Below are positions 1-64,000 of a stretch of 64,000 bases of DNA, piece by piece. The stretch's first letter is position 1. Each line of letters starts with the position of its first letter. Source of the DNA: Zygnema cylindricum (Eukaryota > Streptophyta > Zygnematophyceae > Zygnematales > Zygnemataceae); contig JBBHKE010000819.1 of assembly GCA_037447655.1 (NCBI GenBank), forward strand, positions 177,497-241,496, given 5' to 3'. Under the pieces are notes generated by a model. The model saw only the letters and a list, made by a program, of their open reading frames with translations, made no database searches and was not told the DNA's origin. The translations under genes and the position numbers were made by a program.

Positions 1-727
1 CAAAAAAGTTACCTTATATTGAACAAAGATGCAGTTAGCACACGCCTTTGGTACAATACTAAAAACTTAAGTGTACCTTTGGTACCATATGAAAAAACTG
101 ATTCACAGATTAACCGTTACGTTATTTTAGTCCGCAGAGAAGAAAGAGACCTGAAACAGTTGGGAAATTCAGCCTTTGTCCAAAATTGGCGAATGCGCCA
201 AAACATACCAATAATTTCCGAACATTAATAACTATGCGTTATACAAATGATCAGGAGCTTGATGTCTTGATTACATCTCTACTTTTATAAGTAGCGTACT
301 CTTTTTCAACTATTCACCTTATTAGTTTTTATTCCTTCTAAAATTACATTTTGCTCGTGTCATGTTTAATAAAGACTGGGTAAATATTTTATACAAATGT
401 GTCTTTGCATGAGATCAAAATCTCGATGAATCTGGAGTTTTATGTGTACCACATCGATGGTACTAAGGAAGGTGATCATGCTTGTATTTTTGAACTGGGC
501 ACCTTCACATAGGTTTCCTTTAGAGGAACAATCAATATTCCAATTATGGTGGCGTTCCACCAGTCAAAAATTGGGGTAGTTTACATTAATCCGCGCCTAC
601 GTACCAAACCGTACCGCTTATATTGTTTGTATACGCGAAACAACATTATAGAGAATCTTGCCAATACTCCGCCAAGGTCTGGGAGGTAACATTGACTGTT
701 AGATATTCATTCGTGAGGCATTCGCCT

Positions 728-790
728 CATTTTTTTCTGTCGCTGACAACCCAACTGTAGGAGGTGGGTTGTTATCTACAGAAAAAAATG
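728..790. repeat. Short inverted repeat (foldback)
   Basis: Arms of about 26 nt, CATTTTTTTCTGT then ACAACCCA on the left and their complement (TGGGTTGT then ACAGAAAAAAATG) on the right, surround a ~10-nt loop. A few bases in mid-arm are unpaired. It may be a MITE remnant or a simple foldback. Confidence 0.5.
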
Positions 791-1723
791 AATCCCGAAA
801 TGTAAGACGATCAAGCTATGTGTCACGATGGACAACAGCGAAAATCCACAAAATTTGCACATGATATTTGCCTTTCAAAATGCAATCTAAAATAAAAAAA
901 GTGATCTCGATACGCTCCTTCGTCGCGTTATTTGTGGTAACGTTCTTTCGTCACACTATTTTTGGCAAAGGACTTTCGTTATGTTTGACAACAACCCTAA
1001 AAAATGAGTTAGCTTAGAAAACTGGCGTAAGTACATAAATTATGTCGTATGATAACTTGGTACGCAGGTACGTGGTACGCAAGTGAGGATTTGAAGTTAT
1101 ATTTGTCGGTGTTCAAAATCTCAAGGATATTTAATATCGGTTCGCAGCTTTTGTGGTGCCACTCAATTTATAACACGTGGTCTACATATTCCACGTGATG
1201 GAACATCGTCTCAATTAACCCAGCCCGTAGAGTTAGCCGTACGGTTACAAAATTTCCTGATGGCGCGCCACCCTTACAGTACATATATGCAACATTTCAA
1301 GCACAAAGCGATCACTGAAAATGAAATATCACAATAAGGAATGAGGGTTTCTAATTTTTTGAACATAAGGTCTTAAGGGGGTACATTTCGATACTTTTGA
1401 CTGGAAAGGCTAGAGAATAACCTGTGGATGGCAAGGGTGGTGAAAGTGGCGAGGGAGGTGGAGGTGGCCACGGAAAATTGAAAACAAAACCTATCATTAG
1501 TATAATCAGGATTTCACAAAGTCAATATGCCATAAAATTGTCGATTGCAAAAGGTCACGATCCTTTGTGTAATTGATTTGCTCTCAAATACTGAAAAATT
1601 TGAAAGATCAAGCAAACATTGCTTCCAATAGTGACGTATTACTGTACGTAACTTTTTATCTCCTTTAATATGGTAGATAATGCTCCACTAACTTAGAAAC
1701 GCTTCTATCATTCAACATGCAAA

Positions 1724-1811
1724 TGGAGAAGCACGGATATTCACTCAAAATAAAATTATTTGTACATGTATACATATAATTTTATTTTGAGTAAATAGCA
1801 GTGCTTCTCCA
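1724..1811. repeat. Long near-perfect hairpin
   Basis: TGGAGAAGCAC at the left end pairs with GTGCTTCTCCA at the right end. Inside, ACTCAAAATAAAATTAT pairs perfectly with ATAATTTTATTTTGAGT. The loop is about 16 nt, and a small asymmetric bulge separates the two stem blocks. The size suits a small MITE or a miRNA-like foldback; nothing in the sequence decides between them. Confidence 0.6.
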
Positions 1812-2153
1812 CATATATATATTGTTTTAGCACGTAGAAAATAAACTCATGACATAGCCCATAATCATCAAAGCTACCAAAAAAGCTAGGCCACCTATCA
1901 AATAAGAAGAGAGCATAAAAAGACTTATTGATGATGTCTTTGTGCAACCTCAAGACCCTAATCACAATAATTTTTTGATAAAAAAACTACTTAGGCTAAA
2001 GTGGTTTTGAGACAGACATTTTTACTCCAATATTTTTCGATTGTAAAGTTAACTTCGCTACCAATCTCATAAATTAAAAAACAAGAGGAAAATTTGAAAT
2101 TTGTCTAGATGTTGGCCGTGCCGTGACATGGAAAATATTTTGCATTGTCTCAC

Positions 2154-3763
2154 CTTCTTTGGTGCAATTGGCAAGGAGATTGTTACCAGGAAAAAAACTG
2201 TGCCTCACAATGCCCAAAACCCTATATCAGCATTTGATACTGTTTTGGTCACGTCATTGCCACTGCTACCTTTGAGATTTCTTTTGCGATTGATAACGTG
2301 ACATGGTATCTATTTTACCAATAATGGCTGGCTACAGCATGCCAAAAGATGAATCAAACTAAAACTTGGACCACTATTTTGAACCCGAAACATCTAGCTC
2401 TAGTTTAATGAAATAGAGAATCGGGCATCCTACCTATACATGGAGCAGTTGGTGAGGTTGTACGTGAAAAACGAATCAGGCATATATCCGGTTAATTTGT
2501 TCATGCTCAAATTTCTGTCCAGAGAGAACAACCAAAGAACTGTTAAAATTGCGTTAAGTCAAACACAAACTCTAAGAATAATGGCAAAAAACCGAGACAT
2601 CTTCCTATAAAACTTCACATATTCCAATAGAAATTAACCATCGTCGTTCGGTTTAAAAGAGTGGAACTACTATAGAATGAACATTTTGCAACTATTCAAA
2701 ATTCTATAGATCTAGAGTGCTCTCAAAGCCATGAATCTCGCGTTTTTTTTATGGAACCGTCATGAACATTTCATTTTGCTCCAACAAGTCGAAGGACTTC
2801 GGAGGAAATTTAACTTGCAAATATGTCACTCTTGGACTTACAAAAATTCAAGGGGAAGTTCTGCAAGGAACTCAGGCACTTCTCCACTCAACTTGTTGTC
2901 AGACAACTCTCTGTCAGCACATTGTACAAACATGAGGATTTCTGAACATTAAAGAATCTTTAACAAAAAATGTTGTAACTTCAATTTGTTAATTAGTAAT
3001 TCTATGTTCGTTAGCATTAGTGGGATTTTGTAAAGCATTCAATATTAGCTCGTTTGGAACAGGTTTGAAAATCTCTAATGTTTTAAAAAATCAATCGACA
3101 AATAGAATTGGACTGATATTGGAATCTAATTCTCAGTCAGTTTGAAACCATTGAGATTAACAAGCAAATACTACAACAAGAAAATTAATCTAAGTACAAG
3201 CAAGAAGGAAAGCATCGAAAGTACTTACAGTGTGGCGAGCTTAGTTTCGTGAAGATCCGTTATGTTTCCACTCAGCTGGTTATGTGACAAATCTCTAAAC
3301 AAAAAAATAGTGCACAGCAGAAACCTTTCTGGTCATTCATAAACAAAAAATATTCTAGATGGTCTTTACATTTTGTCAAAACACTTGAAAAAAAGTCTTT
3401 TGTTTACAGGATTAAATAAAATCATGAACTGTTTAAAGGCTTATTTGAAGATGCAAAAAGCTGTAATCTTGTTTTTCTTATTTTGTCACCATGCCTTGCA
3501 CAATACTCAAAAATGTAAATATTGGAATTAAACAGGCCAGACAAAAAACTAATCCCAAAGTATTCTAGCCTAGCTTTGTGATGGGCGGATAGCAAGTAAT
3601 TCTTAACGCCCTTTTTTGGACATCTATCTCCAGATGGGACACCTGAATTTACCTAGGTGTTTTAGTGATAGAAAACAAAAGTGCAACTCACAAAACTGAA
3701 AGTCTCCGCAGATTTCCAATCTTCTCTGATATAGTGTCATTGAGATTGCATCGGCTCAAGTTC
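2154..3763 (-). CDS. LRR receptor-like gene, partial, four exons seen
   Basis: Read on the minus strand, four exons with AG acceptors and GT(A/G)AG-type donors are visible: 3763-3692 (72 nt, NLSRCNLNDTISEKIGNLRR then LSVL), 3294-3229 (66 nt, DLSHNQLSGNITDLHETKLA then TL), 2910-2842 (69 nt, ELSDNKLSGEVPEFLAELPL then EFL) and about 2197-2154 (FFPGNNLLANCTKE, post-repeat cap). All junctions are phase 2, and each of the first three exons encodes one LRR of the LxxLxLxxNxLxGxIP type. One-repeat-per-72-nt-exon is typical of plant LRR receptor kinases and receptor-like proteins, which act in the plasma membrane with the repeats outside. No signal peptide, membrane segment or kinase exon was identified, so it is either a partial or decayed gene, or its ends were missed by eye. 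The ligand is unknown. Confidence 0.62.
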
Positions 3764-5140
3764 CTTTCTCACAAGCAGGCCAACAGATATAAGATTAGAG
3801 GGTTGCACCTGCTAAAACTAATGTCTCCAGTCAGTCAAGGAGAAAATCTGTGAAATTGTATTTATCCATTGTTGCTTTTATGTTTTATTTCATTTACGAT
3901 ATCTCGCTATCATTTGAGTTTAAGTTGGACACAGCTGATGATATTGCATGCATCTTCATGTTATTTGACACATGCACGACAAAACGAAGTCATTTTTTTC
4001 TCGTCAAACCACATTTTTCGTGGAAAGTGCATTAAATGAGGTAATCTTTATGTTTCAAAATCTTTTAGAGATTTAGCAAATTCAAATGTAGCAAATTCCT
4101 CTCCTTCCTCTTGCTTTCACAAATGGCATTTAAGATATGGTTATCCAAATAGACAAAACTTAGCTTCCCTTAGTAAAGGCCTTTTTTCAGCCTTAGATTC
4201 CTTTGTTGCAACAAATCTTGATTTTTCCATGGATGTATTATTGGGAAAATGCCTCATTTACCTTTTCCAAAAAGCTCTTCGAAATCAAAATCTCCTCTTG
4301 ATTTAATTTATAGTGATTTATGTGCGCCCATAACCTAACAAGTTGGCGGCCGTAACAAAATAAAGAATTAAAACAAAGGAGCGGGCTAGGACAAAAAACA
4401 CATAAAAGGGGCAAATAAAGAGATTAGACAGCAACGATAAAAGAGGATGTCGTGAACTTAAGTTCAATATCTTGATTGATTAAATAAGACAGTGAGACGT
4501 TTGAGTTTTATAGCTGAACTCAAACGTGTAAGCCACACTATACAAAAGTCGAGGTCAACTAATCTAGGTACATCCGATAAGTGGAGATAGAACAATTGTA
4601 GGTACATCTAGAAGTGGATGTAGAACTAATTTGAAAGATTATAAAAGTTAGTGGGAACCTTTATGCGCTAAAACAATATTTACAAGGAAGGTACAACAAG
4701 CACATGAACATCAATTAAAGTAGAATACTTAAGACTTAGTGTTCTAGGACTTAATCATCATGAAAGGAAAAAGTAATTAAACATAGTGGTGCAACACTAG
4801 AGTGGAATGTCGAATTCCAATACACCTCTAATGTCGAATTCCAATACACCTCTCTTGTTCCCTTTCTTTCTGACAGTGGATTCCTTTTGGAGACCCTTCC
4901 TCTTCCTTGTGCCTAATCAACAACATAAGGTAGGCGAAGCCTTCCTCCTCCTCTTGCCTCATTAACGGGACAAGGGAGGCTTTGATTCACCACACTCACC
5001 TCAGAAGGTTACTTTCTCCAATATTTCTTTAGAGGATCTACACAAGGGATTAAAGGGAGCAGGGATTGTCAAGGGAGCAAGGATCTGTTGTTTTGGGAAA
5101 GCTTTAGTCCTCTCTATGCCTCGAAATGTGAGGAAGAGAG
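3764..5140. other. Intergenic DNA, no gene seen
   Basis: AT-rich sequence with only short frames. A short duplicated phrase (ATGTCGAATTCCAATACACC, twice near 4807-4850) is the only local structure noticed. Upstream exons of the minus-strand LRR gene could lie here but were not recognised. Confidence 0.35.
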
Positions 5141-5742
5141 TGTTGGATTTATGCGATCTCGGGCGATACGTTTCGATACATTTTGGTACAAATGAACCTA
5201 CACGATTTATATATGTGACGTCACGGACTCACACGTGCGGAATCTGACGGACGATTCCATGACAAAAAGTACAGAAAAACAGGACAAAAGAAAAATGGCC
5301 GTTTGTGGCTGAACAGTGACACGTGGCATCATGTGATAAGACCACCCAAATAAACATTTCACAGCATAGTGAACACACAAAGATATAAAATGCATTCAGA
5401 CATTAGAGACAATTATCTCACACAGACATTACAATTTATAGAATTCATGGAATTCGGACATGACATTATTTCTTAGTCTTTCTGTACATAGAGATAGATA
5501 GCATTAGAATTAGGAGGATAATTCAGCTTTATTAGAGTAGAAAGTTCAGGAAACAATTGTACTTTGTTGTCCTATTTTATTAATCAAATCAAAGCTGTCT
5601 AAACCTGCCTCTCTAATCTACCTATCTATGCCTTCTCCCTTCTCTATTCTAACAACTGTGATTCTCTAAGGTCCACCCTAGCGGTGTATGTTTGGGACGC
5701 GACTACTTTAGCCTGAGGCCACGGGCTACGGTGATTGTCCTA
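5141..5742 (+). repeat. Left terminal repeat of the giant-ORF element
   Basis: Starts TGTTGGATTT and ends GTGATTGTCCTA, matching 9931-10515. A TATA-like GATATAAAATGCAT at about 5382 with a CA-rich stretch after it suggests a Pol II promoter, as expected in an LTR U3/R region. A CTAACA 90 bp before the end is an alternative LTR terminus, but similarity continues past it in both copies. Confidence 0.6.
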
Positions 5743-6014
5743 AATCAATAGGTTAGAGTTCAACCGTCTAGATATAAAGATGAGGAGATGTAGGGCCAAA
5801 GTGGCCTGCGAAAGGAGTCCAAGGATCGCATCACTTGACGAGGCGAAGTCGACTCCCACGAGTGCTGCATCAATAGCAAAACAAACAGAGGATAAGAAAG
5901 TGTTTGTGAGAGATCTAGGCATAGAGACAGGACACATTATATCCTGCCCGACAAAGCCTACAAGGGACCAGGTCACACAGGCGACCAGGTCAAAGGAGAC
6001 ATTGAGGAGGGGGC

Positions 6015-9000
6015 ATGAGGATGACCGAGAAGGAAAGGAGCATGGGAGATGTCAAAAATTGGAGCTTCCCTAACTCAAATCCACAAACGTCAAACAGATT
6101 CAAGGAGTTGTTTTTCTCAAGAATCAAACATGCTAAAAACTCGCCTATCATCTCCTATAGGGCCAGAACGCCCATCACACCATTAACCACCCACATCCTT
6201 CACACATTCCCAGCAACTCAGTCTGCAACCACACCTACCGTGTTGGTTCAGAAGGATCTAGTACCGTGGAGGAGCGAGGCGGCCAGGCAGTCGGAGGTCA
6301 AGACCGACAGCATCGAGTCACACCAAGATGTGGACTTCACCAGCTTTCTGTTTGCAAGAGCAAGCAGAAAAAGAGAAACAGGAGAAACAGACATGGTCAG
6401 AAATCATACTAACATTTGCAGACCTTGTAAAACTCCTACGAAGGAGAAACGATGCCTCCGTCATTTCAATGAGGAGCGTCACGTTGCAGCACGCAAAAAG
6501 CATACCAAGGAGCATACCACAGATACAAAACCAACAACAAACGATACAAAACCAACAACAAACGAAGGCACAGGCATTGCAGGACTCAACGGAAGCAAAA
6601 TGGCACTTGTCACCGACATAGGCATAGAGGCTTACCAATGGAGACGTGCAGATCGCAGCCGAGAAGTTGAAGACAGAGATGGCTCCAATCAGGTTGGATG
6701 GGTGTAGATGAAGAAACTGCAATCAGACAATGACAAGGACCTCAGCATCAGCAACAACAGGTTGATCTCAGCAAGGGATCAGCAAGAAAACAAATCCGAA
6801 ACATTAACGCTCACAGGAGATCACCAGGGACCAATGTTCACCAAAAGAAGCAATGAGCAGTGTAACAGTGGGAGAGAAAGCTATGAGAGGAGACAGAACT
6901 TACACGAAAAGGTCAATTACCAGGTGACAGGCAAGATGCAGCGGCTCCATCCAAGAAGGGAGCACCACTCTCGTCCGTTTCCATTTCCACTTCCACTAGA
7001 TTCCCGCAGGGAATCGAGAACATCAACCAAATCAGATTACGTAGACCTGCCACACCGACAAAAGGCAAGCCAAGTCAGTGAAAACCCAAGTAAGTCAAAT
7101 AGGGGACAGATCACTTACAAAAACACGGCAATCAACAATAAACTAGAAGAAAGTCAAACGGGCAGAAAACTAGAGAATCTGAGATCAAAAGAGGAACTTA
7201 TACATGGTGATAGAGCTCAGAAAATGATCGGAAAAGGAATTTGGACAAAACATAACACAATAGATTCTCGGACTGAAAACAGCTTAGAGATGCTAATCAG
7301 TAGAGGTCTTAATTCTCACCAGATAGGGAAGATCAAAAGAGTGGAGGAAAAAGTGTCCAAAGCTAGAACCAGAGGTAGTCGTAGCGCTACAACTATCGGC
7401 GACATGAGGAGTGACCTCCGTCATGGTCACCAAGGTAGAAAGTCCAAAACTAGGAAGAATCTGCAAAATGAGAGCAAACCAATTAGAACCCACATAGCTA
7501 AGAATGACAAGCGGGAGAAGATTGATAGTGTGAAACAGAAGGTAACATTTTACCATGGGCACAGAAGACATGAGGCAGCACACAACGTAAAAGTCAGAAA
7601 AATGCTAGTTTGCAAAGACATAGAAAGCAGTGGGAGAACAATCAAAGGAGTAGAGTTCTTACCAGATTTGCCGCAAGTAGTCACAGGTGTAAGCAGAGAG
7701 AGTTCGATGTCGCCCAAACCGAAATCAAAAGGAGCCTCCATAGCTCCAAGTCTCCATAGAACCACATGTCAAATAGCTGAGGGAGAAGGGGAAAAATGCT
7801 CACTCATAGAGAAGGATAGCAATCCTGTAGCAAAAGAGAGTTATATGTCAGAGTGGACATCATTATGTGACTTACGAGACTCTTCTTCACACAACCAGAA
7901 AGGTACAAGTCAAAGAGTAATCAGTTGCAAGGAAGTCAAACAAAGCAAAAACTTTGATAGAGGCGATGCAGGTAGAATGACAACTCGAAGAGGGATGAAT
8001 GGGAACTTACCATTTGACCATATGAAGTGTCAAAGAACAGGAAATCAGCAGAGAGCTAATTCCACCACCACCTGCTCGCACAGAGGAGCTCCGCCATTAG
8101 AAAGAACTCCTAGCAGAACGACTAAAGAAAGATCTGCAAAAAGGAGTGCAACAGAGAAAGGGAAACAGGAACAGTCAAAAATTAAAAGGCAATCAAAGGA
8201 AGCTGCCATGAATCACGGAATAGGAGAAGGAAACTCAGACTTTCTAACCAATGTTGGCTGGCAAAACCTACAGATTTCTCTAGACAGCTCATCAGAAATG
8301 CAGGTCATGCAGGACAGGAGTCAATACACAGAGGAAGGAAACCGGAATTACCAAGCGAAATTCGGGAGTACAAGGAAAGTGGGAGAAGATTCAGGAGAAA
8401 CCACCACGAATTATCCCAGACCGCCAAGAAAATTCTCCAAGCCTGGACAGGATACCGAACAGTTAGTTGAGAGGTTCAAAAGAAAAGGAGAAATCAAGCG
8501 GGATAGAAACATGAAGAGAAAAACATTGAGAACTACGAATTGCAAAACAATTCAGATTGAGGAGCATCAGACAAGGTTAAGGAGAAACTTACAGAATTCC
8601 AAAGAAACCAATGCTCAAAGATCATCTCCGATTCAAAGGAACATGGAGATCACAGGAGTCCAACCGGTTACATTTCCGCAAGGGAAATCTCTGCAAATGG
8701 CAACGGAAGGCGTGATGGAGAGAAAGGTAAAAATCAGAACTCAGATGTCACACTTCAAGACCAGAGTCATGCAGAAATCAAGTGGACAGATAAAGGATAG
8801 CTATTCAGTGAGTGCAAAGGAAAAGAATAGCTCATCGGAAATTACAGTAAAGAAGGGAGAACATAATTGCTTGCCTAAACAGAAAATTACAAAAGTAAGG
8901 GAGAGTAGACACATAGATGAGAGATTCCGAAAGGAAGGAGAGCATAGAAGTGTCCTACCTCAAAGTGCACAGCAGATTGCCGGCAGATGCCACAGACCAC

Positions 9001-9995
9001 CATCAAAAGGAGCCTCCAACGTACAGATTGCAGCGGAAGCCGTGGTGAGTAAAAACTGGAAGGAGCTCCAAAAGTCAAAGAGGGACTCCATCATCACGCA
9101 AAAAGGAGGGAAAGCCAGGCAGGAGGACTGTACTAATGAAGGAAAGTACAGTCGGAAAAGGTTGAGTAGATCCTACCAAAAGTCCATGTCTAGCTGCAGG
9201 AGCTTCAAGGAAATAGAGGTGCAGAGGACAGGCAAGGAGGGAGGGAAAACCAAACCTAATTACAATTGTCAGAGTGAAGACGAATTTGTAAGTCTCACTA
9301 CATATAGAGGCGACAAGGGTTCAGTAAGGTACAGTGCAGGTACAGTTTTGCAGGAGCGACGAAAGCGCGAAACAATTTTGAAGTCGCACATTGAAAATTC
9401 ACGAAATCGAATCGTCACCGCAAAATCAGTGATCGGACGGCCACAAATGCAGGTGGCATCCAAACGACTACAACGAAGTCATACGACGAGTCACACGGAT
9501 CTGATTGGTTCGCAAATTTGTAGTGAAATCGACGGACGAAAACAGGTGACTGGCGCGCGAATCAAGGACTGCAGAAATTGTACAATTGGGATCTTTAACA
9601 CATTGGATGATCCAGGTACATGTCCGTTCGCATTCAGAGGAGGCGCCAGCAACGCAAACAAATTTAGCGCTAAACGCGCAGAGATTGGCTACAATTGTAC
9701 GGCCAGGATTAGCGGGACCACCCTTGATCCACACAGGTTGAAATTTCAAGACCGCTTGAAATTATCTGATATCATCAAGCTGGCCGATTTCGGATTGAGC
9801 CACTTGTACGGAGAAGAACAAAAATATTCTTTCAAGAATCAAGTGTACCTTTGCGAGAGTACAACTACAACAAGTCAAATCGAGGACGACGAGATCAGAC
9901 GACAAGTATCGCCACGACATCGAGTGGGAGTGTTGGATTTATGCGATCTCGGGCGATACGTTTCGATACATTTTGGTACAAATGAACCTACATGA
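6015..9995 (+). CDS. Giant ORF of unknown function, interrupted by one UAG
   Basis: One reading frame stays open from ATG at 6015 (ATG AGG ATG) to a stop at 9993-9995 inside the right terminal repeat, with a single in-frame TAG at 6705-6707 followed by ATG AAG. This gives 230 + 1095 codons. The other forward frames have frequent stops, so the open frame is unlikely to be chance although the region is T-poor. The protein is very basic and hydrophilic (Lys, Arg, Ser, Thr, Gln, Asn, Glu rich), probably disordered, with short repeats (TKPTTND/TKPTTNE near residue 175). The first part has a Cys/His cluster (CRPC...CLRH...H) that could bind zinc. I see no YVDD, DSG protease, CCHC knuckle or DDE motif. 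The last ~90 residues hold a kinase-like segment and then terminal-repeat sequence. A Gag-like structural protein is one possibility. The TAG may be a readthrough signal or a mutation. Confidence 0.5.
9732..9851 (+). pseudogene. Protein kinase catalytic-loop/DFG fragment captured in the ORF
   Basis: In the giant ORF frame the sequence reads HRLKFQDRLKLSDIIKLADF then GLSHLYGEEQ. Protein kinases have HRDLKPxN, about 12 residues, then (I/V)K(L/I)xDFG followed by an activation segment. Spacing and most positions agree, but the catalytic Asp of HRD is missing and KP has become KF. The Mg-binding DFG (9786-9794) is kept. No N-lobe, APE motif or C-lobe is seen on either side, so this cannot be an active kinase. 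It looks like an exon fragment picked up by the element. Chance similarity cannot be excluded. Confidence 0.5.
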
Positions 9996-10515
9996 TTTAT
10001 ATATGTGACGTCACGGACTCACACGTGCGGAATCTGACGGACGATTCCATGACAAAAAGTACAGAAAACAGGACAAAAGAAAAATGGCCGTTTGTGGCTG
10101 AATAGTGACACGTGGCATCATGTGATAAGACCACACAAATAGGCATTTGACAGCACAGTGAATACACAGAGATATAAAATGCATGCAGGCATTAGAGACA
10201 AACATCTCACACAGACATTTCATCATACAGAATAGTTATTCTGAGTCCTTTGTACAGAGATAGAAAAGATTAGTCCTTAGGAGGATAATTCAGCAGCTTT
10301 ATTAGAATAGAAAGTTCTGAGGAACAATTGTACTTGATTGTCCTATTTTATTAATGAAAGCAACGCGCTGTCTAAACCTGCCTCTCTAATCTACCTATCT
10401 ATTCCTTCTCCCTTCTCTAATCTAACAACTGTGATTCTCTAAGGTCCACCCTAGCGGTGTATGTTTGGGACGCGACTACTTTAGCCTGAGGCCACGGGCT
10501 ACGGTGATTGTCCTA
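9931..10515 (+). repeat. Right terminal repeat of the giant-ORF element
   Basis: Nearly identical to 5141-5742, with the same TGTTGGATTT start, TATA-like GATATAAAATGCAT (about 10170) and GTCCTA end. It is shorter by net indels in the 5450-5480 equivalent. The giant ORF ends within its first 65 bp. Confidence 0.62.
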
Positions 10516-10652
10516 GAATGAGAAAGAAAACGAGAGGGAGATAGAGAGAGAGAGAGAGGGAGAGATGGAGAGAGGGAGAGAGAGAGTGAGAGAGAGAGGA
10601 AGAAAGAGAGTAAGAGAGAAAGGGAGAGGAAGGAAAAAAAAAAAGAGAGAGG

Positions 10653-10697
<45 letters not shown>

Positions 10698-10700
10698 TGT
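10516..10700 (+). repeat. (GA)n-rich microsatellite
   Basis: Imperfect GAGAGA/GGGAGA array directly after the right terminal repeat, ending at GAGTGTAAACG. It generates Ser/Leu-rich antisense frames that are not genes. Confidence 0.85.
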
Positions 10701-11086
10701 AAACGATAAAATCATAAAAAACCACCGAAAAAAAATAAAAATAATCTTGTAAATGCAGAAAATAACGAGGGGAAAAAACGAGAAAAAACAGACAAAGTCC
10801 GAGAAACTACAAGATTAAAAAATTGGTAAGGGGAGAATTGTGACTAAAACGTAAAATACAAAAAGAAATAAAAATCCACCCTAGTTTTGGTGTGAAATGT
10901 GAAAGAATGTCACAACAAAAAATCTCTTTAACAAAATAGAAATGCCCTAAAATAAATGAAAAAAAAAATGAAACGAAATCTGTATCACTTTCGATCTCTC
11001 TTAAAGGTACGATTTAATGGCGTCTCTAGAAACTCGTCCTCTCTTTTCGAATTGGATTGCAATACATTTTCCAAACCGGCTGCAAA
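10701..11086. other. A-rich spacer, no gene seen
   Basis: A-rich sequence (runs of AAAAAA, AAATAAA) with no convincing reading frame between two GA-rich tracts. Confidence 0.5.
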
Positions 11087-11200
11087 AAATAGTGAGGGAG
11101 AGAGAGAGGGAGGAGAGCGAGGGAGGAAGGGTGAGAGAGAAGAGGGAGGGTGAAAAAGAGGGAGGGAGGGAGGGAGGGAAGGAGGGAGGGAGGGAAGTCC
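11087..11200 (+). repeat. GAGG/GGGA-rich tract
   Basis: Purine-only low-complexity tract with a (GGGA)n core (about 11159-11195). The frames on both strands are low-complexity artefacts. Confidence 0.8.
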
Positions 11201-11487
11201 GAAGAAAGTCCGTCTCACCTGCAAGAGGCAGGTGAGGCAAGAAGGGGGAGGATGTTTCTTCAAAATTTAAAAAATGTTTTAAGTTTACATTTTTTTATGT
11301 TCTATTCTAGATGATTTTGATTGGCTATTCGTTTATGGGTTATCATTTAAAAAACGTTAGTTACAGTACGGATCATTCATTCGAGATGCGACTTCATGTT
11401 TTTTCAAAGCCGGATTCGTGCATTCCGAAAAGGGTTTCAGAAAAAGTAGATGACTTACCACAATTGTCAAGTTTTGACTCACTTGAC

Positions 11488-11619
11488 TGTATGTTTTGTC
11501 CGTCGCTACGTTCCAAATCGTATATTTTGTTCGTCGGTACGCTCCAAAGAGGTTGTATGTTTTGTCCGTCGCTACGTTCCAAATCGTATATTTTGTTCGT
11601 CGGTACGCTCCAAAGAGGT
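11488..11619 (+). repeat. Perfect 66-bp tandem duplication
   Basis: TGTATGTTTTGTCCGTCGCT... at 11488-11553 is repeated exactly at 11554-11619. The period is a multiple of three, so the surrounding frame (11311-11622) stays open, but that frame has no recognisable domain. Confidence 0.85.
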
Positions 11620-13489
11620 TGACAGCTGAGCGGTGGGTCAGTTTGGCAACTCTATTTTTGTTTTTTTGTGGAATGAATGGTACGTGATCATTCGTTTCCT
11701 CATCTCATTCACCATCTATTTTTAGTGTGAATGCAGCAAATGTGCAAAGAATTACATGTTAAATTTGAAATTTGACAGTTATAGATGTGGGTACAACAGA
11801 GTGACGATTGAAGACGACTACTAAATGTACCACAATTGGTGACGTCTACAAAGACAGGGACGGTTCTAAACGTGCAAAATAGGATAGTCGACATTGTCCC
11901 CAAAATTTTGAAGAATCTTGCCAAATCTACAGAAACATGTTTAAAAAAAAAGGGCTTTGTACTTAAATGTACATTTTACGGTAAACAACCTCATTTTACG
12001 CTTAAGGGAGGTTCACCATAAGTCAAGGATCCCATCGTGAGGTTTTATCAATTGTAGGGGCAATTGTAAACAACTTTCACATACGTGTTCTTACTTGAGT
12101 GGCACCAATTAACCAAAATATAAAACATTGGCCAATCGTCAAAAATTTTACAAACCTACCAACTTCAATGAAAAAAATGTACTTTTGCACCTAGTTGTTT
12201 CATTCATGCATTTTTTCAATTTTTTACGACTCTTATAATTTTTGGAGATTTTGAACTTTTCATAAATAGCTTATAATTTTTGTTGTATGTAGAAAGTTTT
12301 AAAAAACGTGACTTCACGTTACCTTTCGCGCAAAATTTGGATGGGTTCAAGACAGTTACTCGTTTTAACAAAGCCGCAATTGAATCCTCTTTCTTTTGGA
12401 GTAGGTTAGGAGGGTGTGGTAGTATATATGTGAAGACTAAGCCTTATTGCTCACAACAATAAAACAATGGGTGATGTTGCTTTGATTTCTAATTCTTGAC
12501 ATGTTCTTTGATTTTTTTTTTTTAAGTCAACGTTGGTCAACTCATTCTTTAACCATTCCATATTGGCCTTTGGGTTAAAGCATGACTTTTTGGGTTATTT
12601 TATTATGTATATGCGCATGATGCAACTTTACTTTCTTACAATGTTATTGCACAAGTTATAAGTATCATGTCATTGTTCTTGTGAAAGTTAAGGTGAAATA
12701 GTAAACCGTGAGTCAGTTATACAACTAATAACACTTTATCCAAGCCCCTAATTTTTGACCCTCTAACCTAAAATATAATTAGCTAAATTCATTTTTCATT
12801 TTCGTTAGTATGAAGGTTTGGTTAAATTAGCGCTAATTACATTTACGTGGCGATTTTCTAAATTGTGTAGTGTACTTAAAGTATCAGTCCGAAATAAAAT
12901 CCTTTGCAATTTCATACCAGCGTACAAAAAAATTGTGAGAAAACGTTGTCAACATGAGAAAGTGAGTGGCATCGACAAAGAAAAACAACCACAAAATTTA
13001 TTCTTAGCAATATAAACGGAAGAAAATCTCACAATTTTATTTTAACATGTTCAACAACGACTACGTGAACATATGCATAACGTTACACTATGGAATGTTT
13101 GTCCGAATTTGTGTGATTTGTGTTATATGTTAATGTTTTGATGGCTTAAGGACATCAAACTCAACATATCGTTAATAACATTGTTTTTCCTTTCCACATT
13201 ATACTCATAGGTGGTGATTTGTCCATTTCACAATGTACATAAACGCGAACCGATAAACACAAAATTGTCCATGATTTCGAGGGAGCCTTAGGAGGATTCG
13301 GTTAGGCTTAAGTTAGTGTTTTAGGTCATTTGCTACTCGCGACATTTCACGTGCAAATGGCAATAGACATGTGGCATTTTCTTATTGAACCACACTTAGT
13401 GTGTTTATTTGATGTCTATTTATTTTATAGATAAAAAAAAGAAAACATTATCACTCACACATTAGTGTTCACAAACAGAAATATATAAA
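11620..13489. other. AT-rich intergenic DNA, no gene seen
   Basis: Only short frames (60-70 codons) without motifs. No repeat boundaries or RNA gene were recognised. Confidence 0.45.
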
Positions 13490-13625
13490 CCAACATTATA
13501 TACCCTATACACAAAACATCGATATAACCTATATAACATACATTGCTAAACCCTGTACAACATCGCTATACACTATATAGCATACATCGCTATACCCTAT
13601 ATAGCATACATCATTATACCCTGTT
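13490..13625 (+). repeat. Minisatellite block 1 (~24-bp unit)
   Basis: Degenerate copies of a unit close to CATCGCTATACCCTATATAG + CATA. The same unit recurs at 16026-16118 and 27975-28191. Confidence 0.75.
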
Positions 13626-14093
13626 GTATTGAAAACTTAGTTTCGTGCGTAGGCCACATTGCCCACGCGAGGGTTCATGCGTAATTTATTGAATGAATTT
13701 ACTCTAGAGGTTCGAATGGATTTAAGGATTGGGGGAGCGAACGTACGCATAAAACAAAATTGAAGTAGGGGACTAATTGAGTGGCGTGAAGACGCAGTAA
13801 TGGATGGCGGATAGCGAAGCGATCCGATTTGAAATGTACAAAACGTTGAAATATGCTTCGTCGGTACGACTTCGTCGGTACGACGAATCTATTTGAGACA
13901 AATATACGTTAAATTGGACAACGCAGCTGCGACAAAGCTGGTGTTATTTTTGGATATGTTCAGGTATGAGACAATGCAGCTGCGACGAAGCTGCGATTAT
14001 GTTGAATATGATCCGCAACGAGACAACGCATAAGTCGGTGGACGGGATTTATAAGAAGATCAAGAGTGACTAAGTAAGTTGACTTTACGGAGG
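13626..14093. other. Spacer with short direct repeats
   Basis: No gene seen. CTTCGTCGGTACGA is tandemly repeated at about 13857-13885, and GACAA(C/T)GCAGCTGCGAC(A/G)AAGC occurs twice about 60 bp apart (13918 and 13972). Confidence 0.45.
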
Positions 14094-14733
14094 TGTTGGT
14101 GTAAATATTATATACAACAGAGGTTTGTCTTATTGCTAATTAGTTTATCAGTGTTGATTTAGTCAGTCTGACATACCTCGAATTATTCGGGTAAAATCAC
14201 AATGATTTAGGTAAGTGGTAGATAACGTACAGCTGGTATGCCTCCGTAAATTCAGTGGTGAACTCTCAGAGTATAACTTTTAGGACTTAGATTATTTTGA
14301 TAATTAGAGCTAAGTTAATCAAAGACATGACATACTTTTTTTTCTGCAACTTTGACCTGTTTGTGTGTTCACTCAGGTTTTTATTTTGATGTGAAACTTT
14401 GTGGATATATTCTTTGATCTAGAAAATGTATGTGTGTGTAGTTTCAGTCTGATCTGCTGTTTCTGTAGAATTTTTTGAGGAGTCTACCTGGTTAGTTTTG
14501 TAAGCTGTTAGATGTTTTTGAGAAACTCTGCAGCTTATATCTTTTGGATGCCTTTGTAGATTTGGCTGTTACTTTAGGATGTTTTAGCCTCTAAGTCATA
14601 CTGCATACTGTTGTAGTTTGAGGTGGTTTTGCTAATTTTGGAGTAATATGTGTTGTCTTAAACACAACTATTATAGGGGTAGTCTGCGGTGCTTCCGAGA
14701 GTGATTCGTTGTTGAAATAGGCTATGGACAACA
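14094..14733 (+). repeat. 5' LTR of element I
   Basis: Begins TGTTGGTG and ends ACAACA, directly before the primer-binding site. The motif GCTGGTATGCCTCCGTA (about 14233) is conserved in LTR I' on the opposite strand near 46470-46490, where it reads GTACGGAGGCATACCAGC. Confidence 0.75.
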
Positions 14734-14748
14734 GGTTAGGGGCCCACA
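14734..14748 (+). other. Primer-binding site, half-tRNA iMet type (degenerate)
   Basis: GGTTAGGGGCCCACA directly abuts the LTR end. It differs at two positions from GGTTATGGGCCCACC, the complement of the plant initiator tRNA-Met anticodon arm. Confidence 0.65.
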
Positions 14749-14871
14749 TCCATGGCTACTCATATTTGATAGATCTCAATTTCATTACTGGAGATGTATG
14801 TTGGACAACTATTTTGAGATGATGGAGCTAATGGATGTGGTGGATGGTACCTTGGCCGAAACATAAAATGG

Positions 14872-15780
14872 ATGGAAAAAAAGAACCATGAGTGTCTACG
14901 GGTTATCAAGAACTCGTTGAATGAAGAACAGGTAATGGGATACCTAAGTTCTAAAAATGCAGTTGAATTATGGAAGTGCTTAGAATGTACGTGTGCAAAA
15001 ACTTTAATATATTATTGGCTTAGTTGTGTTACCAAAATAGTTGAAAACAAGTATGTAAGAAGTAGTATGGAGAAACATTGTACTGACCTAGAAGTATTAT
15101 TTTCACAAAATGATTTGGCACTAGGAAACCTTACAGATGCTCAACGAGCTCTCTTGTTAATTTGAAACCTACCTAAATAGTATAAGAGTGCATTAGAACG
15201 ATTGACTTTAATTGATAAAAAGGATTGGAGCTTAACTTTGGCAAGAAGATTTGTTCTAGATGAAGAGGCTAATAGAAAGGTTTTATCAAGTGAGATGAAT
15301 ATGAAGGAATCTTAATCTCAGTTTCACAAAATTAAGAATAATACTGATTTCGGAGACCGACATAAGAATTATCTTTACTGTAATGATTTAGGACATACCT
15401 TTATGGTATGTCCATCCTACAAAGGTGCATGTGTTACAAGAAATTTCAAAAATGGATGGGACAAAAACATAGTTCGACCCTCAACAAGAAGGAAATTAAG
15501 TTTTTTCATGAGTAAGAGAAAAGACTCGACCGATGAAAAAATGCATACACCTTTTATTGACGAATTTATTTACTTAACGACCTTCTATGTTGTTCAGAAT
15601 GAGGAGAAAGAGGTGACAGAAAAGGATTCAGATACTGTCAATATTTCCTATGACAAATTGGTGAGTGGCACAAACTCACTAAAAAAAGAGGTAACTAAAG
15701 ACAGAGGAGTTGAAAGAATATTATTGTCACCAAAGATAGTGTGGAAAGAGAAGAGAGTGAAAAAGACTCGGTTTTTTTGA
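14872..15780 (+). pseudogene. Broken copia gag of element I
   Basis: Frames 14872-15165 and 15403-15780, joined by a stretch with stops, read as a copia Gag: a helical region (AVELWKCLE, HCTDLEVLF, ALLLI then NLP) followed by a knuckle-like YLYCNDLGHTFMVC in which the first Cys of CX2CX4HX4C is Tyr. The product would coat element RNA in virus-like particles. In-frame stops after LLLI and MKES disable it. Confidence 0.6.
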
Positions 15781-15859
15781 CCCTTTTTGGTGATAGATTG
15801 GTGTTAGGGAATGACTTTAAACAAGAGATTCTTAAAGAAAAGGGAGTTAGACTGTAACT

Positions 15860-16003
15860 TTGGGAGGTTATAGTGTCTAAGTTATATTGCATATTGGTGC
15901 AATTTGAGGTGGTTTTGTTTATTGTGGAGTAATCTGTGTTGTCTGAAACATAGCTACTTTGAGGGTAGTCTGTGGTGCTTCTGAGAGTGTTCCATGGCTG
16001 AAA
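15860..16003 (+). repeat. Partial 3' LTR of element I
   Basis: Matches the 3' part of 14094-14733 (for example TAGTCTGTGGTGCTTCTGAG against TAGTCTGCGGTGCTTCCGAG). The 5' two thirds are missing, so the internal deletion runs into this LTR. Confidence 0.65.
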
Positions 16004-16025
16004 TAGGTATCGATAACATACCCAC

Positions 16026-16118
16026 TAGAGCATAGATCGCTTTTCCCTTTATAGCATACATCGGTTTACCCTATACAGCATACATCGCTATACCTTATAT
16101 AGCATACGCCATTATACC
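16026..16118 (+). repeat. Minisatellite block 2 (~24-bp unit)
   Basis: About four degenerate units, ending at ...CATTATACC, where the tandem copia array begins. The last five bases, ATACC (16114-16118), reappear at 27975-27979. Confidence 0.75.
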
Positions 16119-17168
16119 TGTGACTCTGAGACCTCCATAAGTCCTCAAAGTAGACAACTTTCAAGAAGCCTCTAGGATAATCCGGACCCCTTTATGTTCC
16201 AGCAAAAATAACTGCCACCCTGGCAGACAAAAAACACTGACCACCTCTTCTCCTGTAAAGGCAAGACTCCCTTGAGTCGGTAGCAAAAAGAATCTCTGAA
16301 TTTGCTCCCCTGAGCAGTAAGTTATGGAGGGTCAAAGTTGACCTTTTGTACAGAAGCTCTCTGGGAGAGGGGGTCCTATCTTCTAATTTTTCTAAGTCTT
16401 ATCTCTCTCACAGACTCTATCTACTGATGTACGGAACCAATCAGAATAGAGTTCCGTACGCAAAAGTACAGCTGCCGATGTACTTTATGTACGGACATTG
16501 TACGACATGGCCAAAATGTCGACACATGTCAAATCCGGATTCGGTGCCATAATCTCCGGAGATTGCACAATTCAACGGAATTTCGCCACGCGTCATCCGA
16601 TGTGGCGATGGCCACAAACCGCCGAAATCTTCCTCCGCGATCTCGGCGCTAATCCTGGCCGTCCGATTAAATTCGGCTTTAATCGTAGCCGTAATAAATA
16701 CATGCGCGGTATTTGTTTCATTTACGAAACAAATGCGCGGTACTGATTTGTGTCCGTTCCGTAATCCGTACTTTACACATTACCGGATCTATGTATCCCG
16801 TAATAAATTACAGTTAAATGGTTTATCGCACGTATATCTATTTAAATAATTATCAAACTATATAGTATGTAACACTACCGCTAGACTTAACGGCTAAGGC
16901 TACCGGCTATTTCCTATCTGCCGGCCGGTAGGTTCAAGGATCAAATCCTGCCGCCGGCACATGCCTTTTAAATAAATAAATAAACCCTAATATAAAATTC
17001 GCGTAAACCTCAGGATAGCCAAGGTAGCCATGGCTCTAGCTTCCTCTCCAATTTCTCAGTGACTGCGACAAGTTTGAGAGTTGGAGAGAGAAGTTAGAGA
17101 TAGACTGCCTCGACTTCTATATTTCTTTTTAGACCTAGAAAATACTAATAAAACCATTAGTTTCTACA
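16119..17168 (-). repeat. 3' LTR of the tandem composite (LTR1)
   Basis: Minus-strand TGTAGAAAC...GAGTCACA. The internal side carries the polypurine tract (minus AAAATAAGGGGAG, 17169-17181). It contains an inverted W-box pair (GGTCAAAGTTGACC, 16330-16343) and an antisense tRNA-like module. Confidence 0.85.
16877..16968 (+). other. tRNA-like module in LTR1 (antisense to element)
   Basis: A-box-like TAGACTTAACGG (16882-16893), B box GGATCAAATCC (16938-16948), outer stem TGCCGGC (16919-16925)/GCCGGCA (16953-16959), then TTTT (about 16965). The T stem is only 3 bp here. Not a functional tRNA gene. Confidence 0.6.
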
Positions 17169-17286
17169 CTCCCCTTATTTTCTAGTCAATCTTTAATTTC
17201 AGACCACACTTCTCCCTGCAAAAAATTAACTTTGGGGAAGGCACAGGTTTGGTCATCATATCTGCTACCATCTCACTATCTGGTCT

Positions 17287-20200
17287 CTACTCTAAACTGA
17301 TTATTTTGTTTTCTACTTTCTCTCTAACAAAGCTGAGTCTGATGTCCATGTGTTTGGCTTTAAAATGGTGTTTAGGATTGGCAGAAATAGCGATTGCTGC
17401 CTGATTATCACAAAATATTTTCTGCACACCACTCTTAAGGTGACCAAGCTCACCAAGCAAAGACTTGACCCACATCAATTCTTTTACAGCAGAGCAAGAG
17501 GCCATATACTCAGCCTCCATGGTGGACTGAGCAATAGCCTTTTGCTGTTTGCTACTCCAACAGCAAGCCCCATCACCCACATATAATACATATCCAGAAG
17601 TACATCTCCTCATCGGAGCATCACCATAACTGGCATCACTCCAAGTAGTGATGTCAGTATTCTCCCCACCCAAATGCAACCATAGATCTCTAGTTCCTAC
17701 CAAGTATCTAAGGACTCTCTTAGCTGCCTCCCAATCCTTCTTAGTGGGAGCATTTAGACTTCTACTCAGCACTCCTACAGCTGCAGCTAAATCCGGCCGG
17801 GTACAATTCATAAAATAGATTAGACTTCGCACTACTTGCCTGTAAGGAATAGTCTGCATGAACTTCTGTTCATCAGGAGATAATTCCTCGTCTAAGACTA
17901 TGACTCCTTCTTCCTCACTCCCCTCACTTCCCTTCTTCAACTCCATTGGAGTTGTACAACTATTAGCTTTATCCATTTGAAATTTTTCAAGCATGTTCCC
18001 TATTGCTTCCTTTTGAGTCAATCTTATAATTTTCCTTTTTCGGTCTCTCTCTACTTGAATTCCCAAAATATATCTTGCTTCTCCCATATCTTTCATTTCA
18101 AATCTCCCCTTAAGATCGGTTTTCAGTTTGTTTATTTTTTCAATTGATTTACTTAATACAAGCAAATCATCAACATAAATTGCAATAAATATCAAACCTT
18201 CCTCATCTTCGAAAACATAGATTGAGTGATCTGAGCTGATCGGAATATATCCTAGACCGGTAAGAAACTCATCAAGCTTCTTATTCCATTGTCGAGGCGC
18301 CTGTTTCAAACCATAAAGAGATTTAATCAGCCGGCATACCTTACTCTCCTCTCCTTCTTCCACAAACCCTTCGGGTTGTCGCATGAAGATCTCCTCTTCC
18401 AATTTTCCATGCAAAAAAGCTGTTTTGACGTCCATCTGGTGCACTTCCATGTCTTTCGCCGCTGCTAAACTGAGAAGTATGCGGACGGAGGGAAATCTGA
18501 CCACCGGGGCAAAGGTTTCCTCGTAGTCAATTCCTTCCTTTTGTGTAAATCCCTTTGCCACTAGTCTGGCCTTGTAGCGCTCGATTGTGTTATCTGGGTT
18601 CAGTTTTAGTTTGAAAACCAACTTACAACCGGTTGGTTTTCGGTTAGGTGGGCAGTCCACCAGCTCCCAAGTATCGGCTGCCATGATTGAAGCCATCTCC
18701 TCATTGATGGCTGTCTTCCACCGGTTTCTTTCCGGACAAGTCATCGCCTCTCTATAAGTTTGAGGTTCATCTTGATGAGATAGTTTAGTTACCTTGTTAT
18801 TAACCTGTTTTTCTTGCAGTCTTTTGCTACTTCTCCTCCCCCCCTCAAAATCTGAGGCCGCAATAGATGGTTCTCGTGGATTCTTTCGAACAAACTCGGC
18901 TTCTCCCCTATCCTTTGATTCCGAATCAATTTCCACCACGTCTTCTACTTCGAGTAGAGTTGTCACTGGAGTTTCCACAGCCGAGTCCTTTTCGGTCTGA
19001 TTTGTTCCTGCAAGAATGTCATCTTCTCTAAAACCTGGATAGTTAGGAAGCTCAAAGTCATCGGAATTTTTCTGACTCAAATCTGATTTTTACTGACTTC
19101 GTATATTTGAAGGGATCCACAGACTTTCCTTCATCCATAACTACTAGATGCTTTACTAAGATTATATCTTCCCTTTTTAAATCATAAACTCTATATCCTT
19201 TAACATCTTTATCATATCCTAATAAGTATCCCGGTTTTCCTTTAGGATCTAGCTTCCAATTGGACCGATCAGTATCTAGACTGAATACTTGACTGCCGAA
19301 AACCTTTAAGTGAGATATGTCTGGTTTCCGGCCTGTCCATCTCTCATAAGGTGTTTGATCTTTTATAGTTGAAGTAAGAACTCTATTCTTGAGGTAATTA
19401 GCACAGTTCATTGCTTCTGCCCAAAACCTTTTCCCTATCTTTTTATCTGACAACATACTTCTAGCACTATCACTTAGTGTTCTATTTAACCTTTCAGCTA
19501 CCCCATTCTGTTCAAGATTTTCTGGAACTGTCTTTTGGTGTTGAACCCCATCTTCCCTCAGAAAATCCTTAAACTGGTTAGAAGTATACTCTCCACCATT
19601 GTCACTCCTTACTCTCTTGATTGGAGTTTCATGGAGTTTTTCGCTCCATGCTTAATATTGTCTAAAACAATCCTCAGCTTCGGAATTGTTTTTCAAAAAA
19701 TATACCCGGGAATACCGAGACCAATCATCAGTTATAGTCATCATAAATCTCTTCCCCCCCGGTGAGGGCACTTTAGCCGGTCCCCAAATATCTGTGTGTA
19801 CTAGATCTATAATTTTTTCTCCCTTATAGGTGGCTGACTTAGGAAAGGGTAATCTGTGTGCTTTACCTTGAGCACATCCACTACAATCACTTATATCATC
19901 ACTCTCACTGAACTGAATCCCTTCCACCACTCCCATCTTTTTCATCTCTCTTAACTTATCTAGATTCACATGCCCAAGCCTCTTATGCCACATCATAATA
20001 TCATGAACACCAGCATAATAAAGTTTCTTCTTTTCATTACTTAAGATCAACCTAAACATCCCATGGCTACCTTTCTCAGCAATGAAATAGACATCATCCT
20101 CAAAACTAGCAGTAAGGACTCCTTCCCTAGTGCTAGTAAAAAAACCTTTATCATCTAATACTGATGTAGAGATAAGATTTTTGTTCAGCTCCGGAATAAA

Positions 20201-21541
20201 CAATACATCGGAGAATGTTAATATGGATGTCTTTCCTTCTACTAACACTTTTAGATCTACCGATCCTACAAGAGTAGTGGTGACTATCCTCCCATCCCCG
20301 TACTCTATTTCTACGGTGGGAATCTTTCTTATCTTAGTGAACAGGTGTCTATCCTCACACATGTGCATGGAGGCACCTGAATCTACAATCCAGCCTGCTT
20401 CACCTTTCAATCCACCGTAAGCACATTTCTGCCTTCGAGGAATTTCGACCTCATTTTTCGCCTCCAACTCCTCATCCAAAAGGAGCTCATCGTCCTCGTC
20501 CTCGGATTCAGCCTCAAGTACCTCTGTGACAAGGGCCTTTTTCTTTCCTCTCGGGGTACCACCGGTCTGCCCCTCCTTTAACCGAAGCTCGGTTAGCTTA
20601 GTGCACTCTGCCATATAGTGCCCCGGTTTCTTACAAAAGTGACATAGTCCTTTGGGAGCCCTTGGTTCGAACTCATCGGCCTGTTTTTTCTGCTCCCTAC
20701 CCCTATAGTTTCCGACCGGTTTTCGGGAATCCCTGTTCCTCCAATCAGTCGCTGTTGGCAAGGCTTGGCCACTCTTTCCTCCCCTTCGGATCTCAAGTGT
20801 ATTCTCTTGAACGAGAATCATCCCTACCACTGAGTTCCATATCCACCTTGAGTCAGGCAAGTCCTGCACACGGTAAACTATGTTCACGAACTCATCAAGT
20901 AATTTCATCAGTAAACAGTTAACCTTTTCTTTTTCACTAAAATCTTTTCCCGCACTCTGTAGCTCCATGAAGAGTGTAGCAAGCTCATTGCAAAAATCCA
21001 ACATATTTCCCCCTTTGTATACATACTCCTTAACTTTCTGATCAGCCAACTGTTGTTGCTGAATCGTACCACTTCGGTACATCTCTATGAGAGCCATCCA
21101 AAGATCGGATGCTCTTTCTACCTGCAAATGAGGACATGCAAGTCCTTGAGTGAGATGGCGTAGGATGAAGTGCTTTGCCGCCATATTGTTGAAGTCCCAG
21201 GTTTCAGTATCATTCTCCTCATTCCTCGGAATAGGTGACATGAATGTCGAACCAGTTGCTATTGGTGTGGTCGTCTCTTTCTCCTTTCCTTTGTCCACCA
21301 CCTCTCCTTCTTTTGTTTCCTCCGTTCAAGGTGGGTCCTCTTTCCTGGTGAATCTGGTTCCTCCAAACCCTGGAGGAATTCCAAGACTTGATGGACGCCC
21401 CAATCGTCCACTCACTATCCCCCAAAACCTTTTTTCGCATAGAGCTCCTATCATCATACTTTCCCAGTATATGAAGCCAGTTCCATTAAAGATTGGTACC
21501 CTAGAGGGTGGGCCCATAACCTGTGACTCTGAGACCTCCAT
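17287..21541 (-). pseudogene. Copia Gag-Pol, internal domain 1, broken
   Basis: Order gag-protease-integrase-RT-RNase H, the copia order. Gag starts at ATG 21541 inside the LTR (MEVSESQVMGPPSRVP); the primer site is coding. Stops: TGA after KEDPP (21326), TAA in the integrase core near 19652, a +1 change in an A-run at about 19070, and TAG after IISLE (17287). Motifs seen: CHFCKKPGHYMAEC knuckle, DSGA protease, HHCC and D,D35E integrase (HTDIWGP, SDNGGEY), YVDD polymerase site (residue ~302 of the 19080-17287 frame), RNase H acidic residues (SDASYGD, EAEY, CDNQ). The normally conserved GCKWVFK reads GCKLVFK. Without repair no polyprotein could be made. Confidence 0.85.
21507..21521 (-). other. 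Primer-binding site of internal domain 1
   Basis: Minus strand GGTTATGGGCCCACC, immediately next to the LTR terminus. It is the exact complement of GGTGGGCCCATAACC in the anticodon arm of plant initiator tRNA-Met, so priming would use an internal (half) tRNA. Confidence 0.8.
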
Positions 21542-22571
21542 AAGTCCTTAGAGTAGACAGCTTTCAAGAAACCTCTAGAATAATCCTGACCCCTTTGTGT
21601 TCCAGCAAAAATAACTGCCACCCTGGCAGACAAAAAACCCCGACCACCTCCACCCTTGTAAAGGCAAGACTCCCTTGAGTCGGTAGCAAAAAGAATCTCT
21701 GAATTTGCTCCCCTGAGCAGTAAGTTATGGAGGGTCAAAGTTGACCTTTTGTACAGAAGCTCTCTGGGAGAAGGGGTCCTATCTTCTAATTTTTCTAAGT
21801 CCTACCTCTCTCACAGACTCTATCTACTGATGTACGGAACCAATCAGAATACAGTTCCGTACGCAAAAGTACAGCTGCCGGTGTACTTTATGTACGGACA
21901 TTGTACGACATGGCCAAAATGTCGACACATGTCAAATCCGGATTCGGTGCCATAATCTCCGGAGATTCCACAATTCAACGGAATTTTGCCACGCGTCATC
22001 CGATGTGGCGATGGCCACAAACGGCCGAAATCTTCCTCCGCGATCTCGGCGCTAATCTCGGCCGTCCGATTAAATTCGGCTTTAATCGTAGCCGTAATAA
22101 ATACATGCGCGGTATTTGTTTCATTTACGAAACAAATGCGCGGTACTGATTTGTGTCCGTACCGTAATCCGTACTTTACACATTACCGGATCTATGTATC
22201 CCGTAATAAATTACAGTTAAATGGTTTATCGCACGTATATCTATTTAAATAATTATCAAACTATATAATATGTAACACTACCGCTAGACTTAACGGCTAA
22301 GGCTAACGGCTATTTCCTATCTGCCGGCCGGTAGGTTCAAGGATCAAATCTTGCCGCCGGCACATGCCTTTTAAATAAATAAATAAACCCTAATAAAAAA
22401 TTCCCGTAAACCTCAGGATAGCCAAGGTAGCCATGGCTCTAGCTTCTTCTCCAATTTCTCAGTGACTGCGACAAGTTTGAGAGTTGGAGAGAGAAGTTAA
22501 AGATAGGCTGCCTCGACTTCTATATTTCTTTTCAGACCTAGAAAATACTAATAAAACCATTAGTTTCTACA
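21522..22571 (-). repeat. Shared middle LTR of the tandem composite (LTR2)
   Basis: Acts as 5' LTR of internal domain 1 (primer site on one side) and 3' LTR of internal domain 2 (polypurine tract on the other). Inverted W-box pair at 21733-21746. Confidence 0.88.
22280..22372 (+). other. tRNA-like module in LTR2 (antisense to element)
   Basis: A-box-like TAGACTTAACGG (22285-22296), B box GGATCAAATCT (22341-22351), outer stem TGCCGGC/GCCGGCA, TTTT at 22369-22372. Confidence 0.58.
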
Positions 22572-22713
22572 CTCCTCTTATTTTCTAGTCAGTCTTTAAT
22601 TTCAGACCACACTTCTCCCTGCAGAAAATTAGCTTAGGGGAAGGCACAGGTTTGGTCATCATATCTGCTACCATCTCACTATCTGGTCTGTACTCTAAAC
22701 TGATTATTTTTTT

Positions 22714-25700
22714 TTATACTTTCTCTCTAACAAAGCTGAGTCTGATGTCCATGTGTTTGGCTTTAAAATGGTGTTTAGGATTGGCAGAAATAGCGATTGC
22801 TGCCTGATTATCACAAAATATTTTCTGCACACCACTCTTAAGGTGACCAAGCTCACCAAGCAAAGACTTGACCCACATCAATTCTTTTACAGCAGAGCAA
22901 GAGGCCATATACTCAGCCTCCATGGTGGACTGAGCAATAACCTTTTGCTGTTTGCTACTCCAACAGCAAGCCCCGTCACCCACATATAATACATATCGAG
23001 AAGTACATCTCCTCATCGGAGCATCACCATAACTGGCATCACTCCAAGTAGTGATGTCAGTATTCTCCCCACCCAAATGCAACCATAGATCTCTAGTTCC
23101 TACCAAGTATCTAAGGACTCTCTTAGCTGCCTCCCAATCCTTCTTAGTGGGAGCATTTAGACTTCTACTCAGCACTCCTACAGCTGCAGCTAAATCCGGC
23201 CGGGTACAATTCATAAAATAGATTAGACTTCGCACTACTTGCCTGTAAGGAATAGTCTGCATGAACTTCTGTTCATCAGGAGATAATTCCTCGTCTAAGA
23301 CTATGACTCCTTCTTCCTCACTCCCCTCACTTCCCTTCTTCAACTCCATTGGAGTTGTACAACTATTAGCTTTATCCATTTGAAATTTTTCAAGCATGTT
23401 CCCTATTGCTTCCTTTTGAGTCAATCTTATAATTTTCCTTTTTCGGTCTCTCTCTACTTGAATTCCCAAAATATATCTTGCTTCTCCCATATCTTTCATT
23501 TCAAATCTCCCCTTAAGATCGGTTTTCAGTTTGTTTATTTTTTCAATTGATTTACTTAATACAAGCAAATCATCAACATAAATTGCAATAAATATCAAAC
23601 CTTCCTCATCTTCGAAAACATAGATTGAGTGATCTGAGCTGATCGGAATATATCCTAGACCGGTAAGAAACTCACCAAGCTTCTTATTCCATTGTCGAGG
23701 CGCCTGTTTTAAACCATAAAGAGATTTAATCAGCCGGCATACCTTACTCTCCTCTCCTTCTTCCACAAACCCTTCGGGTTGTCGCATGAAGATCTCCTCT
23801 TCCAATTTTCCATGCAAAAAAGCTGTTTTGACGTCCATCTGGTGCACTTCCATGTCTTCCGCCGCTGCTAAACTGAGAAGTATGCGGACGGAGGGAAATC
23901 TGACCACCGGGGCAAAGGTTTCCTCGTAGTCAATTCCTTCCTTTTGTGTAAATCCCTTTGCCACTAGTCTGGCCTTGTAGCGCTCGATTGTGTTATCTGG
24001 GTTCAGTTTTAGTTTGAAAACCAACTTACAACCGGTTGGTTTTCGGTTAGGTGGGCAGTCCACCAGCTCCCAAGTATCGGCTGCCATGATTGAAGCCATC
24101 TCCTCATTGATGGCTGTCTTCCACCGGTTTCTTTCTGGACAAGTCATCTCCTCTCCATAAGTTTGAGGTTCATCTTGATGAGATAGTTTAGTTACCTTGT
24201 TATTAACCTGTTTTTCTTGCAGTCTTTTGCTACTTCTCCTCCCCCCCTCAAAATCTGAGGCCGGAATAGATGGTTCTCGTGGATTCTTTCGAACAAACTC
24301 GGCTTCTCCCCTATCCCTTGATTCCGAATCAATTTCCACCACGTCTTCTGCTTTGAGTAGAGTTGTCACTGGAGTTTCCACAGCCGAGTCCTTTTCGGTC
24401 TGATTTGTTCCTGCAAGAATGTCATCCTCTCTAAAACCTGGATAGTTAGGAAGCTCAAAGTCATCGGAATTTTTCTGACTCAAATCTGATTTTTACTGAC
24501 TTCGTATATTTGAGGGATCCACAGACTTTCCTTCATCCATAACTACTAGATGCTTTACTAAGATTATATCTTCCCTTTTTAGATCATAAACTCTATATCC
24601 TTTAACATCTTCATCATATCCTAATAAGTATCCTGGTTTTCCTTTAGGATCTAGCTTCCAATTGGACCAATCAGTATCTAGACTGAACACTTGACTGCCG
24701 AAAACCTTTAAGTGAGATATGTCTGGTTTCCGGCCTGTCCATCTCTCATAAGGTGTTTGATCTCTTATAGCTGAAGTAAGAACTCTATTCTTGAGGTAAT
24801 TAGCACAGTTCATTGCTTCTGCCCAAAACCTTTTCCCTATCTTTTTATCTGACAACATACTTCTAGCACTATCACTTAGTGTTCTATTTAACCTTTCAGC
24901 TACCCCATTCTGTTCAAGATTTTCTGGAACTGTCTTTTGGTGTTGAACCCCATCTTCCCTCAGAAAATCCTTAAACTGGTTAGAAGTATACTCTCCACCA
25001 TTGTCACTCCTTACTCTCTTGATTGGAGTTTCATGGAGTTTTTCGCTCCATGCTTTATATTGTCTAAAACAATCCTCAGCTTCGGAATTGTTTTTCAAAA
25101 AATATACCCGGGAATACCGAGACCAATCATCAGTTATAGTCATCATAAATCTCTTCCCCCCCGGTGAGGGCACTTTAGCCGGTCCCCAAATATCTGTGTG
25201 TACTAGATCTATAATTTTTTCTCCCTTATAGGTGGTTGACTTAGGAAAGGGTAATCTGTGTGCTTTACCTTGAGCACATCCACTACAATCACTTATATCA
25301 TCACTCTCACTGAACTGAATCCCTTCCACCACTCCCATCTTTTTCATCTCTCTTAACTTATCTAGATTCACATGCCCAAGCCTCTTATGCCACATCATAA
25401 TATCATGAACACCAGCATAATAAAGTTTCTTCTTTTCATTACTTAAGATCAACCTAAACATCCCATGGCTACCTTTCTCAGCAATGAAATAGACATCATC
25501 CTCAAAACTAGCAGTAAAGACTCCTTCCCTAGTGCTAGTAAAAAAACCCTTATCATCTAATACTGATGTAGAGATAAGATTTTTGTTCAGCTCCGGAATA
25601 AACAATACATCGGAGAATGTTAATATGGATGTCTTTCCTTCTACTAACACTTTTAGATCTACCGATCCTACAAGAGTAGTGGTGACTATCCTCCCATCCC

Positions 25701-26943
25701 CGTACTCTATTTCTACGGTGGGAATCTTTCTTATCTTAGTGAACAGGTGTCTATCCTCACACATGTGCATGGAGGCACCTGAATCTACAATCCAGCCTGC
25801 TTCACCTTTCAATCCACCGTAAGCACATTTCTGCCTTCGAGGAATTTCGACCTCATTTTTCGCCTCCAACTCCTCATCCAAAAGGAGCTCATCGTCCTCG
25901 TCCTCGGATTCAGCCTCAAGTACCTCTGTGACAAGGGCCTTTTTCTTTCCTCTCGGGGTACCACCGGTCTGCCCCTCCTTTAACCGAAGCTCGGTTAGCT
26001 TAGTGCACTCTGCCATATAGTGCCCCGGTTTCTTACAAAAGTGACATAGTCCTTTGGGAGCCCTTGGTTCGAACTCATCGGCCTGTTTTTTATGCTCCCT
26101 ACACCTATAGTTTCCGACCGGTTTTCGGGAATCCCTGTTCCTCCAATCAGTCGCTGTTGCCAAGGCTTGGCCACTCTTTCCTCCCCTTCGGATCTCAAGT
26201 GTATTCTCTTGAACGAGAATCATCCCTACCACTGAGTTCCATATCCACCTTGAGTCAGGCAAGTCCTGCACACGGTAAACTATGTTCACGAACTCATCAA
26301 GTAATTTCATCAGTAAACAGTTAACCTTTTCTTTTTCACTAAAATCTTTTCCCGCACTCTGTAGCTCCATGAAGAGTGTAGCAAGCTCATTGCAAAAATC
26401 CAACATATTTCCCCCTTTGTATACATACTCCTTAACTTTCTGATCAGCCAACTGTTGTTGCTGAATCGTACCACTTCGGTACATCTCTATGAGAGCCATC
26501 CAAAGATCGGATGCTCTTTCTACCTGCAAATGAGGACATGCAAGTCCTTGAGTGAGATGGCGTAGGATGAAGTGCTTTGCCGCCATATTGTTGAAGTCCC
26601 AGGTTTCAGTATCATTCTCCTCATTCCTCGGAATAGGTGACATGAATGTCGAACCAGTTGCTATTGGTGTGGTCGTCTCTTTCTCCTTTCCTTTGTCCAC
26701 CACCTCTCCTTCTTTTGTTTCCTCCGTTCAAGGTGGGTCCTCTTTCCTGGTGAATCTGGTTCCTCCAAACCCTGGAGGAATTCCAAGACTTGATGGACGC
26801 CCCAATCGTCCACTCACTATCCCCCAAAACCTTTTTTCGCATAGAGCTCCTATCATCATACTTTCCCAGTATATGAAGCCAGTTCCATTAAAGATTGGTA
26901 CCCTAGAGGGTGGGCCCATAACCTGTGACTCTGAGACCTCCAT
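22714..26943 (-). pseudogene. Copia Gag-Pol, internal domain 2, broken
   Basis: Same domain order as internal domain 1 and nearly identical. Frames: 26943-26728 (Gag N-terminus, starts in the LTR), 26703-24493 (736 codons; knuckle CHFCKKPGHYMAEC at 220-233, DSGA at 307-310, integrase H439, H444, C473, C476, catalytic D504, D567 and E603 with D-x35-E spacing), 24483-22714 (589 codons; YVDD near 302, RNase H SDASYGD, EAEY, CDNQ). It shares the gag TGA, the A-run frameshift and the W-to-L change with domain 1. It adds a 1-nt loss near 24510 and a TAA after FVREKV. The integrase core is intact here, unlike in domain 1. Confidence 0.87.
26909..26923 (-). other. Primer-binding site of internal domain 2
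   Basis: Minus strand GGTTATGGGCCCACC abutting LTR3; exact complement of the plant iMet anticodon arm, as at 21507-21521. Confidence 0.8.
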
Positions 26944-27974
26944 AAGTCCTTAGAGTAGACAGCTTTCAAGAAACCTCTAGGATAATCCTGACCCCTTTGT
27001 GTTCCAGCAAAAATAACTGCCACCCTGGCAGACAAAAAACCCTGACCACCTCCACCCTTGTAAAGGCAAGACTCCCTTGAGTCGGTAGCAAAAAGAATCT
27101 CTGAATTTGCTCCCCTGAGTAGTAAGTTATGGAGGGTCAAATTTGACCTTTTGTACAGAAGCTCTCTGGGAGAGGGGGTCCTATCTTCTAATTTTTCTAA
27201 GTCCTACCTCTCTCACAGACTCTATCTACTGATGTACGGAACCAATCAGAATACAGTTCCGTACGCAAAAGTACAGCTGCCGGTGTACTTTATGTACGGA
27301 CATTGTACGACATGGCCAAAATGTCGACACATGTCAAATCCGGATTCGGTGCCATAATCTTCGGAGATTCCACAATTCAACGGAATTTCGCCACGCGTCA
27401 TCCAATGTGGCGATGGCCACAAACCGCCGAAATCTTCCTCCGCGATCTCGGCGCTAATCCCGGCCGTCCGATTAAATTCGGCTTTAATCGTAGCCGTAAT
27501 AAATACATGCGCGGTATTTGTTTCATTTACGAAACAAATGCGCGGTACTGATTTGTGTCCGTACCGTAATCCGTACTTTACACATTTACCGGATCTATGT
27601 ATCCCGTAATAAATTACAGTTAAATGGTTTATCGCACGTATATCTATTTAAATAATTATCAAACTATATAGTATGTAACACTACCGCTAGACTTAACGGC
27701 TAAGGCTACCGGCTATTTCCTATCTGCCGGCCGGTAGGTTCAAGGATCAAATCCTGCCACCGGCACATACCTTTTAAATAAATAAATAAACCCTAATATA
27801 AAATTCGCGTAAACCTCGGGATAGCCAAGGTAGCCATGGCTCTAGCTTCCTCTCCAATTTCTCAGTGACTGCGACAAGTTTGAGAGTTGGAGAGAGAAGT
27901 TAGAGATAGACTGCCTCGACTTCTATATTTTTTTTCAGACCTAGAAAATACTAATAAAACCATTAGTTTCTACA
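26924..27974 (-). repeat. 5' LTR of the tandem composite (LTR3)
   Basis: Minus-strand TGTAGAAAC...GAGTCACA, followed on the plus strand by ATACC, the copy of the left flank. Its W-box palindrome reads GGTCAAATTTGACC (27135-27148): changed at one base but still palindromic. Confidence 0.87.
27682..27775 (+). other. tRNA-like module in LTR3 (antisense to element)
   Basis: A-box-like TAGACTTAACGG (27688-27699), B box GGATCAAATCC (27744-27754), outer stem TGCCGG/CCGGCA, TTTT at 27772-27775. Confidence 0.6.
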
Positions 27975-28191
27975 ATACCCTATATAACATATATTGCTAT
28001 ACCCTATACAACATACATCCCTATATCCTTTATAACATACATTGCTTTACCTATCCAACATACATTGTTATACGACATACAACATACATCGCTATACCCA
28101 ATACAACAAACATCGCTATACCCTATACAACAAACATCGCTATACTTTGTATAGCATACATCGCTATACCCTATACAACATACATCGTTAT
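27975..28191 (+). repeat. Minisatellite block 3 (~24-bp unit)
   Basis: About nine degenerate units of the 13490 and 16026 type. With block 2 it would form one ~300-bp array if the copia composite were removed. Element C begins at its right edge. Confidence 0.78.
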
Positions 28192-29200
28192 TGTTGAAAT
28201 TTTTAGATTTATAAGGTGTTTTCTAGGTCTAAATATATCAGTATAAAAAGGAAAAGAAAAAGGGCGGACAGCCTGCCTCCACCTCCTCTCTCAAACCACC
28301 ATACTTGTTGTAGTGACTATATGATAGAGAGATTGGTTGAGCCATGGCTGCCTTAGTTCGGCAAGCAAGACTAAAGAGTGACTTATGTCATTCTCAACAA
28401 AAGGTTGAGTGCGGTAAGACTCGAACCTCCAACCGGTAGAGTACAGCGTAGCCGTTAGCTCTATCCAATATGTCGTAGAAATCCGTTAGATCTTATGGGG
28501 TGTGATATATATTTAAACATGTACATGATCTTGAAATTGATTAACTGAAATATGAACAAAGGAATATACAACTAGTCGAAGTTTCAGTGCAGACGTCATT
28601 TCGCACAAACAAATGAATCGCACATTTGTTTCGACGACTGACATTTAATGTCAGATTTGATCCGACGGCGTCTATCACTGCCGAGATCGTGGAATGGTCA
28701 CTTTTAGCGTTTATGGACGTGGCATGACCCAGCGCCACGTGGAGGGATAACATTTGGTCGCAAGAATTCCGAGGAGCATACGAACGAGTGGAATGGTGAC
28801 ACGCGTCCACTCAATGGCCTTGTCGTACACCAGCCGTACAAAAAGTACATCGGCGTAGTATCTTTTTTGTACTTTACAGTTGTGTGATTGATTCGTACTT
28901 TAGTAGATAAGGGTTGTGAGAAAGGTTTAAGATTTAGGAAATTTGGTAGGTAGACACCTCTCTCTTAGAGAGCTTTGTATAAAATTGGCATTTTTGCCGA
29001 CTCATAACTTATCAGCTCGTTGGCGGTTTTTTAGTGATTCTTTTTGCTGCGGACTCACCGGAGTTTAGGCTGCATAAGGGTGCAGTCAAACTGTCAGTTT
29101 GCCTTCTTGGGCAACAGTGGTTATGGCTTGAAGTGGGTTAGATAACAACTATCTAGAGGCTTCTTGAATTCTGTAGTCCAATGGAGGACACAGAATTGGA
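28192..29200 (+). repeat. 5' LTR of element C
   Basis: TGTTGAAATT...GAATTGGA; related LTRs (J, K) end TTGCA, so the last bases are mutated. Only moderately similar to the A/M-type LTRs but with the same plan: hairpin, tRNA-like module, CATTTGTTTC motif. Confidence 0.75.
28410..28480 (-). other. tRNA-like module in the C 5' LTR (antisense to element)
   Basis: B box GGTTCGAGTCT (minus, 28427-28417), the closest here to the canonical GGTTCGANTCC. GGTTGG lies before it and an A-box-like region (GGATAGAGCTAACGG) near 28470. Confidence 0.5.
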
Positions 29201-29748
29201 GGTTATGGGCCCACCCTCTAGGGTGCCCACTTTGAATGTATTAGGGTTCATCTATAGGAAAGCCATGATGATGGGGGATTTGTGCGAAAAACGATACTGG
29301 GGTATCGTCCTTAGACAATTGAAACATCCACCTTCAAGAACTCCACCAAGATTTGGAGGAGTTAGGTTTCTTGTAGCAGCGACTGCTTCAGCGGAGGAGG
29401 CAGATGATGGGGACAAGAGTGTGTTCGAAAAAGGGAAAGGGAAGGAGACACCTCTCACTCCTATAGCTACGGCACCGCGATCGGCGGCCGTGAAGACCGT
29501 GGAGAACGATACTTAAATGTGGGAAGACGTAAACATGGCTGCCAAGAACTTCATTCAAAGGCACCTCACTCAAGATTTGGCCACCTCTTACATTCACATT
29601 TACAACGCCGAGGAGTTGTGGGTGAGTTTGGTGGAGATCTATACAGCTGTTAATATTCAGGAGCTCTAGTTGGCTGAGCAAAATCTAGTGAGTTACACTT
29701 ACAAAAGAGGAAAGATGTTAGATTATTATAATGATCTTTCTTGCTTGT
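29181..29748 (+). pseudogene. Element C gag, N-terminal part
   Basis: Starts at ATG 29181 inside the LTR and reads through the primer site (MEDTELEVMGPPSRVP). It continues with the conserved MMMGDLCEKRYWGIV block, stops after VENDT (TAA), and then reads WEDVNMAAKNF and ELWVSLVEIY to 29748, where element D is inserted. The Gag core (helical, RNA-coating) is recognisable only by similarity to the other copies. Confidence 0.7.
29201..29215 (+). other. Primer-binding site of element C
   Basis: GGTTATGGGCCCACC directly after the LTR, identical to the site in the A-type elements although the LTRs have diverged. Confidence 0.8.
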
Positions 29749-30798
29749 TGTAGAAATTAATGGTTTATTAAAGTATTTTCTAGGTCTAAATAGAAATATG
29801 AAAGAAGCCGAGGCAGTCTACCTCTAACTTCTCTCTCCAACTCTCAAACTTATCGCAGTCACTGAGAATTTGGAGAGGAAGCTAGAGCCATGGCTACCTA
29901 TGCTATCCTGAGGTTTACGGAAAAAATATATTAGGGGGTTATTAAGTAAAATGATATGCGGCGGCCATAGGATTTGAACCTGGTACCTGCCGGACGGCAA
30001 GCTGCAGGTAGACGGTAACCTTTGCTGTTAAGTCTTGAAGTAGTGTTGAGTACCATATGGTTTGATAATTAATTAAACATTAATACGTAGGATAAATCAT
30101 TTAACTGTAATTGTTTACGAAATACATAGAACCGGTATTGTAAAAGTACGGATTGCCGTACAGATAAGAAATCAATACCGCACATTGATTTCATAAGCGA
30201 AACAAATACCGAGCATGTATTTACTACGGCTACGATCAAATTTGAATTTAATCGGACGGCCGGAATTAGCGCCGAGATCGCGGAGGAAAAATTCGGCGGT
30301 TTGTGGTCATCGCCACATCGGATGACACGTGGCAAAATTACATTGGATCGTGGTATATTCAGAGATTACGGCACCGAATCGGGATATGACATGTGTCGAC
30401 ATTAAGGCCATGTTGTACAATTTCCGTACATAAAGTACACCGGTGGCTATACTTTTGTGTACGGAACTGTAATCTGATTGGCTGCGTTCACCAGTAGATA
30501 GAGTATGTGAGAGAGATAGGACTTAGAAAAATTAGGAGATAGGATCCTCTCTCCCATAGAGCTTCTGTACAAAAGGTCAACTTTGACCCTCCATAACTTA
30601 CTGCTCATGGGAGCAAATTCAAAGATTCTTTTTGCTATAGACTCAGGGGAGTCTTGCCTTCACAGAGGTGCAAATGGTCAGAGTTTTTGTATGACAGGGT
30701 GGCAGTTGATCTTGCTGAAACACAAAGGGGTCAAGATTATCCTAGAGGCTTCTTAGAAGCTGTCCATTCTGAGGACTTATGGAGGTCCCAGAGTTTTA
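29749..30798 (+). repeat. 5' LTR of element D
   Basis: TGTAGAAATTAATGG...CAGAGTTTTA, 1050 bp like LTR1-3 and M. Inverted W-box pair at 30575-30588. The end reads TTTTA, as in the M 5' LTR, placing a stop in the LTR-initiated gag frame. Confidence 0.82.
29955..30045 (-). other. tRNA-like module in the D LTR (antisense to element)
   Basis: B box GGTTCAAATCC (minus, 29980-29970) fits the Pol III consensus well, with CCAGG before it. A-box-like AAGACTTAACAG near 30036-30025. Confidence 0.6.
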
Positions 30799-30802
30799 GG
30801 CT

Positions 30803-33681
30803 ATGGGCCCACCCTCTAGGGTACCAATCTTTAATGGAACTGGCTTCATACACTGGGAAAGTATGATGATAGGAGCTTTATGCGAAAAAAGGTTTTGGGG
30901 GATAGTGAGTGGATGATTAGGGCGTCCATCAAGTCTTGGAATCCCTCCAGGGTTTTGGAGGAAGCTGATTCACCAGGAAAACGATCCACCTTCAACGGAG
31001 GAGACAACGGAAGGAGAGGTGGTGGACAAAAGAAAGGAGAAGGAGACTACCACACCAATAGCAACGGGTTCGGCATTTATGTCACCTATTTCGAGGAACG
31101 AGGAGAATGATACTGAAACCTAAGACTTCAACAATATGGCGGCAAAGTACTTCATCCTACGCCATCTCACTCAAGGACTCGCATGTTCTCATTTGCAGGT
31201 AGAATGGGCATCCGATCTTTGGATGGCTCTCATAGAGATGTACCGAAGTGGTACGATTCAGCAACAACAGTTGGCTGATCAGAAAGTTAAGGAGTATGTA
31301 TACAAAAGGGGAAATATGTTGGATTTTTGCAATGAGCTTGCTACACTCTTCATGGAGCTAGAGAGTGCGGGAAAAGATTTTAGTGAAAAAGAAAAGGTTA
31401 ATTGTTTACTAATGAAGTTACCCGATGAGTTTGAGAACATAGTCAACCGTGTGCAGCACTTGCCGGACTCAAGGTGGATATGGAACTCAGTGGTAGGGAT
31501 GATTCTCGTTCGAGAGAATACAATTGAGATCCGAAGGGGAGGAAAGTGTGGCCAAGCCTTGGCAATAGCGACCGATTGGAGGAACAAGGATTCCCGAAAA
31601 CCAGTCGGAAACTATGGGGTTAGGGAGCAGAAAAAACAGACTGACGAGTTTGAACCAAGGGCTCCCAAAGGTTTATGTTTTTGTAAGAAACCAGGGCACT
31701 TTATGGCAGAGTGCACTAAGCTAACCGAGCTTTGGTTAAAGGAGGGGCAGACCGGTGGTACCCCGAGAGGAAAGAAAAAGGCCCTTGTCACAGAATTACT
31801 TGAGGCGGAATCCGAGGACGAGGACGATGAGCTCTTTTTGGATGAGGAGTTGGAGGCGAAAAATTAGGTCAAAATTCTACGAAGGCAGAAATGTGCTTAC
31901 GGCGGATTGAAAGGTGAAGCAGGTTGGATTACAGATTCAAGTGCCTCCATGCACATGTGTAAGGATAGGCACCTGTTCACTAAGATAAGAAAGATTCCCA
32001 CCGTAGAGATAGAGTACGGGGATGGGAGGATACTCACCACTACTCTTGTAGGATCGGTAGATCTGAAAGTGTTAGTAGAAAGAAAGACATCCATATTAAC
32101 ATTCTCCGATGTATTTTTTATTCCGGAGCTGAACAAAAACCTTATCTCTACATCTGTATTAGATGATAAGGGTTTTTTCACTAGCACTAGGGAAGGAGTC
32201 TTTACTGCTAGTTTTGAGGAGGATGTCTATTTCATTGCTGAGAAAGGTAGCCATAGGATGTTTAGGCTGATTTTAAGTAATGAAACGAAGAAACTTTATT
32301 ATGCTGGTGTTCATGATATTATGATGTGGTAAAAGAGGCTTGGGCATGTGAATCTAGATAAGTTAAGGGAGATGAAAAAGATGGGAGTGGTGGAAGGGAT
32401 TCAGTTTAGTGAGAGTGATGATATAAGTGATTGTAGTGGATGTGCTCAAGGTAAAGCACACAGATTACCTTTTCCTACAACAGCAACCTATATGGGAGAA
32501 AAAATTCTAGATCTAGTACACACAGATATTTGGGGACCGGCTAAAGTGCCCTCACCAGGGGGGGAGAGATTTATGATGACTATAACTGATGATTGGTCTC
32601 GGTATTCCTGGGTGTATTTTTTGAAAAATAAGTTAGAAGCTCAGGATTGTTTTAGACAATATAAAGTATGGAGCGAAAAACTCCATGAAACTCCAATGAA
32701 GAGAGTAAGGAGTGAGAATGGTGGAGGATATACTTTTAACAAGTTTGAGGATTTTCTTAGGGAAGATGGGGTCCAACACCAAAAGACAGTTCCAAAAAAT
32801 CCGGAACAGAATGGGGTAGGTGAAAGGTTAAATAGAACACTAAGTGATAGGGCTAGAAATATGTTGTCAGATAAAACGATAGGAAAAAGGTTTTGGGCAG
32901 AAGCAATGAACTGTGCTAATTACCTCAAAAATAGAGTTCTTACTTCAGCTATAAAAGATCAAACACCTTATGAGAGATGGATAGGCCGGAAACCAGACAT
33001 ATCTCACTTAAAAGTTTTCGGCAGTCAAGTATTCAGTCTAGATACAGATTGGTCTAATTGGAAGCTAGATCCTAAAGGATAACCAGGATACTTGTTAGGA
33101 TATGATGAGGATGTTAAATGATATAGAGTTTATGATCTAAAAATGGAAGATATAATCTTCGTAAAGCATCTAGTAGTCATGGATGAAGGAAAGTCTGTGG
33201 ACCCCTTCAAATATACAAAGTCAGTAAAAATCAGATTTGAGTCTAAAAATTCCGATGACTTTGAGCTTCCTAACTATCCAGGTTTTAGAGAAGATGACAT
33301 TCTTGCAGATACAAATCAGACCGAAAAAGACTCGGCTGTGGAAACTCCAGTGACAACTCTACCCGAAGCGAAAGACGTGGTGGAAATTGATTCGGAATCA
33401 ACGGATAGGGGAGAAGCTGAGATTGTTCGAAAGAATCCACGAGAACTATCTATTCCGGCCTCAGATTTTTAGGGGGGAAGGAGAAGTAGCAAAAGATTGC
33501 AAGAAAAATAGGTTTATAACAAGGTAACAAAACTATCTCATCAAGATGAACCTCAGACTTATGGAGAGGCGATGACTTGTCAAGAAAGAAACCGGTGGAA
33601 GACAGCCATCAATGAGGAGATGGCCTCAATTATGGCAGCCGATACTTGGGAGCTGGTGGATTGTCCACCTAACCGAAAACC
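30803..33681 (+). pseudogene. Element D Gag-Pol, broken and 3'-truncated
   Basis: Gag restarts at ATG 30803 (MGPPSRVPIFNGTGF) but stops after GIVSG (TGA). Later frames: 31136-31867 (Gag core; knuckle LCFCKKPGHFMAEC, one residue short and so lacking CX2C), 31907-32332 (protease, DSGA changed to DSSA, then GAG-pre-integrase ending in a stop at the first zinc His), 32348-33082 (integrase; HTDIWGP present, SDNGG changed to SENGG, so the second catalytic Asp is lost), 33143-33472 and on to PPNRK before the breakpoint. Many stops and catalytic changes show long inactivity. Confidence 0.8.
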
Positions 33682-35115
33682 TGAGTATGAAAAAAAATAA
33701 TGCTTACTATGTTGGTGTTCCTAAGTTGATGATTTGTCATTAACGACTAGTGCATGTGCATTTTGATATTTTGAGGGAAATGAAAAAGCTTCGGGTAGTA
33801 AAAGGCATTCAGTTTGGTGATAATGAAATGATGGATGATTGTAGTGGCTGTGTTCAAGGTAAGGCTCACAAACTTCCCTTTCCCAAAGCCGCCAATTATA
33901 GAGGTGAGAAAGTACTAGATCTGGTCTTCTCATATATCTGGGGACCTGCAAAAGTACCTTCGGTTGGAGGAAAAAGGTTTATGTTGATAATAACTGATGA
34001 TTGGTCTCGATAATCTTGAGTCTACTTCCTACAAACAAAGTCTGAAACATCAACCTACTTCAAAGAACATAAAGCTTGGAGTGAGATGTTGCATGGAACC
34101 CCAATTAAGAGAATAAAGAGTGATAATTGGGGGGAATATACCTCTAACCAGTTTGTGGAATACTTAAAAGATGAGGAAGTTTAGCACCAAAAAACCGTAC
34201 CATATAACAGGAAACAAAATGGGGTAGCTGAGAGGTTGATCGAACACTAGGAGATAGTACATATAGTATGTTGGCCGACAAGAAAAAAGGAAAGAGATTT
34301 TGGGCAGAAGCCATGAACACTGCCAACTACATTAACAATATTGTCCTTACCTCAGTTGTAAAGGGAATGACACCTTATGAGAGATGGGTTAGAAGGAAAC
34401 CAGATATCTCTCACATGTAAGTATTCGGTAGCCAAGTTTAGAGTCTTGACACGGATAGGAAAAAGTGGAAACTAGATGCTAAGGGAAATCTTGGATACTT
34501 TGTAGGATATGATGAGGATGTCAAGGGATATAGAATCTATGAGTTAGCAAAGAGAGATATCATTCTAGTCAAGCACCTAGTTGTGATGGATGAATGGAAG
34601 TCATTTGACCCCTTTAAATATACCAGGAAGATAAGGATCAGACATAAGTTTGAAAGTGAGGAGGACTTTGTCCTTCTCGAAAGGTACATGAGTGAAATAG
34701 AAATTGCAAATTCAGGGGAGATCCAAGACACATAAGATCCTGCAGAAACCTCTCACATTCCAATTGACTTCGAAGAGACATAAGAGCAGCACCGGAACCG
34801 GCTTCCATGGATAGGGGAGGCGATGAGACATTAAGGAGAAATCTAAGACTTCCCTCTATCCCAGTTTCGGATTTTGAGGGGAGGAGAAGGAGAAGCAAAC
34901 GGATTCACAAAAAACAAGCCGCTCGTAAGGAAACTAAGCTATCTCACCTAGATGAGCCTCAGTCATACTCGGAGGCAGTGAACAGTCTAAAGAAAGACAG
35001 ATGGATTAGAGCCATAAATGATGAGATGGCCTTTATCATGGAAGCAAATACTTAGGAGCTAGCCGACTGTCCTCCGGACAAAAAATCGATTAGCTGTAAA
35101 TGGGTGTTTAAACTA
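33682..35115 (+). pseudogene. Element C integrase region, decayed
   Basis: Resumes element C after the D breakpoint: GAG-pre-integrase and zinc region (CSGCVQGKAHKLPFP near 33840), core (SYIWGP in place of HTDIWGP; KSDNWGEYTSNQF), then C-terminal sequence up to GCKWVFKLKL at the insertion point of solo LTR E. At least six stops or frameshifts. Confidence 0.72.
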
Positions 35116-35120
35116 AAACT

Positions 35121-36215
35121 TGTTGAAATTTATGTATTTTCTATGTCTGTATTGGAAAAATAAATAGAGTGTTGGAAAAAGGTAATTAATAGTTCACTTC
35201 TATAATTTAGTTAGAATGTAAAGAGAGAGAAAGAGAGGACCAAAGGCAGGCCATGGCTGCTGCGTCATTTAGAAGGAGGTAGAATGAATTAGAAGGTATT
35301 TTACTAGTTTTAGTAAATTAGTGCATCTAGCCGGATTTGAACCAGGGTCTGCAGATTTCTAGGTAGACCTACTCCTTATCCATTAAGGCACCGATGAAAC
35401 GATACACATGATAAGTTTCACGCATATATATCTATTAATCTAAAGGACTAATTCGCAGCATATTAACAAAAACGCGCATTAATCAATTCACGCATGGAAG
35501 CGAATCGAAACCGTATAAATACAACTGATCGAACAGCCACTATTACAACCGCCACCCACAATAAGCTTTCGGCGGCCTTTGGGGATAGCCTCACGTGGTA
35601 CCACGTGGCGCCACATTATTTGATATTGGAGAAGATGGGAGGAGGAACCATGGCTTCCGATTTGGCAAATGTCACCTTGTAGACCATGTCGTACAATGGT
35701 CGTACAATAAGTACATCGCCCATCGTACCTTCTTGTAATATATAGTGGTTCTATTGGACTAGGGTTTAGTAGTAGGGAGTTGTGAGTAGGCAGACCAAGA
35801 CTTAGCGATATTTAGGTACCTCTCTCTAAAAGAGCTTGTAACTATAAAGGTCATTTTGACCAGCCATAACTTAATGCTCGGGTGAGCAAATTCAGTGATT
35901 TTTCTTGTTGCGGGCTCAGGGGAGTCCAAGCTACACAGAGGTGTATAGGTCAAAGTCTTTCCGTGCCAGGGTGGCACTTATTTAGTGGGAAAGTCAAAGT
36001 GGGGAATATTGTTCAAAACACATATTCAAGCTTTGCATTCTGTGTTGGAACTGAGCACACAGAAGGTCTTCTCTTCACAAGGGTGAAGGTGTATTGGGGT
36101 TTTGATTGTCAATAGATCATTCATTTGGGTTTATATCAACTTGGAGTTGGCACTATCTAGAATAGCTTCTTTTGGATCTGCGAATTCTGTGGGCAATGGA
36201 GCCCATAGAATTTCA
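35121..36215 (+). mobile_element. Solo LTR E, inserted in element C RT
   Basis: TGTTGAAATT...GAATTTCA, 1095 bp, flanked exactly by AAACT (35116-35120 and 36216-36220). It interrupts C pol between KLKL and NPDAIIERYKARL. Clean TG/CA ends and a 5-bp duplication show LTR-LTR recombination after a full insertion. The 3' ~225 bp recur at 38574-38797, and its end resembles LTR L. Confidence 0.9.
35322..35398 (-). other. tRNA-like module in solo LTR E (antisense), tRNA-Arg-like
   Basis: B box GGTTCAAATCC (minus, 35343-35333) with CCTGG before it. D-arm-like GTGCCTTAATGGATAAGG (minus, about 35391-35374) resembles the D arm of plant tRNA-Arg. The least degenerate D arm of the set. Confidence 0.62.
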
Positions 36216-36220
36216 AAACT

Positions 36221-37643
36221 GAACCCAGATGCCATCATTGAGAGATATAAGGCTCGATTGGTAGCATAGGGGTTAACCCAAAAGGAGCGGATTGACTATG
36301 AGGAGACTTTTGCTCCAGTTGTTCTGTTCCCATCAATAAGGATTCTCCTCAATTTGTCAGCAGGGGAAGACATGGAAATACACCAGATGAACATTAAGAC
36401 TGCTTTTCTTAATGGTGAGTTAGAGGAAGAAATTTTCATGAGGTTAATCGAGGGGTTCGTGGAGGAAGGAGAAGAGAAAAAAGTCGGCAGACTCATAAAA
36501 TCCTTATATGGACTAAAGCAGGTTCCGCGACAGTGGAATAAGAAACTAGATGAGTTTCTCACCAGTTTGGGATATATCCGGATAACTTTTGACCATTCTA
36601 TCTATATGTTTGAGGATGAGAGTGGTGTCATTTTTATTGCAATCTATGTGGATGATTTGCTTGTGCTCAATAAGTCTTTGGAAAAGACTAATAAGCTAAA
36701 GAAATATCTTAGATGCTGATTTTATATGAAGGATTTAGGTGAGGCAAGATACATTTTGGGGATCCAAATGGAGAGAGATAGGGGGAAAAGAATTATCAGA
36801 CTTACTCAAAAACAAACAATAGGCAATATTTTTGAGAAATTCCAAATGGAAAAGGCTTACACTTGTACCACTCCCATTGACTTGAAAAAAATAAGTGTTG
36901 GGAGTGAAGGAGGAGTAATGATCTTAGATGATCAGATGAGTCCAGAGGAAAGAGAGTTTATGAAGTCTATCCCTTATAGACAGGTCGTAGGAAGCTTGAT
37001 CTATTCTATATACTGTACCAGGCCAGACATAGCGGTAGCAATTGGAGTACTCAGTAGGAGTATTAATGATCCTAGGAAGAGAGACTAGGAGGCAGCCAAG
37101 AGAGTCATGAGTTATCTTGTGGGAACCAGAGAGTTATGGTTGCATTTCGGAGGTGAGCACACTAACATCACTACAAGGAGTGATACCAGTTATGGGGATG
37201 CACCTATGAGAAGATGCACTTCAGGGTATGTGTTGTATATGGGGGAAGGTGCTTGCTGTTGGAGCAGTAAGCAACAAAAGGTGGTTGCTCAGTCTACTAT
37301 AGAGGCTCAGTACATAGCCTCTTGTTCTGCTATGAAAGACTTGATGTGGGTCAAGTCCTTGTTGCAAGAACTAGGGTATACAGAGGAGGGAGTACATGAA
37401 TTTTTTTGTGATAATCAAGCTGCCATTGCAATTGCATCTAATGTAAAAAATCATTTTAAGGCTAAGCATATGGACATAAGTTTGAGTTTTGTGAGAGAAA
37501 GAGTTGAGAATAAGATTGTGAATCTTGTAAATAGATCTGATGAGGAAATCGTGGCTAATATGATGACAAAACCGATACCTTCTCCCAAGTTAAAATATTG
37601 GAGAGAAAAGTGTGGACTAAAATTGAAGTTAAAGTTACACTAG
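36221..37643 (+). pseudogene. Element C RT-RNase H region, decayed
   Basis: RT starts NPDAIIERYKARLVA, then MNIKTAFLNGELEEEIF, SLYGLKQVPRQWNKKL and IYVDDLLVL (active-site YVDD near 36642-36653). RNase H has TSYGDAPMRRCTSGY (36.6-37.6 kb frame; the first Asp block reads SDTSYGD), IEAQYIA in place of EAEY, and CDNQAAIAIA. Stops at 36287, 36718 and 37087. The C-terminus ends KLKLH just before the polypurine tract. Confidence 0.78.
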
Positions 37644-37656
37644 AAAATATGGGGAG

Positions 37657-38573
37657 TGTTAAAATTATTAGAATTAATAGGTATTTTCTAGGTCTGAATA
37701 CATTAGTAAAAAAAGGAAAAGTAAAGCGCAAGCAACCTGCCTCCACCACTTCCCTATAGCCCCCATGCTTGTTGTAGTCACTGAAGGATAGAGAGGGTGG
37801 TGAAGCAAGGCGTAGCCGTCAGCTCCTACCGGTGTGTTGTAGAAGTTTGTTACATTACATGGTGCAATATCTATTTAAACATTGAATAGAACATTAATCC
37901 GATTAACGGAACTATGAAAAGGAAACATAGAGACATATCATATTCAGTGCGTGCATCAAATCCGCCGCACGAAACAAATGAATCAGACATTTATTTCGAC
38001 GGCGTAAATTAAAAGTCGGTCTTCATCCGACAGCGCTAATCGCCGTCGAGGTCCGAGAATGGTCACTTTGGCGGTTTTCGGATGTGGCGTGACGTGGCGT
38101 GATCTAGCGATACGTGGCAGGATTGAATTGAGCAGCGGGGATTTCACGACATAAGGACGATTCAGACGGCGATAGGCGTCCACTCCATGGCCCTGTTGTA
38201 TAGAGGTCGTACATAAAGTAAATTGGCCGCTGTACTTTTTTGGTACTTCACAAACTCTTGATTGGAGCGTACTTCAGTAGATAGGGGTTGTGAGACGGGT
38301 TTGGGACTTGGGGGATTTGGGTAGATAGCACCTCTCCCCCAGAGAGCTTGTATAAAAGTTGGCACCTTTGCTGCCTCATATCTAATTGGCTGGTTGGCCA
38401 TTTTCAGTGATTCTTTTTGCTACGGACTCAAAGGAGTCTAGGCTGCACAGGGGTGCAGTCAAATTGTCAGTTTGCCTTCTTGGGCAGAAGTGGTTGTGGC
38501 TTGAAGTGGGTTATTTAAAAACTATATACATGCTTCCTCAATACTGTAGTCTAATGGAGGACACATAATTGCA
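37657..38573 (+). repeat. 3' LTR of element C
   Basis: TGTTAAAATTATTAG...ACATAATTGCA, following the polypurine tract. Shorter than the 5' LTR; the B-box part of the tRNA-like module is missing (only GTAGCCGTCAGCTCCTACCGG remains near 37810). Confidence 0.72.
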
Positions 38574-38797
38574 AGCCAAAGTGCGGGAATGTATCCAAAT
38601 ACTCATATTTTTCCTTTGCATTTTGTGGGGGAACTGAGCGCACACAAATTTTTCTTTCACATGGGTTAAGCTGTATTTGGGTTTTTACTGTCTAGGTGTT
38701 AGTTATTTGGGTTTGTATCAACTTGGAGTCAACAATATCTAGATACGTTTATTTGGATCTGTGATTTTTATGGGGGAATGGAGCCCATTGACTTTTA
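38574..38797 (+). repeat. E-type LTR 3' fragment
   Basis: Matches 35990-36215 of solo LTR E throughout (for example TTTGGGTTT, ATCAACTTGGAGT, TTTTGGATCTG-like blocks and GGAATGGAGCCCAT). The rest of that LTR is absent. Confidence 0.6.
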
Positions 38798-39370
38798 AAT
38801 TCCCATTCTGGTCTATACTATGAGCTGATGGTCCTATTCTCTACTTTCTCTTTAACAAAGCTCAACTTGTTTTCCATATGTTTTGCTTGAAAATGATGCG
38901 TAAGATTTGTTGCAATTGCAATTGTAGCCCGATTATCACATAATATTTTATGCACTCCATATTTCATATAACCAAGTTTTTGAAGCAATGATTTCACCCA
39001 CATTAATTCTTTCACATCAGAGTAAGATGACGTATACTCATCCTCCATAGTGGATTAAGCAACCACCTTTTGTTGCTTGCTACTCCAACAAAAAGCCTCA
39101 TTTCCAACATACAACACATACCCATATGTGCACCTCCTCATTAGAACATCCCTATAACTGACATTACTCCAAGTATTGATGTCTTTATAATCTCCTCCGT
39201 AATGTAACCATAAAACTCTAGTTCTTATAAAATACCTCATTACCCTCTTTGCTGCTTCCTAACCTCTCTTTGTAGGGTCATTGAAGCTCCTACTTAACAC
39301 ACCTGCAGTTGCCACTATATACAGCATGGTACAATTCATAGAATAAATGAAGCTACGGACAACTTCTTTG
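38798..39370 (-). pseudogene. Copia RNase H fragment
   Basis: Minus-strand remnant of the pol C-terminus: NCT-like block, GVLSRSF, LWLHYGGDYKDINTW, NVSYRDVLMRRCTYGYVLY, QQKVVA, DEYTSSYSDVKELMWVKSLL, CDNRATIAIA, FQAKHM, VENRTISS. Catalytic Asp of SDxSYGD and the Glu of EAEY context are altered. No LTR of its own is seen; LTR F is inserted at its upstream end. Confidence 0.68.
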
Positions 39371-40390
39371 TGTAGAAACTAAAGGTTTGTTTTTAGTATT
39401 TTATAGGTTTAAAATTGGAAAGATAAAGTTCAGAAAAGAAGCAGAGGCAGTGTGCTTGTAACTGCTCTGCTCTCTTCAACTCCCACACTTCTCGCAGTAA
39501 CTGAAGGTTATAGAGGGAGAGAGAGCCATGGATACCTATACTGTCCAGAAAGAGACAGGTAGTAGCTTTGTAAGATTACCAAAATAGAACTAGACGGACC
39601 CAAGATTTGATCTTGGTACCTGCCGGCCGTCAAGTCCCAAGTAGCCGGTAGCTTTGTCCTATTAGTCTAGGATCAGTGCTGAGGTATATAGAGTTTCATA
39701 AATATTTATAGATGTATACATAGATAATTTCATTTAACGGTACAAACAAATTTTTAGACATAGAGAGAGTTTTTGTATAGTATGGTGTACTGTACTTCAC
39801 CAAATGAATGCCACGCATTTGTTTCGACGACGTTACAAATACCATGCATATATTTGCGACGGCTAAAATAAAAAGCGGATCTTGATGAAACAACCGTGAT
39901 AGATGCTGAGATCACGGAATGGGCGTTTTGGCATTTTTACGTCGTCGCCACATCAAGTGACACGTAGCAAAATCACATTGGCTTGCGGCATATCCGGATA
40001 ATACGGGAACAAATCCAGATATGGCAGGCGTCAACATTTTGGCCATGCCATACGATGGCCGTACAAAAAGTACTTCGACACTTGTATTTTTAAGTACGAC
40101 ACAATAATCTTATTGGTAACGTATTGTAGTAGTACAGGATTAAGAGAGGAATTTATGACTTACAAAATTTGGTTGGTAGACCCCTCTCTCCCAGAGAGCT
40201 CCTATACAAAAGGTCAACTTTGACCCTACATAACTTACTACTCAGCGGAGCAAATTCTGCAACTCTTTTTACTATCAACTCAAAGAAGTCTTGTCTTCAC
40301 AAGGGTGAAGTTAGACAAACTTTTTATCTGTTAGGGTGGTAGTTATCAATTTTGAAACTCAAAGGGGTTAGGGTTATCTTAGGGGTTTCA
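39371..40390 (+). repeat. LTR F, 3' end truncated
   Basis: TGTAGAAACTAAAGG... with the usual LTR plan; similarity is lost just after TATCTTAGGGGTTTCAAG, about 60 bp short of the normal end. Inverted W-box pair at 40212-40225. Confidence 0.68.
39590..39680 (-). other. tRNA-like module in LTR F (antisense)
   Basis: T-arm CCAAG-ATCAAAT-CTTGG is a perfect 5-bp stem/7-nt loop. A box TAGACTAATAGG (minus, 39669-39658) matches TRGCNNARYNGG at 11 of 12 positions. Confidence 0.62.
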
Positions 40391-41419
40391 AGTGATTTTC
40401 GGCGAGATTTGTGGACTGTGGAGAAAGAAGCCTCGTGGGACTGACAAACAGAGTAGGTGAGATGACTCCCTTGTCCTTTTCCTCGCGAACAAAACTGGCT
40501 CCTTCTCTCGTAGAAGGTGTTGCTCTGAAAGGTGTGGATCCCCTCCCGTCGAGGAAGTACCCTCCCCTGAAATATGGTTGGTGGAAGGATGTTCCCCTCC
40601 GGTAGGACCCCTGGTCCCTTTGGTGCGGAGGGTGTCCGCGTTCGACGACTTGTCCGTCCCCGAGGGATCTACAGATTTGGTGGAGTTCCTCAGGCGGACA
40701 AGACGAAGACGAAGGGGAAGGTGATGGCCCCTCCCTGGGATACGGTGTATTGGCATGGGCCGTGCGTCTAGATCTAGTAGAAGGAAGAGCTTCGAAAAAG
40801 AGGAAGGTGAACGTCAGTGAGGAGGAGAATAGGCATCGATAGTCGTAGGGGCAGAAGTGACTGGCGGCCTAACGGCAGACCCGAAGTGTGAGGTGGGAAG
40901 GTCCCGAGGCTCAGAGGTAAGATCCTAGGATAGAGAGAAATTAGGAGGAAGAGGAGAAGATGGAAGATCTGGGGACACTTTGGGAAATGACGAAGGAGGT
41001 GTTCCTGGTTTCAAGGGAATGTGAACTCTCTCGTGCGGTTGTAACTCCAGTTGGACTTCCACGGCTGAAGAGATCTCCACCGAAACAAATGTAGGTTCTT
41101 CCCGAGGAGCAGCAGCGGACTTTGGAGTTATATCTGCACCCAAACCCTTCATGTTAGGTTCTATGTTTCCCCCCCTTTCCTGTTGAAAAAGAGGCTATGC
41201 GCTAGTCTGCAAGGAAAGAACGTCTGGCTGAATGATTGCGAAAGGAGAGCTTCCCTGAGCTGGCACTTTGGAATGCATCCTTGTCTCTAGTGTAGGAGGA
41301 ATTTGCCTGTTGAGAATCCCACTTGTCCTACGTCGAGCTTCCATAATGAGCTCCAATTCTTGTTCCCATAACTTTGGTCTTTCTGCCTCCAAAGCCTCCC
41401 AATCTACCGTGGCGGGTCT
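40391..41419 (-). pseudogene. Unknown coding remnant, downstream half
   Basis: GC-richer than its surroundings. Minus-strand frames at 41506-41195 (beyond the LTR part: ATVDWEALEAERPKLWEQEL, then MEARRRTSGILN), 41152-40925 (Pro/Ser-rich) and 40756-40388 (Ser/Thr/Arg-rich) look like pieces of one hydrophilic protein. Its first in-frame residues continue those of 44695-45771 if element G/H is removed. No domain recognised; a Gag of a different retroelement family or a host gene are both possible. Confidence 0.4.
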
Positions 41420-42457
41420 GGCAACTCTGAGACTTCCATAGGTCCTCAAAGTTGGCAGCTCACACAAAGCCTCTAGGATAACCGTGACCACGTTGTGTTT
41501 CAGCAAGAGTAACTACCACCCTGGGAGACAAGAACTCTTACCACCTTCACCTTTGTGAAGGCAAGACTCCCCTGAGTCGATAACAAAAAGAATCTTTGAA
41601 TTTGATCCCCTGAGCAGTAAGTTATGAAGGGTCAAGGTTGACCTTTAGTCCAGAAGCTCTCTAAGAGAGAGGGACCAATCTATCAAATTTTTCTAAGTTC
41701 TATCTTTCTCTAAAACACTATCTACTAAAGTACGGCACCAATCATAATATTGTGTCGTACATAAAGGTACATGTGCCAGTGTACTTTTTATACGGCCATT
41801 GTACGACAAGGCCAATAAGTTGACACATGTCACTTTTGGATTCTTTTTTGTTTTCCCCGGAGTTACCGTAATTGAATGTGATTGTGCCACGTGGCAATTG
41901 ATATGACGTCAACTTTAAACCGCCAAAAACCTATTTCTTCATTTCGGCATGCTTCGTGGGCGTCTGATTAAGCCGGATTACTATCGTGACCGTCATAAAT
42001 ACTTGCGCAATGTTTGTTTCGTCTTCGTAACAAGATGCGCGGTATGCGTTTTGGATTTTCCGAACGCCGTACATTACAAACTGTATCTATGTCTAAATAT
42101 CGCGTTAAATGAAAAAGCCTACGTGTTAACATTTAACTAGCTACGAAACCTTATATACTTTAACCTTGATCTTAGACTAATTGGCTTAGGTAACTAGTTA
42201 CCAGCTAACCTGACAGACAGCAGGTACCAGATTCAAATCCTGTGTCTGTCAAGATCTATTTTGGTAAAAATCTACCAACCTAATATTTGTCCCCGTGGAG
42301 ATAGCATAGGCGGCCATGGCTCTATCTCCCTCTCCAACTTTCAGTGGCTGCGATAAGTGTGAAAGCTGGAGAGAGGAGTTAGAGTGAGACTGCCTCTGCC
42401 TCTTTTTTGCATTTTACAAAACCTAGAAAATACTAAAAAAAACCTTTAATTTCTACA
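41420..42457 (-). repeat. LTR G (3' LTR of element G/H)
   Basis: Minus TGTAGAAATTAAAGG...CAGAGTTGCC. W-box palindrome GGTCAAGGTTGACC (41630-41643). Conserved hairpin CTCTCCAACTTTCA/TGAAAGCTGGAGAG (42330-42373). Confidence 0.75.
42165..42262 (+). other. tRNA-like module in LTR G (antisense to element)
   Basis: A box TAGACTAATTGG (42173-42184), B box GATTCAAATCC (42230-42240), outer stem TGACAGACA (42211-42219)/TGTCTGTCA (42243-42251), TTTT at 42259-42262. The outer-stem sequence differs from that in the other LTRs on both sides, that is, compensated. Confidence 0.68.
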
Positions 42458-42470
42458 CTCCCCTTATTTT

Positions 42471-43160
42471 CTAGTCACTCTTTATTTTAAGACCACACTT
42501 CTCCCGGCGGAAAATTAGTTTAGGGGAAGGCACAAGTTTGGTCATCATATCTGCTACCATTTCACTATCTGGTTTATACTCCCAATTGATTATCTTGTTT
42601 TCTACTTTCTCCCTAACAAAGCTAAGTCTAATGTCCAATTGTTTGGCTTTAAAGTGATGTTTAGGATTGGCAAAAATGGCAATGGCATTCTTATTATAAC
42701 AAAACACTTTTTGGACACCACTTTTAAGATAACCAAGCTCACCAAGCAAAGACTTGACAATTCTTTTACAACAGAGCAAGAAGCGATGAACTCAGCCTCC
42801 ATGGTGGACTGAGCAATGACCTATTGTTGCTTGCTGCTCCAGCAGCAAGCCCCATCACCCACATACAATACATATCCAGATGTGCATCTCCTCGTAGGAG
42901 CATCCCCATAGCTGACATCACTCCAAGTGGTGATGTCAGTATTCTTCCCACCCAAATGCAACCATAGATCCCTAGTCCCTATGAGATATCTAAGGACTCT
43001 CTTAGCAACCTCCCAATCTTTCTTAGTGGGAGCATTCAGACTCCTACTTACTACTCTTACAGCTGGGGCTATGTCCGGACGGGTACAATTCATGAAATAT
43101 ATTAGGCTGCCCACTACTTATCTATAAGAGATGTTCTGCATAAATCTTTTCTCTTTTGGG
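42471..43160 (-). pseudogene. Copia RT/RNase H 3' fragment of element G/H
   Basis: Frames 43114-42821 and 42779-42471: GSLIYFMNCTRPDIAPAV, DITTWSDVSYGDAPTRRC, STMEAEFIASCSVVKEL, YNKNAIAIFANPKHHFKAKQ, then VADMMTKLVPSPKLIFRREK. Several RNase H active-site residues are kept, but CDNQ reads CYNK and a short deletion lies near 42757. Truncated at about 43160. Confidence 0.75.
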
Positions 43161-43324
43161 CCTACCTCATCATCTAAGAGTATAATTATATTTTTAAAAT
43201 ACAACACAAATACTTTGACTGCTTTGTTTCGGTGGTACTTGATTAATTTGTTTTTTTTAAATGACCAACATTACAAACATTTTTTTTTTTGGAATACAAT
43301 ACAAATACTTTTAATACTTTATTT

Positions 43325-43423
43325 TGGTGATACTTTGATTACATCATCATTATCATCATCATCATCATCATCTTCATCATCATCATCATCATCATCATCA
43401 CCATCAACATCATCACCATCAAG

Positions 43424-43459
<36 letters not shown>

Positions 43460-43520
43460 GTCATCATCACCATCATGATGATCATGATCATCATCATCAT
43501 CAAGAGCATCATCATCATCA
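43325..43520 (+). repeat. (ATC)n trinucleotide microsatellite
   Basis: ATC/TCA repeat with interruptions (CACCATCAAC, GATGATCATG). The poly-Asp, poly-Ser and poly-Met frames it creates are artefacts. Confidence 0.92.
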
Positions 43521-43669
43521 TCAGCAATACAACCTTGATCATGCAATTCTATTTCCTCCATTGGACTACAAAATTCAAGAAGCCTCTAGATAGTTTTTAA
43601 CTCACCCACTTTCAGCCAAAACCACTCATGCCGAAGCAGGCAAACTGACAATCTGAATGCACCCCTGTG

Positions 43670-44694
43670 TGCAACTCTGAGACCTCTATAGGTCCTCAGA
43701 GTAAAAAACTCACACGAAGCCTCTACGATAACCCTGACCCCTTTGTGTTTCAGCAAGAATAACTTCCACCCTGGTAGACAAAAGCTCTGACCACCTTCTT
43801 CCTTGTGAAGTCAAGACTCCATTGAGTTTATAGCAAAAAGAATCTCTGAATTTGTTTTCCTGAGCAATAGGTTATGAAGGGCCAAAGTTGACCATTTGTA
43901 TAGAAAAGAGGGTCCAATCTATCAAATTTTTCTAAGTTTTCTCTCTCTCTAAAATTGTATCTACTCAAGTACGGCACTATTCATAATACTCTATCGTACA
44001 TAAAGGTACAGGTGCCGGTGTACTTTCTATACGGCTATTGTACGACATGGCCAACAAGTCGACACATGTCACTTTTGGATTCGTTTCTGTAATCCCCGCA
44101 GATGCCGTAATCCAATATGATTTTGCCACGTGGCAATTGATGTGACGTTGACCGCAAACCGCTGAAAACCTATTCCGCGATCTCGGCATGTTTCGTGGCC
44201 ATCTGATTAAGCCGGATTACAATCGTGGCCATCATAAATATTTGCGCAATATTTGTTTTGTATTTGCAACAAGATGCGCGGTATCTGTTTTGGACTTTCC
44301 ATACGCTGTACATTACAAACTACATCTATGTCTAAATAACCCGTTAAATGAAATAGCCTACGTGGTTTCTTTTAATAGCTACCAAACCATATATCCTCGA
44401 ATCTTGATCTTAGACTAATTGGCTAAGATAATCGGCTACCGGCTAACCTGACGGACGGTAGGTACCAGGTTCAAATCTTGGGTTCATCAAGATCTATTTT
44501 GGTAAAATTTACCAACCTAATGTTTGTCCCCGTCGGGATAGCATAGGCCGCCTTGACTCTATCTCCCTCTCCAACTTTCAGTGACTGCGACAAGTGTGGA
44601 AACTGGAGAGAGGAGTTAGAGTTAGACTACCTCTGTTACTTTTCTGCATTTTATAAAACCTAGAAAATACTAAAAATAACCTTTAATTTATACA
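43670..44694 (-). repeat. LTR H (5' LTR of element G/H)
   Basis: Minus TGTATAAATTAAAGG...CAGAGTTGCA. No primer-binding site follows it; it abuts a broken C-type LTR end instead, so the internal junction is rearranged. Confidence 0.72.
44401..44500 (+). other. tRNA-like module in LTR H (antisense to element)
   Basis: The best-formed copy: acceptor-like ATCTTGAT (about 44401)/ATCAAGAT (about 44486), D arm CTTAG-ACTAATTGG-CTAAG, A box TAGACTAATTGG (44411-44422), middle arm CTACCG/CGGTAG, T arm CCAGG-TTCAAAT-CTTGG with B box GGTTCAAATCT (44468-44478), TTTT at 44497-44500. Confidence 0.7.
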
Positions 44695-45771
44695 GATCTG
44701 GCCCCCACCATAGCCTTGCCCTGGGATTTGGAACTGCCACTAGTTCTCGGGCTCTTTCGACTACTCTTGTCAAATGCGCTGTCCCCATTCCCAAAATTTT
44801 ACGATCATTATGCCTGGTCCACCACCATCCTTCGGACAATTCTTTTGGTCCTGTACCCGGAACCTCTGGGTCAATAGGTTCGGATTGCTAGAACCCTCCC
44901 GCATGGCGGACACGAGGTGTTGTTGGGGAAGGTCTCTCGATAGAGACTGACATTGGAGTGAGGGAGATCTCTTTCTTTGGAAGAGATGCGAATCTCCCCT
45001 TGTTGTCCTTATGGTCAAACCTCTTCCCTCTCAATGGGTCTCGCGCTCCCTTGTCGCTACCCCCTACTCCCGTAAAAGACCGCGAAGTGGTGCGTCCCCA
45101 GGAAGGTCTACTAGCTGCAATGTCTTGAAGGGAGTGTGAGTGGGACGAGAATATGGCGCCCTTCGTGAATTGTCCTCCACCGACAGGGAAGAACTACTCT
45201 CCGAAGAACTGCTTAAGATCTCCACCACCCCTCCCACAAGTCTAACCACCCTAGCTCGATCAGTACCAGCCATTCTTTGCACCAACTCCCTGTTCACCTT
45301 TATCTCGTGAAGGTTGTGATGGGCAAGGAGTTTGTTACGACCAGGGCGACGTGGATCCGTCAAAACCGCCTCCCTCCTTACGTCATCCCGAGCCTTGACG
45401 GCCTCATCCAATGATGGGTAATGTTTGAGAGTTGAGCTAGGAGGAGATGGAGGAGATGGAGCCCCTGATGGTTCTTTGGCCAGATAATCAAAGACGCCCT
45501 CAATGGGTACAGATTCCGCAACCATCTATGACCCTTCTTCCTTTACAGTGTGCTCGTGCCTACCTTGCTCCCCAGACCCAATTTCGAGAGTCTCTCCTCC
45601 CCCCATGATGGCAACAGAAAGAGGAAAAAAATATAAAGTAAAACCCTTGCTCCCATCCAAAAAGAGAACTTCCACAGTCAAAGCTCCTATTCCCTCTAAT
45701 CCGAGCAAAAAGGGTGGCTTTTTAAGTACTGTACTTAATCCACGGGAAGTCTTGAACAATTGCTCCCTCAA
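44695..45771 (-). pseudogene. Unknown coding remnant, upstream half
   Basis: Frames 45771-45526, 45525-45064 (153 codons: FDYLAKEPSGAPSPPSPPSS, HYPSLDEAVKARDD, HHNLHEIKVNRELVQRM, a Ser-rich run) and 45018-44770 on the minus strand, GC-rich against the neighbouring LTRs. The frame entering the G/H insertion reads KSQGKAMVGAR and can resume as PATVDWEALE at 41414 leftwards. Stops and frame changes show decay. No known domain recognised. Confidence 0.42.
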
Positions 45772-45983
45772 AATCCATTGTTGTTATAAAATGGGCTTGT
45801 AGCTTACTCTCGAAACGTCACGCCAAAGCAAAAAGGTAACTACAGACGGAGAAACAAACGCACTACCACGTAGAAATATAGATAGAAAGATAATTGGTTG
45901 TTTTTAGAATAAACAATATCACCTTGCCCCACAAAATAGAGTGAAAGATAGAAGATTTAAAATATGGCAGAGCAAGCTCAATA
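45772..45983. other. Short AT-rich spacer
   Basis: No gene or repeat boundary seen. Confidence 0.4.
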
Positions 45984-46583
45984 TGTTGTTCATAGCCAAT
46001 TTCAGCCATGAATGTATCCTCGGAAGCACCACAGACTACCCCAAAACAACCTCCTTTGATTCCACTCAGAATTCTATAAAATATTCAAAACCAAGCTGAA
46101 ACTACTCAAACAGATAGTTCCTAGACCACTAAGTATTCACACTAATTTTCATATAACAATAACAAACCGTATAATCACAACACCCAGTTAAAGTGGCAGA
46201 AAAACAGACTGCCAGAACTTTGATAAATATGACAAACTTCACAATGAAGCTCCAGGCAAAACAGACATACAGTAGGACTGCAAATTTGCCACAATATTTC
46301 CAATACAAGGAGAAACACACATGCCAGATTTCAGATAATTATGCCAATAGAAGTGAGAGGAATTCTCACATGAAATTCCCAAAAAAGAGCAAAAACAGTT
46401 TCTGTCTAAAAACTTCCTAAGTCAAAAATGACTAAGTCCTACAAATATATACTACAGCTTACTACTAACTGTACGGAGGCATACCAGCCGTACGTAATCA
46501 ATAAACAACCTCTATTAATGTGAGTGTACCTAAGATCTACACTAGTAATTAATACACAGGACAAACATTGTTAAATATTTACA
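45984..46583 (-). mobile_element. Solo LTR I' (relative of element I LTR)
   Basis: Minus TGTAAATATTTAACAATG...GAACAACA; collinear with LTR 14094-14733 (shared GCTGGTATGCCTCCGTA and GTAGTCTGTGGTGCTTCCGA blocks). No internal domain on either side. Flanks CAATA and AATCT do not match, so no duplication is claimed. Confidence 0.68.
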
Positions 46584-47013
46584 AATCTTACAAATTCCGT
46601 CAAACGAATCTGGACCGTCCAAAATAAATATCATGTGATAGACGCGATTTTGCGTCCCTCACCAAACTGGCGCCGCACAGTCAATATTTTTATTGCAAAA
46701 ATTAAGGCGGACTCTGTCCGCCTTCCACGTATTCTTTCATCACCAAAGATGAACCTCCACATGTAAATCTGGTCCCCAAATGAAAATGTACTTTTCCTTC
46801 CGGAACAACCAATCTTGATTTCCTCACGGAAAGGCACGTGCGCCTTAAATTTACCGCCATCCATTTCCCTTTACGAAAACCGTACTTTCGTCTATAATTC
46901 TTCGCGTAACATGAAGTCCACTTTCGTACGTTCCAATTCACTTAGTTGTTAATACACAAGCAGCTATAACTGCAAAATGATTAACGCACCATGGCAGCAG
47001 AATATCTTTTCCA
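46584..47013. other. Spacer, no gene seen
   Basis: Minus-strand frames of <80 codons without motifs. Confidence 0.4.
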
Positions 47014-48074
47014 TGCAATTTTGTGTCCTCCATTGGACTACAGAATACAGGAAGCCTCTAGATAGTTTTTAACCAGCCCATTTTAAGCCACAGCCACTAC
47101 TGCCCAAGCAATCAAACTGACAATCTGAATGCACCCCTGTGCAGCCTAGACTCCTTTGAGTTCGTAGGAAAAAGAATCTCTGAAAACGCCCAACCAGGCG
47201 AGGCGATAAGTTATGAGGCAGTAAAAATGCCAAATTTTACAAATTCTCAAAGGGAGAGGTGACTACCTACCAAAATTTTCTAAGTCTTGATTCCCTCTAA
47301 TAACTTCTATCTACTGAAGTACGGACCAATTCCCTCTAATAACTTCTATCTACTGAAGTACGGACCAATCAGATTACTATACCGTACAAAAAAGTACTAC
47401 TGTCGGTGTACCTTTTGTACGGCCTATGTACGACAAGGCTATTAAGCGGACGCGTGTCTGCTTTTTACTCGTCCGTACATTCCTCGGAATTCATATGACC
47501 GAATGTCATCTCTCTACGTGGCTCCAGGTCATGCCATGTCACAAAACGCCAAGGTGACCACTCCGAGATTTCGGCGATGACGTGCGCCGTCGAATTTGTA
47601 ATGAGACGTAATCTTAGCCGTTATATTTACTTGCGCGACATTTGTTTCGCTCTCAAATGAATGCGATGTATTCATTCTGAAATGATGTCGTACTAAAACT
47701 GTGTCTATACACGCCGTATCCAGTTTTAGTTAAATGGATTTGTTCTTTCCTAAATGTATATATATCTATCACACGTTATAACATTTAGCATTGATCCTAG
47801 TCTAATAGGATAAAGCTGACCGCTATCGGCCAACATGACAAACCAGAGGTACCCGGATCAAATCCCGGGTCCCTGAGGACTATTTTTAGTACCTACTAAA
47901 AATAACTACCTGTTGCACTAAGGTAGCCATGGATCAACCACCCTCTCTATCCTTCAGTGACTACAACAAGTATGGGGGCTAAAGAGAGGAGGTGGAGGCA
48001 AGCTGTCTGTCTTTTTTCCTTTTTCTAACATACTTAAACCTAGAAAATACTATAGAAATCTATTAATTTCAACA
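47014..48074 (-). mobile_element. Solo LTR J (C type)
   Basis: Minus TGTTGAAATTAATAG...ACAAAATTGCA; no internal domain on either side and no matching flanks (TTCCA/AACAG). A 39-bp tandem duplication (TTCCCTCTAATAACTTCTAT..., about 47291-47368) lies in its promoter-proximal part. Confidence 0.7.
47790..47887 (+). other. tRNA-like module in LTR J (antisense)
   Basis: A box TAGTCTAATAGG (47798-47809; 11 of 12), B box GGATCAAATCC (47855-47865) in a CCCGG/CCGGG stem, TTTTT at 47883-47887. Confidence 0.65.
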
Positions 48075-48786
48075 AACAGTGTGTTTCAATGAATGTCAAA
48101 AGTACATGAATCTTATCGGGGTTTCTACAGTTCATTTTTTTGGGAAAAAACATTGTTGACGCGATTTCGAATCTTGGAAATGTTAAAGAATAAAATGTTG
48201 AGTCTCTAACGAATCAAAATGAAATATTGAATCAAATTTGAGTCTAAAAGGGTAGACCTTACGTTGGTACAAATCCCTCGAAAAATTACAAGAGAGGAAT
48301 CCAGATTGTTTTGTGGACACCCATGAAAAAAAAATTGTACGAAAACTATGCACTTCCAAAACATCATAGAAGTGTAAAATTTTTAAACGGATTTTTCTAG
48401 GCATGTTTAAGTAGCAGTATAGGGGGGTACAAGGAAAGACTAGATTACGCGCACAAAAAACAAGCGGCAAAAGAAAGTAGGAAACTTTTGTGATTTTCCA
48501 CAGCTTGCAAACTCCACACCAGTGGAAACTTTAGCCTATAACAACCTCCTAAAATTGCTAAAATATTGGAAATATAGAAATTTATAATAATGAATAGCAA
48601 GGCCTCAATTTACTTTGTTGCTTGCATGTTGGGGAATGAATAAAAACACACGGAATGGTTCAAGATGCAATAACTACAATGGTTAGAGAATCTCTCTTGC
48701 CTCTAAGGGTTTTCTGCCAGCTGCTGCTGCTGGATTCACCCACTCTTATATTTGTTTACTAGTGACTCTTAAATCTGAGAAGAATA
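48075..48786. other. Spacer, no gene seen
   Basis: AT-rich; one 95-codon minus frame without motifs. Confidence 0.4.
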
Positions 48787-49472
48787 TCAGATTTTCATAA
48801 AGGGAATGGCAATGCCCTTCACTACACTTTTTAGAATTAAGTGTTTAGCAACAGTGTCCTTATGGTGCCAATTTTCATACTCTGACCCTTTGGTCAGACT
48901 CCCTCCCACCACTGCTAGTGGTGTTGCTGGTAGTGTTGCTGTTGATATCGTCGTCAACAATGGAGTTTCTTGAGATGTGACTTCTCCCTTTTCTCCCTCC
49001 ATGACAATTTCCTCCCAATCCTCACTATCCTTATTAATTGTGGCAAATGTTTTGGTTGCTGCAGTTGTGCTCCAGTTGTGGAGGCGCCAGAAAAACGTGT
49101 TCCTCCTAGCCCCAGTGGTGGTGGGCATCGAAAATGTTCGGACACTATGCCCCATAGGTGCTTCTTAAAGAGAGCCCCTTCCATCATCATCTCCTAATAA
49201 AGATAGTCTCATCTATCAAATATGGGTACCCTAGAGGGTGGGCCCATAACCTGAAACTCTGTGGCCTCCATTGGCCCACAGAGTATACAGCCTATGTAAA
49301 GCCTCTAAGATAATATTTGTCCTTTCCACTTTTCCACTAAGTAAGTGCCACCCTTACACGCAAATATTTTGACCACCCTCACCCTTGTGAGGGCTCGACT
49401 TCCCTAAACAGAACGCAAAAATAATCACTGAATTTGCTCCTCTGAGCATTAAGTTATGCCTGGTCATAACTT
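48787..49472 (-). mobile_element. Element L: truncated copia element (E type)
   Basis: Minus strand: 3' ~220 bp of an LTR (about 49472-49252, ending ACTCTG-complement AGAGTTTCA), primer site (49251-49237, GGTTATGGGCCCACC, exact), then a short broken gag (MMMEGALFKKHLWGIVSEHF; frames 49190-48954 and 49155-48787). The 5' part of the LTR is replaced by element K gag, so L and K are fused by deletion. Confidence 0.65.
49237..49251 (-). other. Primer-binding site of element L
   Basis: GGTTATGGGCCCACC (minus), exact complement of the plant iMet anticodon arm, next to an LTR unlike those of A/M. Confidence 0.78.
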
Positions 49473-50099
49473 CATGATAAGAGTGTTAACTTTCATTTTC
49501 ATTGTACTTGTCCACCCGGCACTTTCCATCTCCATATACAAACAAGAAAGATCATTACAATAATCTAACATCTTTCCTCCTTTGTAAGTGTAACTAGCTA
49601 GCTTTTGCTCAGCCAACTGGAGCTCTTGAATAGATCCAGCTCGATAGATCTCCACCAAACTCTCCCACAGCTCCTAGGCCTTGCAAATCTGAAGGTGAGG
49701 AGTGGCCAAACCTTTAGTGAGGTGTCTTAGAATGAAGTTTTTGGCAGCCATGTTTACGTCTTCCCACATTTGAGTGTCGTTCTCCACGGTCTTCACGGCC
49801 GTCGATCCCGGTGCCATGGCAATAAGAGTGAGGGGTGTATCCTTTCCTTTCCCCTTTTTGGATTCACTGCTGTCCCCATCATCTGTCTCCTCCGCGAAAG
49901 CAGTCTCTGCTGCAGAAAACCTTACTCCTCTAAAACCTGGCGGAATTAGTGGACGTTTCACTTGTCTACTGACGATACCCCAGTATCGTTTTTCGCACAA
50001 AGCTCCCATCATCATAGCTTCCCAAAAGATGAACGCAGATCCATTGAAGGTGGGCACCCTATAGGGTTGGTCCATAACTTGCAATTGAGTGTCCTCCAT
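49464..50099 (-). pseudogene. Element K gag, N-terminal half
   Basis: Starts in the LTR (MEDTQLQVMDQPYRVPTFNG), then MMMGALCEKRYWGIVSRQ, a low-complexity charged linker, MWEDVNMAAKNFILRHL, one TAG after QICKA, and ELWESLVEIYRAGSIQELQL to MKL. Among the better-preserved gag N-termini of the C type here. No knuckle; truncated. Confidence 0.72.
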
Positions 50100-51096
50100 T
50101 TGACTACAGAATACAAGAAGCCTCTAGATAGTTTTAACTAGCCCACTTTAAGCCACAACCACTACTTCCCAAGCAATCAAACTAACAATTTGAAAGCATC
50201 CTTGTGTAGCCTGGACTCGTTTGAGTCCGTAGGAAAAAGAATCTCTGAAAACGCCCAACCAGGCGATAAGTTATGAGGCAGTAAAAATGCCAATTTGTAC
50301 AAACTCTCAAAGGGAAAAGTGACTAACTACCAAAATTTTCCAAGTCTTGATTCCCTCTTATAACTTCTATCTACTGTAGTACGGACCAATCAGATTACTA
50401 TACCGTACCAAAAAATACTACTGCCGGTGTACCTTTTGTACGTCCTATGTACGACAAGGCTATTAAGAGGACGCGTGTTGGCTTTTTACTCGTCCGTACA
50501 TTCCTCGGAATTCCTATGACCGAATGTCATCTCTCCACGTGGCTCTAGGTCATGCCACGTCAAAAAACGCCAAGTTTACCACTCCGAGATTTCGGCGATG
50601 ACGTGCGCCCTCGGATTTGTAATGAGACGTAATCTTAGCCGTTATATTTACTTGCGCGACATTTGTTTCGCTGTCAAATAAATGCGAGGTATTCATTCTG
50701 AAATGATGTCGTACTAAATTTGTGTCTATGCACGCCGTATCCAGTTTTAGTTAAATGGATTTGTTCCTTCCTAAATGTATATATATCTATCACACGCTAT
50801 AACATTTAGCATTGATCCTAGTCTAATAGGATAAAGCTGATCGCTATCGTCCAACTTGACTAACCGGAGGTACCGGGATCAAATCCCGCGTCCGTCAGGA
50901 CTATTTTTAGTAACGTACTAAAAATAATTACCTGTTGAACTAAGGTATCCATGGATCAACCACCCTCTATATCCTTCAGTGACTACAACAAGTATGGGGG
51001 CTAGAGAGAGGAGGTGGAGGCAGGTTGTCTGTCCTTTTTCCTTTTTTAAACATATTTAAGCCTAGAAAATACTATAGAAATCTATTAATTTCAACA
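49473..51096 (-). mobile_element. Element K: truncated copia element (C type)
   Basis: 5' LTR 50080-51096 (minus TGTTGAAATTAATAG...CAATTGCA), primer site with three mismatches (AGTTATGGACCAACC, 50079-50065), and Gag N-terminal half (to about 49464). Everything after the Gag core is deleted at the junction with element L. Confidence 0.7.
50810..50915 (+). other. tRNA-like module in LTR K (antisense to element)
   Basis: A box TAGTCTAATAGG (50819-50830), B box GGATCAAATCC (50876-50886), T-run (TTTTT) at about 50905. Confidence 0.62.
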
Positions 51097-52125
51097 TACC
51101 ATACACGATGTTATGGATCCGATGTGACCAGCGCAGCATGGGAGCATAACAATGTGATATAGAGAGGACTAAAGGTTTTTGAAATCAAACAGAACATACC
51201 CCGGCAAATAATGATGAGAATGAGAAAAAACGACACCTCTCCCGATGGTACCGCAAAAAGGTACGATCCTCCTTCACCCCTAGGTGTCCACAAATTCGAA
51301 CTGACCGGACTCTTCTCGGTCTCAAACGGCAAAAGTCCAAAAATCACCCAAAAGGGAAGATAGTGCAAACTACCTGCCTCGACTATGATTTCCCACACTA
51401 GACACATCCAAAACTAAGATGACAATAGAGTCAAAACAAAACAAAGATTCTCCAAAGAAGGTTTGTTGGAATTTCTGAGGGTTTTCACAGGAGACAGTAC
51501 CGAAAAAGGAACCTGTCTCCTTCGACCCCAAGTGCCTTATATATCAAAGTTTGTCAAATCGTTCGTCCAAAAGTCAAAGTTGTACTAGTAGCCAATGAGC
51601 GGCAAGCAAGTGTAATGGAATTGACATGAGACAAATTAATCCGTACTACGCTAGGGGCAAAGGTTATGCACCAGATTGCGGCTAGATCCACGGCCGGAAG
51701 TTATTATTTGTTCCACTATTATAAGACAAAGTACTAAAAAGGACACAAAAGTGCCAGACTTTGACCTAAGGTAATTAATGGACCAAAGGTCAACTTATCC
51801 TTAATTGAATTCCTATTGACAGCTAACAACATACTCTAGATGACAATCTCAAAGGTTACGTGGCAATCCACAATATACCCCCCACTAGGGCTGGTGTAAA
51901 CGGGTCCCATGAAATAGAATTGCAATCTGTGAAACGGAATAACTTGGTTCTTTAACCTTTGTTAGGCGCGAAATAAAGTTCGTTCCGCTCAGTTTATAAA
52001 ATAGAAGAATCTCGTCCGGCTGGGTACACTCCTTCCTCCTTACTCTGATGACCGTACATGGGAGAAAGGGCCTGGATATCCTTGGTGATATAAAGGTGTG
52101 CCTATATAGCACACGAGCTTGACAA
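51097..52125. other. Spacer, no gene seen
   Basis: Two minus-strand frames (98 and 90 codons) lack motifs, and no intron-exon pattern was recognised. Confidence 0.4.
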
Positions 52126-53116
52126 GTTTGAAGTACACATTGGTAAAAATAAAGCACTGTTGACTACAAATTTAACCGTCAATGTGTTGGACAACTTTGG
52201 CTTTCAAAATATTGTGTCAACAGCTTAAAATTTTGCCGAGCTTGCGAACGTCAACCTTCATAATATAATTAGAAATTCACACGGCCGGCGAATGTTAACG
52301 GTAACAAAAATGCGGCAACCGCATGTAAATGAAAGTGTTGCAGACAGTCACTTTTTGTCGTTACGTGAGTTTCACGGTAAGATCTTTTAGCCGCAAAATT
52401 GAAATTTAATCGTCTAAGCGTTACATTGAACTTAGACGCAAAGTGAAATGAAACCTCTTCAAACTGAAGTATTATAAGTCTTGTACGGAATTATTAAAAC
52501 GCAAGAAACGAAATAAACTTTGTACACTATAATAAAACCAACCGGCGTAAAAATATCAATTGAAAATTTGAAATTAAATGAAATGCGCGTCGTCATGCGC
52601 GACGAAATCGAGCCACACAATCTACGAATCAACAGTCTTACATTGTTAGCAAAAAGTTAAGATATTTGGTGAATTGGCGTCTGCCCAAATGGCACCGTCA
52701 AATGTTTTATTCGGTTTGCATCTGTTATGTTTTGTTTCGTTTGGTACTATACTTTTGTGTTGGTTCGGTTTGGTGTGAGCTTCATTCATTTGTACGACGG
52801 TATTCATTTGTACAAATCTCACGCTGGTCCTTTTTGGAGGAAATGTTGCGGCTAAGTGCTCCCACCGTGGGGCTCACGTAACGACAAAAAGAGATTGTCT
52901 GCAAAACTTTTATTTACATGTAATTGTCGCAATTTTGTTACCGTTAACGTTCCCCGGCCGTGTGAATTGCTTGTTTTATTATGACGGTCGACGTTCACAA
53001 GCGCAGTAAAATTTTAAGCGGTTGACACAATATTTTGAAAGTCAAAGTTGTCCAACCGATTGACCGTCAAATTTGTACTCAACGGTGCTTTATTTGTACC
53101 AATGTGTACTTTAAAC
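52126..53116. mobile_element. Long terminal-inverted-repeat element, non-autonomous
   Basis: About 260 bp at the left (52126-52385: GTACACATTGGTA...CACACGGCCGG...GTTAACGGTAACAAAA...CGTTACGTGAG) recur inverted at the right (52866-53116) with scattered mismatches. The ~480-bp centre has no transposase motif. Long TIRs suggest a Mutator-like or foldback element, but no clear target-site duplication was found. Confidence 0.68.
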
Positions 53117-53200
53117 GTATAATTTTTGACAAAATAACATAAGTGATTGTGGGTAACCAAAACAGTCACTGTCATGATCAATTCCCTAATTTTTTCGCCC

Positions 53201-53341
53201 CTTTAAGCATCTTTTCCTCTTACACTCTTGTCCAATTTTCACATGGATACAACCGATCAAAAGGTGAAAATCATTGATTTAAATCTCAACCGTCAGATTG
53301 GCAAATCGACAAGTGCATACGGAGAAAAGATGTTTTAAGCA
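53201..53341. repeat. MITE-like imperfect inverted repeat
   Basis: CTTTAAGCATCTTTTCCTC... at the left pairs with ...GGAGAAAAGATGTTTTAAGC at the right, with weaker pairing inwards (CTTGTCCAATTT/AGATTGGCAAATCGACAAG). No coding potential. Confidence 0.5.
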
Positions 53342-53584
53342 TAGTTCAATAGTAGGCGTTTTTATGGTAGGCCTTTGGTAGGTGCACAAAACTTGGCATC
53401 AAAATCGCGTAGAGTAGGCATAGTTTATGTGTGTGCGTTGTGCACACTCATGTACAAACGTACGAATTTGACGTATCATCATAGTACAACGCACGCCGCT
53501 GGACGAAATTTTTTAGCGAACTGACACGGCGTAGGATGACATTCAGCGGGGAAGAAAACCCAGAAAAAAAAAAGATGCGACATA

Positions 53585-54634
53585 TGTAGAAACTAATGGT
53601 TTTATTAGTATTTTCTAGGTCTGAAAAGAAATATAGAAGTCGGGGCAGTCTATCTCTAACTTCTCTCTCCAACTCTCAAACTTGTCGCAGTCACTGAGAA
53701 ATTGGAGAGGAAGCTAGAGCCATGGCTACCTTGGCTATCCTGAGGTTTACGGGAATTTTATGTTAGGGTTTATTTATTTAATTAAAAGGTATGTGCCGGC
53801 GGCAGGATTTGATCCATGTACCTACCGGCCGGCAGATATGAAATAGCCGGTAGCCTTAGCCGTTAAGTCTAGCAGTAGTATTACGTACTATGTAGTTTGA
53901 TATTTATTTAAATGGTTATGCGCGCGATAAACCATTTAACTGCAATGAATTACGGGATACATAGATCCAGTAAAATGTAAATGTACGACTTACAGTACGG
54001 ACACAAATCAGTACCGCGCATTTGTTTCGTAAATGAAACAAATACCGCGCATGTATTTATTACGGCTACGATTAAAGCCGACTTTAATCGGACGGCCGAG
54101 ATTAGCGCCGAGATCGCAGAGGAAGATTTCGGCGGTTTGTGGCCATCGCCACATCGGATGACACGTGGCGAAATTCCGTTGGATTGTGGAATCTCCGGAG
54201 ATTATGGCACCGAATCCGGATTTGACATGTGTCGACATTTTGGCCATGTCGTACACTGTCCGTACATAAAGTACACCGGCAGATGTACTTTTGCGTACGG
54301 AACTCAATTCTGATTGGTTTCGTACATCAGTAGATAGAGTTTGTGAGAGAGATAGGACTTAGAAAAATTAGAAGATAGGACCCTCTCTCCCAGAGAGCTT
54401 CTGTACAAAAGGTCAACTTTGACCCTCCATAACTCACTGCTCAGGGGAGCAAATTCACAGATTCTTTTTGCTATCGACTCAGGGAAGTCTTGCCTTCACA
54501 AGGGTGAAGTTGGTCAGAGTTTTTGTCTGCCAGGGTGGCAGTTATTTTTGCTTAAACACAAAGGGGTCAGGATTATCCTAGAGGCTTCTTGGAAGCTGTC
54601 CACTCTGAGGACTTATGGAGGTCTCAGAGTTTTA
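53585..54634 (+). repeat. 5' LTR of element M
   Basis: TGTAGAAAC...CAGAGTTTTA. Contains the CTCTCC hairpin (about 53663-53710), palindrome ATTTGTTTC/GAAACAAAT (54020-54043) and inverted W-box pair (54411-54424). Confidence 0.9.
53775..53872 (-). other. tRNA-like module in the M 5' LTR (antisense)
   Basis: B box GGATCAAATCC (minus, 53815-53805), A-box-like TAGACTTAACGG (minus, 53871-53860), followed on that strand by CTTTTAATT. Confidence 0.6.
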
Positions 54635-54649
54635 GGTTATGGGCCCACC
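54635..54649 (+). other. Primer-binding site of element M
   Basis: GGTTATGGGCCCACC, exact complement of the plant iMet anticodon arm, directly after the LTR. Confidence 0.82.
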
Positions 54650-57600
54650 CTCTAGTGTACCAATCTTTAATGGAACTGGCTTCATATATTGGGAAAGTAT
54701 GATGATAGGAGCTCTATGCGAAAAAAGGATTTGGGGGATAGTGAGTGGACGATTGGGGCGTCCATCAAGTCTTGGAATTCCTCCAGGGTTTGGAGGAAGC
54801 AGATTCACCAGGAAAGAGGATTCACCTTCAACGGAGGAAACAAAGGAAGGAGAGGTGGTGGACAAAGGAAAGGAGAAGGAGGCGACCACACCAATAGCAA
54901 CTGGTTTAGCATTCATGTCACCTATTCCGAGGAACGAGGAGAATGATACTGAAACCTCGGACTTCAACAATATGGCGGCAAAGCACTTCATCCTACGCCA
55001 TCTCACTCAAGGACTTGCATGTCCTCATTTGCAGGTAGAAAGGGCATCCGATCTTTGGATGGCTCTTATAGAGTTGTACCGAAGTGGTACGATTCAGCAA
55101 CAACAGTTGGCTGATCAGAAAGTTAAGGAGTATGTATACAAAGGGGGAAATATGTTGGATTTTTGCAATGAGCTTGCTACACTCTTCATGGAGCTACAGA
55201 GTGCGGGAAAAGATTTTAGTGAAAAAGAAAAGGTTAACTGTTTACTGATGAAATTACTTGATGAGTTCGTGAACATAGTTTACCGTGTGCAGGACTTGCC
55301 TGACTCAAGGTGGATATGGAACTCAGTGGTAGGGATGATTCTCGTTCAAGAGAATACAATTGAGATCCGAAGGGGAGGAAAGAGTGGCCAAGCCTTGGCA
55401 ACAGCGACTGATTGGAGGAACAGGGATTCCCGAAAACCGGTCGGAAACTATGGGGGTAGGGAGCAGAAAAACAGGCCGATGAGTTCGAACCAAGGGCTCC
55501 CAAAGGACTATGTCATTTTTGTAAGAAACCGGGGCACTATATGGCAGAGTGCACTAAGCTAACCGAGCTTCGGTTAAAGGAGGGGCAGACCGGTGGTACC
55601 CCGAGAGGAAAGAAAAAGGCCCTTGTCACACAGGTACTTGAGGCTGAATCCGAGGACGAGGACGATGAGCTCCTTTTGGATGAGGAGTTGGAGGCGAAAA
55701 ATGAGGTCGAAATTCCACGAAGGCAGAAATGTGCTTACGGTGGATTGAAAGGTGAAGCAGGCTGGATTGTAGATTTTGGTGCCTCCATGCACATGTGTAA
55801 GGATAGACACCTGTTCACTAAGATAAGAAAGATTCCCGTCGTAGAGATAGAGTATGGGGATGGGAGGATAGTCACCACTACTCTTGTAGGATCGGTAGAT
55901 CTAAAAGTGTTAGTAGAAGGAAAGACATCCATATTAACATTCTCCGATGTATTGTTTATTCCGGAGCTGAACAAAAATCTTATCTCTACATCAGTATTAG
56001 ATGATAAGGGTTTTTTTACTAGCACTAGGGAAGGAGTCTTTACTGCTAGTTTTGAGGATGATGTCTATTTCATTGCTGAGAAAGGTAGCCATGGGATGTT
56101 TAGGCTGATCTTAAGTAATGAAAAGAAGAAACTTTATTATGCTGGTGTTCATGATATTATGATGTGGCATAAGAGGCTTGGGCATGTGAATCTAGATAAG
56201 TTAAGAGAGATGAAAAAGATGGGAGTGGTGGAAGGGATTCAGTTCAGTGAGAGTGATGATATAAGTGATTGTAGTGGATGTGCTCAAGGTAAAGCACACA
56301 GATTACCCTTTCCTAAGTCAGCCACCTATAAGGGAGAAAAAATTCTAGATCTAGTACACACAGATATTTGGGGACTGGCTATATGCCCTCACCGGGGGGG
56401 AAGAGATTTATGATGACTATAACTGATGATTGGTCTCGGTATTCCCGGGTATATTTTTTGAAAAACAAGTCCGAAGCTGAGGATTGTTTTAGACAATATA
56501 AAGCATGGAGCGAAAAACTCCATGAAACTCCAATCAAGAGAGTAAGGAGTGACAATGGTGGAGAGTATACTTCTAACCAGTTTGAGGATTTTCTGAGGGA
56601 AGATGGGGTTCAACACCAAAAGACAGTTCCAGAAAATCCTGAATAGAATGGGGTAGCTGAGAGGTTAAATAGAACACTAAGTGATAGTGCTATAAGTATG
56701 TTGTCAGATAAAAGGATAGGGAAAAGGTTTTGGGCAGAAGCAATGAACTGTGCTAATTACCTCAAGAATAGAGTTCTTACTTCAGCTATAAATGATCAAA
56801 CACCTTATGAGAGATGGACAGGCCGGAAACCAGACATATCTCACTTAAAGGTTTTCGGCAGTCAAGTGTTCAGTCTAGATACTGATCGGTCCAATTGGAA
56901 GCTAGATCCTAAAAGAAAACCAGGATACTTATTAGGATATGATGAAAATGTTAAAGGATATAGAGTTTATGATCTAAAAAGGGAAGATATAATCTTAGTA
57001 AAGCATCTAGTAGTTGTGGATGAAGGAAAGTCTGTAGATCCCTTCAAATATACGAAGTCAGTAAAAATCAGATTTGAGTCAGAAAATTCCGATGACTTTG
57101 AGCTTCCTAACTATCCAGGTTTTAGAGAAGATGACATTCTTGCAGGAACAAATCAGACTGAAAAGGACTCGGCTGTGGAAACTCCAGTGACAACTCTACT
57201 CGAAGCGGAAGACGTGGTGGAAATTGATTCGGAATCAAGGGATGGGGAGAAGCCGAGTTTGTTCGAAAGAATCCACGAAAACCATCTATTCTGGCCTCAG
57301 ATTTTGAAGGGGGGAGGAGAAGTAGCAAAAGACTGCAAGAAAAATAGGTTAATAACAAGGTAACTAAACTATCTCATCAAGATGAACCTCAAACTTATGG
57401 AGAGGCGATGAATTGTCCAGAAAGAAATCGGTGGAAGACAGCCATTAATGAAGAGATGGCCTCAATTATGGCAGCCGATACTTGGGAGCTGGTGGATTGT
57501 CCACCTAACCGAAAACCAATCGGTTGTAAGTGGGTTTTCAAACTAAAACTGAACCCAGATAACACAATCGAGCGCTACAAGGCCAGATTAGTGGCAAAGG

Positions 57601-58970
57601 GATTTACACAAAAGGAAGGAATTGACTACGAGGAAACCTTTGCCCCGGTGGTCAGATTTCCCTCCGTCCGCATACTTCTCAGTTTAGCAGCGGCGGAAGA
57701 CATGGAAGTGCACCAGATGGACATCAAAACAACCTTTTTGCATGGAGAATTGGAAGAGGAGATCTTCATGCGACAACCCGAAGGGTTTGTGGAAGAAGGA
57801 GAGGAGAGTAAGGTATGCCGGCTGATTAAATCTCTTTATGGTTTGAAACAGGCGCCTCGACAGTGGAATAAGAAGCTTGATGAGTTTCTTACCGGTCTAG
57901 GATATATTCGGATCAGCTCAAATCACTCAATCTATGTTTTCAAAGATGAGGAAGGTTTTATATTTATTGCAATTTATGTTGATGATTTGCTTGTTTTAAG
58001 TAAATCAATGAAAAAAAATAATAAACTGAAAACCGATCTTAAGGGGAGATTTGAAATGAAGGATATGGGGGAAGCAAAATATATTTTGGGAATTCAAGTA
58101 GAGAGAGACCGAAAAAGGAAAATTATAAGATTGACTCAAAAGGAAGCAATAGGGAACATGCTTGAAAAATTTCAAATGGATAAAGCTAATAGTTGTACAA
58201 CTCCAATGGAGTTGAAGAAGGGAAGTGAGGGGAGTGAGGAAGAAGGAGTCATAGTCTTAGACTAGGAATTATCTCCTGATGAACAGAAGTTCATGCAGAC
58301 TATTCCTTACAGGCAAGTAGTGGGAAGTCTAATCTATTTTATGAATTGTACCCGGCCGGATTTAGCTGCAGCTGTAGGAGTGCTGAGTAGAAGTCTAAAT
58401 GCTCCCACTAAGAAGGATTGGGAGGCAGCTAAGAGAGTCCTTAGATACTTGGTAGGAACTAGAGATCTATGGTTGCATTTGGGTGGGGAGAATACTGACA
58501 TCACTACTTGGAGTGATGCCAGTTACGGTGATGCTCCGATGAGGAAATGTACTTCTGGATATGTATTATATGTGGGTGATGGGGTTTGCTGTTGGAGTAG
58601 CAAACAGCAAAAGGTTATTGCTCAGTCCACCATGGAGGCTGAGTATATGGCCTCTTGCTCTGCTGTAAAAGAATTGATGTGGGTCAAGTCTTTGCTTGGT
58701 GAGCTTGGTCACCTTAAGAGTGGTGTGCATAAAATATTTTGTGATAATCAGGCAGCAATCGCTATTTCTGCCAATCCTAAACACCATTTTAAAGCCAAAC
58801 ACATGGACATCAGACTCAGCTTTGTTAGAGAGAAAGTAGAAAACAAAATAATCAGTTTAGAGTACAGACCAGATAGTGAGATGGTAGCAGATATGATGAC
58901 CAAACCTGTGCCTTCCCCTAAGCTAATTTTTTGCAGGGAGAAGTGTGGTCTGAAATTAAAGATTTACTAG
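54639..58970 (+). pseudogene. Element M Gag-Pol, broken
   Basis: Gag reads from ATG 54639 (MGPPSSVPIFNGTGFIYWES), because the LTR ATG (54614) meets TAG after five more codons (MEVSEF). Frames: 54639-55562 (Gag core, then frame change in an A-run near 55470), 55541-56413 (knuckle C-terminus; protease DSGA changed to DFGA; zinc HHCC kept), 56368-56646 (integrase core SDNGGEYTSNQF, then CAG to TAG), 56698-57363, 57408-58265 (RT, GCKWVFK intact, YVDD at about 57979-57990, ends at GAG to TAG) and 58293-58970 (RNase H, CDNQAAIAIS, to the natural C-terminus). It is the best reference here for the ancestral residues mutated in the tandem copies. Confidence 0.86.
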
Positions 58971-58983
58971 AAAATAAGGGGAG

Positions 58984-60033
58984 TGTAGAAACTAATGGTT
59001 TTATTAGTATTTTCTAGGTCTGAAAAGAAATATAGAAGTCGAGGCAATCTATCTCTAACTTCTCTCTCCAACTCTCAAACTTGTCGCAGTCACTGAGAAA
59101 TTGGAGAGGAAGCTAGAGCCATGGCTACCTTGGCTATCCTGAGGTTTACGGGAATTTTATGTTAGGGTTTATTTATTTAATTAAAAGGTATGTGCCGGCG
59201 GCAGGATTTGATCCATGTACCTACCGGCCGGCAGATATGAAATAGCCGGTAGCCTTAGCCGTTAAGTCTAGCAGTAGTATTACGTACTATGTAGTTTGAT
59301 ATTTATTTAAATGGTTATGCGCGCGATAAACCATTTAACTGCAATGAATTACGGGATACATAGATCCAGTAAAATGTAAATGTACGACTTTCAGTACGGA
59401 CACAAATCAGTACCGCGCATTTGTTTCGTAAATGAAACAAATACCGCGCATGTATTTATTACGGCTACGATTAAAGCCGACTTTAATCGGACGGCCGAGA
59501 TTAGCGCCGAGATCGCGGAGGAAGATTTCGGCGGTTTGTGGCCATCGCCACATCGGATGACACGTGGCGAAATTCCGTTGGATTGTGGAATCTCCGGAGA
59601 TTATGGCACCGAATCCGGATTTGACATGTGTCGACATTTTGGCCATGTCGTACACTGTCCGTACATAAAGTACACAGGCAGATGTACTTTTGCGTACGGA
59701 ACTCAATTCTGATTGGTTCCTTACATCAGTAGATAGAGTTTGTGAGAGAGATAGGACTTAGAAAAATTAGAAGATAGGACCCTCTCTCCCAGAGAGCTTC
59801 TGTACAAAAGGTCAACTTTGACCCTCCATAACTCACTGCTCAGGGGAGCAAATTCACAGATTCTTTTTGCTATCGACTCAGGGAAGTCTTGCCTTCACAA
59901 GGGTGAAGTTGGTCAGAGTTTTTGTCTGCCAGGGTGGCAGTTATTTTTGCTTAAACACAAAGGGGTCAGGATTATCCTAGAGGCTTCTTGGAAGCTGTCC
60001 ACTCTGAGGACTTATGGAGGTCTCAGAGTTACA
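58984..60033 (+). repeat. 3' LTR of element M
   Basis: TGTAGAAAC...CAGAGTTACA followed by ACATA. It differs from the 5' LTR at few sites, including the last bases (TTACA against TTTTA). W-box palindrome 59810-59823. Confidence 0.9.
59174..59271 (-). other. tRNA-like module in the M 3' LTR (antisense)
   Basis: Same as in the 5' LTR: B box 59214-59204, A-box-like 59270-59259 (minus strand). Confidence 0.6.
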
Positions 60034-60038
60034 ACATA

Positions 60039-60451
60039 AGTCCTATCGTACGTTGTGTTATGAGCTTTTTATTTGATCTTCTTAGATCGCTACTTTCATC
60101 AGTGACTGTCCAATCGTCCAAATATGACAATTTAAATACAAAATACCTCAAAACTTACGGAAAAATAAAAATTTGTCCGAATGTTTTTCAAAATTTAGAC
60201 ATGATGTTTAATTCTCTATAAATTGATGTGCAACTCAACCCTGTTACTATTATTTTTCATTTTGTGACCAATACAATACGGGTTGTAAGGCCATATTGTA
60301 TGTTTTGCGTACAATAAGCATATTGTATAGGTCTACTTTCACCTACTTTTGAACTATGGTTTTAAGTGACGAATAAATCATTAACTCTAATAGTGATAGT
60401 GGGTTACAATACACCGTGTATCACTATTATTATAACCCTGTTCAGCTATGT
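60039..60451. other. Spacer between elements M and N
   Basis: AT-rich; no gene seen. Confidence 0.4.
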
Positions 60452-60464
60452 TTTTGAATATCAC

Positions 60465-61504
60465 TCAATGTATGTTTTTGAAGATGAGGAAGGTGTTATT
60501 TTTATTGCAATTTATGTTGATGATTTGCTTGTTTTAAGTAAATCCATGGACTTTAATAAACTGAAAACCGATCTTAAGAAGAGATTTCAGATGAAGGATA
60601 TGGGGGAGGCAAGATATATTTTGGGAATTCAAATAGAAAGAGACCGAGAAAGAAAGATTATAAAACTCACTAAGAAAGAAGCAATAGGGAACATGTTGGA
60701 AAAGTTTCATACGGATAAGGCTAATAGTTGTACAACTCCAATGGAGTTAAAGAAGGGAAGTGAGGGGAGTGTGGTCAAAGAAGTCATACTCTTAGACGAA
60801 GAATTAGGTCATGAAGAACAAAAGTTCACACAGACTATTCCATGTAGGCAAGTGGTGGGAAGTCTAATCTATTTTATGAATTCTACCCGACCAGATTTAG
60901 CTGCAGCTGTAAGAGTGATGAGTAGAAGTCTAAATTCTCCCACTAAGAGAGATTGGAGGCAGCTAAGAGAGTCATTAGATATTTGATAGGAACTAGGGAT
61001 CTATGGTTGTATTTGGGTGGGGGGAATACTAACATCACTACTTAGAGTGATGCCAGTTATGTTGATGCTTCAATGAGGAGATGTACTTCTGGATATGTAT
61101 TATATGTGGGTGATGGGGCTTGTTGCTGCAATAGGAAACAGCAAAAAGTTATTGCTCAGTCCACCATGGAGGCTGAAAATATGGTCTCTTGCTATGCTAT
61201 AAAAGAATTGATGTGGGTCATGTCTTTGCTAAGTGAGCTTGGTCACCTTAAGTGTGGTGTGCATAAATTTTTTGGTGATAATCAGGCAACAATCACGATT
61301 GCTGCAAATCCTCCACATCATTTTAAAGCCAACCACAAGGACATCAGACTAAACTTTGTTAGAGAGAAGATAGAAAACAAAATAATTAGTGTAGAGTACA
61401 GACCAGATAGCAATATGGTAACAGATATGAAAACCAAACCTGGTTGTTCCCCTAAGCTAATTTTATGCCAAGAGAAGTGTGGTCAGAAATTAAAGAGTGA
61501 GTAG
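60465..61504 (+). pseudogene. Element N RT/RNase H fragment
   Basis: Frames up to 60986 and 61073-61504: MYVFEDEEGVIFIAIYVDDL (YVDD kept), FQMKDMGEARYILGIQIERD, GSLIYFMNSTRPDLAAAV, then a 1-nt loss in the DW(E)AAKR region and a stop near 61043. RNase H: EAENM in place of EAEYM, GDNQATITI in place of CDNQAAIAI. Inactive. Confidence 0.75.
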
Positions 61505-61517
61505 AACATAAGGGGAG

Positions 61518-62574
61518 TGTAGAAATTAATGGTTATTTTTAAGTATTTTGTAGATCTATAATAAAAGGCAAAAAAGAAGGCGAGGCAGTCCGTTTCTAAC
61601 TCCTCTCTTCAGCTCCCACACTTGTCGCAGTCATTGAAAGTTGAAGAGGAAGCTAGAGCCATGGTTTCCTATGCTGCTTATGAGATAGAGAGAGAGGTGG
61701 TAGATTTTGGTAGATTTACCAAAATATACTTGACGGACCCAGGATTTGATCCTGGTACCTGGCGTCCGTCAAGTCAAAAATAGACGGTAGCTTTATCCTA
61801 TAGTCTAGGATCTGTGCTGAGATATATAGGGTTTGATAAATAATTAATTATGTACAGCTACATGAAATCATTTAACGGCGCAAACGAACATGTAACATAG
61901 ACACAATTAAGGAGTATGTACGGCCTATGGTACTTCCCGAAAATAAGTATTGCGCATTTGTTTCGACGGCGAAACAAATACCGCGCATTGATTTTCTATG
62001 GCTAAAATCAAATGCCAGTCTTAATCAGACGGCCACGATAGGCGTTGAGATCGCAGAATAGGATTTTTGGCGTTTCTCGGTCAGCGCCACGTTAAGCGCC
62101 ATGTGGCACGACGTCAATGGCTTAAGGCGTCTCTAGAAAATATGGGAACTAATCTAGATATGGTAGACGTCAACATTTGGGCCATGCTGTACGATGGCCG
62201 TACATAAAGTACATCGGCACCTATACTTTTATGTACGACACGGTAATGTTATTAGTGTCGTATTCTAGTAGTATAGGGTTTAGAGAGGGATTTAGGAATT
62301 ACAAATTTTGGCAGGTAGACCCTCTCTCCCATAGAGCTCTTGTACAAAAAGGTTAGCTTTGACCCTTCATAACTAGGTGCTCAAGGGAGCAAATTTAGTG
62401 ATTCATTTTGCTATCTACTCAGTGGAGTCTTGTCTTTTCAAAGGTAAAGGTGGTCAATTTTTTTGTCTGTTAGGGTGGCTACTATTCTTGTTGAAACACA
62501 AATGGGTCAGGATTACCCTAGAGGCTTCGTGTGAGTTGCCTACTCCGAGGACCTTTGGAGGTCTCCCATTTACA
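61518..62574 (+). repeat. 3' LTR of element N
   Basis: Same plan as M but diverged. The W-box palindrome is decayed (GGTTAGCTTTGACC, about 62352). Confidence 0.75.
61715..61808 (-). other. tRNA-like module in LTR N (antisense)
   Basis: T arm CCAGG-ATCAAAT-CCTGG is perfect, B box GGATCAAATCC (minus, 61752-61742). The outer stem ACTTGACGGAC/GTCCGTCAAGT (61774-61764 with 61738-61728) is 11 bp and perfect. A-box-like TAGACTATAGG near 61807-61797, T-run after it (ATTTTGG). Confidence 0.68.
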
Positions 62575-63423
62575 ACATATTGGCGCGCGGAACATTTCAC
62601 GTCACGCCTTACATTTCACGAAGAACTGGAACTTCACGGCATGTAACAAACTAGCACTTAACACAAAGTAGTCGCACTAAAATGTTACACTACCGTACAA
62701 AAACAAACAACACTAACGAAACTATAATGGTGCAGATAAAACTGAAACGTATTCAATCAAATGTAACTATAATTCCACCGAACTTAAACTAAAACGTAAC
62801 TTCAAACCAAACCAAGCGAAACGTAACTATAATACAACGTGAACAAAAATAATATTTTATCGACCAAATCCACCAATTCTCCTAATATTCCAACAATCCC
62901 CCTCTTGTTGGAAGAAGCAAGATTGCGCACAACCGATGAACATCGCCCCCTCTCAAACATAATGTTGCACAAAATAATTTCGTTCGTCAAAAGTAAACTG
63001 CTTCTTTTTTCGTACAGTTTCCAGTGCACAATTTTCATTTTTCATTTCTCTTTTTTACTTCACTCTTTTCCTCACAGACGCCTTCTTCCACCAATTCCAA
63101 TATTCTGCCACTTTACTTTTTAAAATTTTAATGGCCCCAACATTATCCGGTAAGCCACCAATATGCCCTTTGCCAATGCACTCGCCGAATTAAAAAATCT
63201 GCACATTTCAGTCAAAGTCCTCTTCCTCCTCGGATCATGCAAAGTGAACATGTCTTTATCCAAGTCCTCTACCACGACCAAATCCGTGACCACGGTCGCC
63301 ATGTCCTCCTTGTTCTGAATATTCTTTGCCTATTTTGCCTCGGTCGAAAACAAATCCGTACAGATCGACATTCTTCCTCCTTCGAAAACACTGCAATCTC
63401 TTCCCCTTTTCTTTCCCAATTTT
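62575..63423. other. Spacer, no gene seen
   Basis: Starts with CGTAAC-rich, CAC-containing DNA (62590-62840), then C/T-rich sequence. Short frames only. Confidence 0.35.
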
Positions 63424-63798
63424 TCACACAATTTTCTCCACAGTTTCGTCGTCTCCTGCCTCCTTTTCTTCTACTTTGACGTCTTTGTTCTTTTCAGCTT
63501 CTTCGTCCTCCAAATCGGAATCATCCTCGACTTCTTGCATCTCTTTGCAACTTTTCTCCTTCAAAACTGCGACATCATTATCCGGATATCCTCCAATCAC
63601 ACTCCAATTCGGAGCTGGATCATCACTCGAGAGAATTGATTCAACAGTAGCCTTTCCGAAACTGAACTCCTCACTCTTCAAACTCTTACTGCCAGAAAGG
63701 GTGAGCCTCGGCTCCTTACTCACATAAGACGTTCTAATACCTCCTCTTAACTCGTTCTCAAGTCTCATAGTAATATACTCGATCACCGTTGCAAACAA
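63424..63798 (-). CDS. Acidic hypothetical ORF (possible exon fragment)
   Basis: A 124-codon minus-strand frame with a Lys/Ser-containing N-terminal half (MRLENELRGGIRTSYV, LTLSGSKSLKSEEFSFGKAT) and a highly acidic Glu/Asp C-terminus (EVEDDSDLEDEEAEKNKD). Upstream minus-strand sequence to the window edge also has Glu-rich runs (SDYDCEEDASG) but contains stops. No domain recognised; it may be part of a larger gene beyond the window, or chance. Confidence 0.25.
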   Translation of the reverse strand: MFATVIEYITMRLENELRGGIRTSYVSKEPRLTLSGSKSLKSEEFSFGKATVESILSSDDPAPNWSVIGGYPDNDVAVLKEKSCKEMQEVEDDSDLEDEEAEKNKDVKVEEKEAGDDETVEKIV

Positions 63799-64000
63799 TT
63801 AAGAAAATTGATCCTCTGAAATTGTTGCACCTCCAAAATTGACTTTGCTCTCACACGACAAAGACCCTTTAGGAAGAAGAAGCACGTCCAAAGTCTTCCT
63901 CTATATGGCTCCTCTTCCTCACTAACTCTTTAACTTCCTCACTATCATGAAGCACACCCGAAGCATCTTCCTCACAATCGTAATCACTAACCTTGCTCTG
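63799..64000. other. Window edge, no resolved gene
   Basis: Minus strand shows short Glu-rich stretches with stops between them; nothing definite. Confidence 0.3.

Follow-up and report, generated by a model that had tools for sequence, protein, structure and literature searches.

A probable tRNA-derived Pol III promoter lying antisense in the LTRs of copia elements of Zygnema cylindricum

The LTRs of a large copia lineage in the genome of Zygnema cylindricum contained in U3, on the strand opposite to the element, a module that is probably a tRNA-derived (tRNA-Arg-like) type 2 Pol III promoter maintained by selection as a promoter. A and B boxes lay on the same strand at a suitable spacing, and a terminator-like run of at least four T (T4) followed shortly after the B box. 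We observed the anatomy of the module, its strand, its set of boxes, its terminator-like run, its spacing and its conservation, and the tRNA ancestry of one of three LTR clades (clade II).

The window (the whole 64,000-nt stretch of DNA that was analysed) was repeat-rich eukaryotic DNA in which copia-type domains (RVT_2, rve, gag-pre-integrase and copia gag) were detected, and the genome searched comprised 352.8 Mb in 2,689 contigs. An HSP70-family exon of this genome was 65-81% identical to the 120 relatives listed out of 954, and those among them with an organism name were land plants, in agreement with a streptophyte host. Fourteen LTR copies (a-n, mostly ~1 kb each) were aligned; two further LTR fragments (35659-35983 and 49249-49466), outside this alignment, matched other parts of the LTR. 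The elements and LTRs needed for what follows were:

43674-44694, minus strand: LTR g of a minus-strand copia element, carrying the module antisense to the element
37657-38573, plus strand (module strand minus): LTR m, with the A-box side retained and the B box and T run deleted
53585-60033, plus strand: recent copia insertion with LTRs, target duplication and gag and RVT_2 domains
54635-54651, plus strand: primer-binding site GGTTATGGGCCCACCCT of the 53585-60033 element

The element was ~6.4 kb long with an LTR of ~1,050 bp, and the family had gag, integrase and RVT_2 domains. The LTRs of the 53585-60033 element were identical in 1040 of 1047 aligned columns and were flanked by a 5-bp target duplication (ACATA); its 5′ LTR (copy j) terminated in TTTTA, as against TTACA, and its coding region was broken across several frames. 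An integrase core preceding RVT_2, LTR ends of the TG..CA type, the 5-bp duplication and a primer-binding site identified the family as Ty1/copia. The primer-binding site region, GGTTATGGGCCCACC, was found directly inside the LTR, and the site appears complementary to the anticodon arm of initiator tRNA-Met. The primer-site pattern occurred 3,292 times in the genome and three times in the reversed control. The first ATG of the gag frame (54639) fell within the primer-binding site itself (GGTTATGGGCCC, in the region 54635-54660). The RT protein had no confirmed relative when viral_contigs was scanned with it.

The window also contained a 24-bp minisatellite (unit ~TATACCCTATACAACATACATCGC, by eye) at 13482-13641, 15994-16139 and 27951-28215, two of these arrays lying at copia LTR boundaries, and a long CAT trinucleotide array (43300-43578) within the element bounded by LTRs f and g. 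A separate LTR pair (5138-10515, 89% identical) flanked a 1095-codon frame (6708-9995) that had no Pfam match and whose end resembled by eye the activation segment of a protein kinase; this frame is possibly a captured host fragment. A long near-perfect hairpin at 1726-1809, which had weak scores against several miRNA precursor families, is perhaps a MITE-like inverted repeat.

The module was present in 13 of the 14 aligned LTR copies (a-l and n; copy m was the exception), so that its recurrence in LTRs, claimed in a preliminary description of the window, was confirmed. Read on the strand opposite to the element, it began with a TATA-like or AT-rich 8-mer, continued with an A box, set in a D-arm-like hairpin, and a B box, and ended in a T4 or T5 run. 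The 8-mer lay ~51 nt upstream of the box-A G18, T4 began 13-18 nt beyond the B box, and the stretch that starts at the inferred tRNA position 1 and closes with the T run measured 95-97 nt (85 in copy n). The copy first noticed, at 44401-44500 (copy g), contained each of these parts on the plus strand and, because its element runs on the minus strand, was antisense as described:

44370-44377, plus strand: TTTTAATA, the AT-rich 8-mer that occupies the conserved TATA place in copy g, 51 nt upstream of the box-A G18 (~-33 of tRNA position 1)
44411-44424, plus strand: A box and D arm of copy g, TAGACTAATTGGCT
44468-44478, plus strand: B box of copy g, GGTTCAAATCT
44497-44500, plus strand: T4 run of copy g, Pol III terminator-like
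42132-42262, plus strand: module copy f, running from the TATA place to T4 and carried by the other LTR of g's element
16841-16969, plus strand: module copy a
22244-22372, plus strand: module copy b, placed by a 5403-nt offset to copy a
27647-27775, plus strand: module copy c
28399-28517, minus strand: module copy n, clade III, with a canonical-looking B box GGTTCGAGTCT
29948-30077, minus strand: module copy d
39581-39710, minus strand: module copy e
47757-47887, plus strand: module copy i
50778-50908, plus strand: module copy h
53784-53912, minus strand: module copy j, in the 5′ LTR of the recent element 53585-60033
59183-59311, minus strand: module copy k, in the 3′ LTR of the same element
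61721-61849, minus strand: module copy l, with the strongest hairpin (z -5.25) and a poor TATA at the expected place

The 8-mer TTTTAATA of copy g was too diverged to fit the TATA pattern. In many copies the TATA-like element was almost palindromic (e.g. TTTAAATA and TATATATA), and many clade I copies departed from the canonical B box, with A substituted for T54 (GGATCAAATC).

One clade II LTR (L122, found by its primer site) aligned with a host tRNA-Arg(TCG) gene (L144) over 58 columns with a 3-nt insertion (z 7.9), a result that none of 100 shuffles equalled, and the collinear match ran from near the tRNA 5′ end via the D arm and the anticodon arm into the T loop. When copies were compared with host tRNAs, using hand-made lists (17, 26 and 14 copies of clades I, II and III; the 17 were a subset of clade I that included some small clusters), the median z was 4.4 in clade II, 2.8 in clade III and 2.7 in clade I, and the module strand scored better than its reverse in 23 of 26, 14 of 14 and just 10 of 17 copies, respectively. 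The best tRNA for clade II copies was not always that for Arg, those for Asn and Cys being found too. These comparisons argue strongly for tRNA ancestry of clade II, and the common position, strand and box order suggest the same origin for clades I and III.

A functional tRNA gene was rejected, since neither ARAGORN nor Rfam found a tRNA in the window and the acceptor stem and cloverleaf had been lost. ARAGORN likewise found none in 28 of the 29 loci scanned, its sole match being off the B-box site in L028; that match (1126-1199) was a tRNA with the suppressor-type anticodon CTA, in a locus without a match to the window LTRs. A first look for tRNAs in the genome gave 24,620 candidates, of which 63 were scored. 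Among the loci scanned, the tRNA covariance models matched a single one, L127, with 21.2 bits against a cut-off of 29 bits and with the D arm unaligned. The tRNA-like character first ascribed to the module was thus borne out as derivation, through the L122 match, and not as a fit to these models.

To sample LTRs without bias towards the module, they were chosen by the primer-binding site alone, taking 82 of the first 83 places listed (one ran off its contig); three of the 82 lay in L029, L031 and L042. With a matrix built from B boxes of 20 host tRNA genes (13 distinct sequences), a score of at least 10 was reached on 38 of the 82 antisense strands and on 3 of the 82 sense strands, as against 3.4% of shuffles. 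The antisense strand was ahead at all six thresholds, from 58 versus 22 (score 7) to 18 versus 0 (score 12). A two-box pattern, which had been fitted to the data, matched 46 of 82 antisense strands and one of 82 sense strands. A profile of the window copies matched 60 of these LTRs in antisense at E<1e-3 and five on the opposite strand, and 17 gave no match at that level. By eye, nine of the 17 still held a diverged module, three others (L050, L077 and L081) retained part of one, and no module was seen in the LTR pieces inspected of L069, L082, L096, L104 and L115. The modules of L075 and L076 were inverted and apparently came from a neighbouring LTR.

A second sample was set by fixed coordinates (positions 30001-40000 of 20 contigs, 200 kb in all) and searched with profiles of the three clades. 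It yielded 16 modules against none in the reversed-sequence control; three of the 16 (in L029, L031 and L042) were also among the sequences from which the profiles were built, and 19 of the 20 contigs had previously been listed for a B-box match, the 20th being the window's own. All 16 were antisense and within 700 bp of an LTR match, none being found away from one in the 200 kb, and 15 had a T4 run. The module belongs, as had been proposed, to LTRs of full-length copia elements of strongly diverged subfamilies, and three clades shared the promoter signals. Locus L040 (7934-8184) held two tandem module matches, one of clade II and one of clade I type, with a separate T run for each. In L005 (1140-2413) a clade II LTR had inserted into the module of an n-type LTR, 14 nt in from where the B box begins; when the module was considered as a landing site for new insertions, this was the sole convincing interruption among the sequences examined.

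For the conservation analysis 97 rows were collected, comprising the 13 window copies, 64 primer-site-anchored loci and 20 B-box-anchored loci. At 80% identity they fell into 16 clusters, three of them large (44, 22 and 14 rows); because the copies are related in this way, the row counts are not independent. Eight of 28 B-box-anchored loci had been dropped, being judged by eye to be something other than LTR modules (L002, L009, L012, L017, L021, L022, L023 and L028), and L018, which was retained, is probably not a module. The 64 primer-site-anchored rows came from the 82 LTRs chosen by that site, of which five more (L078, L086, L088, L090 and L092) with a visible module were left out as their B box was unlisted. 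Selection of 20 of the 97 rows by the B box inflates the conservation of this box in clade II.

A T4 run was found 8-30 nt beyond the B box in 93 of the 97 rows (absent from L064, L110, L113 and L018). By source, it was present in all 13 window copies, in 61 of the 64 rows anchored by the primer site and in 19 of the 20 anchored by the B box. Its start lay 13-18 nt beyond the B box in 45 of the 46 rows of the two-box subset, and any other 27-nt window tested contained T4 in at most 5 of 31 copies (16%). Among 20 host tRNA genes, T4 was located within 25 nt of the 3′ end in ten, and the region from -40 to -21 was 86-90% A+T.

In 37 of the 49 rows with enough upstream sequence, the best TATA 8-mer lay between -52 and -49 relative to G18, as against ~4% expected with equally likely starts, a chance figure that ignores A+T-richness and ties. 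The median TATA-to-A distance was 51 in all three clades (64 rows), measured from the TATA nearest -51, a biased choice that did not enter the best-8-mer analysis or the TATA pattern analysis; no TATA-like match near -51 was found in 33 of the 97 rows. Other medians for clades I, II and III were 46, 38 and 39 for the A-to-B spacing, and 28, 23 and 28 for GTTAA-to-TATA; the distance from T4 to CAGTGACT was 91, 155 (one row) and 85. A fixed TATA-to-A distance with a variable A-to-B spacing is what the established behaviour of TFIIIC and TFIIIB predicts. The boxes were better conserved than the intervening sequence in each of the three clade alignments (circular-shift p 0.035, 0.013 and 0.024); the automatic A-box anchor of copy b was wrong in this analysis.

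These data bear on the possibility that the module is a fossil, left by a SINE or tRNA that inserted into an ancestral LTR and has simply been carried along ever since, with no function. Such a fossil would account for the tRNA ancestry, the expected remnant of a landed SINE or tRNA gene, and for the disappearance of the acceptor stem and cloverleaf, yet it was the RNA part that had been lost and the promoter part that had been retained: T4 (in 93 of 97 rows), the B box, the A box and the TATA place were kept in three clades and the sequence between them was not, and the module was still present in the recent insertion with copies j and k. A dead fossil is the less likely reading because the signals persist while the intervening sequence turns over, and we regard it as unlikely.

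A feature of U3 serving Pol II, whose sense-read enhancer or core promoter sites resemble a tRNA promoter by coincidence, is quite unlikely. The near-palindromic TATA-like element was located where a sense core promoter is plausible, further blocks of the LTR were conserved as well, and the TATA place could serve sense Pol II alone; coincidence is a poor account, however, of a match to host tRNA B boxes found mainly on one strand, of an A box-B box-T4 order that is that of a Pol III gene, and of a copy (L122) that aligned with a tRNA over 58 columns.

The folding of the module differed among the clades. The T-arm stems quoted at first as covarying were all present (CCAGG/CCTGG in copy l, CCAAG/CTTGG in copy e and CCCGG/CCGGG in copy i); the selection on structure that they had suggested was mostly not supported by RNAalifold and pair counts per clade, which gave no general pattern and no covariation in clade II. 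In clade I (34 rows) the outer stem was 79% and the T stem 72% paired (73% of cells overall), and the covariation score exceeded all 500 shuffles, which ignore relatedness. Six pairs had changed on both sides, a number reached by 438 of 500 shuffles, and the cells concerned were mostly at column pairs 56/92 and 60/88, fitting one inherited swap. In clade II (19 rows) the T stem was 57% paired and the covariation score was reached by 479 of 500 shuffles. In clade III (11 rows) pairing was 91% and the score was reached by nine of 500 shuffles, in a hairpin that was not tRNA-like and that connected the D arm with the region preceding the T arm. RNAalifold gave a consensus of -16.2 kcal/mol for clade III and no consensus fold for clade II, and per-clade RNAalifold and pair counts revealed no fold common to the three clades. 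Of the single copies, g gave a four-armed fold when folded alone (z -1.71), and l gave a long hairpin that was nearly equalled by its sense strand (z -4.34).

A selected structured antisense RNA, e.g. a regulator pairing with U3 of the element RNA, is very unlikely, since against the copies that folded better than shuffles (l, f and i; z -5.25, -3.13 and -2.83), the paired hairpin of clade III and the covariation score of clade I there stand the lack of a cross-clade structure or of any in clade II, clades that fold differently, a clade I consensus of just -1.77 kcal/mol and the weak folding of four other copies (g, d, n and h; z -1.4 to -1.9). We conclude that the constraint common to the clades was on the promoter signals (TATA-like element, A box, B box and T4) and on the TATA-to-A distance, and not on pairing, because the clades fold differently and clade II was at or below the level of shuffles.

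Taken as a Pol III promoter, the module would work as follows. TFIIIC would engage boxes A and B, TFIIIB would be positioned on the TATA-like element at ~-33, and Pol III would initiate near the former tRNA 5′ end, head away from the element genes and end at T4, giving an RNA of about 85-97 nt. Because the TATA-like box is nearly palindromic in many copies, it could serve the sense Pol II promoter too, and the two promoters would then form a compact divergent Pol II/Pol III unit. Use by TFIIIC, TFIIIB and Pol III, transcription and a benefit to the element are what the sequence suggests. The benefit might come from occupancy or from the act of transcription, which could keep U3 open beside the Pol II core promoter or hold silencing back; this is favoured over a structured RNA product because what lies between the boxes is free to vary in both sequence and folding. 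The use proposed here resembles that of extra-TFIIIC sites and tDNA insulators, at which B-box sites act by occupancy and not via an RNA; these usually lack the full set of TATA, A box, B box and terminator and are not known as fixed components of retroelement LTRs.

Among known systems the module is, on the best reading, nearest to the Helenus and Cassandra TRIMs. tRNA-derived SINEs likewise retain a tRNA head with A and B boxes as the tRNA fold decays, whereas the module here is a segment of an LTR and was moved by LTR-type integration. In the parts of Kojima (2024, PMC10886601) that deal with them, Helenus TRIMs have tRNA-derived sequence with A and B boxes within their LTRs, with tRNA function mostly lost, a 5-bp target duplication in plant and fungal families, a link to Copia, and anticodon-loop primer sites in fungi. 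The tRNA-derived LTR sequence was shared by our elements, strongly in clade II and more weakly in clades I and III; the short non-autonomous form was not. Helenus elements are non-autonomous and 311-1263 bp in total, with a promoter expected to transcribe the element (PMC10886601), whereas here ~1-kb LTRs on gag-pol elements of ~6.4 kb carry it in antisense. The same account names Selaginella moellendorffii as the sole plant with Helenus, argues that any autonomous partner has to rely on Pol II and is unlikely to have a long stretch of LTR in common with Helenus, and remarks on 'not a few' Repbase LTRs with a likeness to a portion of a tRNA, following up the TRIMs alone; the word 'antisense' is absent from its main text (PMC10886601). 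Cassandra TRIMs, as described there, also conserve the Pol III promoter of a small-RNA gene in their LTRs over long times, but theirs is derived from 5S rRNA, in a short element that is itself transcribed from this promoter (PMC10886601). A Cassandra-type segment was rejected for the module, which matched tRNA, Rfam finding no 5S match in the window. A mosquito gypsy element, in the part of its report concerned, has tandem tRNA-like copies at the primer-site boundary, a different arrangement (PMC3286476).

In the open-access literature searched, Pol III promoters in LTRs were those of Cassandra, Helenus and Ajax, all short non-autonomous elements, and among the papers listed there none was seen that reported a Pol III unit lying antisense in the LTRs of full-length copia elements. 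The present case differs from them in host element and orientation, and probably in use. The LTR modules may confuse tRNA annotation in this genome. The known elements with a Pol III promoter in the LTR are, in that literature, short TRIMs that use it, or are expected to use it, for themselves; a conserved antisense Pol III unit in gag-pol elements, if true, would mean a different use, with one LTR for two polymerases. We suggest tentatively, as a reading somewhat short of probable, that, in one streptophyte genome, a very abundant lineage of full-length copia elements retains an antisense Pol III promoter of tRNA-Arg origin in most of its LTRs, head-to-head and sharing a TATA with the sense Pol II promoter, and that Pol III occupancy of U3 is part of its life cycle, with the LTR kept open, silencing blocked or old copies marked as landing sites. 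If this is true, Pol III would become part of transposon regulation in the plant lineage.
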